A stretch of DNA of 64,000 nt from Ceratodon purpureus (taxonomy: Eukaryota; Streptophyta; Bryopsida; Pseudoditrichales; Ditrichaceae): contig CM026421.1 of the NCBI GenBank assembly GCA_014871385.1, positions 9,783,519 through 9,847,518 on the forward strand. Reading direction: 5' to 3'. Shown piece after piece: positions 1-64,000 of the stretch; positions within the stretch are counted from its first letter, which is position 1; every line of letters starts with the position of its first letter. Under the pieces are notes generated by a model. That model searched no databases, had not been told where the DNA came from, and saw only the letters and a program-made list of their open reading frames with translations. Both the position numbers and the translations under genes were made by a program.

Positions 1-694
1 AACAAGTTTTTAGCGGAGGGAGGAGTGCTGCTGGTGCTCGCCATTCTACTACATGCAAAGTACAAAAAAGAGTAATGTTTAGAGATATGTGCTTGAAAAT
101 TGCCACTTATCATCCTTGAACCTACTCCCTTCCAGAGATTAAGCTCTGGGCCAACTGAGAGATAAGAACTAAGGAAATGGCTCAAACATTTGTACATATG
201 ATGTTCAACTTCTAATAAGAAATCAATTTTGTACATACATTCCACTCTAACAATTTCAATCCATTCATCAATTTTGGTGTGTAAGCAAGAAAAAATGTTG
301 TAATATACAAACACAAACTGGTTGTGATTGCAATTCCAGCAAGTTTTCAGACTATAACATACAACATACATATGATCACATTTAGACACAATTTCACAAT
401 TTCCTAAGTATAAAACTACTAAAGCATTATAACGATTCTCTGAGTTGTTCACCATTCGACCTACTAAGGAAAGCTTGTTGCAAACATAACTTAGCAAATT
501 ATGAGTGTTGCAATCATTAATTACAGACTTGCTGTAATAATCATTGCTACTCTCATATTCAATCAAACAATCATTTCTAACCATACAACCATTTCTAAAC
601 AAGCATAGAGATTTGATGAAGCAATCATCTATCAACCTAATTCTAATAACTCCTACAATGGACCTAAGTTTAATTACACATGCACAAAGTTGCT
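1..694. other. AT-rich flank, no gene seen
   Basis: I see no convincing reading frame, RNA gene or repeat here. The stretch is AT-rich and probably intergenic or the downstream flank of the minus-strand ORF that ends at 695. Confidence 0.5.
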
Positions 695-3637
695 TCAGCC
701 TTTGGTACATTTCCATACACTGCAGCTGCAGTGTAAGTGGAGGCTCTGAAATCTAATGCAAAAAACAGAAAAAATCTTACCTGAGGTTGGCGTCGATACA
801 CCTCTGCACCCTTGCCGAGTAGCGTTTGACAGCCAGCTCGAATCTCCAATTTGCTTGACAAAACAACTTCTCTCTGCTGTAGTGCAGCCCCGCACAGTGC
901 TTACGCTCCACACAGTGCTCGGGCGCAGCTCGCCTACTGTCCCAGCCGAAGGTGCTCCCTCCTTTGCAGCAGAGGCTGCTCCCGCCGTCAGTGTTGCTCT
1001 CGCCTCCCACCGTCTCTGTTCCTTCTCAGCTGTTGCCGCCGCTACCACCAACGCTCTCGCTCTTCTCGCAACTGCAGCCGCTCTGCTCTCGTTCTTCTCC
1101 GCTCCGCAGGCTGCAGGCAGCGCTTCTCTTCTCGCTGCAGTGGCCGCTCTGCTCTCGCTCTTCTCCGCTCCGCAGGTTGTTAGCAACGCTTCCTTTCTCA
1201 CTGCTGTAGCCGCTCCGCTCTCGTCCTTCTCCGCTCCGCAGGCTGCTGGCAACGCTACCCAAGGTGCAACTGATGCTCCGCTTGTTCCTGCCAAAGCTCC
1301 CGAGGCTGCTGCCGTTGTTGTTTGGGCTGGTCCTTTTGTTGGGGACGACTCCTCTTCTCTCTGCGTCGCCGAAATCCGAACCTCCGATTCTGCCGCGAGC
1401 AGTTCTTCGGCAGCCGTCCCGTTGCTAGTAGCGCCCTCAGGTGCATCTGCTGTGACCCTCGCCGGTTGCAGACGCTCTCTCACCCTCCTACTATTTCTAT
1501 CTTCTGAATGCTTTAGGTTGCTCACGATTGTAACTCTATTGGTGTAGCTAATCTCTCTATGCTCAACAATGAGATTTCTCTCCACAGCTCTGGCGGACTC
1601 TACACAAGGCGCTGAATTACCTGAGACCACTATCGCATGAAAGCATTGACAGCACAAAATGGAGAGGTGGAGGGCATCGGGTTGGGGTGTTTTATATGTG
1701 TTTGTTCTGTTAGGGTTTACTGTTACATCTGTTCTTGTGGTTGTTTTCTGTGGATCATTATTGAAGTTTTCGTGCGGTAATTTGATATTAGGGTTGCATA
1801 AGTAGCAGCAGTAATTAATCTTAGGAGACCTAATTTTTGGTGTTTTATATTCGTTGGATGTTTTCAGAAGGTCATCTAACGGTACTTGTCTTAGGTAAAT
1901 TCTAAATTTGCAGAAGATATTTATGAGGTTTTTGTGGTGCAATTCAGGGGAGTAGGGTTTAGAGAAACTTACCTGTTGATTACCGTTGCAGGGGGAGCTT
2001 GCTTCTGCGAGGCGCCTCCTCATTGCGCATCCGCTGCTCCAGTTCACCCTCTTATTCAAACGCAGGTTGCTGCCCAGCCGGAGCGTTGGAGCTCCCACCT
2101 TGTTATCTAATTCTCTTTTGCGGCTGCTCAGCGTTGCTGCTTGGGAGGCTGGTTTGGCGTTGAGATGCTTCTTGAATTGAATGCTAACATCATTTCGTTT
2201 GTTGTCATGGCGGACACAGGCATGGGGCATGTGTATGAAGTTGGTCGTGTGTTGATCTTTTGTGAAGTATACCAAGTTGTCGTTTTGCTTCAAGCTGGCG
2301 CCCTCCATCCTCTTGACGTTTGGTGCGACTTTGCACGTGATTTGCTGCTGTTCGAAATGCTTGCTCACCCGGTTCTTCTGCCATCCGTGTCTGGTTCGGT
2401 GCTGCCCCTTGCCTGAGTTGAGTCTGAGTCTACGGGGGCTTACTTCCTTCAAATCCGAAGTGGTTGCTTGACAATTCCATTGCATGTGCTGCGGTCCTAG
2501 CAGAGCTTTGCTTCCATTGTTCCTGCTGGTCTTTTCTGCTGGCTCCACTAATGTTTGAGTTTTGTCTGCTGAATTGACATCGTTGATATCTTGGCATCGT
2601 TGCTGAATTGACATCGTTGACATCGTTGACTCCTGTGTGCACACCTGCAGCTGCAACGTTGAATCTTGGAGTTGCTTCTGAATTCGAGCTTGAAGCTGCA
2701 GCATCGCCCCTCGCAGCTGAAAGGTAAGCCTCCACTGTTGTAAACTTGATTTTCGAAGATGCTGCTTTCGTTTCGTAGGCGGCTGATTGGATCGGTGCTG
2801 AAGTCTCTGTCGTGTTGGCTCATGATGCAGGTGGAGGCACATATGCAAGTTGAAGTAGCTTCTTTGTTTGGCCTGGTGGCTGCGGTTGTGATTACCGCAG
2901 GCTTGATCTTTATGTTGGCTGAAGTTGCATGCTGGCGTACTCTTGTAAGCTGGCATAATCTTGTAAGCTGAAGTTGCTCTAAGTTCGATACTGGAATGAT
3001 CTTGTAAGTTGAAGTTGCATGCGTCATGATGCTGGTGTGCTTGCCGCGCTTTGCAGCTGAAGACGATCTCACTATGATCGATGTGTCTTGGGTGAAGCTG
3101 AGTGCTGATTGCTTCGAAAAATGTGCTCTGGCCGTGTGCATGCTTTGTCCGGATCTTGGCACGTAACTCAGGGAGGTTCGGCGACTCCATAAGTTCACTC
3201 AGAGGTTGCTGCTGGTGTTGCTGCTCATGATGATGGTGTTGCTCCTGATGTCGCTTATGATGATGGTGTTGCTGCTCATAGTAACGATGCGCTACAGTAA
3301 CAGTGTCGTAATGTTGATGTTGGTGTCGTGATATTGCGCTGGTGATGTTGCTGCGGTGCTGTTGGTGTTGCTGCGATGATGTTGGTTGCTGCTGTCTGCC
3401 TTCGATTGCTTCGGAGCAGATCTTGTGCCTTGGCGTCGATTGGTAGTTGAGCTGGTCCGATTGGGGATGGTGATGTCCATTGCGTGTGTAGGTGCGCTTG
3501 GTATGGAGGGTGGTGTCCGTTGCTACTTCGACCTTTGCTGCTCTGGAATGAACATGATCTGCAGGTGCTAGAGAGAATGGGGAGATAGAGAGAAAGATGA
3601 AACATGTGAAGATTAAGCTATTTGCAACTGAAAACAT
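695..3637 (-). CDS. Long low-complexity ORF (980 codons) with signal-peptide-like start; function unknown
   Basis: An uninterrupted 980-codon frame starts at an ATG at 3637. The first ~24 residues (MFSVANSLIFTCFIFLSISP...) are hydrophobic and look like a secretory signal peptide. Residues ~110-150 are rich in His and Gln (runs of HHHH and QQQ). The middle is rich in Gln, Ser and Arg with no domain I recognise. Near the C-terminus a roughly 21-residue unit containing CGAEKxES(R/G)AA and ALPAACG is repeated about three times and is followed by Ala-rich sequence. The opposite strand is also open for 263 codons (756-1547), which is common over GC-rich repeats and weakens the case for coding. No introns are needed. 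It could be a secreted low-complexity protein, a transposon-derived ORF or chance. Length and the clean signal-like start favour a real gene only modestly. Confidence 0.35.
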   Translation of the reverse strand: MFSVANSLIFTCFIFLSISPFSLAPADHVHSRAAKVEVATDTTLHTKRTYTRNGHHHPQSDQLNYQSTPRHKICSEAIEGRQQQPTSSQQHQQHRSNITSAISRHQHQHYDTVTVAHRYYEQQHHHHKRHQEQHHHHEQQHQQQPLSELMESPNLPELRAKIRTKHAHGQSTFFEAISTQLHPRHIDHSEIVFSCKARQAHQHHDACNFNLQDHSSIELRATSAYKIMPAYKSTPACNFSQHKDQACGNHNRSHQAKQRSYFNLHMCLHLHHEPTRQRLQHRSNQPPTKRKQHLRKSSLQQWRLTFQLRGAMLQLQARIQKQLQDSTLQLQVCTQESTMSTMSIQQRCQDINDVNSADKTQTLVEPAEKTSRNNGSKALLGPQHMQWNCQATTSDLKEVSPRRLRLNSGKGQHRTRHGWQKNRVSKHFEQQQITCKVAPNVKRMEGASLKQNDNLVYFTKDQHTTNFIHMPHACVRHDNKRNDVSIQFKKHLNAKPASQAATLSSRKRELDNKVGAPTLRLGSNLRLNKRVNWSSGCAMRRRLAEASSPCNGNQQVSFSKPYSPELHHKNLINIFCKFRIYLRQVPLDDLLKTSNEYKTPKIRSPKINYCCYLCNPNIKLPHENFNNDPQKTTTRTDVTVNPNRTNTYKTPQPDALHLSILCCQCFHAIVVSGNSAPCVESARAVERNLIVEHREISYTNRVTIVSNLKHSEDRNSRRVRERLQPARVTADAPEGATSNGTAAEELLAAESEVRISATQREEESSPTKGPAQTTTAAASGALAGTSGASVAPWVALPAACGAEKDESGAATAVRKEALLTTCGAEKSESRAATAARREALPAACGAEKNESRAAAVARRARALVVAAATAEKEQRRWEARATLTAGAASAAKEGAPSAGTVGELRPSTVWSVSTVRGCTTAERSCFVKQIGDSSWLSNATRQGCRGVSTPTSGKIFSVFCIRFQSLHLHCSCSVWKCTKG

Positions 3638-6600
3638 TTTGTAGCTTTAGATCTAGATCTGGGGGGCTAATGGGAGTATGTGCATGCAAGGGTCATAGGG
3701 AGCTCCTTTTCCGTAACAAGAGTTTGAACATAGTTTGCAAATGACAGATCTAGCATGTAAGAAACTGAGCAAAACAAATCTGAACTCCAACAAAGGCCAG
3801 CTCTTCCAGTCACTCCTTGTTCAGAAATGTTCTACCAGCAGTCCTTTACCAGCATTACAATTGTCACAAATCTAAGCAAACCCTTGTGTGATCCCATTCC
3901 AACATTGTGTCCTCTCCTTGCATGTGTGTGTCATTCACTGTCTATGTGAGAAGGGGGATCTCGACAAGCCCAGCACATTGTCGCCCTCTACATCTCAGAA
4001 AACTAACTCCCCATAGCCCCCCTCACCAGAATTTGCGGAGCTCACTCAGTACCCATCTCCTAACTCTGGTTTGAAAAAAAAAAAAACCCTCTGACAAAAA
4101 CATTACCTTCATTCTTCAAAACATCATACTCTAAATATTTACTATATACTTAAGCCAATCCATGGTTCAACATGACAATTTTGAGATTGGACCACAAACA
4201 ATCAAAATATTTAAATACAATAATTTTAAAATTTAAAATTACATTTACTTTTACAAATACTATAATTTTTACTATGTATGTAAGAGTTTTTTTTTACTTT
4301 TACTTGACTCTTGTATCATATGCACAAGAGACCACTACTTACTAGTGTAGGGTATGAATCAAAGCTGGTGATTGTACATTCAAAACAACATGAAATGTCC
4401 AAAGGAACAAAAATTTCTACCCACTTGAAGAGTGCCCTAGAATGTGTTGACAGCAATTTGTATCAAGAAAGTCCTTTGAAAAATACAAAAGTGCCAACTG
4501 ATTATTGCTAGCCTCATTTGATTTCTGATTTCAGAGAAGGAAAATTAAAATTGTAAAATGACATTATGCATGTGGTTCAAATTACACGGTACGTACACAC
4601 GTATTTAATTGTAAAATTATACTGTCATAATAATAAAGCTGACAGAGAAGAATAGGGCTGTGAGTTTCAAACGCAAACTTCTAATCTTCATGTCTAGTAT
4701 TGATAACCGAGCCGAGGTCTCGAGCTGAGAATTGAGCCCTCGTCTCCACAGTCATTCAGACGCTCTCACATCAATGGGATCTCTGGAAACGTCGGCGCTC
4801 CCAATATTGGGAGCGTAGGCATACCCTAGAGGTCCCATAAAAAGGGCTTGTTCTCAAGTGAAACCTTAACTCTACAAATGCTCTACACTTCTTTTTTATC
4901 TCTCCCCTCTTCTTTCTCCTATTACATGCGAGCCTACTACATAAAGTTGAACTTCCCTTGTCCAACACAACAAAACCTCAAATTTATGATTTAAAGGAGA
5001 AGTTTTAGGTGAAGACAATATATTACTCCATTCACAAGTCAAAAGTAGCTTGACTAATAATTTGATTGAAAAAAAGCACCAAGAGAAGTGTAGAAAAGGC
5101 ACAAAATTAGGGTTAAAAATGGGCAGAGTCTATCCGGTTTACTCGCTTAAAGCAGAAGTTCAAAGTGGAAAGAAAAAGTTACTTCAAGTTGTTATATTTA
5201 GATGTCAAAAAAAGCTTGACTACTCTTAAGAGATCGGAGAGAGGTGGAGAGCCATCAAAAAATTAGTGTTACAAATAACACAAGTCCATTACCACTTTTT
5301 ATACCCGTACCCCGGTTTAATCTAAGAAACTCCTCGTTCGAAGTTTGGGCTGATAAGTTATAACCTTTCTATTATCGTCTTAAATACCGCCTTAGAGCAT
5401 CCCTAGTAAGTCTGTAAGTCTGTAAGCTTGTAAGCCTGTACGTTGTTCTCCCAAATCTAAGTGTCTTTCCAAAGCAAAACATTCCAAAACCGTTTCAGGT
5501 TTACAAGTTTGCCCCCAAAAAACCTTCCAAAACCAAGATTCAACCTGTAAAATACAAGCTTACAAGCTTAAATACAGACTTGGGCTGAACCACAATTCAT
5601 GTCTTTCCACTTCTTTCCGCTTTCAGGTTTACAGTACAAGCCATACTGGAGATGCTCTTAATCATTTGGAGCCCAGGGAACCATAATGTGGTTGGGAAAC
5701 TCAATTGGAGATGAATATCTTGAAATCCAAAATGAATTTGCTCTCGATTATACCTGTTCAGATTTACGTTCTTCTCATAGGCTCATAATGCAACAATCAG
5801 ATCTCAATTTGGAGTAGTGTAGAGGGTCCAAATCGATAAGAATACATCATTGTAGCAATATACGGCAACGAAAAGAAAGGTGGAATTGAAAAGAATACGG
5901 AGAAGAGAGTACAAAAGATAAGGGTCTTGGTGGGATGAACTTTGTTCATGAAGAAAGTTTTAGTCCATGAGTGGTTGTTTCCGTTGACATTGTAAATGTA
6001 GATGGATGATTCTCTAGAAAAAGAAGTGATGTGGCATTGGAGTAAGGCTAAAGATGATTGCCATAACAATACACATCCTTATCCATACGGTATTACAGTA
6101 ATATTGTACATGTAGTGTATTTAGAGGAAATACAGTAGATTTGGGGTTTTTTATTTACTTTTTTTCTTTTCTGCCTACATTCTAATTCTTCAACCGTTGT
6201 GGATTGCATTACATTTGAGTCATGTCAATGAGGCCTAGTGTACAAAAAACATACTAAACTGTATACTATTTTCATGCCTAATCCTTAAAAATCCTCTAAA
6301 TCTTTTACTAATTTAACACATATATATTTTTGATTTATCCTAAAGATGTTAACATGGGACATAGCTGAACCGCTATTTTACTAAATTTAGAAATTTATTC
6401 CGAGATTTATGGAGTTCCAAACTTACACCCCTTGATAAAATGCACAAAATTGCAATCTTACTGTCCTCCATATACGGATTATACACTTCAAGTTCCCACG
6501 GTTGGATTAGGTCCATGTTTTGCCCATAGTATTCTACTACCCTTAGCTCCAGTACTATACGGTTAGATATACAGCAGTATGAACCTATTTTTGTATATTC

Positions 6601-7238
6601 TAGTAATAGTGCAGAAAACGAGAAAAAACAGAGTTGCTGGAAAAAAACCCTGGGCTCCAAAGGGTTATATAGTAGGAATACCCGGTTCAATGAAAGTTCC
6701 CTTTCTCCCAAACATCGGAGGCTGACCCAAACAGGCTCTTTCACAGCCCAAGTGGCAAAGTTCTAACATTCCAACCCACGGTGGGCAAAACCGCGCCCTG
6801 TAAAACCACCACATCATCACCTGAAACGCCAGGCGAAAATACAGGCCCGCCCGGTGGTCATGCCCCGCCCCATTCAACCCACCCCGCCACCAAACCCAAA
6901 ACCCAAAACAACCACTGCACCCAAAACCAACCACATCTAATCGACTCATAGATCTTTCTCCTGTATCTCTGTATCTCCATAGTGCAAGATATATCCGGTT
7001 TTGGGAACACAAATAACGTCTTTGGGGCACTGTAACGGATTTGTATCACCATCCCCAGAACTAGCGATTTGAAGCTCGCCAGCGTCGCAGCAGCAGCAGC
7101 AATTCTGCTTCGGATCACCGATCAGGTTGCGCCAGGCGTTCACAACAAGCATTCCAATCGATCAAGCAATCGGTGTTTTGTCTCCAGCAGGTTCTTGAGT
7201 TCGAATTTCAGCTCTCTTTTGTGTGTGCTGTTGCAAGT
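3638..7238. other. Intergenic region upstream of COQ5
   Basis: No protein-coding gene is supported. Short frames on both strands look like chance. The stretch contains one MITE-like insert (5392-5660). Its last few hundred bases must hold the COQ5 promoter and 5' UTR, but I see no clear TATA box. A short GCA-type run lies near 7085-7105. Confidence 0.5.
5392..5660. mobile_element. MITE-like insert with inverted ends
   Basis: The left end reads TTAGAGCATCCCTAGTA. The right end (5644-5660) is its imperfect reverse complement, TACTGGAGATGCTCTTA. The ~270 bp interior has repeated AAGTCTGTAAG-like words and no ORF. Ends of the GAGCATCTCC type are common on small non-autonomous plant elements. I could not find a convincing target-site duplication, so family assignment is open. 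Confidence 0.5.
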
Positions 7239-10516
<3,278 letters not shown>

Positions 10517-10867
10517 GCTCAAAACCGCATTTTAGTGGGTTGAAGTTCTGAAGCTTTTAGATGGTGCGTAGATGAACTCACACCAGTAGAGGAAACGAAG
10601 CCGAAGGAGCCTGGTTAGATGCGATTATTTTCAAATTCATCCTAGCCACTATCCTCCGCTGTGTAAAGAAAATTCAGTAGCAGGGACAGAGTGTTTAGGA
10701 CATCTGGTCATTACCATGCCTTCGATCATCATAAATTTTAGGTTCACAAGCCACTGTTAAAAAAAAGAAAACTAAGCTGTCTCCGGTGCTGTCATATCTG
10801 CTCACAGATAATTACGCCAATCACCCAATGGTATAATTTTCTACGCACCGGCCGAAAAAAGTAAAAT

Positions 10868-10941
10868 TGTCTGATCCCAGGTTCGAACTGGGGACCTCTA
10901 GTGTGTGAGACTAGCGTGATGACCGACTACACCAACCAGAC
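10868..10941 (-). tRNA. tRNA-Val (anticodon CAC)
   Basis: On the minus strand the 74-nt sequence begins GTCTGGTTGGTGTAGT and has a D-arm with GGTCATC. The anticodon loop CTCACAC has CAC at its centre. The T-arm/loop reads ccagTTCGAActgg and the 3' acceptor strand pairs with the 5' end. It matches eukaryotic cytosolic tRNA-Val, has no intron and does not encode CCA. Confidence 0.93.
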
Positions 10942-11307
10942 GCATCAGGGTGGTATCAGGATATCCGGATATCTCGAAGGCGGATATCGAATTCTCATCC
11001 CTTACTGATAGCTGTGTTCGATGCAAGGGTTTTATTCAGCAGCTCAGTGAGCTTGACATTATTTGGTGGTCGCAGCCCACAAGGAATATGCAGCGTCGGT
11101 TGCATGCACATGACTTTTCATGCGGAGCGATTAGGAGTCCGCCTGGTGTATGAGTGTGTGCCAACCACTTGGCTGCCACGTTGTTTATCCGCTTTGAAGT
11201 CCTCAACCACATCGTCCGGACTCCGGAGCAGTGCGGCAGTGCTTTCAGAATGTCTTGTGCATGTTCAAAGGCTCCCACCAACGTGCTTCTGTTTTGAGTT
11301 GAGAAAT

Positions 11308-11669
11308 CCTTTTAAGGTAGAGATGGGTATTCCCGTGAGTTTAAGCCATTCAGCATATTTGGGATTGAGAAAACTATGGGGATAAAATTTATACAAATAG
11401 AAGTTAGGTCAAAAATCACAAATCTGATTTTTTAATATTTTTTTTGAAATTTATCAAATTTTCATGAATATTTGAAGTGCAACATTGTAGACCACTATTT
11501 CCGTGAGTAGGTATATGCAATACAAAGATTCTTGCATGGAGAACATGATAGGTTGTTGTACAATCTGCTGAGTGTGGTAGTCAGGTGCTGTCTGCTCAGA
11601 TATTGGTGCACTGATAGGCCACGGAATTAGAACCCTGACGGGAATACCCATCTCTACCTTAGATCAGAA
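11308..11669. mobile_element. MITE with 23-bp perfect inverted repeats and 10-bp target duplication
   Basis: The 23-bp segment at 11314-11336 (AAGGTAGAGATGGGTATTCC + CGT) is repeated exactly, inverted, at 11639-11661. The flanks GTTGAGAAAT at 11298-11307 and 11670-11679 are identical direct 10-mers and read as the target-site duplication. A 9-10 bp duplication fits a Mutator-type non-autonomous element. There is no ORF inside. Confidence 0.8.
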
Positions 11670-12493
11670 GTTGAGAAATGCAATAAGATAGGTAGGACCT
11701 TTAGAAACAAATAGTTTATGCCCAAAACCCTTGGACCACAGGATTGGGAGGGGGAGGGGTGGTCCAAGATTGTGCCATTATTATTATGTTGGAGTAGGCC
11801 TACTTGATCTTGGGGGCTCATTGGATAATTTTAGGTCGGAATCCCCAAATTTAACCCCAAAAAAAATCAAAATAAGCTTTGGGAGTCGAAATTAGGTAGG
11901 GTTGGAAAAAATGAATCCAACCGAGCATGCGATTCGAGCTACATTTATTGGGAGAAATAAAGAGATGTATATCCTTTTCTCTATAAGTTTACCTCAAGAT
12001 ACTTACTTGAAATACATAATATATGTCTAATAATGGAGTAAGTATCAAATTAATAAGATCATTGGATGAGGTGGCATGAATAACCATTAGATTGAAAATG
12101 GCTAAAATCAAGTGTGTTTAGTATCACCTCATACTATGCATTGCACCAATTAAACCATGCATTTTCTCTTTTACAGTTCACAATGTCAATCCAAGTTGAA
12201 TTGCACTTCAATATGTCAATTGTAACTCTAGCACCAACAAACAAGACACCTAGTTCAATAAACGAAATATGGCAATAGCATTTGGTGCATCCGCATTTAC
12301 ATCGTTCGTCCTCAAATTCAATTCCAATCCGGATTCTAAATTTCGTGCATTAGGCGACCAACTCAATGAGCAAGTTGTGGCTAAAGGGCATAATTTGTTC
12401 ACAGTAGTGTCGCTTACCACTAAAACCAAATTGATGCAAGCGCACAAAGTAGCTATACACTAAATATCTTTTCATCACTTAAAATACAAGTCA

Positions 12494-12579
12494 ATTCTAT
12501 GAGCATTAATGTTGCCCATGATGAAGCTAGAAGAAAATTCTATGAGCATTAATGTTGCCCATGATGAAGCTAGAAGAAA
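12494..12579. repeat. 43-bp perfect tandem duplication
   Basis: The unit starting ATTCTATGAGCATTAATG at 12494 is repeated immediately at 12537 without a mismatch, suggesting a recent slippage or duplication event. No coding role is seen. Confidence 0.9.
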
Positions 12580-13051
12580 ACTAGGCAATACTAATCTTCT
12601 TCTTTGGAAATCAAACCCAAAACCAATACCAACAAGTATATGACCATACTTTAAAACTCAAAATGACCAAAGCTCCATAATTACAAATTCCAATCCAAAT
12701 ATTTCATAGACAACAAATCCAACATACATCATGTCAATGAAATTGACCTACTTTGACAACATGGTATGATAACTTTGCACACCACACATAGAAAATATAT
12801 AAAATCTACCAAAACAATAAGCACCTAATTCCAAATCTAATTTTCAATGTATCATGTAAAGAAAGTCAAAACTTACAATATCAACACATGCAAGTCGGAC
12901 AGAAAGCACTCTAATATTATCAACCTCAAACCTTAACCTCAAATTCCTATTATCCAACCCACAAACCATATCACCTATTCTACAACCCATATCTACTAAC
13001 CGGCAACCTATACCTTGTAAGGAAAGTAAAAATCTACCATATGAATATGCA

Positions 13052-13400
13052 CACTACAACAAATCCAGCCCAATGTGACTGGGTTTTATGACTGTAATAG
13101 GGCATAAACCAAAATGTGACTTATACTGTTTCCAGTCATTTTGAGTCAGTCGCTCCGGACAATCTGACTAGCGGTCACATCGGCCATTTTTTGTTCCCGA
13201 TACTGCGTTCCCATGGGGTTTTGGGACCTCGAGTAGGGACCTGCTCTGGGACTTGGGAAAGTATGACTCTATAGAGTCATATACTGGCGACGATATGTAG
13301 TCATGACAATGGTATCCATGACTAGCTGGAGTGAAAATATATGACTTTACGGAGTCACAATACAAACTGAAACTCTTGATTTGCATGACTAGTTGTAGTG
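13052..13400. mobile_element. CACTA-like non-autonomous element
   Basis: The left end CACTACAACAAAT and right end CTAGTTGTAGTG are inverted and start with the CACTACAA typical of En/Spm (CACTA) elements. The 349-bp interior holds several ATGACT..AGTCAT mini-palindromes and no ORF. I do not see a 3-bp target duplication (left GCA, right ATT). It lies 33 bp from the left end of element A. Confidence 0.6.
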
Positions 13401-13433
13401 ATTGTTTAGTCATCAACTGAATAATTTTATTAC

Positions 13434-13450
13434 GGGGAAAGGTCGTATGT

Positions 13451-13482
<32 letters not shown>

Positions 13483-13500
13483 AGAAACCGGAGAGCAGAA
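13434..13500 (+). repeat. Left terminal repeat of element A with GAGCGGA array
   Basis: GGGGAAAGGTCGTATGTG is followed by four perfect GAGCGGA-type heptamers and then GAGCAGA variants. The same arrangement occurs inverted at the right end and at both ends of element B. Confidence 0.8.
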
Positions 13501-13670
13501 AATTGGAAATTTTAGGACTAGTTCAGGGTTTAGTGTCGCCTTAGACTGCGCATTTTAAGCTCATATTTTGAAATATTTTTAAGAGATGTCACCCTAGGTT
13601 TAGGGTGTTGTGAACACATCCGCATAAAAAAAGATGTCACATGTGGAGACATACTCTCTTTCTAGTACAA

Positions 13671-13700
13671 AAATTAGGGCTGACGTCATCATGACCTCAT
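13671..13700 (+). promoter_or_regulatory. Subterminal TGACGTCA block conserved between elements A and B
   Basis: AAATTAGGGC followed by TGACGTCA (13681-13688) and then ATGACCTCAT. Element B has the matching AAATTAGGGCTGATGTCATG with TGACGTCA at 33774-33781. Both blocks lie about 235 bp inside the left terminus. TGACGTCA is the palindromic CRE/as-1 type site bound by plant TGA/bZIP factors. A regulatory or transposase-accessory role is inferred. Confidence 0.5.
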
Positions 13701-14022
13701 GATTTAGAGGTTGTATACCATCCCCTCCATATCTAAACCCTTCCATACCTTTGAACCTGCTTGCACATTATCATCCACCAAAATCAACACAAAAAGTAAC
13801 TTCCAATTATGCTTGAAACCTGATAACAAAATGCAATGGACATACCACATACTAAGCAATTAGCTAAGAAACTTGCGGATCCAGAACAATGAAGGCGCAT
13901 GCTCTCATCTTGTTCAATTGTGCCTCTCCATTAATTGATGATGAAACTTGTACATGAAATTGGCCGACCGGCGCTAGCACAATAGGGACAAATCTGGTCT
14001 TTAATTACAAGCTACACCAAAG

Positions 14023-14292
14023 CTAGGACAAGCTAAATCTAGAAGAACCCCGGATACGGGTTAGCTCTGCGGATGGCGGCTCCCAGGTGTACTTGCAGAT
14101 GTCGACAAGTCGAGAAAACGCAACGCCTGCCTCATAGTTCCAAATTGCAGTGAGGTCCTTGGAGTACACGATGTTCTCCCTCAGAATTCGAGAGTACTCC
14201 TCCACCTCAGCCTCAATCACCAGAATGACTCCGATGAAACGCACGTCCCCAAAGAAGCTCTTCATCTCCACCTCCGACTGCGGCCGCTCCAT
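14023..14292 (-). CDS. Small protein (89 aa), unknown function
   Basis: The ATG at 14292 (start MERPQSEVEMKSFFGDVRFI) opens an 89-residue frame ending in a TAG. The region V-R-F-I-G-V-I-L-V-I-E-A-E-V-E-E looks like a beta strand followed by a helix. I recognise no family. The case for a gene rests on its promoter: a TATA sequence at the centre of a perfect GC-rich palindrome (14411-14437) lies ~120 bp upstream, followed by a C/T-rich leader like the one before the plus-strand gene at 15480. It is nested in the left part of element A and transcribed away from the hairpin array. Confidence 0.5.
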   Translation of the reverse strand: MERPQSEVEMKSFFGDVRFIGVILVIEAEVEEYSRILRENIVYSKDLTAIWNYEAGVAFSRLVDICKYTWEPPSAELTRIRGSSRFSLS

Positions 14293-14410
14293 CCTGAAGT
14301 TCGAAAAAACTAAAAGAGAATCAAAGAGGGAGAAGAATGAGAGGAGGGGAGAGCAGAGAAAGGAGAGAGTATGAGAAGGGAGGGAGGAGAGATTGTGAGG
14401 AATGGGGAGG

Positions 14411-14437
14411 AGGGGCGCCCTTATAAAGGGCGCCCCT
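14411..14437 (-). promoter_or_regulatory. TATA box inside a perfect 12-bp-arm GC palindrome
   Basis: Arms AGGGGCGCCCTT and AAGGGCGCCCCT are perfect inverted repeats around a central ATA, so the minus strand reads CTTTATAAGGG. It lies about 120 bp upstream of the ATG at 14292 with a C/T-rich leader between. Confidence 0.6.
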
Positions 14438-14510
14438 CTCACCCAGGGTTAGGTCAGAGAAGGGGGCGCCGCAAGGGGCGCCCCCCTCACCCAGGGTTAG
14501 GTCAGGGTGA

Positions 14511-14536
14511 GAGGGCCCCTTCATAAAGGGGCCCTC
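14511..14536. repeat. GC palindrome with CATA centre
   Basis: Arms GAGGGCCCCTT and AAGGGGCCCTC (11 bp, perfect) flank CATA. It resembles the TATA-centred palindrome at 14411 and may be a relic promoter. Confidence 0.55.
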
Positions 14537-14544
14537 TCACCATG

Positions 14545-14905
14545 ACGCCCATTGAAGAGGGCTCTCGGTGCCGAGAGCCCTATGGCCGCTAGGGGCGCCC
14601 GTGACCGAGAGCCCCTTCATAGGGGGTCTCGGTACCGAGGGCCCCTTGCGGCCATAGGGCTCTCGGCACCGAGAGCCCTATGGCCGGGAGGGACCCTCGG
14701 TACCGAGACCCCCTATCACCATGGGGGCTCTCGGTACCGAGGGCCCCCTGCGATCATAGGGCTCTCGGTGCCGAGAGCCCTATGGCCGCAGGGGGCCCTC
14801 GGTACCGAGAGCCCCCATGGTGATAGGGCTCTCGGTACCGAGAGTCCCCACTAGGGGCCCTCGGTACCGAGAGCCCCATCACCATGGGGGCTCTCGGTAC
14901 CGAGA
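14545..14905. repeat. Array of GC-rich hairpins with CTCGG-NN-CCGAG cores
   Basis: About ten back-to-back inverted repeats each centre on CTCGGTACCGAG, CTCGGTGCCGAG or CTCGGCACCGAG, with GGGC/GCCC extensions. Long apparent ORFs across it are compositional. The same core recurs in the 151-bp units of the methylase-like gene intron (21.5-23.1 kb). Confidence 0.85.
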
Positions 14906-15072
14906 GCCCTTAGGGCGAGGCCGCCTTAGGGTGGCCACCGCCTTAGGGCGAGGCCGCCTTAGGGTGGCCACCGCCTTAGGGCGAGGCCGCCTTAGGGTGG
15001 CCACCGCCTTAGGGCGAGGCCGCCTTAGGGCGAGGCCGCCTTAGGGTGGCCACCGCCTTAGGGTGGCCACCG
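14905..15072. repeat. 33-bp GC-rich tandem repeat
   Basis: About five units contain GCCTTAGGGCGAGGCCGCC and GGTGGCCACC. The period is 33 bp. No coding role is supported. Confidence 0.85.
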
Positions 15073-15268
15073 CCCCTAAGGAAGGCGGCGGCCTCTTCTC
15101 CTCCCTAGAGGGTTGGAAGGGTGGCGCCCTTCCAACCCTAGGTGGGGGCTCCCTTCCTTGTGATTGGGAAGGAGCGACCTTCCCAACCCTAAGGAGGGAG
15201 GGCTTCTCCCAGGGTTGGGAGGGAGCCGCCTCCCAGCCCTGGAAAGTGGAGGCGGCCGAGGGGGCTCG

Positions 15269-15293
15269 GTGGGGCCCATATAAGGGGTCCCAC
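15269..15293 (+). promoter_or_regulatory. TATA box in an imperfect GC palindrome, promoter of the 15480 gene
   Basis: CATATAAGG sits between GTGGGGCCC and GGGGTCCCAC. Directly downstream is a ~190-bp C/T-rich leader (CTCTCT runs) up to the ATG at 15480, resembling a plant Y-patch type 5' UTR. Confidence 0.6.
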
Positions 15294-15479
15294 TCCCCCT
15301 CACAACTCACACTTCTCTCCTCACTTCTCTCTCTCACTCTCTCTCTCTCACTCTCTCTCTCACTCTCTCTCTCACTCTCTCCTCTCCATTCGGACTCTTC
15401 TCTCCTCTCCCTCTCTTCTTCTCTCTTCTCCCTCAATCTTCTCTTCCTTCCTCCTCTCCTCTCCCTCCTTTTTCTCAAG

Positions 15480-15989
15480 ATGGTTCGCAAGGTGGTGAAG
15501 GTGGCTTCCAAGGGGCAGTGCTCGAAGACTATTGGCAAGAAGAGGGGAAGGGGAGAATCCAGTTCTGGAGGATCTATGGTGGAGGTGCCGAAGGTGGAGG
15601 TTCCTAAGGTGGAGATGCCGAAGGTGGAGGTGCCGAAGGAGGAGGTGCCGAATGTGGAGGTGCCAAAGGTGGAGATGCCCAAGGTGGAGGTGCCGAAGGA
15701 GGAGGTGTCGGAGGAGGAGGGAAATTTTGATGGAGCGCAATGGGTGCCTTATGGTCGTAGGGGAGATACACTCATTCTCACCATCGTTGAATATGAAGGG
15801 GAGACTGTCCATATGCAGATGGATGATGCTGAAGACTATGATTCCGATTCTCATCTCCATTGGTTGGGCTTCGAAGATCAGGAGGCGGCACAGGCTTATA
15901 GGCGGAAGTTGGAGGAAGATGCAACGGATGTGGTGGAGATCATAGCCCCGGAAAACAAATCAGATGTAGTTGAGGATGGTGTAGCCTAG
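15480..15989 (+). CDS. KVEVP-repeat acidic protein (169 aa), unknown function
   Basis: The ATG at 15480 follows a TATA box and CT-rich leader, so it is chosen over upstream in-frame codons that lie inside the leader. The protein has three parts. The first is a basic N-terminus (MVRKVVKVASKGQCSKTIGK). Residues ~34-75 are a pentapeptide array of the form VEVPK/VEMPK/EEVPK, about ten units. The third is an acidic C-terminal region with a compact non-repetitive segment (WVPYGRRGDTLILTIVEYEG and LHWLGFEDQEAAQAYRRKLE) that could fold as a small domain. No family is recognised. The non-repetitive C-terminus argues for real coding. It is probably cargo or an accessory gene of element A. Confidence 0.6.
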   Translation: MVRKVVKVASKGQCSKTIGKKRGRGESSSGGSMVEVPKVEVPKVEMPKVEVPKEEVPNVEVPKVEMPKVEVPKEEVSEEEGNFDGAQWVPYGRRGDTLILTIVEYEGETVHMQMDDAEDYDSDSHLHWLGFEDQEAAQAYRRKLEEDATDVVEIIAPENKSDVVEDGVA

Positions 15990-16106
15990 ACATTTGTAGG
16001 TGGTAGCCTAGAAATTGGCTAGGAATGTGTGCAAATTATTGAGGTACCGTGTTGCTTAGCGGAGTGGCGCCTCTTTGGCAGGTTCAACGCCCTTTTGTAG
16101 AGGTTT

Positions 16107-16317
16107 TTGAAAACCGTGTACCATTTTGTAAGTACTATAAATGCGAGTTATAACGACAACCTTAAAGTTGTTATGTCTTTAATCTTAAATTTTTTGATCA
16201 TTTTAATCTTTAATTTATTGATTTTAATTTCCTTTTCTTTCCCTTTATTATGCTATTTGTTTAATGTTTTTACTTCTATTTTTTTATTCTTATTTATGCT
16301 TTGGTTCTGTAAATTAA
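16107..16317. other. AT-rich spacer, no gene
   Basis: This short AT-rich stretch lies between the KVEVP gene and the start of low-complexity DNA. It may hold the 3' UTR of that gene. No further feature is seen. Confidence 0.4.
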
Positions 16318-16600
16318 ACGGGTCCCGAGACCCGAGTCCCGAGACCCGAGTCCCAAGTCCCAAGTCCCAAGTCCCGAGTCCCGAGTCTTGAGTCCCGAGG
16401 CCCAACACCCGAGTCCCGAGACCCGAGTCCCCACTCCCGACTCTCGACTCCCGACTCCCGACTCCCCAGCCGCGAGCCCCGACAGAGTCCGCCGCGAGCA
16501 GGGACAGGGAGTCCCGCCGCGACGCGGGACAAAGAGTCCCGCCGCGAGCAGGGACAGGGAGTCCCGCCGCGACGGGGGACAAGGAGTCCCCTTGGGCTCC
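16318..16600. repeat. CCCGAGT-type heptamer repeat and GC-rich low-complexity tract
   Basis: Degenerate tandem CCCGAGT/CCCAAGT/CCCGACT units run from about 16320 to 16470. Then come ~40-bp repeats of the type GTCCCGCCGCGA..GGGACA. Long frames on both strands here are shadows of the repeat. Confidence 0.85.
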
Positions 16601-16724
16601 CGAGGAACCCTTCCCCCACATAGTACTCTCTGTGGGAATCGGCAGGCCCCCCCCTCCTGGGTCTAAGAGAGTTCCGAGACACACTTTTTTTTGGAAGACC
16701 ACCCACCCTCCTTCCCTACCCCCC

Positions 16725-18170
16725 CCCGTCTCCCTGTCCCGACGCGACTCCCGACCCCTGTCCCTCTCCCTGTCCCTCTCCCTCGCGGTCACTCCCGCTC
16801 CCTCTCCCTCTCCCTCTCACGCGCCGTCACTCCCTCTCCCTGTCCCTCTCCCTCTCCCTCACTCCCTGTCCCTCTCCCTCTCCCTCTCCCTCTCCCTCTC
16901 TCCCTGTCCCTCCCCTTGTCCCTCTCCCTCTCCCTCTCTCCCTGTCCCTCCCCTTGTCCCTCTCCATCACCCTCTCCCTCACTCCCTGTCCCTCTCCCTC
17001 TCCCTCGCGGTCACTCCCTCTCCCTCTCCCTGTCCCTCCCCCTCTCCCTCTCCCCCTCTCCCTCCCCCTCTCCCTCTCCCCCTCTCCCTGTCCCTCTCCC
17101 TCTCCCTCTTCTCCCTGTCCCCTCCCCCTCACCCTCTCCCTGTCCCTCTCTCCCTGTCCCTCTCCCCTCCCTCTCCCTCTCTCCCCTGTCCCTCCCCTTG
17201 TCCCTCTCCCTCACTCCCTCTCCCTCTCCCTCTCCCACACTCCCTGTCCCTCTCCCACTCCCTCTCCCCTCACTCCCTATCCCTCTCCCTCTCCCTCGCT
17301 CCCTGTCCCTGTCCCTGTCTCCCTCACTCCCCTGTCCCTCACTCCCTCTCCCTCTCCCTGTCCCTCTCCCTCACTTCCCTGTCCCTCTCCCTCTCCCTCT
17401 CCCTGTCCCTGTCCCTGTCCCTGTCCCTCTCCCTCTCGCTCTCCCTGTCCCCTGTCCCTCTCCCTCTCCCTCTCCCCTCTCCCTCGCGGCCACTCCCTCT
17501 CCCTCTTCCCTCTCCCTCTCCCTCTCCCTCTCCAATGTCCCTCTCCCTCTCCCTCTCCCTCTCCCTCTCCCTCTCCAATGTCCTCCCTCTCCCTCTCCCT
17601 GTCCCTCTCCCTCTCCCTGTCCCTCTCCCTGTCCCTGTCCCTCTCCCTCTCGCTCTCCCTGTCCCTGTCCCTCTCCTCTCCCTCTCCCTCTCCCTGTCCC
17701 TTCCCTGTCTCCCTCACTCCCTGTCCCTCACTCCCTCTCCCTCTCCCTCTCCCTCTCCCTGTCCCTGTCCCTGTCCCTGTCTCCCTCACTCCCTGTCCCT
17801 CACTCCCTCTCCCTCTCCCTGTCCCTCTCCCTCACTCCCTGTCCCTCCCTCTCCCTCTCCCTCACTCCCTGTCCCACTCCTCGCGGCCACTCCCTCTCCC
17901 TGTCCCTCTCCCTCTCCCTCTCCCTCTCCCCTCTCCAATGTCCCTCTCCCTCTCCCTCTCCCTCTCCCTGTCCCTGTCCCTCTCCCTCTCCCTCTCCCTC
18001 TCCCCTCTCCCTGTCCCTGTCCCTGTCCCTCTCCCTCTCCCTCTCCTCTCCCTGTCCCTGTCCCTGTCCTGTCCCTCTCCCTCTCGCTCTCCCTGTCCCC
18101 TGTCCCTCTCCCTCTCCCTCTCCCTCTCCCTGTCCCTCTCCCTCTCCCCCTCCCTCTCTCCCAGTGGGTG
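16725..18170. repeat. ~1.45-kb CCCTCT/CCCTGT pyrimidine tract
   Basis: The plus strand is almost wholly C and T in hexamer units CCCTCT and CCCTGT, with small CTCGCGGTCACT and CCAATGTC interruptions. It opens all frames (Ser/Leu/Pro repeats), so the >400-codon ORFs are artefacts. The minus strand is GGGAGA/GGGACA repeats, with strong potential for G-quadruplex and triplex structures. Confidence 0.95.
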
Positions 18171-18179
18171 TCCCGGCTC

Positions 18180-18677
18180 TATGTTTTTTTTTTTTTTTTA
18201 AAAAAATCTTAACTCTTGGGTGTCTTTGTGATTCACTTTTTTGTTTATTCTTTTCTTTTCTTTTTTTTGTTTTTTTGTTTTATTTGTAATTTTTCTTCTT
18301 TGAGAAGGGGGTTCTACTTCTCATTTTATTTTAATTTTTAAATTGTTTCCCCTCCACTGTTTGGCGTCTCCCGGTGTATGAGAACTTTGGTAGTAGGGAG
18401 GGAGGGGAATTCAGAAATTGGAAAGATAGGAAGTGTGGGAAGAATTGGAATTCAAAAATTGGAAGAATGGAATCCAATGGAGATGGGTTAATGGGATACC
18501 TATGCAACAAGGAATGGTACAACATAGGACACTAACCAACATAATCATGACTAATTGGTTCAATAATCATGATTCACATAACCCTCCTTTCCTCTTTAAA
18601 TTTAAATTTTTAAATTTTTACAGCAATACCAAAATTTTAAACTAAGTAAATATTGGTGTCAATAAAATAGTTTGGTC
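18180..18677. other. AT-rich spacer after the pyrimidine tract
   Basis: It begins with a T16/A7 run and holds no supported gene. It is the 3' flank of the methylase-like gene that ends at 18678. Confidence 0.4.
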
Positions 18678-21600
18678 TTAATATCGACGGTAAATATCAA
18701 AATAGTCTGAGTCTTCGTCACCTAGATTCAATGTATTATCAACAGCAGCCTCCAGATGTAGGTACTCCTTAACTGCCTGGTCATATCTCCGCTTCGTCTT
18801 TCGTTCCTTTGGGGAAGGTAATGCAGCCTGGTGTCTTGCTGCCTGCTCAGCGTAAACAGGCATGCGGAAGAACGTAGCTACCGGCGACAAGGGAACTCGG
18901 GCGACTCTGCATACGAAGGCAGTATCTGAGAAAAGACGATTCTAAGCCTGACTGTTAGATTCAAAAAATGTTCAAAATTTCTGTCTAATACGAGACCTGA
19001 CGACTACACTCACTGCCTGCCCTTCGGTCGGATTTCCGGAGGATGGTAAGCCAGATCTTCTTCTGCAAGCTGTATCAGAGGATCCTCTTCATCGTCGTCG
19101 TCGTCGTCGTCATCGTCATCTTGGTCACTGTGATGGTCCCCGGCAGGTGCACGGGGAACCAAGTCAGATTTCATCGGAGCAAGAAGTTCCTTGAATATGT
19201 CCTCGTCCTCCTCAATAGCGACAATGTGACGGCCACGATTGCGACAGACTTGTATGGAGTCGCCTACAAAAGTCGACAAAGTAGGGAGTTAGTATTAAGG
19301 CAAACTACAATCTGGAAGTACGGGAAAGACAATGTCATAAGATTGAAAGGCCGTACCTGTTCCCGCCGTGAGGTCAACCACAATGCCTCCAGGAGATGTG
19401 CAAGACAAGACAAGGCAGCCCCAGAAATACTCATCAAGTTCCTTAGGACCACGCCAAGGCCGATCGCCGTTCATCTTCACAGTCTTGGCGTTAGCCGAGT
19501 TCATAAGGACGTTTCCCTTAACAACGTCAATATCTCCACTGTGAGTTGGCTTCAGAGTAAAGGCAGAGTTCCGAGTGCCGGTGGGGAGAGATGCTGCCCT
19601 GGGATCCGGATTGCATCTGACATAAAGACCCACCCTAAAAAGATTAGTGGTCTCAACCCTTGATGGAACCCGAAGCGGCAGTATGTTGAAGCCGGTCCAC
19701 TCCTTAAACATCTTGAACCCAAGGCTTGGGCAAAAGGACCTGATAGTCTTTCTTGTGGAGTTATCGTCAGTGTAAACAAAGACAAGGGCGCCATCATCGT
19801 GCAAGAAAGTATGGGCAAACACGAACGTGTTCTTGAACCAGTCCTTGTCAAGGACATTCCACTTAGGGACATCCGAGGCCGTTCTTGATATGCCTGGTAC
19901 CGGGGAGTTGTCCGGAACCTGGGCTACTACAAGGTCCACCATTCCGTCCTTCGTCTGATTCCTCCCATAAACCCGGCAGGATTTACCATAATTGCACTGG
20001 CTTGCGAACTTGTACACCGCATCGAACATCGACTTATTGATCATACCATTCATGATCAAATCGAAAGTATCGTACTCCAGCTCCTTCGGTTCGTCAACCA
20101 GTCGAAACTCAGGCTGAGACAGAGTAAAATCTGTCCCAGAGGAGTTCCCTGATGGCGAAGGTCCATCCAGTCTACGTCGGGACTTGGGAGATTTAGGGGA
20201 CCGTTGTCCTTTCCGGTTATCAACAGGTGACCCTGCAACTGAACCAGTGCCACCGTCTTGTGAGGCAGTGGTCCTCTGCGCTACGCGTCTTCCTAGCTGC
20301 GCCTGCGCTTTCTTTCTCCTCTGACCAACTTTCGGGTCCTCCGGTGCAGCCTCTTCGACGTCAGGTACTTCCTCCGGAGTGGCGTTGATGGCACCTAGTC
20401 GTCTCTTCAGATCTTCCTCCTCGGCGGGGCAGAAAGTCTTCGCACACTCGATGTACCAACCGCATTCCTTCAGATGCGCTGACGGATAAGTGACCTTCTG
20501 ATACTCCGTGAAAATGAACGAGTCATGGCCAGGCTCAGTTTGGGTATCCATCCAATCTGGTTCTTCCGTGATCGCCTTCTTTGGCATCAACTCCCTCCTG
20601 TAGTACCTATAAAACAGAGGGAATTGGGTCAGATTTCTTCATCTGCGCAAAGACAAAACTAAACAAGAGCATACCAAGGTTTTGATACTCACCTATAGAT
20701 AAACCGGCTGACGATGAGATTGCCCTTAGGCACCTGGTTCCAAGTGTCGTTCCGCTGGAATGCATGTTTCCCGGCAAAGACAGTTGGAAATGCTTTTTGC
20801 CACACCTTCTTCTTCCAGTAGTTCAGGTACACTTGCCAGGACTTGACTTCCTTAGTCCAGTCAGGAAGCGGATATTCAAGCAGGATAGGCTCAATCTTCT
20901 CCGTGATCTCGTCCTCCAGCAGCGCATAGAAGCATGCTTTGTGCAGCCAAGCATGAAGTTGAGACTCACTGCACGAAGTCCTCGGAAAACTGTTTGCAGC
21001 CCTGGTATTATCAGAGCCGTTCCACATCTTCAGCCAACGCACTTTATACATCCCCTTGACGTTGGTGGTCGCAATCAGCTGCAGTTTGTCTAGCCCCATC
21101 TCGCACTTCTGATTAGGGCGATGGTTGTAATGGTTCCGAATCTGAAAGGACGTAAACCCAAACAACGTAAGAAAGAAAGTCATGCCATAACAAACGCTCA
21201 TCAGGCCATTCCACCATTGCAGCTACACCACATCCTGGAGGCGTTAAATAACGTCATTGACCAAAACAATCGATCCTTCCAGGAGATCTGCAAATTCAAA
21301 TGGCTTATCAATGCCGAACATGACGAGCCACCTGTCTTTGCAGCTCCCCTAGAGGGTCAAAATAACTTGGACAGTAACGTTCTACTGGTCATCATCTGAA
21401 ATTTAAACACATCATACCTAAACTTCTAATTCTTAAAGCAACAATCAAGAAGCAATATAACACCCAAAATTGACTAAGTGTCTAGAAACCCGACCGCGCC
21501 TTCGAGGCCCGAAAGGGGCTCTCGGTACCGAGAGACCCTTCCCAGCCTCGAAGGCGCGGTCGGGATTTGGTACCTAGCGACATATTCTGCCCCTTTGGGC

Positions 21601-24600
21601 CGGAAACCCGACCGCGCCTTCGAGGCCCGTAAGGGCTTCTCGGCACCGAGAGCCCCTTCCGGGCCTCAGTGGAGCGGTCGGGTTTCTGGCCCAAAGGGGC
21701 AGAATCTGGGCCCCTTTTATTGGAAAAGGGGACGAAATGGCCCATCAGGCATAAAGAACCCTATAAATGGGTTCTTTATCTGCCTGGCGGGCTCTATCAG
21801 CCCCCCTTTGGCCTCAAAGGGGCCCGTTAAGGCTTGTTCGGGCCGAAAACCCGACCGCGCCCATGAGGCCGGGAAGGGTCTCTCGGCACCGAGAAGCCCC
21901 TCCGGGCCTCATGGGCGCGGTCGGGGAACCGGCCCAAAGGGGCCTTATTGGGCCCCTCTCAGCCCAAGAGGGGCCCGATAAGGCCCATTGGGGCCGGTAT
22001 CCCGACCGCGCCCATGAGGCCGGGAGGGGTCTCTCGGCACCGAGAAGCCCCTCCGGGCCTCATGGGCGCGGTCGGGGAACCGGCCCCAAGAGGCCTTATT
22101 GGGCCCCTCTCAGCCCAAGAGGGGCCCGATAAGGCCCCTTGGGGCCGGTTCCCCGACCGCGCCCATGAGGCCGGGAGGGGTCTCTCGGCACCGAGAAGCC
22201 CCTCCGGGCCTCATGGGCGCGGTCGGGGAACCGGCCCCAAGAGGCCTTATTGGGCCCCTCTCAGCCCAAGAGGGGCCCGATAAGGCCCCTTGGGGCCGGT
22301 TCCCCGACCGCGCCCATGAGGCCGGGAGGGGTCTCTCGGCACCGAGAAGCCCCTCCGGGCCTCATGGGCGCGGTCGGGGAACCGGCCCCAAGGGGCCTTA
22401 TTGGGCCCCTCTCAGCCCAAGAGGGGCCCGATAAGGCCCATTGGGGCCGGTATCCCGACCGCGCCCATGAGGCCGGGAGGGGTCTCTCGGCACCGAGAAG
22501 CCCCTCCGGGCCTCATGGGCGCGGTCGGGGAACCGGCCCCAAGAGGCCTTATTGGGCCCCTCTCAGCCCAAGAGGGGCCCGATAAGGCCCCTTGGGGCCG
22601 GTTCCCCGACCGCGCCCATGAGGCCGGGAGGGGTCTCTCGGCACCGAGAAGCCCCTCCGGGCCTCATGGGCGCGGTCGGGGAACCGGCCCCAAGAGGCCT
22701 TATTGGGCCCCTCTCAGCCCAAGAGGGGCCCGATAAGGCCCCTTGGGGCCGGTATCCCGACCGCGCCCATGAGGCCGGGAGGGGTCTCTCGGCACCGAGA
22801 AGCCCCTCCGGGCCTCATGGGCGCGGTCGGGGAACCGGCCCCAAGGGGCCTTATTGGGCCCCTCTCCGCCCAAGAGGGGCCCAATAAGGCCCCTTTGGGC
22901 CGGTATCTTGACCGCGCTGGTGAGGCCGGGAGGGGTCTCTCGGCACCGAGAGACCCCTGCAAGCCTCACCAGCGCGGTCGGGATACCGGCCCAAAGGGGC
23001 CTTATCGGGCCCCTCTCAACCCAAAAGGGGCCCTATAAGGCCCCTTCGCGTGGTTCCCCGACCGCGCCCATGAGGCTGGGAGGGGCTTCCCGTTGCCAAA
23101 CCTGACCTAAGCCAGGGCCTCAACCGGGCCTCAATAAGGAAAAACAAACTCACTAAGTATAAAAAGTCTAGAATCTACATACCTCTTCAATAAAGCCCTT
23201 CCCGTTCTTAGGATTTGCGACGGCTTGGAGCTTGCTAAAAAGCTTGTTGAGGGCTTCTTTTTTCTTCAGAATCGAGTTGAATATAACCTCACGCAAACGC
23301 TCCCCTGTTTGCTTGTTCAGCGGCGTCGTCTGCTTGTAGTGATTGCATGCTTCCTCCTCGCACCTGCTATCTCTTCCTGCCGCATTAAACCAAGAAAGTT
23401 AGTTTTTTTAATTATTTCGACACAATCTATAAAACAGGCAGGAGTAAAAACATTTAAGGGATTTACCGAGAAGAGGTGGTTCACCATTGTCTCTGAGGAC
23501 AATGGATACCAAGTATTGGTCGTCTTTGCCTTCTCCTTCAGGTACTCTTCCTTGCTGAGGATATTCTCAAAATACGTTGTGGGTAGCAGCCCATACCTGT
23601 GCACCATCTCGATCTGGTGCAAGACATTTGTCCTCACATGCGCCTGCTCATTTGACCTGTCAGGTGGTATGATATTAGATATCACGAACTTAATCCAATG
23701 AAATCGACGACCAAGCATGGAGTAAAAACTTAAAGATCTAGCCAAGGAATGGTACTTACTTGTTTACTGAATGCATGGCCCTGAGAATACTTGGGTAAAG
23801 AATCTTAGGGATCTCAAGGACCAAGCAATCAGGCATTCCGTGAAGGCGATGCCACTCCATGTTTCCCATCTTCGCTTCATCGATGTAGCGCTTCCAGGCC
23901 GTGTAGCGGTGATTGCCATCGTAAATGAAAAACATCTTTCCTTGAAGTGGCTTCAAATCCGGGTCAGAATTCAATTCATGGTCGAATTCATTATCCAACT
24001 GATCCCATTCCGAACTCCATTCCCGTCTGATTTCATCTGTAACAAGCTTCTCCCTCTGATTCGAATCGGTCAGAGCCACATAGAACACTGCTGACCCTAC
24101 TCTGTACCCGGACCGGAACTCGCTCTGCAACCGTAAGACCTCAGACTCCAACACTGGCCTGACTTCGGGCATACTAACCATGCGGCATAAAGGAATTCTC
24201 AACCTCGAGAACTTCTCTATCGGCTGTTTCCGGCTCCGGTTGACTGCAACAAAGGTATCGTTCTCGAACTCCTTGATCATCCGAGCCTCTACCTCCGCTG
24301 GTGTCACACCCTCGTCCTTTCCTAGAGGGTTTTCCGGCAATTCCTCCCCCTTCTTTACCCGTGGCCATGTCAGCTTAGCCGGCGGCGTCTCTGCATCGTC
24401 CCCCTCTTCCTCTACTTCATCCATCAAGGGATCTTTCTCTTCCGCCTCCACCTCGGCTGTCTTCGCCCTCTTCGGTGAAGGTGTACTCTCCATTGTATGC
24501 TCCGCACCATCGTTCTGGCCCTCGGCCATCGCCGTCTCCTTGTTGACATCGCCTGCCAGTTCCTCCCGTCCAGACTGCTCTGTCGCCTGCAGGTCCATGC

Positions 24601-25700
24601 TCTCGTCCTGCCCCTCCCCTCCTTGCCTGTGCCCAGCAGCCACGATCGCCGTCTCTTCTACGGCCGCCTTCTGCGTCTCCTCCACAGCTGTCCCCTGCGT
24701 CTCCTCCACAGCCGTCTCCTGCGCCTCCTCCTCTCCTTCTTCCTGCAACAATGTGTCGCAACCTAAGTAGTCAGCTGAGTTGAACCCAAACCCTAAAACC
24801 CTGGATACATACAGTGGAACTGGACGCTCTGACGATGCCCTAATACCCTTTCCCGCCCTTACTTCAAGGAGTACTATCTTACCTGCTCTCGCTGGACAGC
24901 GGACTCCGCAATTCTAACCTTCTTAGACTTCTTGTGCTTTTCTGGACGCTCCTCCCTACTTGGCCGCTTCTTACTTTTCCTCTCGCTTTCTGATGACCTC
25001 TCATCTCCTGACCTCTTCTTTGTACCCTTCTTCTCACTTGCCGGTGACTTCTCAGTCCCGGACGACCTCTCCTCCCCATGGCCCTTCTTAGACCTACCCT
25101 TCTTCAACTTCCCTCCATACTTAGGGTTAAACATGGCGACAAACTATGTAGACCGACCCGCACCCTACAAACCCTAATTATGGCACCCTAAACCGAACCC
25201 TCACTGCACTACACTCACACACACAAAAACCGCAACGCAGTGTAAGCCAGGCACAGCAAGGCTGCGAGCTAAGAACACCACGAGGGGGCACAGAGAGACT
25301 GAGCATGGAGCTTCTCCCCCTTCTTATACCTGGCCTCAAGAGCAAGGGCGCACAAACTAATGATGTCTACAATTAACACACGTACCTCTAAGCACTCAGG
25401 TATGGTGAGGGGAATTGATTGCTGGAGCGGCGTCACACACTGCGATGGCGATGTCTCACACAACCCGCCCCCCTTTGCTACTCGAGGTACTGCTATGACT
25501 GGAAGTTTTGCGAAGTCCTTACTCAATGCCTTCACGGTCCCGCCAAACCCCTCAACACGTCGCCTCCGTTCCTCAGCCTGTCTCATCCTCGAAGCTGTCA
25601 GCTGCCTCGAGTTTGAAAACAGCTTGTCTCTCCCCTTCCTCTTTCTCTTTCTCTCTCTCACAGGAGTGGCGACCACTTCAGTTGAATCATCGACATGCAT
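18678..25700 (-). CDS. ParB-like plus DNA-methylase-like fusion protein (element A copy), ~9 exons
   Basis: Exons placed by GT/AG and phase: 25386-25700 (possible first exon, start MHVDDSTEV), 24883-25143, 23760-24742, 23467-23656, ~23183-23356, 20693-21141, 19357-20606, 19014-19263 and 18678-18906. A start at the ATG at 25134 is the alternative. The N-terminus is basic and charged. A ParB/sulfiredoxin-like block follows (PLCRMVSMPEVRPV...IYDGNHRYTAWKRYI, near 23900-24180). The C-terminus has beta-class methylase order: a degenerate motif IV (DLVVAQVPDNSPVP, ~19905), then motif I (VVDLTAGTGG, across the 19357/19263 splice) and a downstream GRHIVAIEEDE. The ParB-then-N6/N4-methylase order is known from phage and bacterial proteins. 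The substrate is unknown, and catalysis is doubtful because DPPY is absent. The ~23183-23356 exon acceptor is weak and out of step with better AG sites. Element B carries a paralogue with matching intron phases. Confidence 0.7.
19074..19126 (-). other. Acidic Asp/Glu stretch of the methylase-like protein
   Basis: Exon 19014-19263 encodes a run of about ten Asp and Glu residues immediately after the methylase-like fold, built on a GAC/GAT triplet repeat. Element B ends instead with a Ser/Glu-rich acidic tail, so an acidic tail is shared in kind but not in sequence. Confidence 0.7.
21478..23100. repeat. 151-bp palindromic minisatellite in the methylase-like gene intron (A)
   Basis: It fills most of the intron between exons 20693-21141 and ~23183-23356. 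At least six near-identical 151-bp units run from about 21948 to 22900, with degenerate units on both sides. Each unit holds a ~100-bp hairpin centred on CTCGGCACCGAG with arms built of CCCGACCGCGCCCATGAGGC, plus a ~50-bp hairpin of GGCCTTAT..GGGCCC type. The short 111-codon ORFs repeated every 151 bp are shadows. Confidence 0.93.
21751..21779. promoter_or_regulatory. TATAAAT centred in a perfect 11-bp-arm palindrome
   Basis: ATAAAGAACCC and GGGTTCTTTAT are perfect inverted arms around TATAAAT. It lies in the intron array rather than before a recognised gene. It matches the TATA-in-palindrome layout at 14411 and 60198 and may be a relic promoter. Confidence 0.45.
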
Positions 25701-26218
25701 CTGTGACACTATCCTGCTCTCTCGCCACACTAAACATCCCGGAGAATGCCACTCATTGCTTTAATATATCTCTCATCAGGATGAGTACTGTTATTTTTGA
25801 CGCTGCTAACTGTTTTGGCGCCCTTCCATATAAAGATTTCCTTAACTTAAAATTCCCTAGAATTGGCGGCTCAGATCCCTCCCCTTTTTCCCATGTCAGG
25901 GAATTTACTCTGACACGGTGTACCAGCCCTAATTATATTCAGTGGCAATCAAGAGACGGCTGGTCCTTATTATAGAGCCTTCTAGTGGCTGGTGATTTGT
26001 CGCATGATCGTCCTTTCAAGTAAACATAGGGGGCCCCTAAACCCAGTCATCATCCCCTTTTAGTCCGTCAGGTGTTCATCCTCTCTTCAACATTCGTCTC
26101 TGTTATGACAAGTTGAGATTAGCAAATACAAACGTATAAATGCAGTGGAAAATGCTGCAACAATCCTCTCAATTCTGCGCTTCGTCGATTGTGTCGCTCT
26201 TTCCGATCTGCCTACGCC
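25701..26218. promoter_or_regulatory. Divergent intergenic region between methylase-like and transposase genes (A)
   Basis: The two genes start back to back here. A sequence TTTAATATATCTCTC near 25760 could supply a minus-strand TATA-like element. I do not identify a clear plus-strand TATA. Element B has the same divergent layout (41972-42677). Confidence 0.4.
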
Positions 26219-29200
26219 ATGGCGCTACCTGTCCCGGCTCAGTTCCAAGGTTCCGTTTTTCTTTACGCACATGGCGTTGGAATTCCGCTTACGTTTCGCG
26301 TAGATGATGATGGGTACGCTCTTGTGTCATGTCAGCGTCTTAGTCTTAGGTTCCAGTATCAAGAGGACTCCATTAGCGTTGAGGAGGAGATCTGTGATGA
26401 GCTCACTGGAGAGATCACACATACACTAGGCCAGGTCTCTTTTGTGGACGAGAGGGATTGTAAGATGTGGAGGCTCACGCCTGGTAGGTTTAGAGTCTAC
26501 GGTCTCACGGATTCCCAGATGGCTGCGTCCACCGAGATCCTGACCCCCAGACGGTCCTCTACTTGCACCATCCAGACACCAGGAGCGGTGGACGTGAAGT
26601 TGAAGACCGACTCTGGCTCAACGACGCCTCTCCTTGCCAAAGTAAAAGTTGAGCCGGGATTAGATACCCCGGTTATCAATCTCTCCTCTGACGATGACGG
26701 GAGCCCGCGGACTCGAAAGTCAGCCGGAGATTTACCCGCCAGAGAACCTGTCCGTCCCGAGGCGGCTGTGGACACTCGCGCTTCGGATCTCATGGCAATG
26801 CCCCCTTCTTTGGACGAGTCCGTCAGTATTGTATCGCTGTTGAAGAAGCTTACTGCGCGGCCGGGTAAGAAGAACCTCCTGAAGAAGTTAGACTACGACT
26901 CCATCCGACATGAGAGAGTGGAGTATCTGCCGGCGGAGTTCAACGGCGACGTCATCTTTGAACTGCCACCTGTGGGATCCTCTGCCTCACGATCAGCCGC
27001 CAAGTCCATGCAGGGCATGGATAAGAGGTACGATGGGCACGTGTGGACGAAGACGATCACCACCAACATCTCCAACAATATGGGCCTCTCTTTCCGGTCG
27101 TCTTCATGTGCGGGCCATTTGCGGTGCGAGAACAAGGACTGCGGGTACCTTGAGCGCGACCATCGCATCTTCGACGTGAATGAGACCGAATTCGACGGAT
27201 GCACATTGCAGGCGTTTGTTGTGGGTGAAGAGGCTCCGAAGGAATCCACTTTGGTCTGCAAGGTATGTAAGGAACCTCCCGTATGCGTTGCCACTTGTAG
27301 AGCAAGGATATTTTATGTTTCGGCCAAGGGCAATAGGACACGGGCGTGCATCCACGTAGGATCCCACACCCACCCTGTCAAGGTGGGAGACTACCGTGAC
27401 ATTAAGGTCGAGATAAGTAGTTTGATAGAAAATCAGATCGAGAACACGCCCAAGGCTACGAAGAGCGCCGTTGTACTAGAGGCCAGCAAGGACCTGATTG
27501 GTAGTTTTTTATTACGATCGGAGGATGATCCACCGAAGACGCTCACCGTTCAAGAGCTTTACCCGGTGCTCGATAGGTGCAAGGATATGGCGTCGCCTAA
27601 CATTCGGAACAAGGTCGTTACTTTTAGGTACCTCAGACGTTTCGGGGTGATGGACAGCATAACGAAGCTGCGGGGACTCAGCACATGGGATTTCGTACAG
27701 AACAACATGTTCCCTGGCCAAGGGTCAGAATTTGACAAGGTCTACGTGTTCAAAATGTCCGAGATTGGGCCCGCGAGTGGTGTCGATCTTGTGAAGAGAA
27801 TGCAGCCGACGGGGGATCTGGAGCTTTCGTGGATGATGTTTGACCACGTCAAGCGCGTGCGAAATTGGACAACCATGGCATGCCACGTGTATGACTCCAC
27901 GTACTGCCGGGTCATGACGATCGCCTGCTGCGACATGCAATCTGAAGACGCCGAAGCCCAGATGGTGTTCTGGAAGAACCTCAACGCAGTCATGAAGAGA
28001 CACGGCGTGGAGAAGCCGAACTTCAAGGGATTCATGGCGGACAGCGCCCAGGCTAATTGGAATGCGGTCCGGGTGGTATACGGCAATGGCAACAAGGAAG
28101 ATCAAATGGAGGACCGGGAGAGGACCTGTCAATTTCATTGGACCCAGTCGATGGTGAATCATACCGAGAAATACGTCGCCGAAGAGTTGTGGGATCAACA
28201 CAAAAAGATGTGTCAGCAATACAGGAAGGCAAGATCAATGGCGGAGGCCGATGCTCTTTATCACGGGATAAGGGCTTGGTGGGCATCTGCGGGGGCAGTG
28301 TCCGAATCTGCCTTATCGAAACTTGACTTATGGCTCTCATTCTGGCATTATCGATATCGCCAATGGGGTGGGTTCATGACCGAGGTAACCACGCCACCCA
28401 CTGTTGTTTTCTCTTTCCCCGTACATGCTCATCGTAGTGACTCATTAATCGTTCATCCGTTGTTGGATCTCAGAAATTCTCGGAGGCGGAACTCGCGGAG
28501 ATGCCGTCCTGCAACCTCGCGGAGACGGTCCACAACAAGTGGCTTCAAGCATCCGGCAATAATGGCAGTGATCTGTACGTCGCCACCGTCGACGACTTTA
28601 TCCGTGCTTTTCTACAGGTTGTGAATTACTACCAGTACCTAAAGGGCGACGTGGGGGGTACTGGCCCGAGCAAGAAGGAGCTGAGGCTACGATCCGCAGA
28701 ACGTAGGGCGAAGAAAACGGGCGATCCAAAGGTTTTGGAGGACCCCATGCTGGACATGCCTGGCGCCGATGAGTTCTGTACGCGTGTCCCACATCTGCCA
28801 GGGGAGGAGGTGTTTGGTTCGCGGAAACGCAAGCCCGACTTGCCTCTTGGCGCTGAGGAAGAGTCGCATAGGCCAGATAAGGTAAACTTCTCGCATCCTC
28901 GAGTCAGTACCAGACCTGTCAGAGCTTGCGTGGCTCCCATGCCGGTCATCGTCGAGGAAGGCGACCGCGAGGTTGAAGCTGCTCATCATCCATCGCCACA
29001 GATGGATTCCGTCATCGCTTCACCCTTCAGCGAAGGAGGCGTGCGTCACGTCTCGGCTGTGGAGGAGACCAGAGTGAACGTGAAGCAGTGGCACATTGCT
29101 CGACTGCCAAAGACTTCCGCAAAGTGCTGTTGGGCGCAGAGGGCCGTCACCAATAAGAAATGCACAGAGAGGATTGTCAGGGGTGCTAAGCCCACCCCTG

Positions 29201-29976
29201 CCCCGACCTATAGCGGTGTATGGCACAGCAGAAGGAGGAACCTCGACATAACCGAGGACTTCTTTTTCTGCCCCGACGACATTGAGAGGTGCGTGAAGGG
29301 GACAAGGCGCAAATGGGTGAACTGGTACGATTTATCGAGAAAGGAAGGGTTTCCACCCATCCCAACAGTATGGCCTGTGAAACTTGGGACGAACCTGAAA
29401 GACTGTGAGATTCTTGCCTTGGAGGAGGCAGGGTTTCAGCTCCCACAGAAGAAACCAGTCTCGCCTAGGAGGCTCTTCACCTCCGACCCCCCTCCGCGAA
29501 ACCTAGACTCGGTTCCGGTGCCTGCAGAGGCTGACCGGTACCCTGGAAAGAGAGACGGGAAGATTGTCAAGCGGACTGCGACTCGTCCTAATCCGCAGCA
29601 GAGGCTGTCCATGGCCTCCTCCGACTCCCTCAAAGCACGACTGCGGTCTATCACCATGATTCCTCATCCCGGCCACGGCTGCATCATCGCGCTAGACTCC
29701 GGTGCTCCTCCCAATGTGACGAAATATCAGATCACCATCAGCTCCCTCCCCGGCTGCACATGCCCAGCATTCAAGAAAACAATGACGAAGTTCCGTGGGA
29801 GGGTTCAATTTACATACTGCAAGCATATGTATTACGTCCTCTTAAAGGTATGCCTGCGTGACCCGGATGTGGAACTTTTCATCCATGCACCGACCTTTAG
29901 CTTCAACGAAGTGAAGTTACTCCTCGAGAGTGGAATCTTGACACACCCCTTGGCGGAGCCCTACGAGACAGTCTAG
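26219..29976 (+). CDS. MULE-type transposase with SWIM finger (element A), 2 exons
   Basis: Exons 26219-28384 and 28474-29976 join in phase 0 (GAG|GTAACC ... CTCAG|AAA) to 1222 residues. Start chosen at GCCATGG (26219). Domain order: an N-terminal region shared with copy B (FRVDDDG...SLRF...EDSISVEEE); a KVEPG SUMO-type site and VINLSSDDD; a zinc-binding region with LRCENKDCGY, CKVCKEPPVC, CVATC and ACIHVGSHTHP, resembling WRKY-GCM1/FLYWCH modules of MULE transposases; a DDE-like core with HVYDSTYCRV, GFMADSAQANWNAV and CQFHWTQ; and in exon 2 a SWIM finger CTCPAF...YCKHMYY. It is predicted to cut and move the element by binding its termini. No frameshift or stop is seen. It lies divergent to the methylase-like gene. 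Confidence 0.85.
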
Positions 29977-30197
29977 AATTTGCCCTTTCTAATTTAGACC
30001 ATTACGACGTCGCAGTGGTACACTGCTTTTGTTTTTAATCGAGTCTGACTATGACTCAGTAATACATGATTTGATTTGCCATTAATGTAAAAAAAAAGTG
30101 ACACCTGGCCGAGTAATTGTCGTCGCACATCTTGTCCACCATTCTGTTTCCACAAATAATTACTTTATTACCATGCACTTTCTGAAAGAATATTACA

Positions 30198-30641
30198 TCA
30201 CATGAATCGGATGCGGCTTGGCCGTCCTTTTGATATTTCTACATAGCTACTTTTAGTTTCCATCGGACGGACGACGCATTCATCCAGACGTGGACCTGAC
30301 GAAGAACCTCGACCAGGCCGAGGAATTTTAATGACTGGACTGGACCCCACACGTCCACAGATTGCGGATCTCGAATAAGTCCCCGGAGGAATTCTGCCAA
30401 CCCTGGAATAAGCATGGCTTGGAAAGGACTTGGACTCAACCTCCTTAGTGGGCGATTTGTCGAGCGCCCCCGTAACAGTGCATGGCACCACATCAAGCCC
30501 ACGGCTATGTCCACCTTCTACCGGTTTAGGAGGCGATGGTCGTGGCTTCAGCAACAACTCGTCACCCTCATCTTCAAGAAAAGGTTCAAATGGCCCACCC
30601 TCATCACCTAGGGATACAACCCCAAAACCGACTTCCTCCAT
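30198..30641 (-). CDS. Small accessory protein with HAYSxVGxIP block and C-terminal RIRF (element A)
   Basis: A 147-residue frame begins MEEVGFGVVSLGDEGGPFEP and ends ...PSRIRFM. I chose this ATG over an upstream in-frame one because copy B (46701-47153) starts MEDVRDIVVSLADDVCPFQP. The conserved parts are the start, the block HAYSRVGRIPPGTYSRS and the C-terminal R-I-R-F; the rest is disordered-looking and diverged. R[VI]xF fits the PP1 docking consensus. It lies convergent to the transposase gene, ~220 bp after its stop and ~390 bp before the right terminus. No known family is recognised. Confidence 0.7.
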   Translation of the reverse strand: MEEVGFGVVSLGDEGGPFEPFLEDEGDELLLKPRPSPPKPVEGGHSRGLDVVPCTVTGALDKSPTKEVESKSFPSHAYSRVGRIPPGTYSRSAICGRVGSSPVIKIPRPGRGSSSGPRLDECVVRPMETKSSYVEISKGRPSRIRFM

Positions 30642-30929
30642 GGCGAAAACGGTATGCACCCCACTCCAAACCCTGAACATTCCACCAGCTAACAAACGAG
30701 AGTGAGAGAGCAAAGGCTCCAGAGTCATCCATTTATTCCAGTGAAATCACAAAAGACCCCGTCAATCACGCCTTGGCGCACAATTTCGAGACCAGTACTT
30801 GGTGGGCAGACCCAAAAAACCCTTTAACAGAACCCGGAAAGTATCCCACATTCAAGGAATATTCCTTGGAATATTCGAAAAGATTCTCTTTTCATCATCT
30901 TTTATTCTATTTTTAGTAAAAAAAATTCC

Positions 30930-31027
30930 ATTTTTAGAATCTGCTCTCCATTTTCCGCTCTAAGAGCAGAAAATCTCTGCTCTCCGCTCTCCGCTCTCCG
31001 CTCACCGCTCACATACAAGCTTCCCTC
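30930..31027 (-). repeat. Right terminal repeat of element A with GAGCGGA array
   Basis: On the minus strand the end reads GAGGGAAGCTTGTATGTG, then tandem GAGCGGA/GAGCGGT units and AGAGCAGATT. It is inverted relative to the left end at 13434 and nearly identical to the right end of element B (48147). Confidence 0.8.
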
Positions 31028-32508
31028 TCTTCGAGGCACCGCCACAGAATGAATTCTTTGCAGCGCTAATGCATGGATCGTCACGTTGCATCCCCTCAAT
31101 TCCACCTTCTAGAGATGAGCCACTCACTCCACCTCTGCCTGGTAGGCCTGCTGTTCCTTTGCCGAAGAAGTTGTATCTCCAGCTTGACAATTCTGCGAAG
31201 GACAACAAGAACCGATTTCTTCTAGCATTCTGCTCGTTGCTGACGGCGAGGCGAATATTCAAGGAAGTTACAGTTGGTTTCCTGATTGTGGGACACACAC
31301 ATGAGGACATCGACGCCCACTTTAGTCACCTGTCGAAACTCATTAAGCGAAAGAACACATACTGCCTTGCCGACCTTATGAAGGCATTCATGGATTCTCA
31401 GAAGACAGTTGCCTTTATTCCAGAGGTTGTTCAGGAAGTGGCAGACTTCAAAAGTTATGTTGCTGATTTTCATCACGACGGAGGTAATGCGATAGAAGGT
31501 CACAGTGAAATGCATCTTTTTAAGTTCTATGTAGTGGAGGATGGGGAGGATGCGGGGTGGCCCGTGATGAGGTACAAGAAGCGTGCAACTGATCCGTCAT
31601 GGCTTCCACCTGGCAAACCCGTGAAAATGTGGAGGGCAGACAAAGAGGGTAAACCACATTTGCCCGTCGGTGATCCCAAACCGGTTCCTCATAAGCACTT
31701 ATGGGGTAGTGTTGAAGTCGATGAGGGCAAGAAAAACGCGGATAAAGAGGTGGCAAGGGCAGCGGAGTGTTCAGAGAAGAGAAATTTTATTAAAAGTGGA
31801 TTATCTAAGTACATTGAGTACTGGAGAACTGGCATGGCTCGGGATAAGAAATACGCACAAGACATGTTACCATATGTACTGTATTGGGAGCGAATTTTAA
31901 AGGAGGTCAACGAGCCACTGCCCCCCAATTCCGCCACCTTACAGGAAGGATTCTGGCCTATCTCAGACTGGAAGCGGGACCACGTCACCACATTCGATGC
32001 ACAGGACGAATATATACCGGATCCGGATATTCGTCCCGGTGACGAGGATGAGGTGGAGCCCTATCCTTTCTGTGGTCCGAAAAACTCTAGGCCGAAGTCT
32101 GTGTTTAACCCATATCGTGACGTTTTACGTGGCGATTGGGTTTTCTGTCGTCCGTGTAAGGAAGACCACCTACCCATTTGGATGGGTAGGGCGATAGAGC
32201 CTGTTATAACAGAGCCTGGTCCTAATTACGGTAAGTTCAAGGTTGAATGGTGGACTCCGATGAAGGGCAAGAAGGAAGGTAAGAAGAAGGTTGCGAGAGA
32301 GTGCTGGACAAGACGGTGGGAAAGGGAGTTGACTCTTGCGGAGTGGGTGGAGTGTAAATCCGTTGTATACACTCATAGGACCAAGAAAACTACGCATGAG
32401 GGGCCCCCAAAGTCCCATCTAATACCCGAAGATGTTGTGATTGCTGCCATGGCAAACTTCGAATCGCATGGAATCTTGATGAACTGGAATGACGAGGAGG
32501 AAGACTAG
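31028..32508 (+). pseudogene. DUF7869-type protein, 5'-truncated by element A
   Basis: The frame is open from the element A boundary (31028) to TAG at 32508; the first ATG is at 31069. The N-terminal part has the hallmark of the DUF7869 family, seen in many plant and animal repeat-derived genes: LYLQLDNSAKDNKNR, a Phe-rich helix, then GFLIVGHTHEDIDAHFSHLS. This is thought to be a nuclease/transposase-like fold with a D..H/D layout. The C-terminal ~250 residues are Trp- and Lys-rich (WWTPMKGKKEGKKK) and end in acidic residues. The family normally has a longer N-terminus, absent here. Reading through the boundary without a stop suggests element A cut an existing coding frame. Expression from the internal ATG cannot be excluded. 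Confidence 0.75.
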
Positions 32509-32850
32509 TCGGCTGCCCGCCGACGATTGTGATCTTAGCTGTAGAAGATGTAGCTAGTGATGGTTTCCTCTGTAAACGTTATAGTTGAATATTGTAAACA
32601 CTGTGATTCCTTCGAAGAAGAATTGTATTCTACCGTAGACCCAATACTAGTCATGTATTACAGTTTGTCTTCTATTTGTTGTTCTGATGCCTTACTTTTC
32701 CTTCTTCGGTGGTCGTCGGCTGTCCGCCGATGCCTCTAACCATGTTAGATAAGCATCATGAACGGTGACTTTGTGAGGCTGGTCTATACTGTATGGCCTG
32801 TGATTTTTACGGTGGACACTGTTACTCTAGTCGGCTGCCCGCCGACGCTT
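32507..32850. repeat. Dispersed GTCGGC..GCCGAC palindromes
   Basis: Three copies of GTCGGCTGCCCGCCGAC or close variants lie in the 3' region of the DUF7869 gene (near 32509, 32706 and 32830). Related palindromes recur right of element B (48512, 48613, 48714, 48850 and 49430). They link the DNA on both sides of element B. Confidence 0.7.
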
Positions 32851-33158
32851 TCCACAACATTTGTAGAACCACTATGCGCTTTGAGAAACGGGGAAAAAAT
32901 ATTTTACCATTTCATTATATTCTTATCGGAGTACAACGGTAGTGTTCCGCCCTTTACATGTTACTTTGTATTGTGTATACATCAGAGATGCCACTACTCC
33001 TAAAGCCTCAGTAACAAATGCTAACCATGAATTCTACAACTATCCGAGTGTGTGAAGCAGCTCTATTGAAAACGAGCTGGACAATTCTAACACACACTAA
33101 TTCACCCTAAAGCCAAAAAACCAAAAAGCTGCATATGGTCGCCAACGCCATGAAGCGA

Positions 33159-33520
33159 TCAGTCCTTCGCAGTAGACTTGGCTCGGACAACACTACACCC
33201 AGTATCGACGGATGGATGCACGGATCCAAACGACGAATACGTGGACTGCGGGCTTGCGTTCCCTCCGCACCACTGATCTTGGCCAGAGCACCGACTTCCA
33301 GCACCCTCCGAGATGTCGTAAGCTTCGTCAACAAGGCGGAGCCACCCTGCAGTTGACATGGTTTGCGTTGACACTTCCCCTGTGTGGCTGAAGTGAACGC
33401 TGCCAACACTCCCGGACTCCTCGGACTCCTCGGACTCCTCGAACGTCAGTGGGAAGGCGATGCCGGAAGCGTCAGAGATCTCCAACAACTCAATGCTGTG
33501 AGCAATACTCCAAAACCACC
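33159..33520 (-). pseudogene. 3' part of a reading frame split by element B; unknown protein
   Basis: On the minus strand a frame runs from the element B boundary to a stop at 33159. It is rich in Ser/Glu (FEESEESEES) with GWLRLVDEAYD further on. Read across the target duplication, the same frame continues without a stop into the DNA on the far side of element B (48157-48316, upstream part containing RPFGRETPANLEELRPWYR). I do not recognise the family. The continuity shows the site was open reading frame before insertion. Confidence 0.55.
33512..33520. repeat. Left target-site duplication of element B
   Basis: AAAACCACC directly precedes the left terminus and recurs directly after the right terminus (48148-48156). 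With the neighbouring C it could be 10 bp. A 9-10 bp duplication is typical of Mutator-like elements. Confidence 0.88.
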
Positions 33521-33640
33521 GGGGGAAAGTTCGTACGTGAGCGGAGAGCGTAGAGCGGAGAGCGGTGAGCGCAGAATGGAGAGCACAGAATTGACAATTA
33601 GGAAAATTTTCAAAAGCAAAGTAGACCCTATAACCGTGGA
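33521..33640 (+). repeat. Left terminal region of element B: inverted repeat, GAGCGGA array and CCGTGG motif
   Basis: The terminal repeat is followed by GAGCGGAGAGCGTAGAGCGG-type units. At 33622-33639 comes TAGACCCTATAACCGTGG. The same 18-mer is at 63095-63112, and 16 bases of it recur inverted at 47941-47956. Confidence 0.85.
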
Positions 33641-33751
33641 AAATTACTAAATTAAGGCTTAATTTTGACACTTTTTTTAGAAAAAGAGTATATTACCGTG
33701 GAAATTAGGGTTATCTCTGGTAAGAATTTATTACGTTTGTTCTCTAAGATA

Positions 33752-33784
33752 CAAATTAGGGCTGATGTCATGATGACGTCATGC
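33752..33784 (+). promoter_or_regulatory. Subterminal TGACGTCA block of element B
   Basis: AAATTAGGGCTGATGTCATG leads into TGACGTCA at 33774-33781, matching the block at 13671 in element A in content and distance from the end. It is a candidate bZIP/TGA site or accessory binding site. Confidence 0.5.
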
Positions 33785-36700
33785 ATACATTCCTTTAGAT
33801 TTGTCATGGGTTTAGGGAAGTTACAATGATGAGGAACATGCCTATGGAAATGTGGGATTTTGAATGAGTAAAATATATATAACAGCGCAATATTATTTTT
33901 GAGCCTTTCTTTTGTAACATTTCATTCTTCATATTATATTTAGAGCATTATAGTTGTGACATTTCATCCTTTACAAACACGGAGACAAAATGGAAATGAG
34001 AATCATAAAAAGTTTAGGTTTAGGGTAGTTGAGTAGACGAAGGATTACCCAAAGAACTCCAATTAAATCAAATCAAAGCAAATGAAAACAACAATAGACC
34101 GAAGCCTCCTTCAAACTCACAACATGCTACAGTCGCTACTTTCACTCTCAGAACTAGATGACTCTGAATCTCCTTCTACCGCCTCGTCATCGACGAATAG
34201 AAGGGCCCTGGGATCAAAAGTAGTTGGCCGACTAGGAACATATGTAAGGGCTCCAGATTGAAACGCCTGTGCTAAGCCCTCTGCGTAGTCCGGAAGTATG
34301 AAAGGCTGAATCGGGCTGGAATGAAGACGCCACGATGGAGTGGACACTGATGTTGGCCCACGTGGCGGTGATGCTGAAACTACTCTGCAATAGAGAACCG
34401 ACTGTGCTTACATCGAGTACGTAGAGCTGCAAAGAGAAGTAATGCTTGGATAATTTGAACGTAGAATAGAAGACTTACACCACTTGTCAGGTCTTGCTCT
34501 CTTTGGAGGCGCTTCGCCTGTTGCTGCCGGCCTTGGATGTTTAGGAGGGCCCATGGCGGATGGTTTGAGAAGGGCGTTGAATATGGCTTCGTCCTCCTCA
34601 AAAGCGAGAATGTGACGACCAACAGCCTGGGCGGCCTTGATGGAGGCCCCTGAAACTCGGAGAGAAACAAAGAAATGAGAAACTCTGGAAAAAATGAGAG
34701 GAAAAATGAAGCAAAGATATGTAAGAAGAGTTACCTGTCCCTGCATTCCAATCAAGGACTATGTCGCCTGGCTTGGACAGCTCCTCAATGATGTTCTGCA
34801 TCATCTCAGGGGATTTCTCCCTTGGGCCTCTCTACGGCACCTCCCCATTCATGAGCTGCGAGTCCACATCGGTGAAGTTGAAAATGGCATCACTCTCGGT
34901 AATGTTGAGGAGCCCATGTATCAGGTCTTCTTTCTTTGTCTGGAAGGAGAAAGTACTGCCACTACGAACGTAGACGCGAATCCAGAACCGCATAGTCTGC
35001 AGTCAAGCAAAACTAGTGAGTAAAATTAAGCGGAAGGGTAAGCAGTAAGTAAAGAGAAGGGTATGTTTTGGGAAATTACCAAGTTCTCGGGGTTCGTAGG
35101 AGAAGTGAGGCCGAGGACATTGACGCCCCACCAGTCCTTGAAGAGCACGTAGTCACCACCAGCAGCTTCTTCGTCGATATCCTTAGCCAGCTTCTGATCA
35201 GTGTTGTAGATGAGGCAGATGGCACCATCTTTCTGCAGGAAATCATCAGCAAAACGGAAGATATCGTACACATAATCCTTGTAGCGAGAGTTCCAAGGCG
35301 GAATACTCGTGGGGGGAACGGAAACGGATGGGACGGGAAGATTCTCAGGGATGTCAGCAATGATCGAGTCGACTCCCAGATGGTCCTCTTGTTTGCACCG
35401 GTCCCCAACTTCGTTTTCGCGGCCTGCTCCAAACTTGAGGAAACAAGAAACGAGAGTTAGTAACTACATAGTGAGTAGAGGTGGCAGAATCCATTAAATG
35501 TCAAAATATAGGAACAAACCTTGCGAATGAAGTCTTGAGTCTTGATCCAATCCGGGTCGCCACCTTTTCTCTCCTGTCTCCTATTTCGCCGTAAAATGGA
35601 ATCCACAGATGAGTTGAAGACGGAAACATGTGTGGAAATCGAAGCTCCAGCGGAAGAAGTTGGTTGAGGATATAGTTTGGCCTTCCTCTGCTCAAGGAGA
35701 CCTCTGGTGATCTCGGAAGCACTGATCGAGGAAGGAGCCGGCGAAGAAGCTGGAGAAGGGTTAGTAACGACAATTCCCGGAGAGGGCTCTGGTGCCTTCT
35801 CAGTTGGCGCGGAAGACTCCGCACCAGTTTGCTGTGATGCCTCTGACCGAGAACGCAGAGAATTCAGTCGCCTTCCTCTCCCTCTCTTCGGTGGTGGAGC
35901 AGAAGACTGATCTTGCTCTCCTTCACGGTCTCCTACATCGTCCACGGAGTCCTCCACCACAACCTCACCCCCATCGTGTAGAGTCTTGACGTCTACCTCT
36001 GAGTCAATCGTGAAACCACGAGAGCAGTCAAGATACCAGCATCCTTCAAGCAAGTGAGGATTTTTGTACCTTTTCAGCTGTTTCGGAGAGTACATACACT
36101 GGTCCGAGGTTCTCGATGTCCAAGCAGTAAAGAATGCAGGCAGTTGCTGAACTTTAAGTGCCCCCTTCAGAACAAGCTCTCGCTTAAAGTACCTAAGGAT
36201 ACCAATATGAAGAAGGGTTGTATGAGAAAGATATATAGAGCTCAATATGGAAATTGAATTTGACAAAGGAATGTATCGTACCGGTAAGTAACCCGCTTGA
36301 CGACCTCCGCGGTTCCAGGGAATTTAGCGAAGTTGGATTTCTTGTCGAAAACCTTCTCAGCATTCTTTCCAACGAATGTAGGGAAGGCCTTGTCCCATAA
36401 TAGAATACGTGAACTCTCGACAAAGTCGCCCGGCTCTTGTACATCAGGAAATGCCTTCCAATTGATAACGAGGTTCTCCGCCTTGCACATGCCCTCGACT
36501 TCGTTGATGACGGCTTCCTCCAACTGACATACAGAAAATTTATCAGTAGTAGTAAGAAAGAAATGAGGGATAGTAGAAAGGTTCAAGTCATGAATGAAGA
36601 ACGCTTCATGAATGAAACTCACCCTGGCCCAAAACGAAGCTTTGTTCAACCATGGGTCGAAATCCGTGTCCTTGAATTCAGCTGGCGGAAATCTGTAAGA

Positions 36701-38396
36701 CTTTCGGGAAGTCGGAGATGAGTTCCACCACCTCAACCAACGAGCCTTGTACTTGGCCTCAACGGCCGCTGGAACAACCTTCTGAAGCTTATCTAGTGAC
36801 ATCTCAGGTTTAGAGTTCTCACTGTAATGCCGATTAATCTGCAACAAGGGAAGATTTAGGAAATATGAATAAAAATATAAAGTAGTGAAACGAAATACTG
36901 AACTCAACCACGGTAAGGGTATCACCTCATAGAGGAAGTCGTCACCGTTCTTGGGATTTGCAATTGTCAAGTACTTGGTGAAGTCCTTCTTCTTAATGGA
37001 TTCGACCATGTTGTTTGAAGCCGCAGTCATGGCATCCCAAACACCTGCTGCGGTTTGGTCTTCAATGGCTGTTTTCTCCTTGTAGATTCTTGCAGCTTCG
37101 TCTGAGGCCGCCACGACCTCTCTCTGGAAAACATAGTTATCCCCCTTTTTAGTACAGAGACGAACAGAAATCAGTTGTCGAATGGAAGTGTGAGAAAGGA
37201 TGGATGAAGTGCTTACACGATAAAGAAACTTGATGAAGACTTTGGTTGGCAAGGTAAACCAGGATGGAGTATGTGGTTTATGATTCAAACATATTTGATA
37301 CTCCTCTGCTGTGAGCAGATCCTTGAATTCCTCCAATTTCATCACACCGAAGGAGCGAATTCGGAAAAGTTTAGCCGGAAGATTGCTCTTTACATGATCA
37401 TTTTCTGTAGACCTGCACATATAGACGGCATTTAGTAAAATGCATAAACATCAAAACGTCTGGCCAAAATAGAGGGGGTTCTTATTCTCACCAATTGATG
37501 TCGTGCATGGCATGAAGAAGGTTTCCCACATGTCCGCGTGGGTCGAGAACAATGCAGTGCACAGAGATGTGCCACGCAGGATCATCGCTGTGATGGTTGT
37601 TGATATGTCTGTACCAGGCAGCAAGGCGATGGTTACCTTCCCAGACATAGAACATCTTCCCAGAGAACTCCTTCCAATCCGAGTCCGCCAAGAGCTCATC
37701 CTCGAAAGCATCATTCGCTTTTTGCCAACAAGTGCTCCACTCAGCCTTGGTCTCCTCAGTGACATCGGCTGTCTTCTCTTCGTGGTTATACATGGAAATG
37801 TACATGACTCTGTCTCCATCTCTGTAGCCTTTGACAAACTCTCGCTCCAAATGTTGAACTCCCATTTCTCCCACAGGTCGCACTTTAGCCATAGAGAGCA
37901 TTCTGCAAAGGGGAACTAGGATACGTGACTTTGACGTTGGATGAATTCGGAGCTTGTTGATGACGCCATTGGAGTCTTGCTTGTGTTGTACCCGATGTTC
38001 CAATTCACTGTCAACTACATTCGTCAATTCACTAGGACAAGAGGGCGCTGGCAACGTATCCTGTGTCTGGGTTACCTGCCATAAGTCATACATTATGATG
38101 ATCAAAGGAAATCAAACAATTGTGAAGATAGGTAGAACAATAGCTTCCTGTACTGATACATCTCGTTTGAATAACAAATCATAGGCCACAGTAGGAAGTA
38201 CTACAGGGGCCACTATATACGTGGAGCACGGCTATAGTACTCCCTAGCCTGTCTACAGTTCCAATGACGGCGCCTCCTCCAAAAACGCCTGGTCTGCTGG
38301 ACAGGGCAAGGCAGTATCGCCAGTAGGGCGAAGACAACATGGGCTGGCCTCCTCACTCTAATAGGCGAGGAAGGAGAAGGTGGAGACATCGGCGGG

Positions 38397-38480
38397 GTAC
38401 CAAGTCGTGGAGAAGTAGGCATGTAGCCCGGGGATGTAGGCTCATAGACAGGAGACGTAGGCATGTACTGAGGAGAGTGG
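38397..38480 (-). other. RNA polymerase II CTD-like heptads in the methylase-like gene (B)
   Basis: Exon 38357-38623 encodes three consecutive heptads YMPTSPV, YEPTSPG and YMPTSPR, then SPPSPSSP. They match the Y-x-P-T-S-P-x pattern of the RPB1 C-terminal domain except at position 2. The exon ends in phase at a GTGAGG donor. I see no equivalent in copy A. Confidence 0.65.
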
Positions 38481-38877
38481 ACCTCGAGAGGTCCACTACC
38501 TAAGTCTCTAGGGGTTCCTAAATCACACCTACATAAATGAGGCTGATCAAATGAATCCGAGAGGTCGGAAACATTGATCAGTGTGATTGGCGAACTGATG
38601 GACAAGGGTGCATCTGAGAATACCTACAAGCATAGAGACGAAGACAATGTCAATTTAACATTTGAGTTTTCAAAACTACTTAAGAAAGTTTTAATAAAAA
38701 TTTAATGTTCAATACAAAAGCAGATAAGATTAAGATTACCTCAGTTTCTGCAGGTGTTGGACCATCACCTTCAGTCGCAGTGATTTGATCCGTGAACTCC
38801 TACAACACAGAGAGAAAACAAATTATAAGAAATCATAAAACAAGAACAAAGAAAAGGTTTAAATCAAAACCAATAAT

Positions 38878-40760
38878 CTCCCCATCTACAGCCATGACTG
38901 CCCTCGTGGCCATGCCCTCCCTTGCACCCACTGCCCATTGATTCCCCAACACTCCCCTCCCCTTCCACCCCCCTTTCGGCACCGAATCCCCATCTACAGC
39001 CATGATTGCCCTCGCGGCCTTGCCCTCCCTTGCACCCACTGCCCATTGATTCCCCAACACTCCCCTCCCCTTCCACCCCCCTTTCGGCACCGAATCCCCA
39101 TCTACAGCCATGACTGCCCTCGTGGCCATGCCCTCCCTTGCACCCACTGCCCATTGATTCCCCAACACTCCCCTCTCCCCCCTCCCCCCTTTCGGCACCG
39201 AATCCCCATCTACAGCCATGATTGCCCTCGCGGCCTTGCCCTCCCTTGCACCCACTGCCCATTGATTCCCCAACACTCCCTTCCCCTTCCACCCTCCTTT
39301 CGGCACCGAATCCCCATCTACAGCCATGACTGCCCACGTGGCCATGCCCTCCCTTGCACCCAGTGCCCATTGATTCCCCAACACTCCCCTCCCCTTCCAC
39401 CCCCCTTTCCGCACCGAATCCCCATCTACAGCCATGACTGCCCTCGTGGCCATGCCCTCCCTTGCACCCACTGCCCATTGATTCCCCAACACTCCCCTCC
39501 CCTTCCAACCCCCTTTCGGCACCGAATCCCCATCTACAGCCATGACTGCCCTCGTGGCCATGCCCTCCCTTGCACCCACTGCCCATTGATTCCCCAACAC
39601 TCCCCTCCCCTTCCAACCCCCTTTCGGCACCGAATCCCCATCTACAGCCATGACTGCCCTCGTGGCCATGCCCTCCCTTGCACCCACTGCCCATTGATTC
39701 CCCAACACTCCCCTCTCCCCCCCTCCCCCCTTTTGGCACCGAATCCCCATCTACAGCCATGACTACCCTCGCGGCCTTGCCCTCCCTTGCACCCACTGCC
39801 CTTTGATTCCCCAACACTCCCCTCCCCTTCCACCCCCCTTTCGGCACCGAATCCCCATCTACAGCCATGACTGCCCTCGTGGCCATGCCCTCCCTTGCAC
39901 CCACTGCCCATTGATTCCCCAACACTCCCTTCTCCCCCCTCCCCCCTTTCGGCACCGAATCCCATCTACAGCCATGACTGCCCTCGTGGCCATGCCCTCC
40001 CTTGCACCCACTGCCATTGATTCCCCAACACTCCCCTCTCCCCCCTCCCCCCTTTCGGCACCGAATCCCCATCTACAGCCATGACTGCCCTCGCGGCCTT
40101 GCCCTCCCTTGCACCCACTGTCCATTGATTCCCCAACACTCCCCTCCCCTTCCACCCCCCTTTCGGCACCGAATCCCCATCTATAGCCATGATTGCCTTC
40201 GCGGCCTTGCCCTCCCTTGCACCCACTGCCCATTGATTCCCCAACACTCCCCTCCCCTTCCACCCCCCTTTCGGCACCGAATCCCCATCTACAGCCATGA
40301 TTGCCCTCGCGGCCTTGCCCTCCCTTGCACCCAGTGCCCATTGATTCCCCAACACTCCCCTCCCCTTCCACCCCCCTTTCGGCACCGAATCCCCATCTAC
40401 AGCCATGACTGCCCACGTGGCCATGCCCTCCCTTGCACCCACTGCCCATTGATTCCCCAACACTCCCCTCCCCTTCCACTCCCCTTTCGGCACCGAATCC
40501 CCATCTACAGCCATGATTGCCCTCGCGGCCTTGCCCTCCCTTGCACCCAGTGCCCATTGATTCCCCAACACTCCCCTCCCCTTCCACCCCCCTTTCGGCA
40601 CCGAATCCCCATCTACAGCCATGACTGCCCACGTGGCCATGCCCTCCCTTGCACCCACTGCCCATTGATTCCCCAACACTCCCCTCTCCCCCCTCCCCCC
40701 TTTCGGCACCGAATCCCCATCTACAGCCATGACTGCCCTCGCGGCCTTGCCGTGCTGCAT
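38878..40760. repeat. 108-bp minisatellite in the methylase-like gene intron (B)
   Basis: Roughly seventeen 108-bp units fill the intron between exons 40842-41330 (GAG|GTAAGA donor at 40841) and 38740-38799. Each unit contains TTTCGGCACCGAATCCCC, CATCTACAGCCATGA and CCTTGCACCCACTGCCCA. Because 108 is a multiple of three, all frames stay open for hundreds of codons on both strands (36-residue repeats); these ORFs are artefacts if the splice call is right. Units differ by a few substitutions and small indels. Confidence 0.92.
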
Positions 40761-41971
40761 TGCAATCTCCGAATCCCGAGTCCAATACCTTGCTACATTC
40801 AACGAACCCACAACAACAAATGCTTCGATCGGATCTCTTACCTCCTCCGTCGCTGCATCTCCATCCGTGTGGACACCCGCAGCGTCCATCCCCTCCACAC
40901 CACGGTCTTCTCCACTAGCAGCCATTCTCGCCTCTGAAGCCTCCACTTGCGATGCCGCGACCTTGAGTGTGGAAGTGCCCTTACTCTTGACCCTCCTTCG
41001 ACTCCCATGACCTCTCCCTCTCCCTGTAACACCTAACTCTCTCTCTCGATCCGCGACCTCACCCTCTTCACACTCGATGTCGACTTCAGGCCCCGCCATC
41101 CTATCTTGCGAATGATCTTTGTCTATACTCCTTTCCGATGGACTTCCCGGGTCCCCTCGTCCTGCCTGTCTTGCAGCTATTGCTCCGCCTCCTTCGCCCG
41201 CCTCCATGATTTTGCGTCTCGCTCTCCGAGCCTCTTTTATCAAAATCTCGGTATCTGAATCCTCGCCCGCATCTACTTCTGGCGTCTTTTCCTCTGCAAC
41301 GTCTTCCTCAATTCTAAACCAATCAACAATCTGCGCATATATTTGAGCAATGACCAGTATTACTACTCGGCTCTCCTATTTTAAACAGTCATTCAGTTCA
41401 TGACGCATCAAGTATTCATTGAAGTAAAAAATAAACCCACAACCAAGACAATACGTAAAACTTAATAAAACTCTACTAATGTACATACTTTACATGAAGC
41501 ATATTTAAATGTATCAATTATGAAACTTACCACATCCTTGTTAGACTGGTCGCCCGACTGTGTATCCGTCCCTCTTGTCGAACACTCCTTGAATCCGAAA
41601 GAAGGTTGTGGTGTCTCCAAAGTCGGACTGCAATTGAACCCTAATTCTTCTGTCATCTCTACCTGTTTTTCCCCTCTACTTCTTACCTCATGCTCCTGAT
41701 GCTCAACTATGTTGTCCACTAAAACCTCTTCTTTTGCCTCTACAATGGACTCTAGAATTAGTTTACGAATGCTACAAAATTTAATTGCCACAGGCAGCCC
41801 AGCGCCTCTATCTTTTAGAGGTGCACTCAAGTGGTTGCCTGTCGACTTCGCCTTTCTACGTGATTCTCTCCTCTTCCTCGCTCTCCTATTCGTAAAATCT
41901 GTACCACCTGGTTTTCTTCTAGGTCTAGGAGTGACATAAGTGGAGGGAGCTGACCCTCCACTCTCCTTCAT

Positions 41972-42677
41972 GTGTCTAACTAACAAGTGAACTCTCCTCA
42001 CAATATAGCTCTCCTCCTTACTTCCCTCTAATTTATATATCCCAAACCTTCAACCCCCCTGACTCAGCCCTAAATACTTACCTTATTCTAAACCTACTTG
42101 ATTTAATGAAAACTATAAATAAATTGTATTTTGAATTAAAGCTGATGAGATCAATCTATTTTTGAAGAGAATAAACCAAGCCCACAAAATATTAAAAGAT
42201 TTTAATTAAGCACAGGAATACTTGTATTAAATATGGATGCACGTGACGGCTCACTCTAATCTCACTCACAGTCTGTCTGTCCAGAAATCTATTATGAAAA
42301 TTGAGGAACCCTAACACTGCATAAAATATAGAATTTGAATAAATCATATGCTTGCATTAGTCCTATACATATATAACTAATGCATGAATATGATTAATTC
42401 AAATTCTATATATTTATTGTTTTCAATGCAGAAGGAAAAGACGGCTCTTTTTAATCCAATCGCACTCCATAAAAAATAGAATCTGCTCCACGATTTAAAC
42501 ACTTAAAGCAATATTCTGAAAATCTTACCACATATTTATGGGCCTGCAAAAAGCACATTCTAATCAGTTAGCGCCGTCTCTCTTGAATCATACATTCGTT
42601 ACGTAACAGACAGAATTATTCCCCAACTGTTGACATGGACATTCCACCTTGAATAAAAAGATCAAGAGCGATGCATC
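41972..42677. promoter_or_regulatory. Divergent intergenic region between methylase-like and transposase genes (B)
   Basis: This AT-rich ~700-bp region separates the two divergent starts. TATA-like words (TATATATT, TATATATC) are present but I cannot assign one with confidence. No gene lies inside. Confidence 0.4.
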
Positions 42678-45600
42678 ATGCCTCTCACTTTGCTCTCGCA
42701 ATACCGCTTGGCTGGTACACTCACTCTTCTTCCTTCTTCCTCTAGTATATCTGAGTTGCCTGCAAATATGGGGATGGTCTGTCTGTACGCCCAAGGCATG
42801 GGCATCCCCCTTAGGTTTCGCGTAGATGACGATGGTCTAGCTACGGTGTCCTCTCTTCGCCTCAGTCTCAGATTCCATTTCCGTGAAGATTCCATCAGTA
42901 TAGAGGAGGAGATCTTTGATGACGTTACTGCCGAGGTTACCCACACCCTCGGGCAACCTTCAGTGAGAGATGAGAACAACATGTTGCAGTGGAGACTCCT
43001 CCCTGGATCCTATAGAGTCTATGGTCTTACTGATTCTCTTATGGCTGCATCCACTGAGATCCTCACCCCCCGTCGCTCTTCTACTTGCACAATTCAGACT
43101 CCCTTACCTCGTGATGTCAAAGTCAAAGTCGAGCCTGGTACCGAGACTTCAGATGTAGAGAAACCTCCTCCGACCGTCATTTCTCTCTCCTCTGACGACG
43201 AAGTCAGTCCCGTGAAGTCGGTGCCCAAGGTCCACGCTGATGCTCCTCCTTCCAATGTCTCTCCTTCATTGTCCCAGGTCACAGTTAGCATTGTTCCGCT
43301 CCTTAAAGAGATTGCTAAGACGCGTGGGTCCAAAAACATTTTGAAGAAGATAGACTATTCCACTATTACACACGAGAGAGTAGAGTACTTGCCTGCGAAG
43401 TTTGATGGTCCGGTTCTTTTTGAGTTGCCTCCAGCTGTTGCAGGATCCTCTAAGCTCGCCGCCAAGTCAATGCAGGGAATGGACAAACGATACGACGGAC
43501 ACTTGTGGACCAAGACCATCACAACAAACATCAAAAACGACTTCGGACTCTCTTTTCGAAGTTCCAACTGCGTCGGATGGTTGCGTTGCACGAACGAGGA
43601 GTGTGACTTCCTGAAGCGTGTTCCCAAAATCTTCGAGGTTAACGAGACTGAGTTCGAAGGCTGTACCCTGCAAGCTTTTCTCATGGACCAGCCTCCTCCA
43701 TCTGACTCCACGCTAGTGTGCAAGGTATGTAAAGAACCTCCATCATGTGTAGCTACATGCGAGGCTAAGATTTATTACGTTGTGGGCAAACCGAATCAGA
43801 CTAGAGCTTGTATTCACATAGGAACACATGATCATCCAGTGAAAGTCGGAGACTACAGAGACTCTAAAGCAGAGATTAGTAGCTTAATAGAAGAGCAGGT
43901 AGAGATGAACAACAAAGCAACAAAGAGCGCCGTTGTCCTGGAGGCGAGCAAACTCCTCATCGGGAGCTACCTTCTACAGCCTGAGGATGCACCTCCGAGG
44001 AAGCTGACGATGGAGGAGCTGGTTCCTGTTCTGGATCATTGCAAAGACATGGCGTCACCAAACATCCGCAACAAAGTCGCCACCTTCAAGAAATTCAATA
44101 GGTACGGAATCATGGACGGTATCACCAAGCTCCGTGGTAACAGTCTCTGGGCGTATGTCCAGGAGAATAGGTTTCCTGGTCAGGGATCTATGCGTGACAA
44201 AGTCTTCCTCTTCAAGATGTCGGAGGTCGGGCCGGGAAGTGGTGTCGACTTGGTCAGCCGAATGCAAGCTGGTGGCGACTTGGAGAACGCATGGATCATG
44301 TTCGACCATGTCAAACGCGTCAAAGACTGGTCGACGATGGCGTGCCATGTGTACGACGCCACCTACTGCCGCGTCATGACAATCGCCACTTGCGACATGC
44401 AGTCCGAGGACACGGACGCCCAGCTCGTCTTCTGGAAAAACCTGAACCTGGTCATGGAGATCAATGGCGTTGCAGCGCCGAACTTCAAGGGGTTCATGGC
44501 GGATAACGCACAGGCGAATTGGAATGCAGTGCGAATCCTTTACGGCAATGGCAACAAAGAGGACCCAATAGAGGACCGGGAGAGGTCGTGCTTGTTCCAC
44601 TGGACTCAGAACATGGTGGCGTATACGCAGAAGCACTTCCCCGAAGAACTCTGGGAACAGCACAAGAAGATGTGCACTCAGTACAAGAATGCGACCAGCA
44701 TGGCAGAGGCGGAAACTTTGTACCACGCGTTGCGAGCATGGTGGGCATCCACCGGGGTCGTTGGCGAGAGCGGGCTCATCAAACTCGATCAGTGGCTGTC
44801 ATTCTCACACCACCGCTTCCGCCAGTGGGGGGGATTCATGACCGAGGTATGATCTCTGCACTCTGTTTTGATGTTTTTGATACTGCTTTCCTAGCCCTAA
44901 CCTACAAAAGTCTAATCCGTGAATCTAACGGCACCTACTGTCAAATCTGCAGAAATTCACGAAAGAAGAACTCACAGAGATGCCCACCTGTAACCTCGCC
45001 GAAACAGTTCACAACAAGTGGCTCCAAGCTTCAGGAAACAACGGAAACGACCTCTACGTTGCTACCGTGGACGATTTCGTTCGGGCATTTCTACAGGTGG
45101 TCAACTACTACCAGTTCCTCAAAGGTGACGTCGGCGGAACAGGACCATCCAAGAAGGAACTCAGGCTCCGGATGGCTGAACGCAACGCGAAGAAATGGGG
45201 AAATCCTACACTGCTCGACAAGCCCATGCTCGATATGCCAGGCGCGGATGAGTTCTGCACCCGTCAGCCTATCATGCCTGGAGCGGAAGTCTTCGGTTCA
45301 CAGAAGCGAAAAGCCGACGTCCTTATCGGAGCTGACGAGGAGTCTCATCGCCCGGACAAGACAAACTTCTCACGCCCAAGAGGCCCAAGACGTGCCGTCA
45401 GGGCTCGCCCTATGCAGATGCCCGTCATTGTGGAAGACGACTCCGAACACGACACCGAGGTACAATGTACGCAACCTCCTGCCCAGGAAGTTGATTCCCC
45501 TTTACCTTCACCAGTGAACAAGGGCGGCATTCGCCATGTCAACGCCGTTGAAGAAACTAAGGTGGACGTGAAGGAGTGGCACATTTCGAGACTTCACAAA

Positions 45601-46446
45601 CTTTCTGCGAAGTGCTGCTGGGCCCAAAGAGCTGAAACGAAGAAGAAGTGCACTGAGAGAATCGTTAGAGGGCCCCATTCCACAACTGCACCGACCTACA
45701 CTGGGCTCTGGACTAACTATCGCAGGAACCTAGTCGAGAAGACAGAGTTCTTCTTCTGCTCCGACGATATTGAGCGCTGCGTGAAAGGCTCTAAGCGCAA
45801 GTGGGTAGCACACTACTCAAAGGACCAGGAATTCCCCTCCATTCCTGAGGTCTGGCCAGTGAAACTAGGTACTAACCTAAAACTAACTGAGATTCTAGCC
45901 CTCGAAGCAGCGGGCTTTCAACTTCCGCCGAAGAAACCGGTCTCCCCAAGACGCCTGTTCTCTTCTGCCCCGCCCCCTGCAAATCTCAGCTCAGTGCCAG
46001 TCCCTGCAGACGCTGACCGCTACCCAGGCAAGAGAGACGGCAAGATGGTGAAGCGCACTGCCACTCGTCCCAATCAAGCGCAGCGACTCTCCATGGGCTC
46101 CTCCGAGTCTCTTAAAGCGCGCCTCCGTTCCGTCACCATGATACCTGAGCCGGGCCACGGTTGCATCATTGGGCTGGATTCGGGCGTCGCTCCACACATC
46201 ACGCGGTACCAGCTTACCATCAGTTCTTACCCTGGTTGCACTTGCCCAGCATTCAAGAAGACGATGACTACGTTCCGTGGCAAGACTCAGTTCACGTATT
46301 GTAAGCACCTATACTACATAGTCTTGAAGGTCTGCAACCGTCATCCCGAAGCCGAGCTTTTCATCCATGCGCCTACCTTCAGCTTCAACGAGGTCAAGCT
46401 ACTCTTAGAGAGTGGAATCTTGCGTCACCCCTTGGCGAAGAAGTAG
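42678..46446 (+). CDS. MULE-type transposase with SWIM finger (element B), 2 exons
   Basis: Exons 42678-44846 and 44953-46446 join in phase 0 to 1220 residues, with the intron at the same position as in copy A. First ATG 42678 is used; a later start at MGMVCLYAQG is possible. Domain order is as in copy A: FRVDDDG...EDSISIEEE; VKVEPG then VISLSSDDE; zinc-binding LRCTNEECDF, CKVCKEPPSC, CVATC and ACIHIGTHDHP; DDE-like HVYDATYCRV, GFMADNAQANWNAV and CLFHWTQ; SWIM finger CTCPAF...YCKHLYY; and C-terminal HAPTFSFNEVKLLLESG. The frame is intact. With the clean target duplication this is the best candidate for an active copy. DDE residue assignment is by pattern only. Confidence 0.87.
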
Positions 46447-46700
46447 GTAGCCCTCCTACTTTAGAACTGCCATTTCCACATTGGCCATTTGTCACGTAGT
46501 GAATGATTTTAGTAATATACCATGTACTAAGTCAGCTATTCAGAAGCTGTATTGACTTTTTCATTATATTAAAGGCTTTGTCGTTCGCATTGATTGCACT
46601 CTATTTCAATACATTCTATCTTGAAGAAGTGTAATATATACCTCGTATCCCCTGACATGTACCATTTATTACGGCAAACATATACTTGTTATTAGATGTC

Positions 46701-47153
46701 CTAATCTTCGAACCTAACACGTTTAGGGTTGCCCACTACACTATCAGCAGGACTGCCACCCACTGATTGTACTACAGGACAAACTACATTCGCGTTCACT
46801 TTCGGTCCCACACTTGGCAAGTGTCCTTGGTATGAACGTTTCAGCAATGCCCCACCTCCCCGCCTCCGATTAACTGATTCCCTGGAATAGGTTCCCCTTG
46901 GGATCTTTCCAACCTTCGAGTATGCATGTGGTTGCAAAGGCACATCTGCGTCCTTCTCCAGCACTCTGATATCATCCGAATTTTCTGAACGTGGGGGGTC
47001 AGCTCTTACATCCGGTTGTACGTCAACATCCGTTGTCGAAGGACGCCCTTGGCTGTTGGCCATCACCTCTTCTTCGTCTTCCACCTCAACATATGGTTGA
47101 AATGGACAAACATCGTCAGCAAGTGAAACAACAATATCTCTGACGTCTTCCAT
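46701..47153 (-). CDS. Small accessory protein with HAYSxVGxIP block and C-terminal RVRF (element B)
   Basis: A 150-residue frame starts MEDVRDIVVSLADDVCPFQP and ends ...GNPKRVRFED. It shares with copy A (30198-30641) the acidic N-terminus, the block HAYSKVGKIPRGTYSRES and the C-terminal R-[VI]-R-F, in the same place and convergent orientation relative to the transposase. The K-R-V-R-F-E-D context, basic before and acidic after, is what functional PP1-docking RVxF motifs usually show. The remainder is low-complexity and diverged. Function is unknown. Confidence 0.7.
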   Translation of the reverse strand: MEDVRDIVVSLADDVCPFQPYVEVEDEEEVMANSQGRPSTTDVDVQPDVRADPPRSENSDDIRVLEKDADVPLQPHAYSKVGKIPRGTYSRESVNRRRGGGALLKRSYQGHLPSVGPKVNANVVCPVVQSVGGSPADSVVGNPKRVRFED

Positions 47154-47940
47154 AGCTGCTGTCCCGCACTACGGAAAAGAGCTTTACAAAACACCAACAC
47201 AAAAGAGGCAGAGACATTCTCTACTCTTATCTTAAATATCCCTGAAGAAGATGCTTGGCGCCCTTGAAAATCGGCTATTCATTCGTTTGAAAGTTGTCAT
47301 CCTCCTAAACCGAATGGAAAAAGATGAAGGTTTAGCAGAGGTCATTTAGCATTTAAATTTTTTTCTTAAAATTATAGAATGAAGAAAAAAAATTAAAAAA
47401 AAATTTAAAAAAAAAAAAAAAAAAAACATTTATATTAATTGAAATTAAAAAGATTAAAGAAAAGAATAGCAATATTTAATATGAAGGTTGAAAATAATAT
47501 AAAGGAGATCAACAAATTGAATGTGAAAATAAAATGATTGTGAAAATAAAATGAAGGAGAAAATTAAATGAAAGGAGGCTTTTGACCCCTCTAACAAGAT
47601 AGATAGAATAAAGAAAATTTTATAAAAAATACAAGACAAATATCAAAAAAAATTTTTAAAAAAAAAAAAAAGGAGAAAGGCATGTAGACTATGGTGGATG
47701 AATTCTAGCAATGTTAAGAAAATATTACGAAATTAAATGTTACTTGATCCCTGTTCAGAGGTTCAATACCAGTACATTTTAAGTAGTAATTTGCATATAA
47801 ATTTAAGGAGATAAGGGGAATTACTGTACGCCTGAACTAGTTAGAAGGAGCTGGAGCATAGTAATTGGTGCACGTTAAAAAATTAATCACCAAGAAAAGA
47901 GAATATCAACTACAAATTCAATGAAAATACTGTAATTAGT
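47154..47940. other. AT-rich subterminal region of element B
   Basis: Poly(A)-rich and A/T-rich DNA (for example A20 near 47410) without a supported gene lies between the small-protein gene and the right terminal motifs. Confidence 0.5.
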
Positions 47941-48147
47941 CCACGGTTATAGGGTCAATTAAATTACTAAAATTAGTATATTTCCAAAAATACACTAAAA
48001 ATATTCGAATCTTCTAATTTTATAATTTATTTTTAGTAAAAAAAGTGCTATTTTTAGGTTCTGTCCCCCATTCTGTGCTCTCCGCTCTCCAAATCTGCGC
48101 TCACCGCTCTCCGCTCTGCGCTCTCCGCTCACGTACAAGCTTCCCTC
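47941..48147 (-). repeat. Right terminal region of element B
   Basis: Minus-strand reading from 48147 gives GAGGGAAGCTTGTACGTG, GAGCGGA-type units, an A/T stretch and at 47956-47941 GACCCTATAACCGTGG. It is inverted relative to the left end at 33521. Confidence 0.85.
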
Positions 48148-48316
48148 AAAACCACCTCGCACCTGGCTGCAGAAGGCGTGGGATGTATTTGAAAGCTGGA
48201 ATGGCGGTGTTGCGAGAACGGGCGACCACCGCCCTATACCATGGCCGGAGCTCCTCGAGGTTAGCCGGTGTCTCCCGACCAAATGGTCGCTCCACATTGC
48301 TACCCCGCCTCCCCAT
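48148..48316 (-). pseudogene. 5' part of the reading frame split by element B, with right target duplication
   Basis: 48148-48156 is the right AAAACCACC duplication. The minus-strand frame 48316-48157 contains MGRRGSNVERPFGRETP and PRLLQPGAR. It reads in phase into the segment left of element B (33520-33159). Family unknown; the upstream limit is uncertain. Confidence 0.5.
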
Positions 48317-48509
48317 AACGACAAAATATTGGACAATATGCGACTAACTTCTACAGTATGCGACCTGCTTCTACAGTATGCGACCTTCTTCTACAGTAGA
48401 CAGCCGACGAGTTCGTCTAGTAAACTGGTAAACGTTCTAGTAATCCACTTCTCTAGGGTTTTCTGGACGACTAATTGCCAACGTCGACCTAGTCTAGTAG
48501 CCCCTACTC

Positions 48510-48800
48510 CCCTACTCGGCTGGTAGCCGACTAGGACTAGCTTACTCATCATTTGCATCATTAGGACTAGGACTTATTTGTGAATATCATTAGGACTAGT
48601 AGCCCCTACTCTCCTACTCGGCTGGTAGCCGACTAGGACTAGCTTACTCATCATTTGCATCATTAGGACTAGGACTTATTTACTCATCATTAGGACTAGT
48701 AGCCCATACTCTCCTACTCGGCTGGTAGCCGACTAGGACTAGCTTACTCATCATTTTTATCACTAGGACTAGGACTTATTTCCTCATCATTTTTATATGT
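48510..48800. repeat. ~101-bp tandem repeat with CGGCTGGTAGCCG palindrome
   Basis: Three units start near 48512, 48613 and 48714. Each has CTACTCGGCTGGTAGCCGAC followed by TAGGACTAGCTTACTCATC. It continues the GTCGGC/GCCGAC palindrome theme of the flanking DNA. Confidence 0.85.
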
Positions 48801-49075
48801 ATTTCAAATTCCAGAGGTCGGTTCAGTGAGGAAGAGGTTGGCTCTCCTAGTCGGCGGCCAGCCGACTACAAAGGACTTCCATTCGTTGTAACCGTGAATA
48901 CTGTTCATTCTAAACGACGACTCCGGAGTCCACACAGACGGACACCCCAATGTGAGATGCCTGGCAGTCGTGTCCACTCAGCGGGTCGCCGACGATCTTC
49001 CCTTCACCCGCTTCAGTTCACAGATCCACATTTTGCAGAGCAAGTATTTCCTTTTATTAGAACGGATAGATTTCT

Positions 49076-49137
49076 AAGGATAGGGTTTCTAGGATTTAGG
49101 GTTTCTAGGGTTTAGGGTTTCTAGGGTTTAGGGTTCT
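49076..49137 (+). repeat. Interstitial plant-telomere-like tract
   Basis: The tract alternates TTTAGGG and TTTCTAGGG units (TAGGGTTTAGGGTTTCTAGGG type). The TTTAGGG unit is the plant telomere repeat. The tract is short and degenerate, so an internal relic is more likely than a chromosome end. Confidence 0.75.
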
Positions 49138-49756
49138 CAGTCAGCCACTCGCCGAGAGATTCGGCCATGACAGTGGGACTGGGATGTCCTCTATTCAACA
49201 TTATAATAAATTCACTCAAATGATTTTATCCCTTGTAAACGGAATGCATTTTTTCATAAATATTTGACATCTTTGTCTTTAAATTTGAGGGATAACACAT
49301 GAATTGGACGTCTACTGATGATGCAAAGTAGTCCATAATTGAGCGTTTTGTCCATAATTACTTAAATACCCCTTGATATTTAAGTAATTCTGGACAAAAC
49401 GCCTAATTCTGGACTTTTTATCATTCCGTCGGCGGGCCGCCGACCAAAATAGCAAGGTTGAAAAAAACTTTTTTTTTTTGCAATTTTTGCTCAAAATGTG
49501 CTATAAAAACCATTTTTTGGCTCAAAATTCATTGTTTTGACTCTGTTTCTGTCATAAATTCTCCATTTGGACATCATTATGTCTAATTTTTTGTGAATTT
49601 TGTGAAATATGCATTATTTTATAGTATTTATTCAAATTTTTTTGAAAAATTTCAATGATTTTAAGTTATTTACTACAAACATTTTGTCGGCGGATGAGCT
49701 GACTATTAATTCTGGACTTTTAAAAGTCCAGAATTACCTAAATATGCCTTTAAATA

Positions 49757-51095
49757 CAGGTATAAGAGATTCCCATTATTTAAAATGAAATAAAATAAAT
49801 AAATAATAAAAATAAATATCATCGAAAATACATTTGGTTCATCAATTCAACTTTCTATAGTTGAAAATAACTTTTGAATTGAACCAAAACACCACCTTTC
49901 GTAATTTTTAAGAATCATACAAGTACAAAATGCTAATAGCATTTGTAGTGAAAGCTAATCAAACACCTTTCCACTTCAATAAAAATTCATGAGTGATGCG
50001 CTAGTCTGCAAAGGGTTGATAGGCAAAAGGTTGATAGGCTGAGGGAATAGTTATAAGTTTAGATAAGTGTGATTTTTGTTTCTTTCATGTATTAGGATCT
50101 ATAAAAGAAAATAGAATGTGCCTTTATTCAATGGACATCTCTTGGTGTCTCATCTTGTCATTGTATCAATATTCAATACAACAATTTTGAACTTGGTAAT
50201 AAAATAGAAAAAGTAGTCATAATAATACGGTTCAAATCACTTGATCCGATACCAAATCAATATACATGTGGACTCATCTTAACCACTAAACGTTCCTAAT
50301 GTTGAAAAACGATACTTTAAATGAATGGCTCAAATTTTGAAGAGCCATAACTCCTTCATTGAAACTCCATTTTTGACGAAATTACTTGGATTGGATCCCA
50401 AATCATTCAAAAGTGTGTTACATTCCCTATTCATTGAGGCTAGAAACGCAAGCCACAATATGCTCTACTAATTAAATGACCTATTGTACTCTGCACGTAC
50501 ATTCTATTAGTATGAGTATTGTGCCAAATGTACACTTGGTTAATATAAGTATTTTGCCAATTGATTAAAAAGTATGCATAATGAACACTTACATCATATT
50601 ATTTCACACATATTGGATATACACATTGTGTATATAAATAAAAGACGGTCTCGTCACATCTCAAACCCTGATTGAATCAAGTGAGCGGCGATTGACTCTA
50701 GTGAGCGGCAATTGAGTCTAGTGAGCGGCTACCAGGGTTTCCCTAATATTCAAAGCCTTCGAGTGGATGGCCGTCCATATTGCTTTTGTTGCTTTTACCG
50801 TCAGAATTATGCCTTAGAGCTTTTGTGCCCATACTCGCCATGAGTTTAACACACGTAATAAGCAGATGAAAAATGCTAAAGATCCTTCAAAAATGCTAAG
50901 GGCCCTTCAAAAATGCTTCTTGGCCCTCCAAATCTTAGTTTAGTTGACTAAATCTGACATTCTACTTGTTATTGATGCATTGACAGCTATTTGACAAGCA
51001 CTTTCACTAGTAGAATAATCAGTGTCCAAATTGACCAAAAAGTGTTGATGTGGATGTTTCATTTTTTTTGTTGATTAGGACGTGTTTACTTGGAC
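49757..51095. repeat. Direct repeat, copy 1 (~1.35 kb)
   Basis: It matches 57793-59217 closely over its length in the same orientation (shared words such as GAAAATACATTTGGTTC, GAGTGATGCGCTAGTC and GATGGCCGTCCATATTGC). It includes a short tandem of AGTGAGCGGCAATTGAGTCT. Copy 1 continues past GTTTACTTGGAC into unrelated AT-rich DNA. Confidence 0.88.
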
Positions 51096-54000
51096 ATTGT
51101 CTCACAAGTTTTTGTTGATTTCTTGTTGATTTGGACAAAATTCAACAAAAATTTGTTAAATTTTTTTGTTGATTTGGACAAATTCCGAATCAAAACTTAT
51201 AATTGCTTTGGACAAAACTTTCAACAACTTTTTGTTCATTTTTTGAAATATTTTTGAAATATTTAAATAAATAAAAAAATAAAAAATAAGCCAATCACAA
51301 TTTTCCTACAGGAGGGGGATTAAAAAAAAAAAATAACAAACAAGACCTAGACAGTTTACCGCTTGGTTTCATGGGCCCATGGCCTTTTTGTTGAAATCCG
51401 GTTCCAATGGATGAGCTTGGTACTGCCATTCTGTTTGATTCTTAGTTCCTACAAAAACTAGAAGAGCTACTCTAGGTGAGAAAGGAGGTTCTAACCATTG
51501 CACCACATTTAAATAAGCTCGAAGTCTTCCAGGAAAAACTATCACTTATTCGTTTTTTCCAATCTTTGGTGACGTTGTGTTTTTTCAACTCAGCAGACTT
51601 TGGGGGCTGTTTTCACATAGTATAGCACCTTTTTTCAAAAAACTTTGAACTAAGAAAAGTGGGTAAATCAAGTTAGCTTTTAACAACTGCACTATGCAAA
51701 AACAGCCTCCAAGGTATGCAGAGGTGAAGAAACACTAAATTGCGAATGAGTAAGTTAATAAAAAATATTCTAGTTGTACAAAAAATGTCAAGCTTGGTGG
51801 TTAAAACTTTTTTTGCATGAAGATTTAGTAATAAAAACTTTAGTTTAATTTAAGGTATCATAAATATTTGGCAAACATTTGATTAGGATGTGATGTGGTC
51901 ACAATTCATAATTAAGTTTTTTGCAATGTAGAACATAGAGTTTTAATGATTGCAATGGTTAGAAAATTAAAAAACTCTTTATGAAGAATTTAAATACTTA
52001 AGAACTCAGAATTTCAATAATTTGAGAATATTAAACTAAGAATTTAGACCCTTGAAGAACGAAGTAGCATTTTTTTGACTATATAGCTAGTGTTTTCAAT
52101 CATGTATTTAAAAACTGAATTTATGGGTTTTTTTCTGTAAATTTTTTTATACATGTGGTGAAGAGATTGTTTGAAAGACTCACAATCTTTAAAACTTTCA
52201 ATTACATCATTAGAATGTTACTTTAGAATGTACATATTTTCTAGTTATGTGTTTAGGTAAGCTAGGTAAATCCAAATGTACTTTGTAAAAGAATAAGAAT
52301 TTGAAATTGATTTTCTAAAATATTAATCATGTGGAAAGTTTCAAATAATTGTTATATATAGATTAGAAAGGTGACACTCATGAACAATTTCAATTTTCGG
52401 TTTGAAATGAAATCTCTTCACTATAGTAAATTTCAAAACTCATTATTGAATGCAATTTTCATTATTGACATAAAAATAGTTTGTAAAATAGGATGTAATT
52501 TTTTTATTACAACATGTACATTAGTGCATTACAAACATTGGGTTTGGAAATCTTTAGTTTCATAACTAATTTTTTTCTAGTAAATATTGTAAATCATTCT
52601 CAATTTTTATAAACTTATTATTTTCTTGAAGCATGAATATGAAATATTTTTTATTGCAATTTTTAAGAGAAATATCCTTTAACATATTTTCTCAACATAT
52701 GATGAAAAGTTGCAAGTTATAGAATTGATATATACATTAACCCCTAATTGGCCAAAGTCCTAGAATGGGCGTTTTTTAAATTTGGGCAGGTTCCTACAAA
52801 TTCAAATTTACTTGAAATTTTTTGAAATTTTTTTGTGGAAAAAGGTTTTTTTCAAAAGGTTTATGGGGATATTTTTTTAATTTTTTTTGAATGAAGTGAG
52901 CAAAAGTTATGCTCCTCTGAGCATAAAACGCCCTTCCACGGGCAGGCTCTCAGCCACTGTGAATGCAGCAATTTCTGCCCGAAACTGTCCAAAACTGCCC
53001 AAATCTGCCCAAATCTGCCTAAAGACGAAACTTTGAAATTCTACCAAAAATTGAGATTTTATTTTTTTTCAAAAATAAAAACTTGTGTATGTAGAAGAGC
53101 CACTAGAGCATGTTTCCACCGTTTGGATTTTCAATCCAAGAATATTTCATATGCTATTTTTATTCTAAAAAACGGCCTTTGTATGTGAATTTCAGCATAC
53201 CCCCTTGTGGAAATTGATGATTTTCTCAAGGTTCTACATCTTGCATGGGTATGAGATATTGTGGACATGTACCTAACTCACCTAGGAACAAGAATCTAAA
53301 GGGGCGCCATCCAAATCTACTCAAAAAAATGGTTTTTTTGGACCCCAAAATACTGTTGTCCTCTTTTTGCAGGGTAAAAAAAACTTTTTTCCAACTTTGA
53401 ATGTTACGATCTCTCAAATGGTAAGGAATGAGAGTGTGAGATTTGACAAGCACATAGACATAGAAGTTAGATACAAGATCTTACTGTTGGAAATACCAAA
53501 ATTGGTTTCAATTTTGCACTACATGCAGTTTGCTTTCAAAAGGGACTATTTGGTGGCAGTTTTGAGCAAAAACACCCTTGGTCCCTTGGCCATTTAGGGG
53601 TTAATTTATGCATAAATTTTTTTCAAAATTTAAATGCATTCATTCGAATGAATTGAACAATTGTTTTTTGGCATTCAAGCATCATGATCTTGCAATTGAT
53701 AAAAGTTGTTATTTCACAATTTCAAAAGGAAGTTATAGGTTACCTTGAAGCACAAGGTAGATTGTCTAGTTAATTTTGTTGAAAAACAAACAGAAATGAA
53801 GATTTCGGCCTTGCTTTGAAGACTAATATTTAAAAGCAATTATGGACTTGAACATATAAAAAAATATAAAATAGTGTAGAGGTTAATACTTAGAATTTGA
53901 ACAATTTTATTATATCGTTCAATTTGAATTTTGTACTATTCTAATTTGATTATTTAAAGATTAAAAACTTTGATATAATCAAATTATGGGAATCAAATTT

Positions 54001-57000
54001 GAATTAGATTCTGAATGTAGTTAGAATTTTAATTGAATTCAGAATGTAATTGAAAATGAAATACAACTTGAATTCTACATTCATAATTTTTGAATAGTTC
54101 TAAAAGATTCCAAAAACAATCTAAAACCATTCCTAAACCATTTCAAGAACTTTTTAAGAACATTTAAAAAAAATTGTAAACATTTCAAGAACATTCCAAA
54201 AAGATTTCAAAAGCATTTCAATAACTTTTCGTAAGCATTTTAAGAACATTCCAAAAATATTTCAACATCATTCCAAAAACATTTGAACAACATTCAAAGA
54301 TCATTTCAAAAAAACATTCCAAGAACACTCCAAAAAAACTCCAATACACTCCAAAAATACTCCTAGTATAGCCCAAAGACGACCCAAAATTGCCAAAAAC
54401 AACCCAGAAACAATCAGCAAACAATCAACAAAAATATCTTGATTTGGTTGTTGTCATATAATATATTTAAATAAACAAATATTTGTTAAACCATTTTGGT
54501 AATACTGCTCATATCAACAAAATTTATTATTCATTTTGTTAACTTGTTTCCAAATCAACAAAAAACTATCAAAACGGTCAATGCAATACCTAAATCAACA
54601 AGAGGTGGAATCATAATTTTTGGACATGATATGAATTAGTTATAGAATTTTAAAGGGTGTCGCCACTAATATCCTATGACTGCCACTAGGTGGGGGCTAT
54701 GACGTGGCGTTCATGGGGGGTTCCAAAAGTGGCGTTCATGGGGGGTATCCATAGATGGCAGTCATAGAAAAGTGGCGGTGATAGGCCAGTTTACCATAGT
54801 GTCAAGTTACTACAACCTGATCAAACTATACTTTGAATCATTTTTTCTTTATCAATGGTTTGTTGTTTTTAAGTAAGCTACTTGAGTTTTTTTTAAATTC
54901 TAAGGAAAAAATAAATGAATTCATTTTTTGAGAGGTGAATCTTATTTGTATATGTCTAGAAACTTAGCTTGAGAAGATGCAATGCAACATAGATGGCATG
55001 TTTTATTGCCAAAAAGATATATTTTTTTTAGAACCACTACCTTTAATTGTATAATAAATATTACATGAAATTTTTTCAAAGTGATTTTACTGTTCGGTCA
55101 AAAGGTATGTTTTTTAGGCTTTGCTAAAATTAAAGAATTTAGCACATTTGATTGAAGAGAAAGTTGAAATCAATGTCACAATCTAATGTTTAGTACAAAC
55201 TCAGTTTACACTAAAGCAAAGGGACTAGGAACTAAGAAGGACCAAAAAGTGATGAAATTAAACATCCTTGAATTGATCATGATGGTACCAATTTTCAACT
55301 CTCCATTTCCACTAAAAGTATCTCCCCACAGGCCTAGTAATACTTGTATAATCATTGTTCTTTGGAGTCAAGGCGAGGGAGTTTCATAAAACAACTATTG
55401 TCAATTATTGGCTCCTTTAGTTTTTGAACCTTTAACAATTTACAGAATATTCAACATGACTCTTTTTTTTGGATTTATAAGACAATTGACTAACTAGAGT
55501 TAATTATCCTCAAGCACTTAATAGCGTGGAAATGAAGTCCAATTTTCTACGTACTCATAGTGAACATTTTAGAGTGCTTTTTTAGAGCACTGTTCTAAAC
55601 ACATTTACAATTTGAGTTTTAAAAATTAAGAAGTTTGAGTGAGTCCAACATTGATGATTCCATTTGGTCTAGCCTTTCGTTTATTTTTTCCATGCACAAA
55701 AATAGCTCACACTCTTATTTTCACTACAAACTTCCTATAAAAACATGTGCGCCACTATTAGATAGTCCACCTTACAATTACCAGGTGGCAACTTCGGTCG
55801 TAAAAGTTATGAGTTGCAAGGCTTTTCTAACGCAAAAGTGACATAGCATTGGCAATGTGTTTACATTGCAAATTGGAACATGGTTTTATATCACTAATTT
55901 CAGCAATTGAAAAACTTATCAAAAACTACTCTTGTTCTTTATGTACAGAACGCACTGATTTAATTGCAATGGTTTATCACTTTTGTTGAAAATTTGTACC
56001 AATTATATATTCAAAGATCCCCTCTATTAGTATAATAAAAAGCTTTATTCTCAATAAGAATCTATTTCAACTATAAATGGTCATGGAATTTTAAATTTAC
56101 CCACTCATGTTTGCACCCAATCAAATGAAGAACGTAATTGATCTCACTCGTTCCACCACATCAAAACTAAACAATGTATACTACATCTAGTGTTATTACC
56201 CGTTATCTTAAGTTATCAGATAAATGACAATTTATTGCAATTATGGTTACCAAGAATATTGCACAAGTATGTGCTTGCACATTTTCAAGCTAATCCTACA
56301 CAAATCTGAATATATTAACAAATCACAAAAGCAGACGGATAACAAATTTTAAATATATATTATTTATTATTTTATTATTTATTTATTTTATTTTTTGATT
56401 TTTTTTTTGTAGTTGCTACTTTATTGATAAGTTACTGATAACAAAATCTCTACAACTTAATAGTGTCAAATCTCCAAAAATTACTCCCACTGTTCCAAAG
56501 CAAGTGTATGCTTTGCTTTCCAAACATTATCCTTGGATAAGTGTGTGATTTATACAGTTGTAGATTGAATTTTAAAAAGTCCATAATGAATTGTCATCAT
56601 GAATTTTTTTCAATAAATTAAATCATAAAAATTTATGAGTTTTATAGTTTTAACCCCTAAATTCTAGATAAACTTTAATATGGTAGTTTCCTACTTTAAG
56701 AGCAATACCAAAACAAAACTTCTCTACCTCTAAGGGTGGGTGGGCGGGACATCCCTTTACAGCGCACCTTTTATCACCTTCCTCACCAAATTTCATTCTA
56801 AATGAGCCCATTCTCAATTCAAACCTTATCAGATCTGTGCATTCTCTTGTAATTTTGAATTGGTAATATTGCAAATAGTAGTGTATGATAAAACAAACCA
56901 AATATTAAAGAAAACTGTCTCTTAAAACTGATAGTACAAGATCAAACACAAAATAGTTTTGAGTTTTCAGAAATCTTCTCATCCTTAGAATGTTGGTGTA

Positions 57001-57792
57001 GTAAAGTAAGAAAAATCCAGAGGTAAAGGACCTCACATGTCCCTATAAACACAACCAAAATCACAATTAGGATTATGTTTATAGACAAGGTTTCAACAGC
57101 CCTTTACAGCTTGTTATTGCAGTCACAAGAAAAATCAAACCCTACACCAAACATACAAATCAAAGGGAGAGATGAAAGAGTCTAATTGTAATCATAAATT
57201 AGAGGACATGACTAGTAGTTCCACCAGACTCAGCCATGTTGCACTTTGCTTTAACTCCACACCACCATATACCAAAACTTCACAAGCTCTAAAAATCTCT
57301 CACACACATGTAGCAAACTAGAATTACTTTCAAAGCAGACAAGTAAACAAATGGATATGGCAAAGAAACTCTCATGGTTTTATGCCCTCATAGAAGTCTG
57401 TAGAGATTCACTTGTTTGTTATATGGACAGTCTATGTAAATGAACAGCCTCGCTAATCCAATCATCTTTGACCCTTAGATGAAGGTTAACCTAGATCAAA
57501 TGGTCATAAATTAGTGTTTTGTTAGAGTAAAGTTCATGCTTATAGTAAGCCCCAAGTAGAGTAAGCTTCAAGTTTGGAATAACTACCAGTAAGCCATGTG
57601 TAAGGGAAGTGGGTGGGTTTCACTAATTTACACCTTAGTCAACATATCATGCCATAATAAAGTGACTATGTAATTGCTTGCAAAGTTTTACAAGTAATGT
57701 GCAAATTTATTTTGCAAGCCTACATAACTGAAGACTATTTAAATCATTGTAATAAAAACCTTATTTATTAGCCAGAAAATAAGTTCTAAATT
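51096..57792. other. AT-rich desert between direct repeats, no gene
   Basis: About 6.7 kb of A/T-rich DNA with no supported gene. It holds a degenerate AACATTYCAAAAA repeat (about 54105-54435) and an inverted-ended block with GCCACT..TATGACTGCCA at 54660-54790 in opposite orientations, probably a small element edge. Short frames are chance. It could be the body of a decayed element whose repeats are the flanking copies. Confidence 0.5.
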
Positions 57793-59217
57793 AAATACGG
57801 GTAGAAGAGATTTCCAATATTTTAAAAAAATTAAAAAAAATTAAAAAATTAAAAAAATATCATCGAAAATACATTTGGTTCCTCAATTCAACTTTCTATA
57901 GTTGAAAATAACTTTTGATTTGAACCATAACACCACCTTTCGTAATTTTTAAGAATCATACAAGTACAAAATGCTAATAGCATTTGTAGTGAAAGCCAAT
58001 CAAACACCTTTCCACTTCAATAAAAATTCATGAGTGATGCGCTAGTCGGCAAAGGGTTGATACGCAAAGGGTTGATAGGCTGAGGGAATAGTTATAAGTT
58101 TAGATCTAGTGTGATTTTTGTTTCTTTCATGTATTAAGATCTATGAAAGAAAATAGAATGTGCCTTTATTCATTGGACACCTCTTGGTGTCTTATCTTGT
58201 CATTGTATCAATATTCAATACAACAATTTTGAACTCGGTGTTAAAACAGAAAAGGTAGTCATAATAATACATTTCAAATCACTTGATCCAAAACCAAATC
58301 AATATACATGTGGACTCATCTTAACCACTAAACGTTCATAATGTTGAAAAACGATACTTTAAATGAATGGCTCAAATTTTGAAGAGCCATAACTCCTTCA
58401 TTGAAACTCCATTTTTGACGAAATTACTTGGATTGGATCCCAAATCATTCAAAAGTGTGTTACATTCCCTATTCATTGAGGCTAGAAATGCAAGCAACAA
58501 TGTGCTCTACTAATCAAATGACCTATTGTACTCTACACGTACATTCTTTTAGTATAAATATTGTGCCAAGTGTATACTTGATTATTATAAGTATTGTGCT
58601 TCTCCATATGTAAACTCTATTAGTATAAATATTGTGCCAAGTGCACACTTAATTAATATGACTATTGTGCCAAGTGTACACTTGGATAATATAAGTATTT
58701 TGCCAATTGATTAAAAAGTATGCATAATTAACACTTACATCATATTATTTCACACATATTGGATATACACTGTGTATACAAATAAAAGAGGGTTTGATCA
58801 CATCTCAAACCCAGTTTGAATCTAGTGAGCGGCAATTGAGTCTAGTCAGCGGCAATTGAGTCTAGTGAGCGACTACCAGGGTTTCTCTAATATTCAAAGC
58901 CTTCGGGTGGATGGCCGTCCATATTGCTTTTGTCGCTTCTACCGTCAGAACTATGCCTTAGAGCATTTGTGCCCATACTCGCCATGAGTCTGACACACGT
59001 AATAAGTAGATGAAAAATGCTAAGGGCCCTTCAAAAATGCTCCTTGGCCATCCAAATCTTAGTTTAGTTGACTGAATCTGACATTCTACTTGTTATTTGA
59101 CATTGACAGCTATTTGACATGCACTTTCACTAGTAGAATAATCAGTGTCCAAATTGACCAAAAAGTGTTGATGTGGATGTTTCATATTTTTTGTTGATTA
59201 GGACGTGTTTACTTGGA
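57793..59217. repeat. Direct repeat, copy 2 (~1.4 kb), cut by a C-type terminus
   Basis: Second copy of 49757-51095, with one extra ~85-bp segment near 58575-58660. Its homology stops exactly at GTTTACTTGGAC (59218), where a terminus of the C-type element begins. The undisturbed copy 1 shows the empty-site sequence. Confidence 0.88.
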
Positions 59218-59400
59218 CAGCGAAGCTATCTTGTGAGCAGCGAGCGGGAGCAGAGAGCAGCGGAGGCGTTTTTGAAGAATTTTTTTTTTTTTTTTTTTTT
59301 TTTTGAAAAACGCTTCGTTTTTTGACAAGTTTTTGGGAATTTTGGGAATTTTTGACGAAATTGGAGAGAAATTACTAAAATTAATAAAGGACCTGTCACC
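59218..59400 (+). mobile_element. C-type element terminus 1
   Basis: It starts CAGCGAAGCTATCTTGTGAG and continues with GAGCGG/GAGCAG-type units, a T-run and at ~59390 a CACCGTGG variant of the subterminal motif. The start is nearly the same as the terminus at 62919. The left limit is fixed by the direct-repeat comparison. The other end is outside the window or not recognised. Confidence 0.7.
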
Positions 59401-59559
59401 GTGGATTTCCGTGGTTTTCCGGATATTTTTGTCAAAAATGCTAAATATAGAAGTTTAAAAAACTGATCATATATACATTGAATTTACTGAAATGCTCATC
59501 GGTTTTAAATGCTGATCGGTTTTACTGAAAATTTTTAATATTAAATTTTTTTGAAAAAG

Positions 59560-59666
59560 AAAAAATTCGATGCGCTAGAGTTGTATCTCGAATTCAAGAG
59601 TTTCCTTGGCTCTGCCTCAAGGGGACCCTCGGATCCGAGATACACCTCCAACGCATCGAATTTTTT
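59560..59666. repeat. Long hairpin with CTCGGATCCGAG
   Basis: Arms of ~31 bp (AAAAAATTCGATGCGCTAGA... and its imperfect reverse complement) enclose a loop. CTCGGATCCGAG (59629-59640) overlaps the start of the right arm. It lies ~345 bp inside terminus 59218. A second hairpin with the same core lies ~310 bp inside terminus 62919. Confidence 0.8.
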
Positions 59667-59702
59667 CTTTTTTTAATGGTTGGATTTGCAATGCCGGAGG
59701 CA

Positions 59703-60190
59703 GGGTTGTTCAAATAGACGTCCGACCCGGCTCCGGACGTCCGGACGTCCGACCCGGACGTCCCCCGTCCCGGACGTGGCGTCCCCGACGCTCGAGAATT
59801 ACGTCGCGGTAATAATTTTGCGACCCCGGGGGGGTAAAAACATCCCCCAACCGTCCGTTCGCGAGGACGGCTGCGGAGACGGCCGCACCTCGATCCGACG
59901 GCCAAGATGCGGCCGTCCTGGCACATCGCGCGCCGTCGGATGTGGGCGGCCCTCCTACGCCGTCGGATCCCGCGGTCGGCCACGGCGACCGCCGCGGGAT
60001 CCGACAGCCCGCGGCCGCCATGGTCGGCCGCGGAGGGCCGTCTGCGTGGGCGACCGCGTGGAGACGCGGCGCCATCGCCCGACGCGGCCGTCGGATCGGA
60101 CGGCCGGCGCCTTCGGGCGGAGTCGCGCCGGATCGGACGGCCGCGGGGGCCGTAGATCGGACGGCCGCTGGGACGGCCGTGGGGACGGCC
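59703..60190. repeat. GC-rich repeat, copy 1 (GACGTCCGACCCGG start, ACGGCCG-rich)
   Basis: It begins CAAATAGACGTCCGACCCGG, continues through CCGGACGTCCGGACGTCC and becomes dense in ACGGCCG/CGGCCGT. The same block recurs at 61654-62110 in direct orientation. Because both start with CAAATAG, the stop region of the kinase-like gene, the repeat appears to be a 3'-flank-plus-promoter module. Confidence 0.85.
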
Positions 60191-60197
60191 GCGAGGT

Positions 60198-60224
60198 CGG
60201 CTTCCCCTATATAAGGGGAAGCCG
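60198..60224 (+). promoter_or_regulatory. TATA box inside a perfect 11-bp-arm palindrome
   Basis: CGGCTTCCCCT and AGGGGAAGCCG flank a central ATATA, so the strand reads CCCCTATATAAGGGG. It lies ~275 bp upstream of the ATG at 60485, followed by a T/C-rich leader. Likely core promoter of the kinase-like gene. Confidence 0.6.
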
Positions 60225-60484
60225 CCTCTTTATTTTTTACCTTTTTTCTCCCATTTCGAGTGAGGTCGATTGCTATTGGTGGGGGATTCGCTCCTTCTCC
60301 GTTGGTCGTTCTCATCGGGAGGAAAGGGGTCCTTTATTTGGGGGGGGGGGGTGGACTTTTTGAATTTTTAAACGGTTTTTTCAAAACCCTTTGGATTTGT
60401 ATTGCTCTTATTAATCTTTGTGGGAATTGAGGGTTTATTTGGAGTTGCGGATTCGATTGCTTGAAGCCTTGAAGGCTTTCCACA

Positions 60485-61664
60485 ATGCCGAAGAACAAGA
60501 AGCAGAAGAATGTGGGGGAATGGGCGAACAAATACGATGACATGCCGAGCTTACGTTGCAAGGATTATATTACGGCATTCATCGTGGAATTTTACCAGGA
60601 GAACGCCCTTGTTTCATTGAACAGTCAATACGTTCGGTATGAGGAAGATGGGCCCAAGAAATTCAAGTCAGAGATGGAGACAAAGATTAGGGATCGTTTG
60701 ATGGATCCGTGCTGGCATTCGGATACACAGAAGCCCGGTTACGATCATTTCGTGTCACAACGTGCACATGATGCGTTATGGAATGCCCGTGAGGTTATTT
60801 CTAAGTATGCAAAGGCGCAAAGCGGGAGAGTCGAGGCCTTCAAGGATACTATTGCAAAGGCAGATTGCTTCACGAGACTAATGGCGCCCCTAAGCTCAAG
60901 AAAGCATCGACGGGCGTCTATTACTTGGTGGAATTCTCCGATTGGGATGGAGACGGCGGCCGACTTACGTAGACGGCATTTGACTATCTTGGCAGACTTT
61001 GCAATTTTCTATTACTTGGACAAGGAAGTTCATAGAGGTGGTTATGCTACCATACGTAGGGTTCGTATCGAGGGAAACCCGGAAATCCCACCATTCAGGG
61101 AGTTTGTTGAGAAATGGCCGCTCAATTGGTCTATGAGGCCGGATTTGGCACGTGTAGACCACAACAATGAATCTCTTGCGATAAGGATTCCCCATCCTGG
61201 TGTCATCCGCTTCATGGCCATTCATCAGTTGGAACATGTGGGATTCATGTACTGGTGGAACGGTGGGACCCTTTGAGCCATGCTACAGAGAGACAACGAG
61301 GCCCCGGGTGACCTCCCCATCGACTACATCTTCAGAAGGAATGCACAGGACAGTCTTTTTCCAAGGAAAGCGTCTCCAACTTTTCCGAAGTAAGCGTACA
61401 AAGCTTGCTTGGGCATTGTGTAATATCATAGATGCTGTGCACAAATACGGTTACCTCCACAATGACTTGTCATCGGACAACATCCTACTTCACTTTCCGG
61501 AAGATGAGTCCAAGATCTACATCAGGGTTTGTGACTGGGGCTTGATGATGAAGACACTAGAGAACAGAAGGTCGCCTTCGGTTTTTGAGAGAGTCCATCA
61601 GAGGGAGGAGACTATGAGGAGGCGATACTGGGTGGATCCTCGCGTGGCAGAGTTGCTCAAATAG
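60485..61664 (+). pseudogene. Protein kinase-like gene with in-frame stop and frameshift
   Basis: ATG at 60485 (MPKNKKQKNVGEWANKYDDM) follows a TATA/palindrome promoter. The first 263 codons end at TGA (61274-61276). The same frame continues with AMLQRDNEAPGDLPIDYIFR. Near 61391 a one-base shift is needed to enter the frame carrying KYGYLHNDLSSDNILLHF and VRVCDWGLM, ending at TAG 61662-61664. HNDLSSDN is the kinase catalytic loop (HRDLKxxN) and DWG stands where DFG is expected. TLxAMLQRDN resembles a hinge region. Upstream, GGYATIRRVRI matches a glycine-loop-like strand. Two lesions make it a probable pseudogene. It lies between direct GC-rich repeats in the C-type element. Substrate unknown. 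Confidence 0.7.
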
Positions 61665-62110
61665 ACGTCCGACCCGGCTCCGGACGTCCGGACGTCCAAC
61701 CCAGACGTCCCCCGTCCCGGACCTGGCGTCTCCAACGCTCCAGAATTACGTTGCGGTAAAACAAATTCGACCGCAGGTGGGTAAAAAATTTTCCAACCGT
61801 CCGATCGGCTGATCCACCCACGCCGCCACATCTCCGCCGTCGGATCGCAGGGACGGCCGCCCTTCGATCCAACGGCCATGATACAGCCGTTTTCGGCCAT
61901 CGCGAGCCGTCCAATCCCCCGGCCGTCTCCGCGGCCGACCGCGGGGACGGCCACGGGGTCGGCCCCTCCGCGGCCGCTCCGATTCAACGGCCACAATCGG
62001 GCCGCGACGGCCGCATCGTGGCCGCCCGATTCCGACAGCCGTCGAGGGCCGTTGGATTGGGCGGCCGTCCGCGCGGACGGCCGCAGAGACGGCCGCAAAA
62101 TTTTAGAAAA
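61654..62110. repeat. GC-rich repeat, copy 2
   Basis: Direct copy of 59703-60190 with scattered substitutions (CCAACCCAGACG for CCGACCCGGACG and so on). It is again followed by ACGGCCG-rich DNA, but no TATA-palindrome or gene follows, so it may be a truncated module. Confidence 0.85.
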
Positions 62111-62127
62111 AAAAACCCGAATCTTAA

Positions 62128-62262
62128 AATGTTCATAACTTCTTCAAAACTTATCCAAACTGGGCTTATGAGGTGTTTTGTGGCATCTACGTTTCCTCTA
62201 GATGCCAAAAAACATCTCATAAGTCCAATTTGGACAATTTTTGAAGAAGTTACGGGAATTTG
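62128..62262. repeat. Imperfect inverted repeat (~65-bp arms)
   Basis: GTTCATAACTTCTTCAAAAC...GGTGTTTTGTGGCATCT is mirrored by AGATGCCAAAAAACATCTC...GAAGAAGTTACGGGAAT. It could be a foldback element or hairpin; no gene inside. GC-rich ACGGCCG sequence resumes at 62280-62400. Confidence 0.8.
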
Positions 62263-62399
62263 AAGAATTCAGGGAGGTGAGGGGTCGGTTGTCGGCGGAG
62301 ACGGGGGGGCCGACCCCGCGGACGGCCGTGGAGACGGCCGCGGAGACGGGGGCCGTCCGCGGGGACGACCCTGGAGACGGCCCTCCGTCCGCGTGGAGG

Positions 62400-62918
62400 C
62401 GGGGTCTTGCAAGGCCTTCCTTCTTCCTTTGGGTTTTCTCTAGAGACGGCCTTCCTTCCCCTCCTCGCCTCGTCCAACCTTGACAAAATTAATTCCATTT
62501 CTAGATACTCTAAAAACAAAATCATTACCAAATTAGAAATTTCAGACATATCCCTGAAATCATGGAAAATGTCCTAAAGATCTTGTAATCAGGATTGTGG
62601 AATCCGCCTTGATGTTGGGGTATACTTTAGATGGAGATATTAATGTCCTTCAATTGTTGGTGCTCTACTATGGTTTGCAAACATAATCTCAATGTCTAGA
62701 AGGAAGAATACATTTGTTTTGGAAATGAAATTATGGCCCATGGGCCTATAGAAGAGGGAGGTATACAATGGGTGGTACAACTTAAAAGGTAATGAGAAGC
62801 TAATAAAAAATAATATTCTTTTATTTGAAGACATTATTTCGTTAGGTAATAAAATTAAAGGAGAACTCGACATGGATTTCTCTTACATTAATATGACAAG
62901 TTTGTATGTTTTTGGCTT
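62400..62918. other. Spacer before C-type terminus 2, no gene seen
   Basis: Mixed-composition DNA without a supported gene or clear repeat. Confidence 0.4.
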
Positions 62919-63112
62919 CAGCGACGCTATCTTGTGAGCGGTGAGCGGTGAGCAGTGAGCGGTGAGCACTAAATTTTCAATTTTTTAGGTAAAAATTTGA
63001 ATTTTTTTTTTTTTTTTTTGAATTTTTTTGAGAGCAATCAAACAATGGTGAGCAATTTAAGACTCTTCGTTGGAATATATGAATGCAAATAAAGTAGACC
63101 CTATAACCGTGG
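62919..63112 (+). mobile_element. C-type element terminus 2 with GAGCGGT array and CCGTGG motif
   Basis: CAGCGACGCTATCTTGTGAG is followed by GCGGTGAGCGGTGAGCAGTG-type heptamers. At 63095-63112 comes TAGACCCTATAACCGTGG, identical to the motif 100 bp inside the left end of element B. The element extends past the window. Confidence 0.75.
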
Positions 63113-63226
63113 AATAAATCAAATGTTAATGGTTGGATGGGAAAGCTTACTGTTCAAGTCACATACAGAAAGTATATCCAATTTTTTTTTTAAATTTTTT
63201 TTATTGCATTTTTTTGGTCGCGGAAA

Positions 63227-63322
63227 GCAAGAGAATAATATTTCCAAGGCATGAAGGAATATTCTCTTCTCGGATCCGAGAGGAGAATATTCCTTCATGC
63301 CTTGGAAATATTCTTCTCTTGC
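63227..63322. repeat. Near-perfect 96-bp palindrome (40-bp arms)
   Basis: The arms GCAAGAGAA-T/G-AATATTTCC through GAAGGAATATTCTC differ at one base. The centre contains CTCGGATCCGAG. It lies ~310 bp inside terminus 62919 and ~180 bp from the transposase stop. Confidence 0.92.
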
Positions 63323-63500
63323 TTTCATTTCACGACAAACACATTCGAGAGGTGGACAATATATAAATAAATAGTGACCTTTATTTATGTTCTGCGGATT
63401 CCAAATCCATCACAAAGCCAAAACAAATCAATTCCGCTATTCATATAATGTACTCTTGAACTATATTGGTCACTTGATTTCACAATCTAACCATAAGAAA

Positions 63501-64000
63501 CTACTGAAGCGGTTCAGCAACTTTGGCCATCTCCAGAACACGCATAACTTCGTTGAAGCTGAAGCTAGGGGCGTGCATAAAAGTATCAACCTTGTAATCT
63601 ATCTCACATAGATAGCGGAAGATATAATAAACATGCTTGCAGTACTTCCACTGTCCTCTTTTGCCAAGGGTTTCCGAAGTCATTTTCATGAAGTCGGGGC
63701 AAGTACATCCAGGGAAGTCCGTGATGGTGATACAATATATCGTTTCACTTGGACTCTTCAAGGAGATGACGCAGCCAAATCCTGGATATGGAATGGATGT
63801 GACATTTGTAATCCAATAGTTGTTCATGAGACCCGCGCTGCTCCACTTGTTGCGGTGGTCGGAGGTAGGAGCGTCAGAACTTCTCCTGATGGCATATCCG
63901 TTTTGAGTCGTCGGGTGTGTATCCGGATCCGCAGGAACCGGGAAATGACTCCGTGGAAGCGGCATATTAGCAGAGACTTGGAACTGACGACGAGGTGATA
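63501..64000 (-). CDS. MULE-type transposase C-terminus, subfamily C (partial)
   Basis: The frame is open from the window edge to a stop at 63501. It matches the C-terminal part of the element A/B transposases: FPVPADPDTHP (cf. VPVPADADRYP), IPYPGFGCVI (cf. PEPGHGCII), the SWIM finger GCTCPDF...YCKHVYY, and FMHAPSFSFNEVMRVLE. Spacing within the SWIM finger is conserved, so it is probably functional in that part. Divergence is much larger than between A and B. No small RVRF-type gene lies between its stop and the terminus at 62919, unlike elements A and B. Confidence 0.82.
   Translation of the reverse strand, partial: SPRRQFQVSANMPLPRSHFPVPADPDTHPTTQNGYAIRRSSDAPTSDHRNKWSSAGLMNNYWITNVTSIPYPGFGCVISLKSPSETIYCITITDFPGCTCPDFMKMTSETLGKRGQWKYCKHVYYIFRYLCEIDYKVDTFMHAPSFSFNEVMRVLEMAKVAEPLQ

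Follow-up and report, generated by a model that had tools for sequence, protein, structure and literature searches.

In Ectocarpus, the 21.5-kb DNA transposon Sola1-1_Ec32 is reported to carry a 1104-aa accessory protein with ParB-like and N4C/N6A methyltransferase parts, which was proposed to methylate its own element, and accessory proteins of the ParB and amino-methyltransferase type were reported in red and green algal transposons too (PMC12477816). Transposon-borne ParB-methylase proteins are thus already known from that report. For the Arabidopsis VANDAL elements, the VANC21 motifs are described as tandem repeats in the introns of VANC and VANB and upstream of VANA (PMC5735166). In fungi, DNA transposons with TET/JBP genes are reported as a case of a DNA-modification enzyme family carried aboard several transposon lineages, with a function thought to be anti-silencing (PMC12730594).

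We analyzed a 64-kb stretch of contig CM026421.1 of Ceratodon purpureus (the window), which contains two elements, A and B. Like Sola1-1_Ec32, these are large transposons with an accessory gene of the ParB/methyltransferase type on the strand opposite to the transposase. Unlike A and B, Sola1-1_Ec32 is a Sola1 element by name and not of the Mutator type, and its description, on which alone the comparison is based, mentions neither recognition arrays nor a degenerate DPPY motif (PMC12477816). With the VANDALs, the two elements share a multi-gene MULE organization, a short motif in non-coding tandem repeats that include accessory-gene introns, and repeats that vary among related elements, as the array units do in A and B. 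However, VANC is not described as having a methylase fold, whereas the accessory protein of A and B is predicted to have one. The motifs of VANC also vary from family to family, with no mention of their being palindromic, whereas A and B share a single palindrome (PMC5735166, PMC10398659). The fungal TET/JBP transposons resemble A and B in carrying a DNA-modification enzyme family, but the enzyme is a dioxygenase rather than a methylase fold and MULEs are absent from the 11 lineages given (PMC12730594). The MULE setting, the degenerate catalytic motif and the shared arrays appear to be new.

Two elements with three genes in common

Element A, a MULE-type transposon of 17.6 kb (13434-31027), was delimited by its terminal inverted repeats (TIRs) at 13436-13485 (plus strand) and 30976-31025 (minus strand), the left of which holds GAGCGGA heptamer repeats; no target-site duplication (TSD) was found at its ends. 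Element B, of the same type and 14.6 kb in length (33521-48147), was delimited by TIRs at 33524-33575 (plus) and 48094-48145 (minus) and by a TSD with copies at 33512-33520 and 48148-48156 (both plus). The TSD is AAAACCACC, of 9 bp, or 10 bp when read as CAAAACCACC, which is within the range of 8-11 bp given for MULEs (PMC6446971). The TIR arms of 50-52 nt are 92% complementary, and the ends of A and B are related. A search for the TIR core CGTAYGTGAGCGGAGAGCG with up to 3 mismatches gave exactly four matches in the 64 kb, corresponding to both ends of A and B in inverted orientation, and none in 100 shuffles. No third element was seen at the DNA level in this one window.

The transposase gene is located on the plus strand in A (26219-29976, 1222 aa, modelled exons 26219-28384 and 28474-29976) and in B (42768-46446, 1190 aa, modelled exons 42768-44846 and 44953-46446), with the modelled intron at the same codon. 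The top structural match of the transposase model was the IS256-type transposase ISCth4 (PDB 6xgw, 6xgx and 6xg8), and the model shows an RNase H fold of the IS256/Mutator type. Residues D542, which the model places in the first strand of the RNase H fold, and D608 did not vary across the 22 sequences aligned, namely A, B and 20 of the 46 relatives. A putative third acidic residue, located in exon 2 (NLAETVHN), was observed in A, B and P0001 only; we infer catalytic roles for these residues. The spliced A transposase matched neither MULE nor Transposase_mut in Pfam at E<=10, and Transposase_mut was weakly matched in two of the 22 aligned sequences (best E=0.034). The SWIM-like motif CTCPAFKK...CKH is present in both transposases; against Pfam SWIM, exon 2 of A scored 13.4 bits, under the cut-off of 19.6, and B gave no match at E<=1. 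Compared with ISCth4, one of the bacterial IS256-Mutator transposases, the A and B proteins are extended at the N-terminus and have a possible zinc region of the GCM-like type and a possible SWIM-like C-terminus, and the elements carry two further genes.

One of these encodes a small protein on the minus strand, of 147 aa in A (30198-30641, C-terminus SRIRFM) and 150 aa in B (46701-47153, C-terminus RVRFED). Its C-terminal motif resembles RVxF, a phosphatase-1 docking motif, and is a lead only. The other encodes the ParB/methylase-like accessory protein, so that both elements have the layout ParB/methylase-like gene (minus), transposase (plus) and small protein (minus). The sequence-only reading had described three homologous genes in the same order and orientation, and this was confirmed by tblastx and by the spliced models, which showed identities between A and B of 71% over 1186 codons for the transposase, 32% for the ParB/methylase-like protein and 31% over 148 columns for the small protein. 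In the same gene order, the pS values of 0.783, 0.816 and 0.767 indicate saturation and the pN values were 0.184, 0.460 and 0.489, with the last two exons of B left out for the ParB/methylase-like gene.

Blastn of the flanks, covering 10 kb to the left of A, 10 kb to the right of B and the 2.5 kb in between, returned a single 18-bp match, between the left flank of A and the right flank of B; but for this match wide flanking homology was absent, and the homology of A and B ends at the element ends. The 2.5 kb between the elements is the right flank of A and the left flank of B at once. A segmental duplication as the source of the likeness was ruled out, because the homology stops at the ends, with unlike flanks beyond, and because the synonymous sites are saturated.

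The idea of a multi-gene MULE-type lineage, also put forward from the sequence alone, is supported by the IS256/Mutator-type top structural match, the TIRs, the 9-10 bp TSD of B and a trio that has outlasted synonymous saturation. In the explanation developed below, which as a whole we give slightly less than an even chance, A and B are old representatives of one giant Mutator-type (MULE) lineage that carries a module of three genes.

A methyltransferase fold with a degenerate motif IV

The accessory gene of A (19010-24913, minus strand) was modelled with six exons (24913-23760, 23656-23467, 23356-23183, 21141-20693, 20606-19357 and 19263-19010) and 1156 open codons, of which the start codon and some acceptors are not fixed. 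The corresponding gene of B (34450-41375, minus strand, 3' end not fixed) has a ParB-like exon at about 38075-37492 and a putative first exon at 41375-40842. It contains one in-frame stop (34834-34832) and may be dead.

The ParB-like region was assigned by motif only in A (23762-24250, minus strand, DGNHRYTA), and the region in B (37494-37952, minus strand, EGNHRLAA) is 42% identical to it; we take both motifs to resemble ParB. The structural model of this region is of low confidence (pLDDT 54) and gave no useful fold match, and no ParB family match was found. For the A protein, Pfam at E<=10 returned only N6_N4_Mtase and Glyco_hydro_4C. The earlier ParB label thus holds at the motif level only.

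The methyltransferase-fold region of A is located at 19058-20095 (minus strand), and its SAM motif, DLTAGTGDS, is split by the last modelled intron. The match of the A protein to Pfam N6_N4_Mtase had E=7.3e-4 and 20 bits, under the cut-off of 26.7. A search of PDB with the A sequence alone gave nothing significant (CcrM had E=0.75 and ranked below an unrelated protein with E=0.12). With a profile of A and B, the five best sequences were all DNA amino-methyltransferases (DpnA twice, CcrM, and RsrI twice; best E=5.8e-4), and hhalign against one phage DNA methyltransferase gave a probability of 96%. Judged from these profile matches, the accessory protein is a beta-class amino-methyltransferase by fold.

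The catalytic consensus of motif IV is [DNS]PP[YFW]. This consensus is not kept in either accessory protein, which have QVPD (A) and DIPE (B) at the position where the phage enzyme has DPPY, as placed by eye. The SAM motif is intact, and a segment GRHI.A.EEDE.IF is conserved. Thus, of the description as methylase-like, the SAM-binding half agrees with beta-class enzymes, but the catalytic DPPY is absent in both copies. With DPPY degenerate in A and B alike but the SAM-binding motif retained, the accessory protein is probably a DNA reader and not a methylating writer.

The protein could instead be an active N6A/N4C methylase that acts on its own element with an atypical motif IV, consistent with the beta-class fold, the intact SAM motif, the conserved GRHI.A.EEDE.IF segment and the published proposal for similar proteins (PMC12477816). 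We consider this unlikely in view of QVPD and DIPE in place of DPPY. The only relative found, P0047, also has QVPD, and being 99% identical it gives no independent support.

Palindromic arrays inside both elements

All 35 sites of the palindrome TCGGYRCCGA in the window are located in three tandem arrays with differing repeat units, 20 in A and 15 in B, as compared to a mean of 0.08 expected in shuffles. Array 1 of A (14558-14909) consists of units of about 34 bp (10.7 copies according to TRF) with 10 sites. Array 2 of A (21485-23085) has 151-bp units, with 8 sites in the TRF part (21818-23085, 8.4 copies) and 2 in two leading diverged copies, and falls within the modelled intron 23182-21142 of the accessory gene. 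The array of B (38879-40751) has 108-bp units (TRF, 17.4 copies) with 15 exact and 2 one-mismatch sites, and falls within the putative first intron (40841-38076) of the accessory gene, which was placed from splice signals only. No site was present in L001, a relative of 4.1 kb.

These arrays might be an enhancer or internal site to which the transposase or a host factor binds, with no relation to the accessory protein. Large transposons often hold tandem repeats, and the link between the protein and the arrays is an indirect one. However, TCGGYRCCGA had no site in the TIRs of A and B or in the 31.8 kb of flank, and two of the arrays lie within introns of the accessory gene, one modelled and one inferred. 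We regard this explanation as improbable.

The conservation of the palindrome differed among the arrays. In array 1, the core columns were 97% identical as compared to 72% elsewhere, with the register set independently of the motif; in array 2 the difference was slight (100% and 96%), and the B array was uninformative, with 53 of 108 windows equally conserved. The two arrays of A may have a common origin. We estimated that about 0.003 of random units of 108 bp would contain a 10-mer found in both arrays of A, a fraction increasing to 0.016 for 9-mers and 0.096 for 8-mers. A coincidence of unrelated satellite arrays, with the accessory genes as ordinary captured cargo, would agree with this look-elsewhere estimate, which is not vanishing, as well as with the sample of two elements, the core of the B array being no more conserved than the rest and the stop in the accessory gene of B. 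Yet, when the two elements are counted separately, TCGG is the commonest 4-bp palindrome arm (2-bp spacer) in each of A and B (20 and 15, respectively) but not in the flanks, and the three genes have been kept as homologues beyond synonymous saturation. Coincidence is in our opinion very doubtful.

The explanation we prefer is that a cut-and-paste transposase would act on the TIRs, while the ParB-like/methylase-fold protein is predicted to bind TCGGYRCCGA, a palindrome that each element carries in tandem arrays, some of which lie in introns of the gene for that protein. The accessory protein would then be a sequence-specific self-recognition factor, most likely not a methylase. By analogy with VANC, it would operate from the arrays to label the element that encodes it or to shield this element against host silencing, and the small protein would be a co-inherited helper. 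Self-recognition had been suggested before, and the shared palindromic arrays inside both elements are evidence beyond that suggestion, pointing in the same direction. That the accessory protein binds the arrays, and that it thereby marks or protects the element it belongs to, is a tentative conclusion, to which we assign nearly equal weight for and against. In a more specific version, a eukaryotic transposon lineage has adopted a prokaryote-type ParB/methylase fusion as a reader devoid of catalysis, whose nucleation on palindromic arrays similar to parS would let it coat or mark the DNA of its element against silencing; this is speculative and rather unlikely as a whole. This includes the proposal that such a partition-style device would be convergent with VANC in layout, with a different protein and a core site kept across very diverged elements.

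If the preferred explanation is true, TCGGYRCCGA would provide a sequence-defined candidate target for the ParB-methylases of algal transposons, for which targets are not given in the description available (PMC12477816), and MULEs would have a second kind of motif-array self-recognition. It would also raise the question of whether the 'methylases' of such transposons are writers of marks or mere readers of DNA. A single protein and a 10-bp site would suffice to test both points.

Genes and boundaries of the two elements

The sequence-only reading held that elements A (13434-31027) and B (33521-48147), two large MULE-type transposons, carry the same three homologous genes in the same order and orientation. 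This was borne out by tblastx of A against B, which showed conserved order and strand for the transposase gene, a ParB-like/methylase-fold accessory gene and a small-protein gene. The transposase reading frame is open in both elements, with a single modelled intron at the same codon position. The accessory gene lies on the opposite strand and diverges from the transposase, with gaps of 1306 bp (A) and 1393 bp (B) to the transposase start, measured from modelled 5' ends that are ends of open stretches rather than proven starts. In A, it splices to 1156 open codons in six exons; B contains the same regions, plus extra introns and one in-frame stop. As judged by eye, two introns match in position between the copies and a third, near the SAM motif, is likely to. 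For the last two junctions in B no clean join emerged by script; the earlier of the two could be placed in a further analysis. The small-protein gene is located near the right end of each element and reads inward. Its products end in the RVxF-like sequences RIRFM (A, 30201-30218) and RVRFED (B, 46704-46721), which may resemble the phosphatase-1 docking motif. A transposase relative (L001, 43%) was found on a contig that is labelled as belonging to a cyanobacterial MAG but is probably eukaryotic contamination.

The core of the terminal inverted repeat (TIR) occurs four times in the whole window, each time at an expected end of A or B, and the TIR arms (50-52 nt) match at 92%. Element B has a target-site duplication of 9 bp (or 10 bp) at both sides. 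No such duplication was found at the ends of A, so either its flanks were altered after insertion or A is a recombinant. The alternative that A and B stem from one segmental duplication with extensive flanking homology is opposed by blastn among the 10 kb to the left of A, the 2.5-kb stretch that separates the elements and the 10 kb to the right of B, which returned a single 18-bp match, between the left flank of A and the right flank of B.

Other features were also observed near the elements. A DUF7869 gene fragment that lacks its upstream part (30964-32508; Pfam E=2e-38, profile positions 56-190 of 192) adjoins the right end of A; with this fragment as query, tblastx found no match in the left flank. 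ARAGORN called a tRNA-Val (cac) at 10868-10941 on the minus strand, absent from Rfam at the gathering threshold. Two direct repeats of about 1.3-1.4 kb (49750-51096 and 57791-59219), 90-94% identical and 8.0 kb apart, enclose AT-rich DNA with no stop-to-stop ORF of 150 aa; the pair looks like a coding-poor LTR element.

Divergence of the trio and the accessory protein

Synonymous differences between A and B are saturated in the three genes (pS 0.783, 0.816 and 0.767), as compared to lower pN values of 0.184, 0.460 and 0.489. This pattern indicates that an ancient common ancestor already carried the trio, which has been retained since, with accessory proteins that evolve faster than the transposase.

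By fold, the C-terminal half of the accessory protein is assigned to the beta-class DNA amino-methyltransferases. A profile built from A and B matches sequences of DpnA, CcrM and RsrI, the best at E 5.8e-4; the A sequence alone reaches CcrM at E 0.75 only. A phage DNA methyltransferase, chosen among 60 records with weak tblastn matches to the A sequence (its own E about 2), aligned across 167 columns with an hhalign probability of 96%. The hhalign alignment starts after motif IV, the catalytic DPPY position, which was placed by eye because the aligner misplaced the N-terminus; the stretch reads VDLILTDPPYA in the phage enzyme, and its counterparts are VDLVVAQVPDN for A and VDSIIADIPEN for B. 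The accessory protein keeps SAM motif I and the subsequent GRHI.A.EEDE.IF. From these sequences we infer that catalysis has probably been lost. The ParB label, which derives from a GNHR..A motif, is tentative.

Palindrome arrays

Eight 10-mers are present in at least four copies in both A and B. First among them is TCGGCACCGA, with 12 copies in A and 15 in B (both strands) and none in the flanks; the remaining seven consist of poly-A, parts of the TIR and words rich in C/T. The palindrome class TCGGYRCCGA occurs 35 times in the window, 10 times in array 1 of A (14558-14909), 10 times in array 2 of A (21485-23085; two in diverged leading copies) and 15 times in the B array (38879-40751), with none outside these three arrays. 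The plus-strand centres are TA (8), CA (25), TG (2) and CG (0). One-mismatch versions number three in B (two within the array) and one in the flanks, where TCGG-arm palindromes with any centre occur twice, both as TCGGATCCGA. When all palindromes made of 4-bp arms around a 2-bp spacer were counted, TCGG was the most frequent arm both in A (20) and in B (15); A/T arms lead in the flanks. Two further tandem arrays in A lack the palindrome, namely a 33-bp CCTTAGGGCGAGGCCG array adjoining array 1 (14908-15074) and a strongly strand-skewed 1.4-kb CCCTCT-type array (16756-18158).

The B unit shares no 11-mer with array 1 or the tested 151-bp unit. The fraction of random 108-bp units holding the TCGGYRCCGA class was 5e-5, and the fraction holding any word common to both A arrays was about 0.003 for 10-mers, 0.016 for 9-mers and 0.096 for 8-mers. 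A looser test, requiring any shared 10-mer, gave 0.032 for the 151-bp unit and 0.086 for either A array. In the registers of the repeat finder, array 1 showed 97% conservation in core columns and 72% in the other columns (6 units; 3 of the 34 ten-column windows matched the core). The corresponding figures were 100% and 96% for array 2 (8 units; 16 of 151 windows) and 99% and 97% for the B array (13 units; 53 of 108 windows). Core conservation is thus distinct in array 1 and slight in array 2; in B it is not apparent, the units there being too similar to one another for a verdict.

Array 2 is located within a modelled accessory intron (donor 23183, acceptor 21141), the sole in-frame pair in the windows searched. 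The B array is within the inferred first accessory intron, with donor GAG|GTAAGA at 40842 and several possible acceptors near 38075. The B intron that apparently matches the array-bearing intron of A measures just some 60 nt, from which it follows that the arrays originated or relocated independently.

Comparison with VANDAL elements

VANC21, an accessory protein of the Arabidopsis VANDAL MULEs, is described as binding YAGTATTAY, tandemly repeated within the introns of VANC and VANB as well as upstream of VANA; the repeats turn over fast, and VANC6 uses other motifs (PMC5735166, PMC10398659). The array layout is the same as in A and B; in the accounts cited, VANC is not described as resembling the accessory protein studied here. 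Among the papers listed by the literature searches, none dealt with such an accessory protein in a MULE or with palindromic arrays accompanying one. The statistical strength for the candidate recognition arrays and degenerate catalytic motif is moderate, with two elements as the basis. The module is real, old and co-inherited; its accessory protein belongs to a class already known, and what looks new is the candidate recognition arrays and the degenerate catalytic motif.
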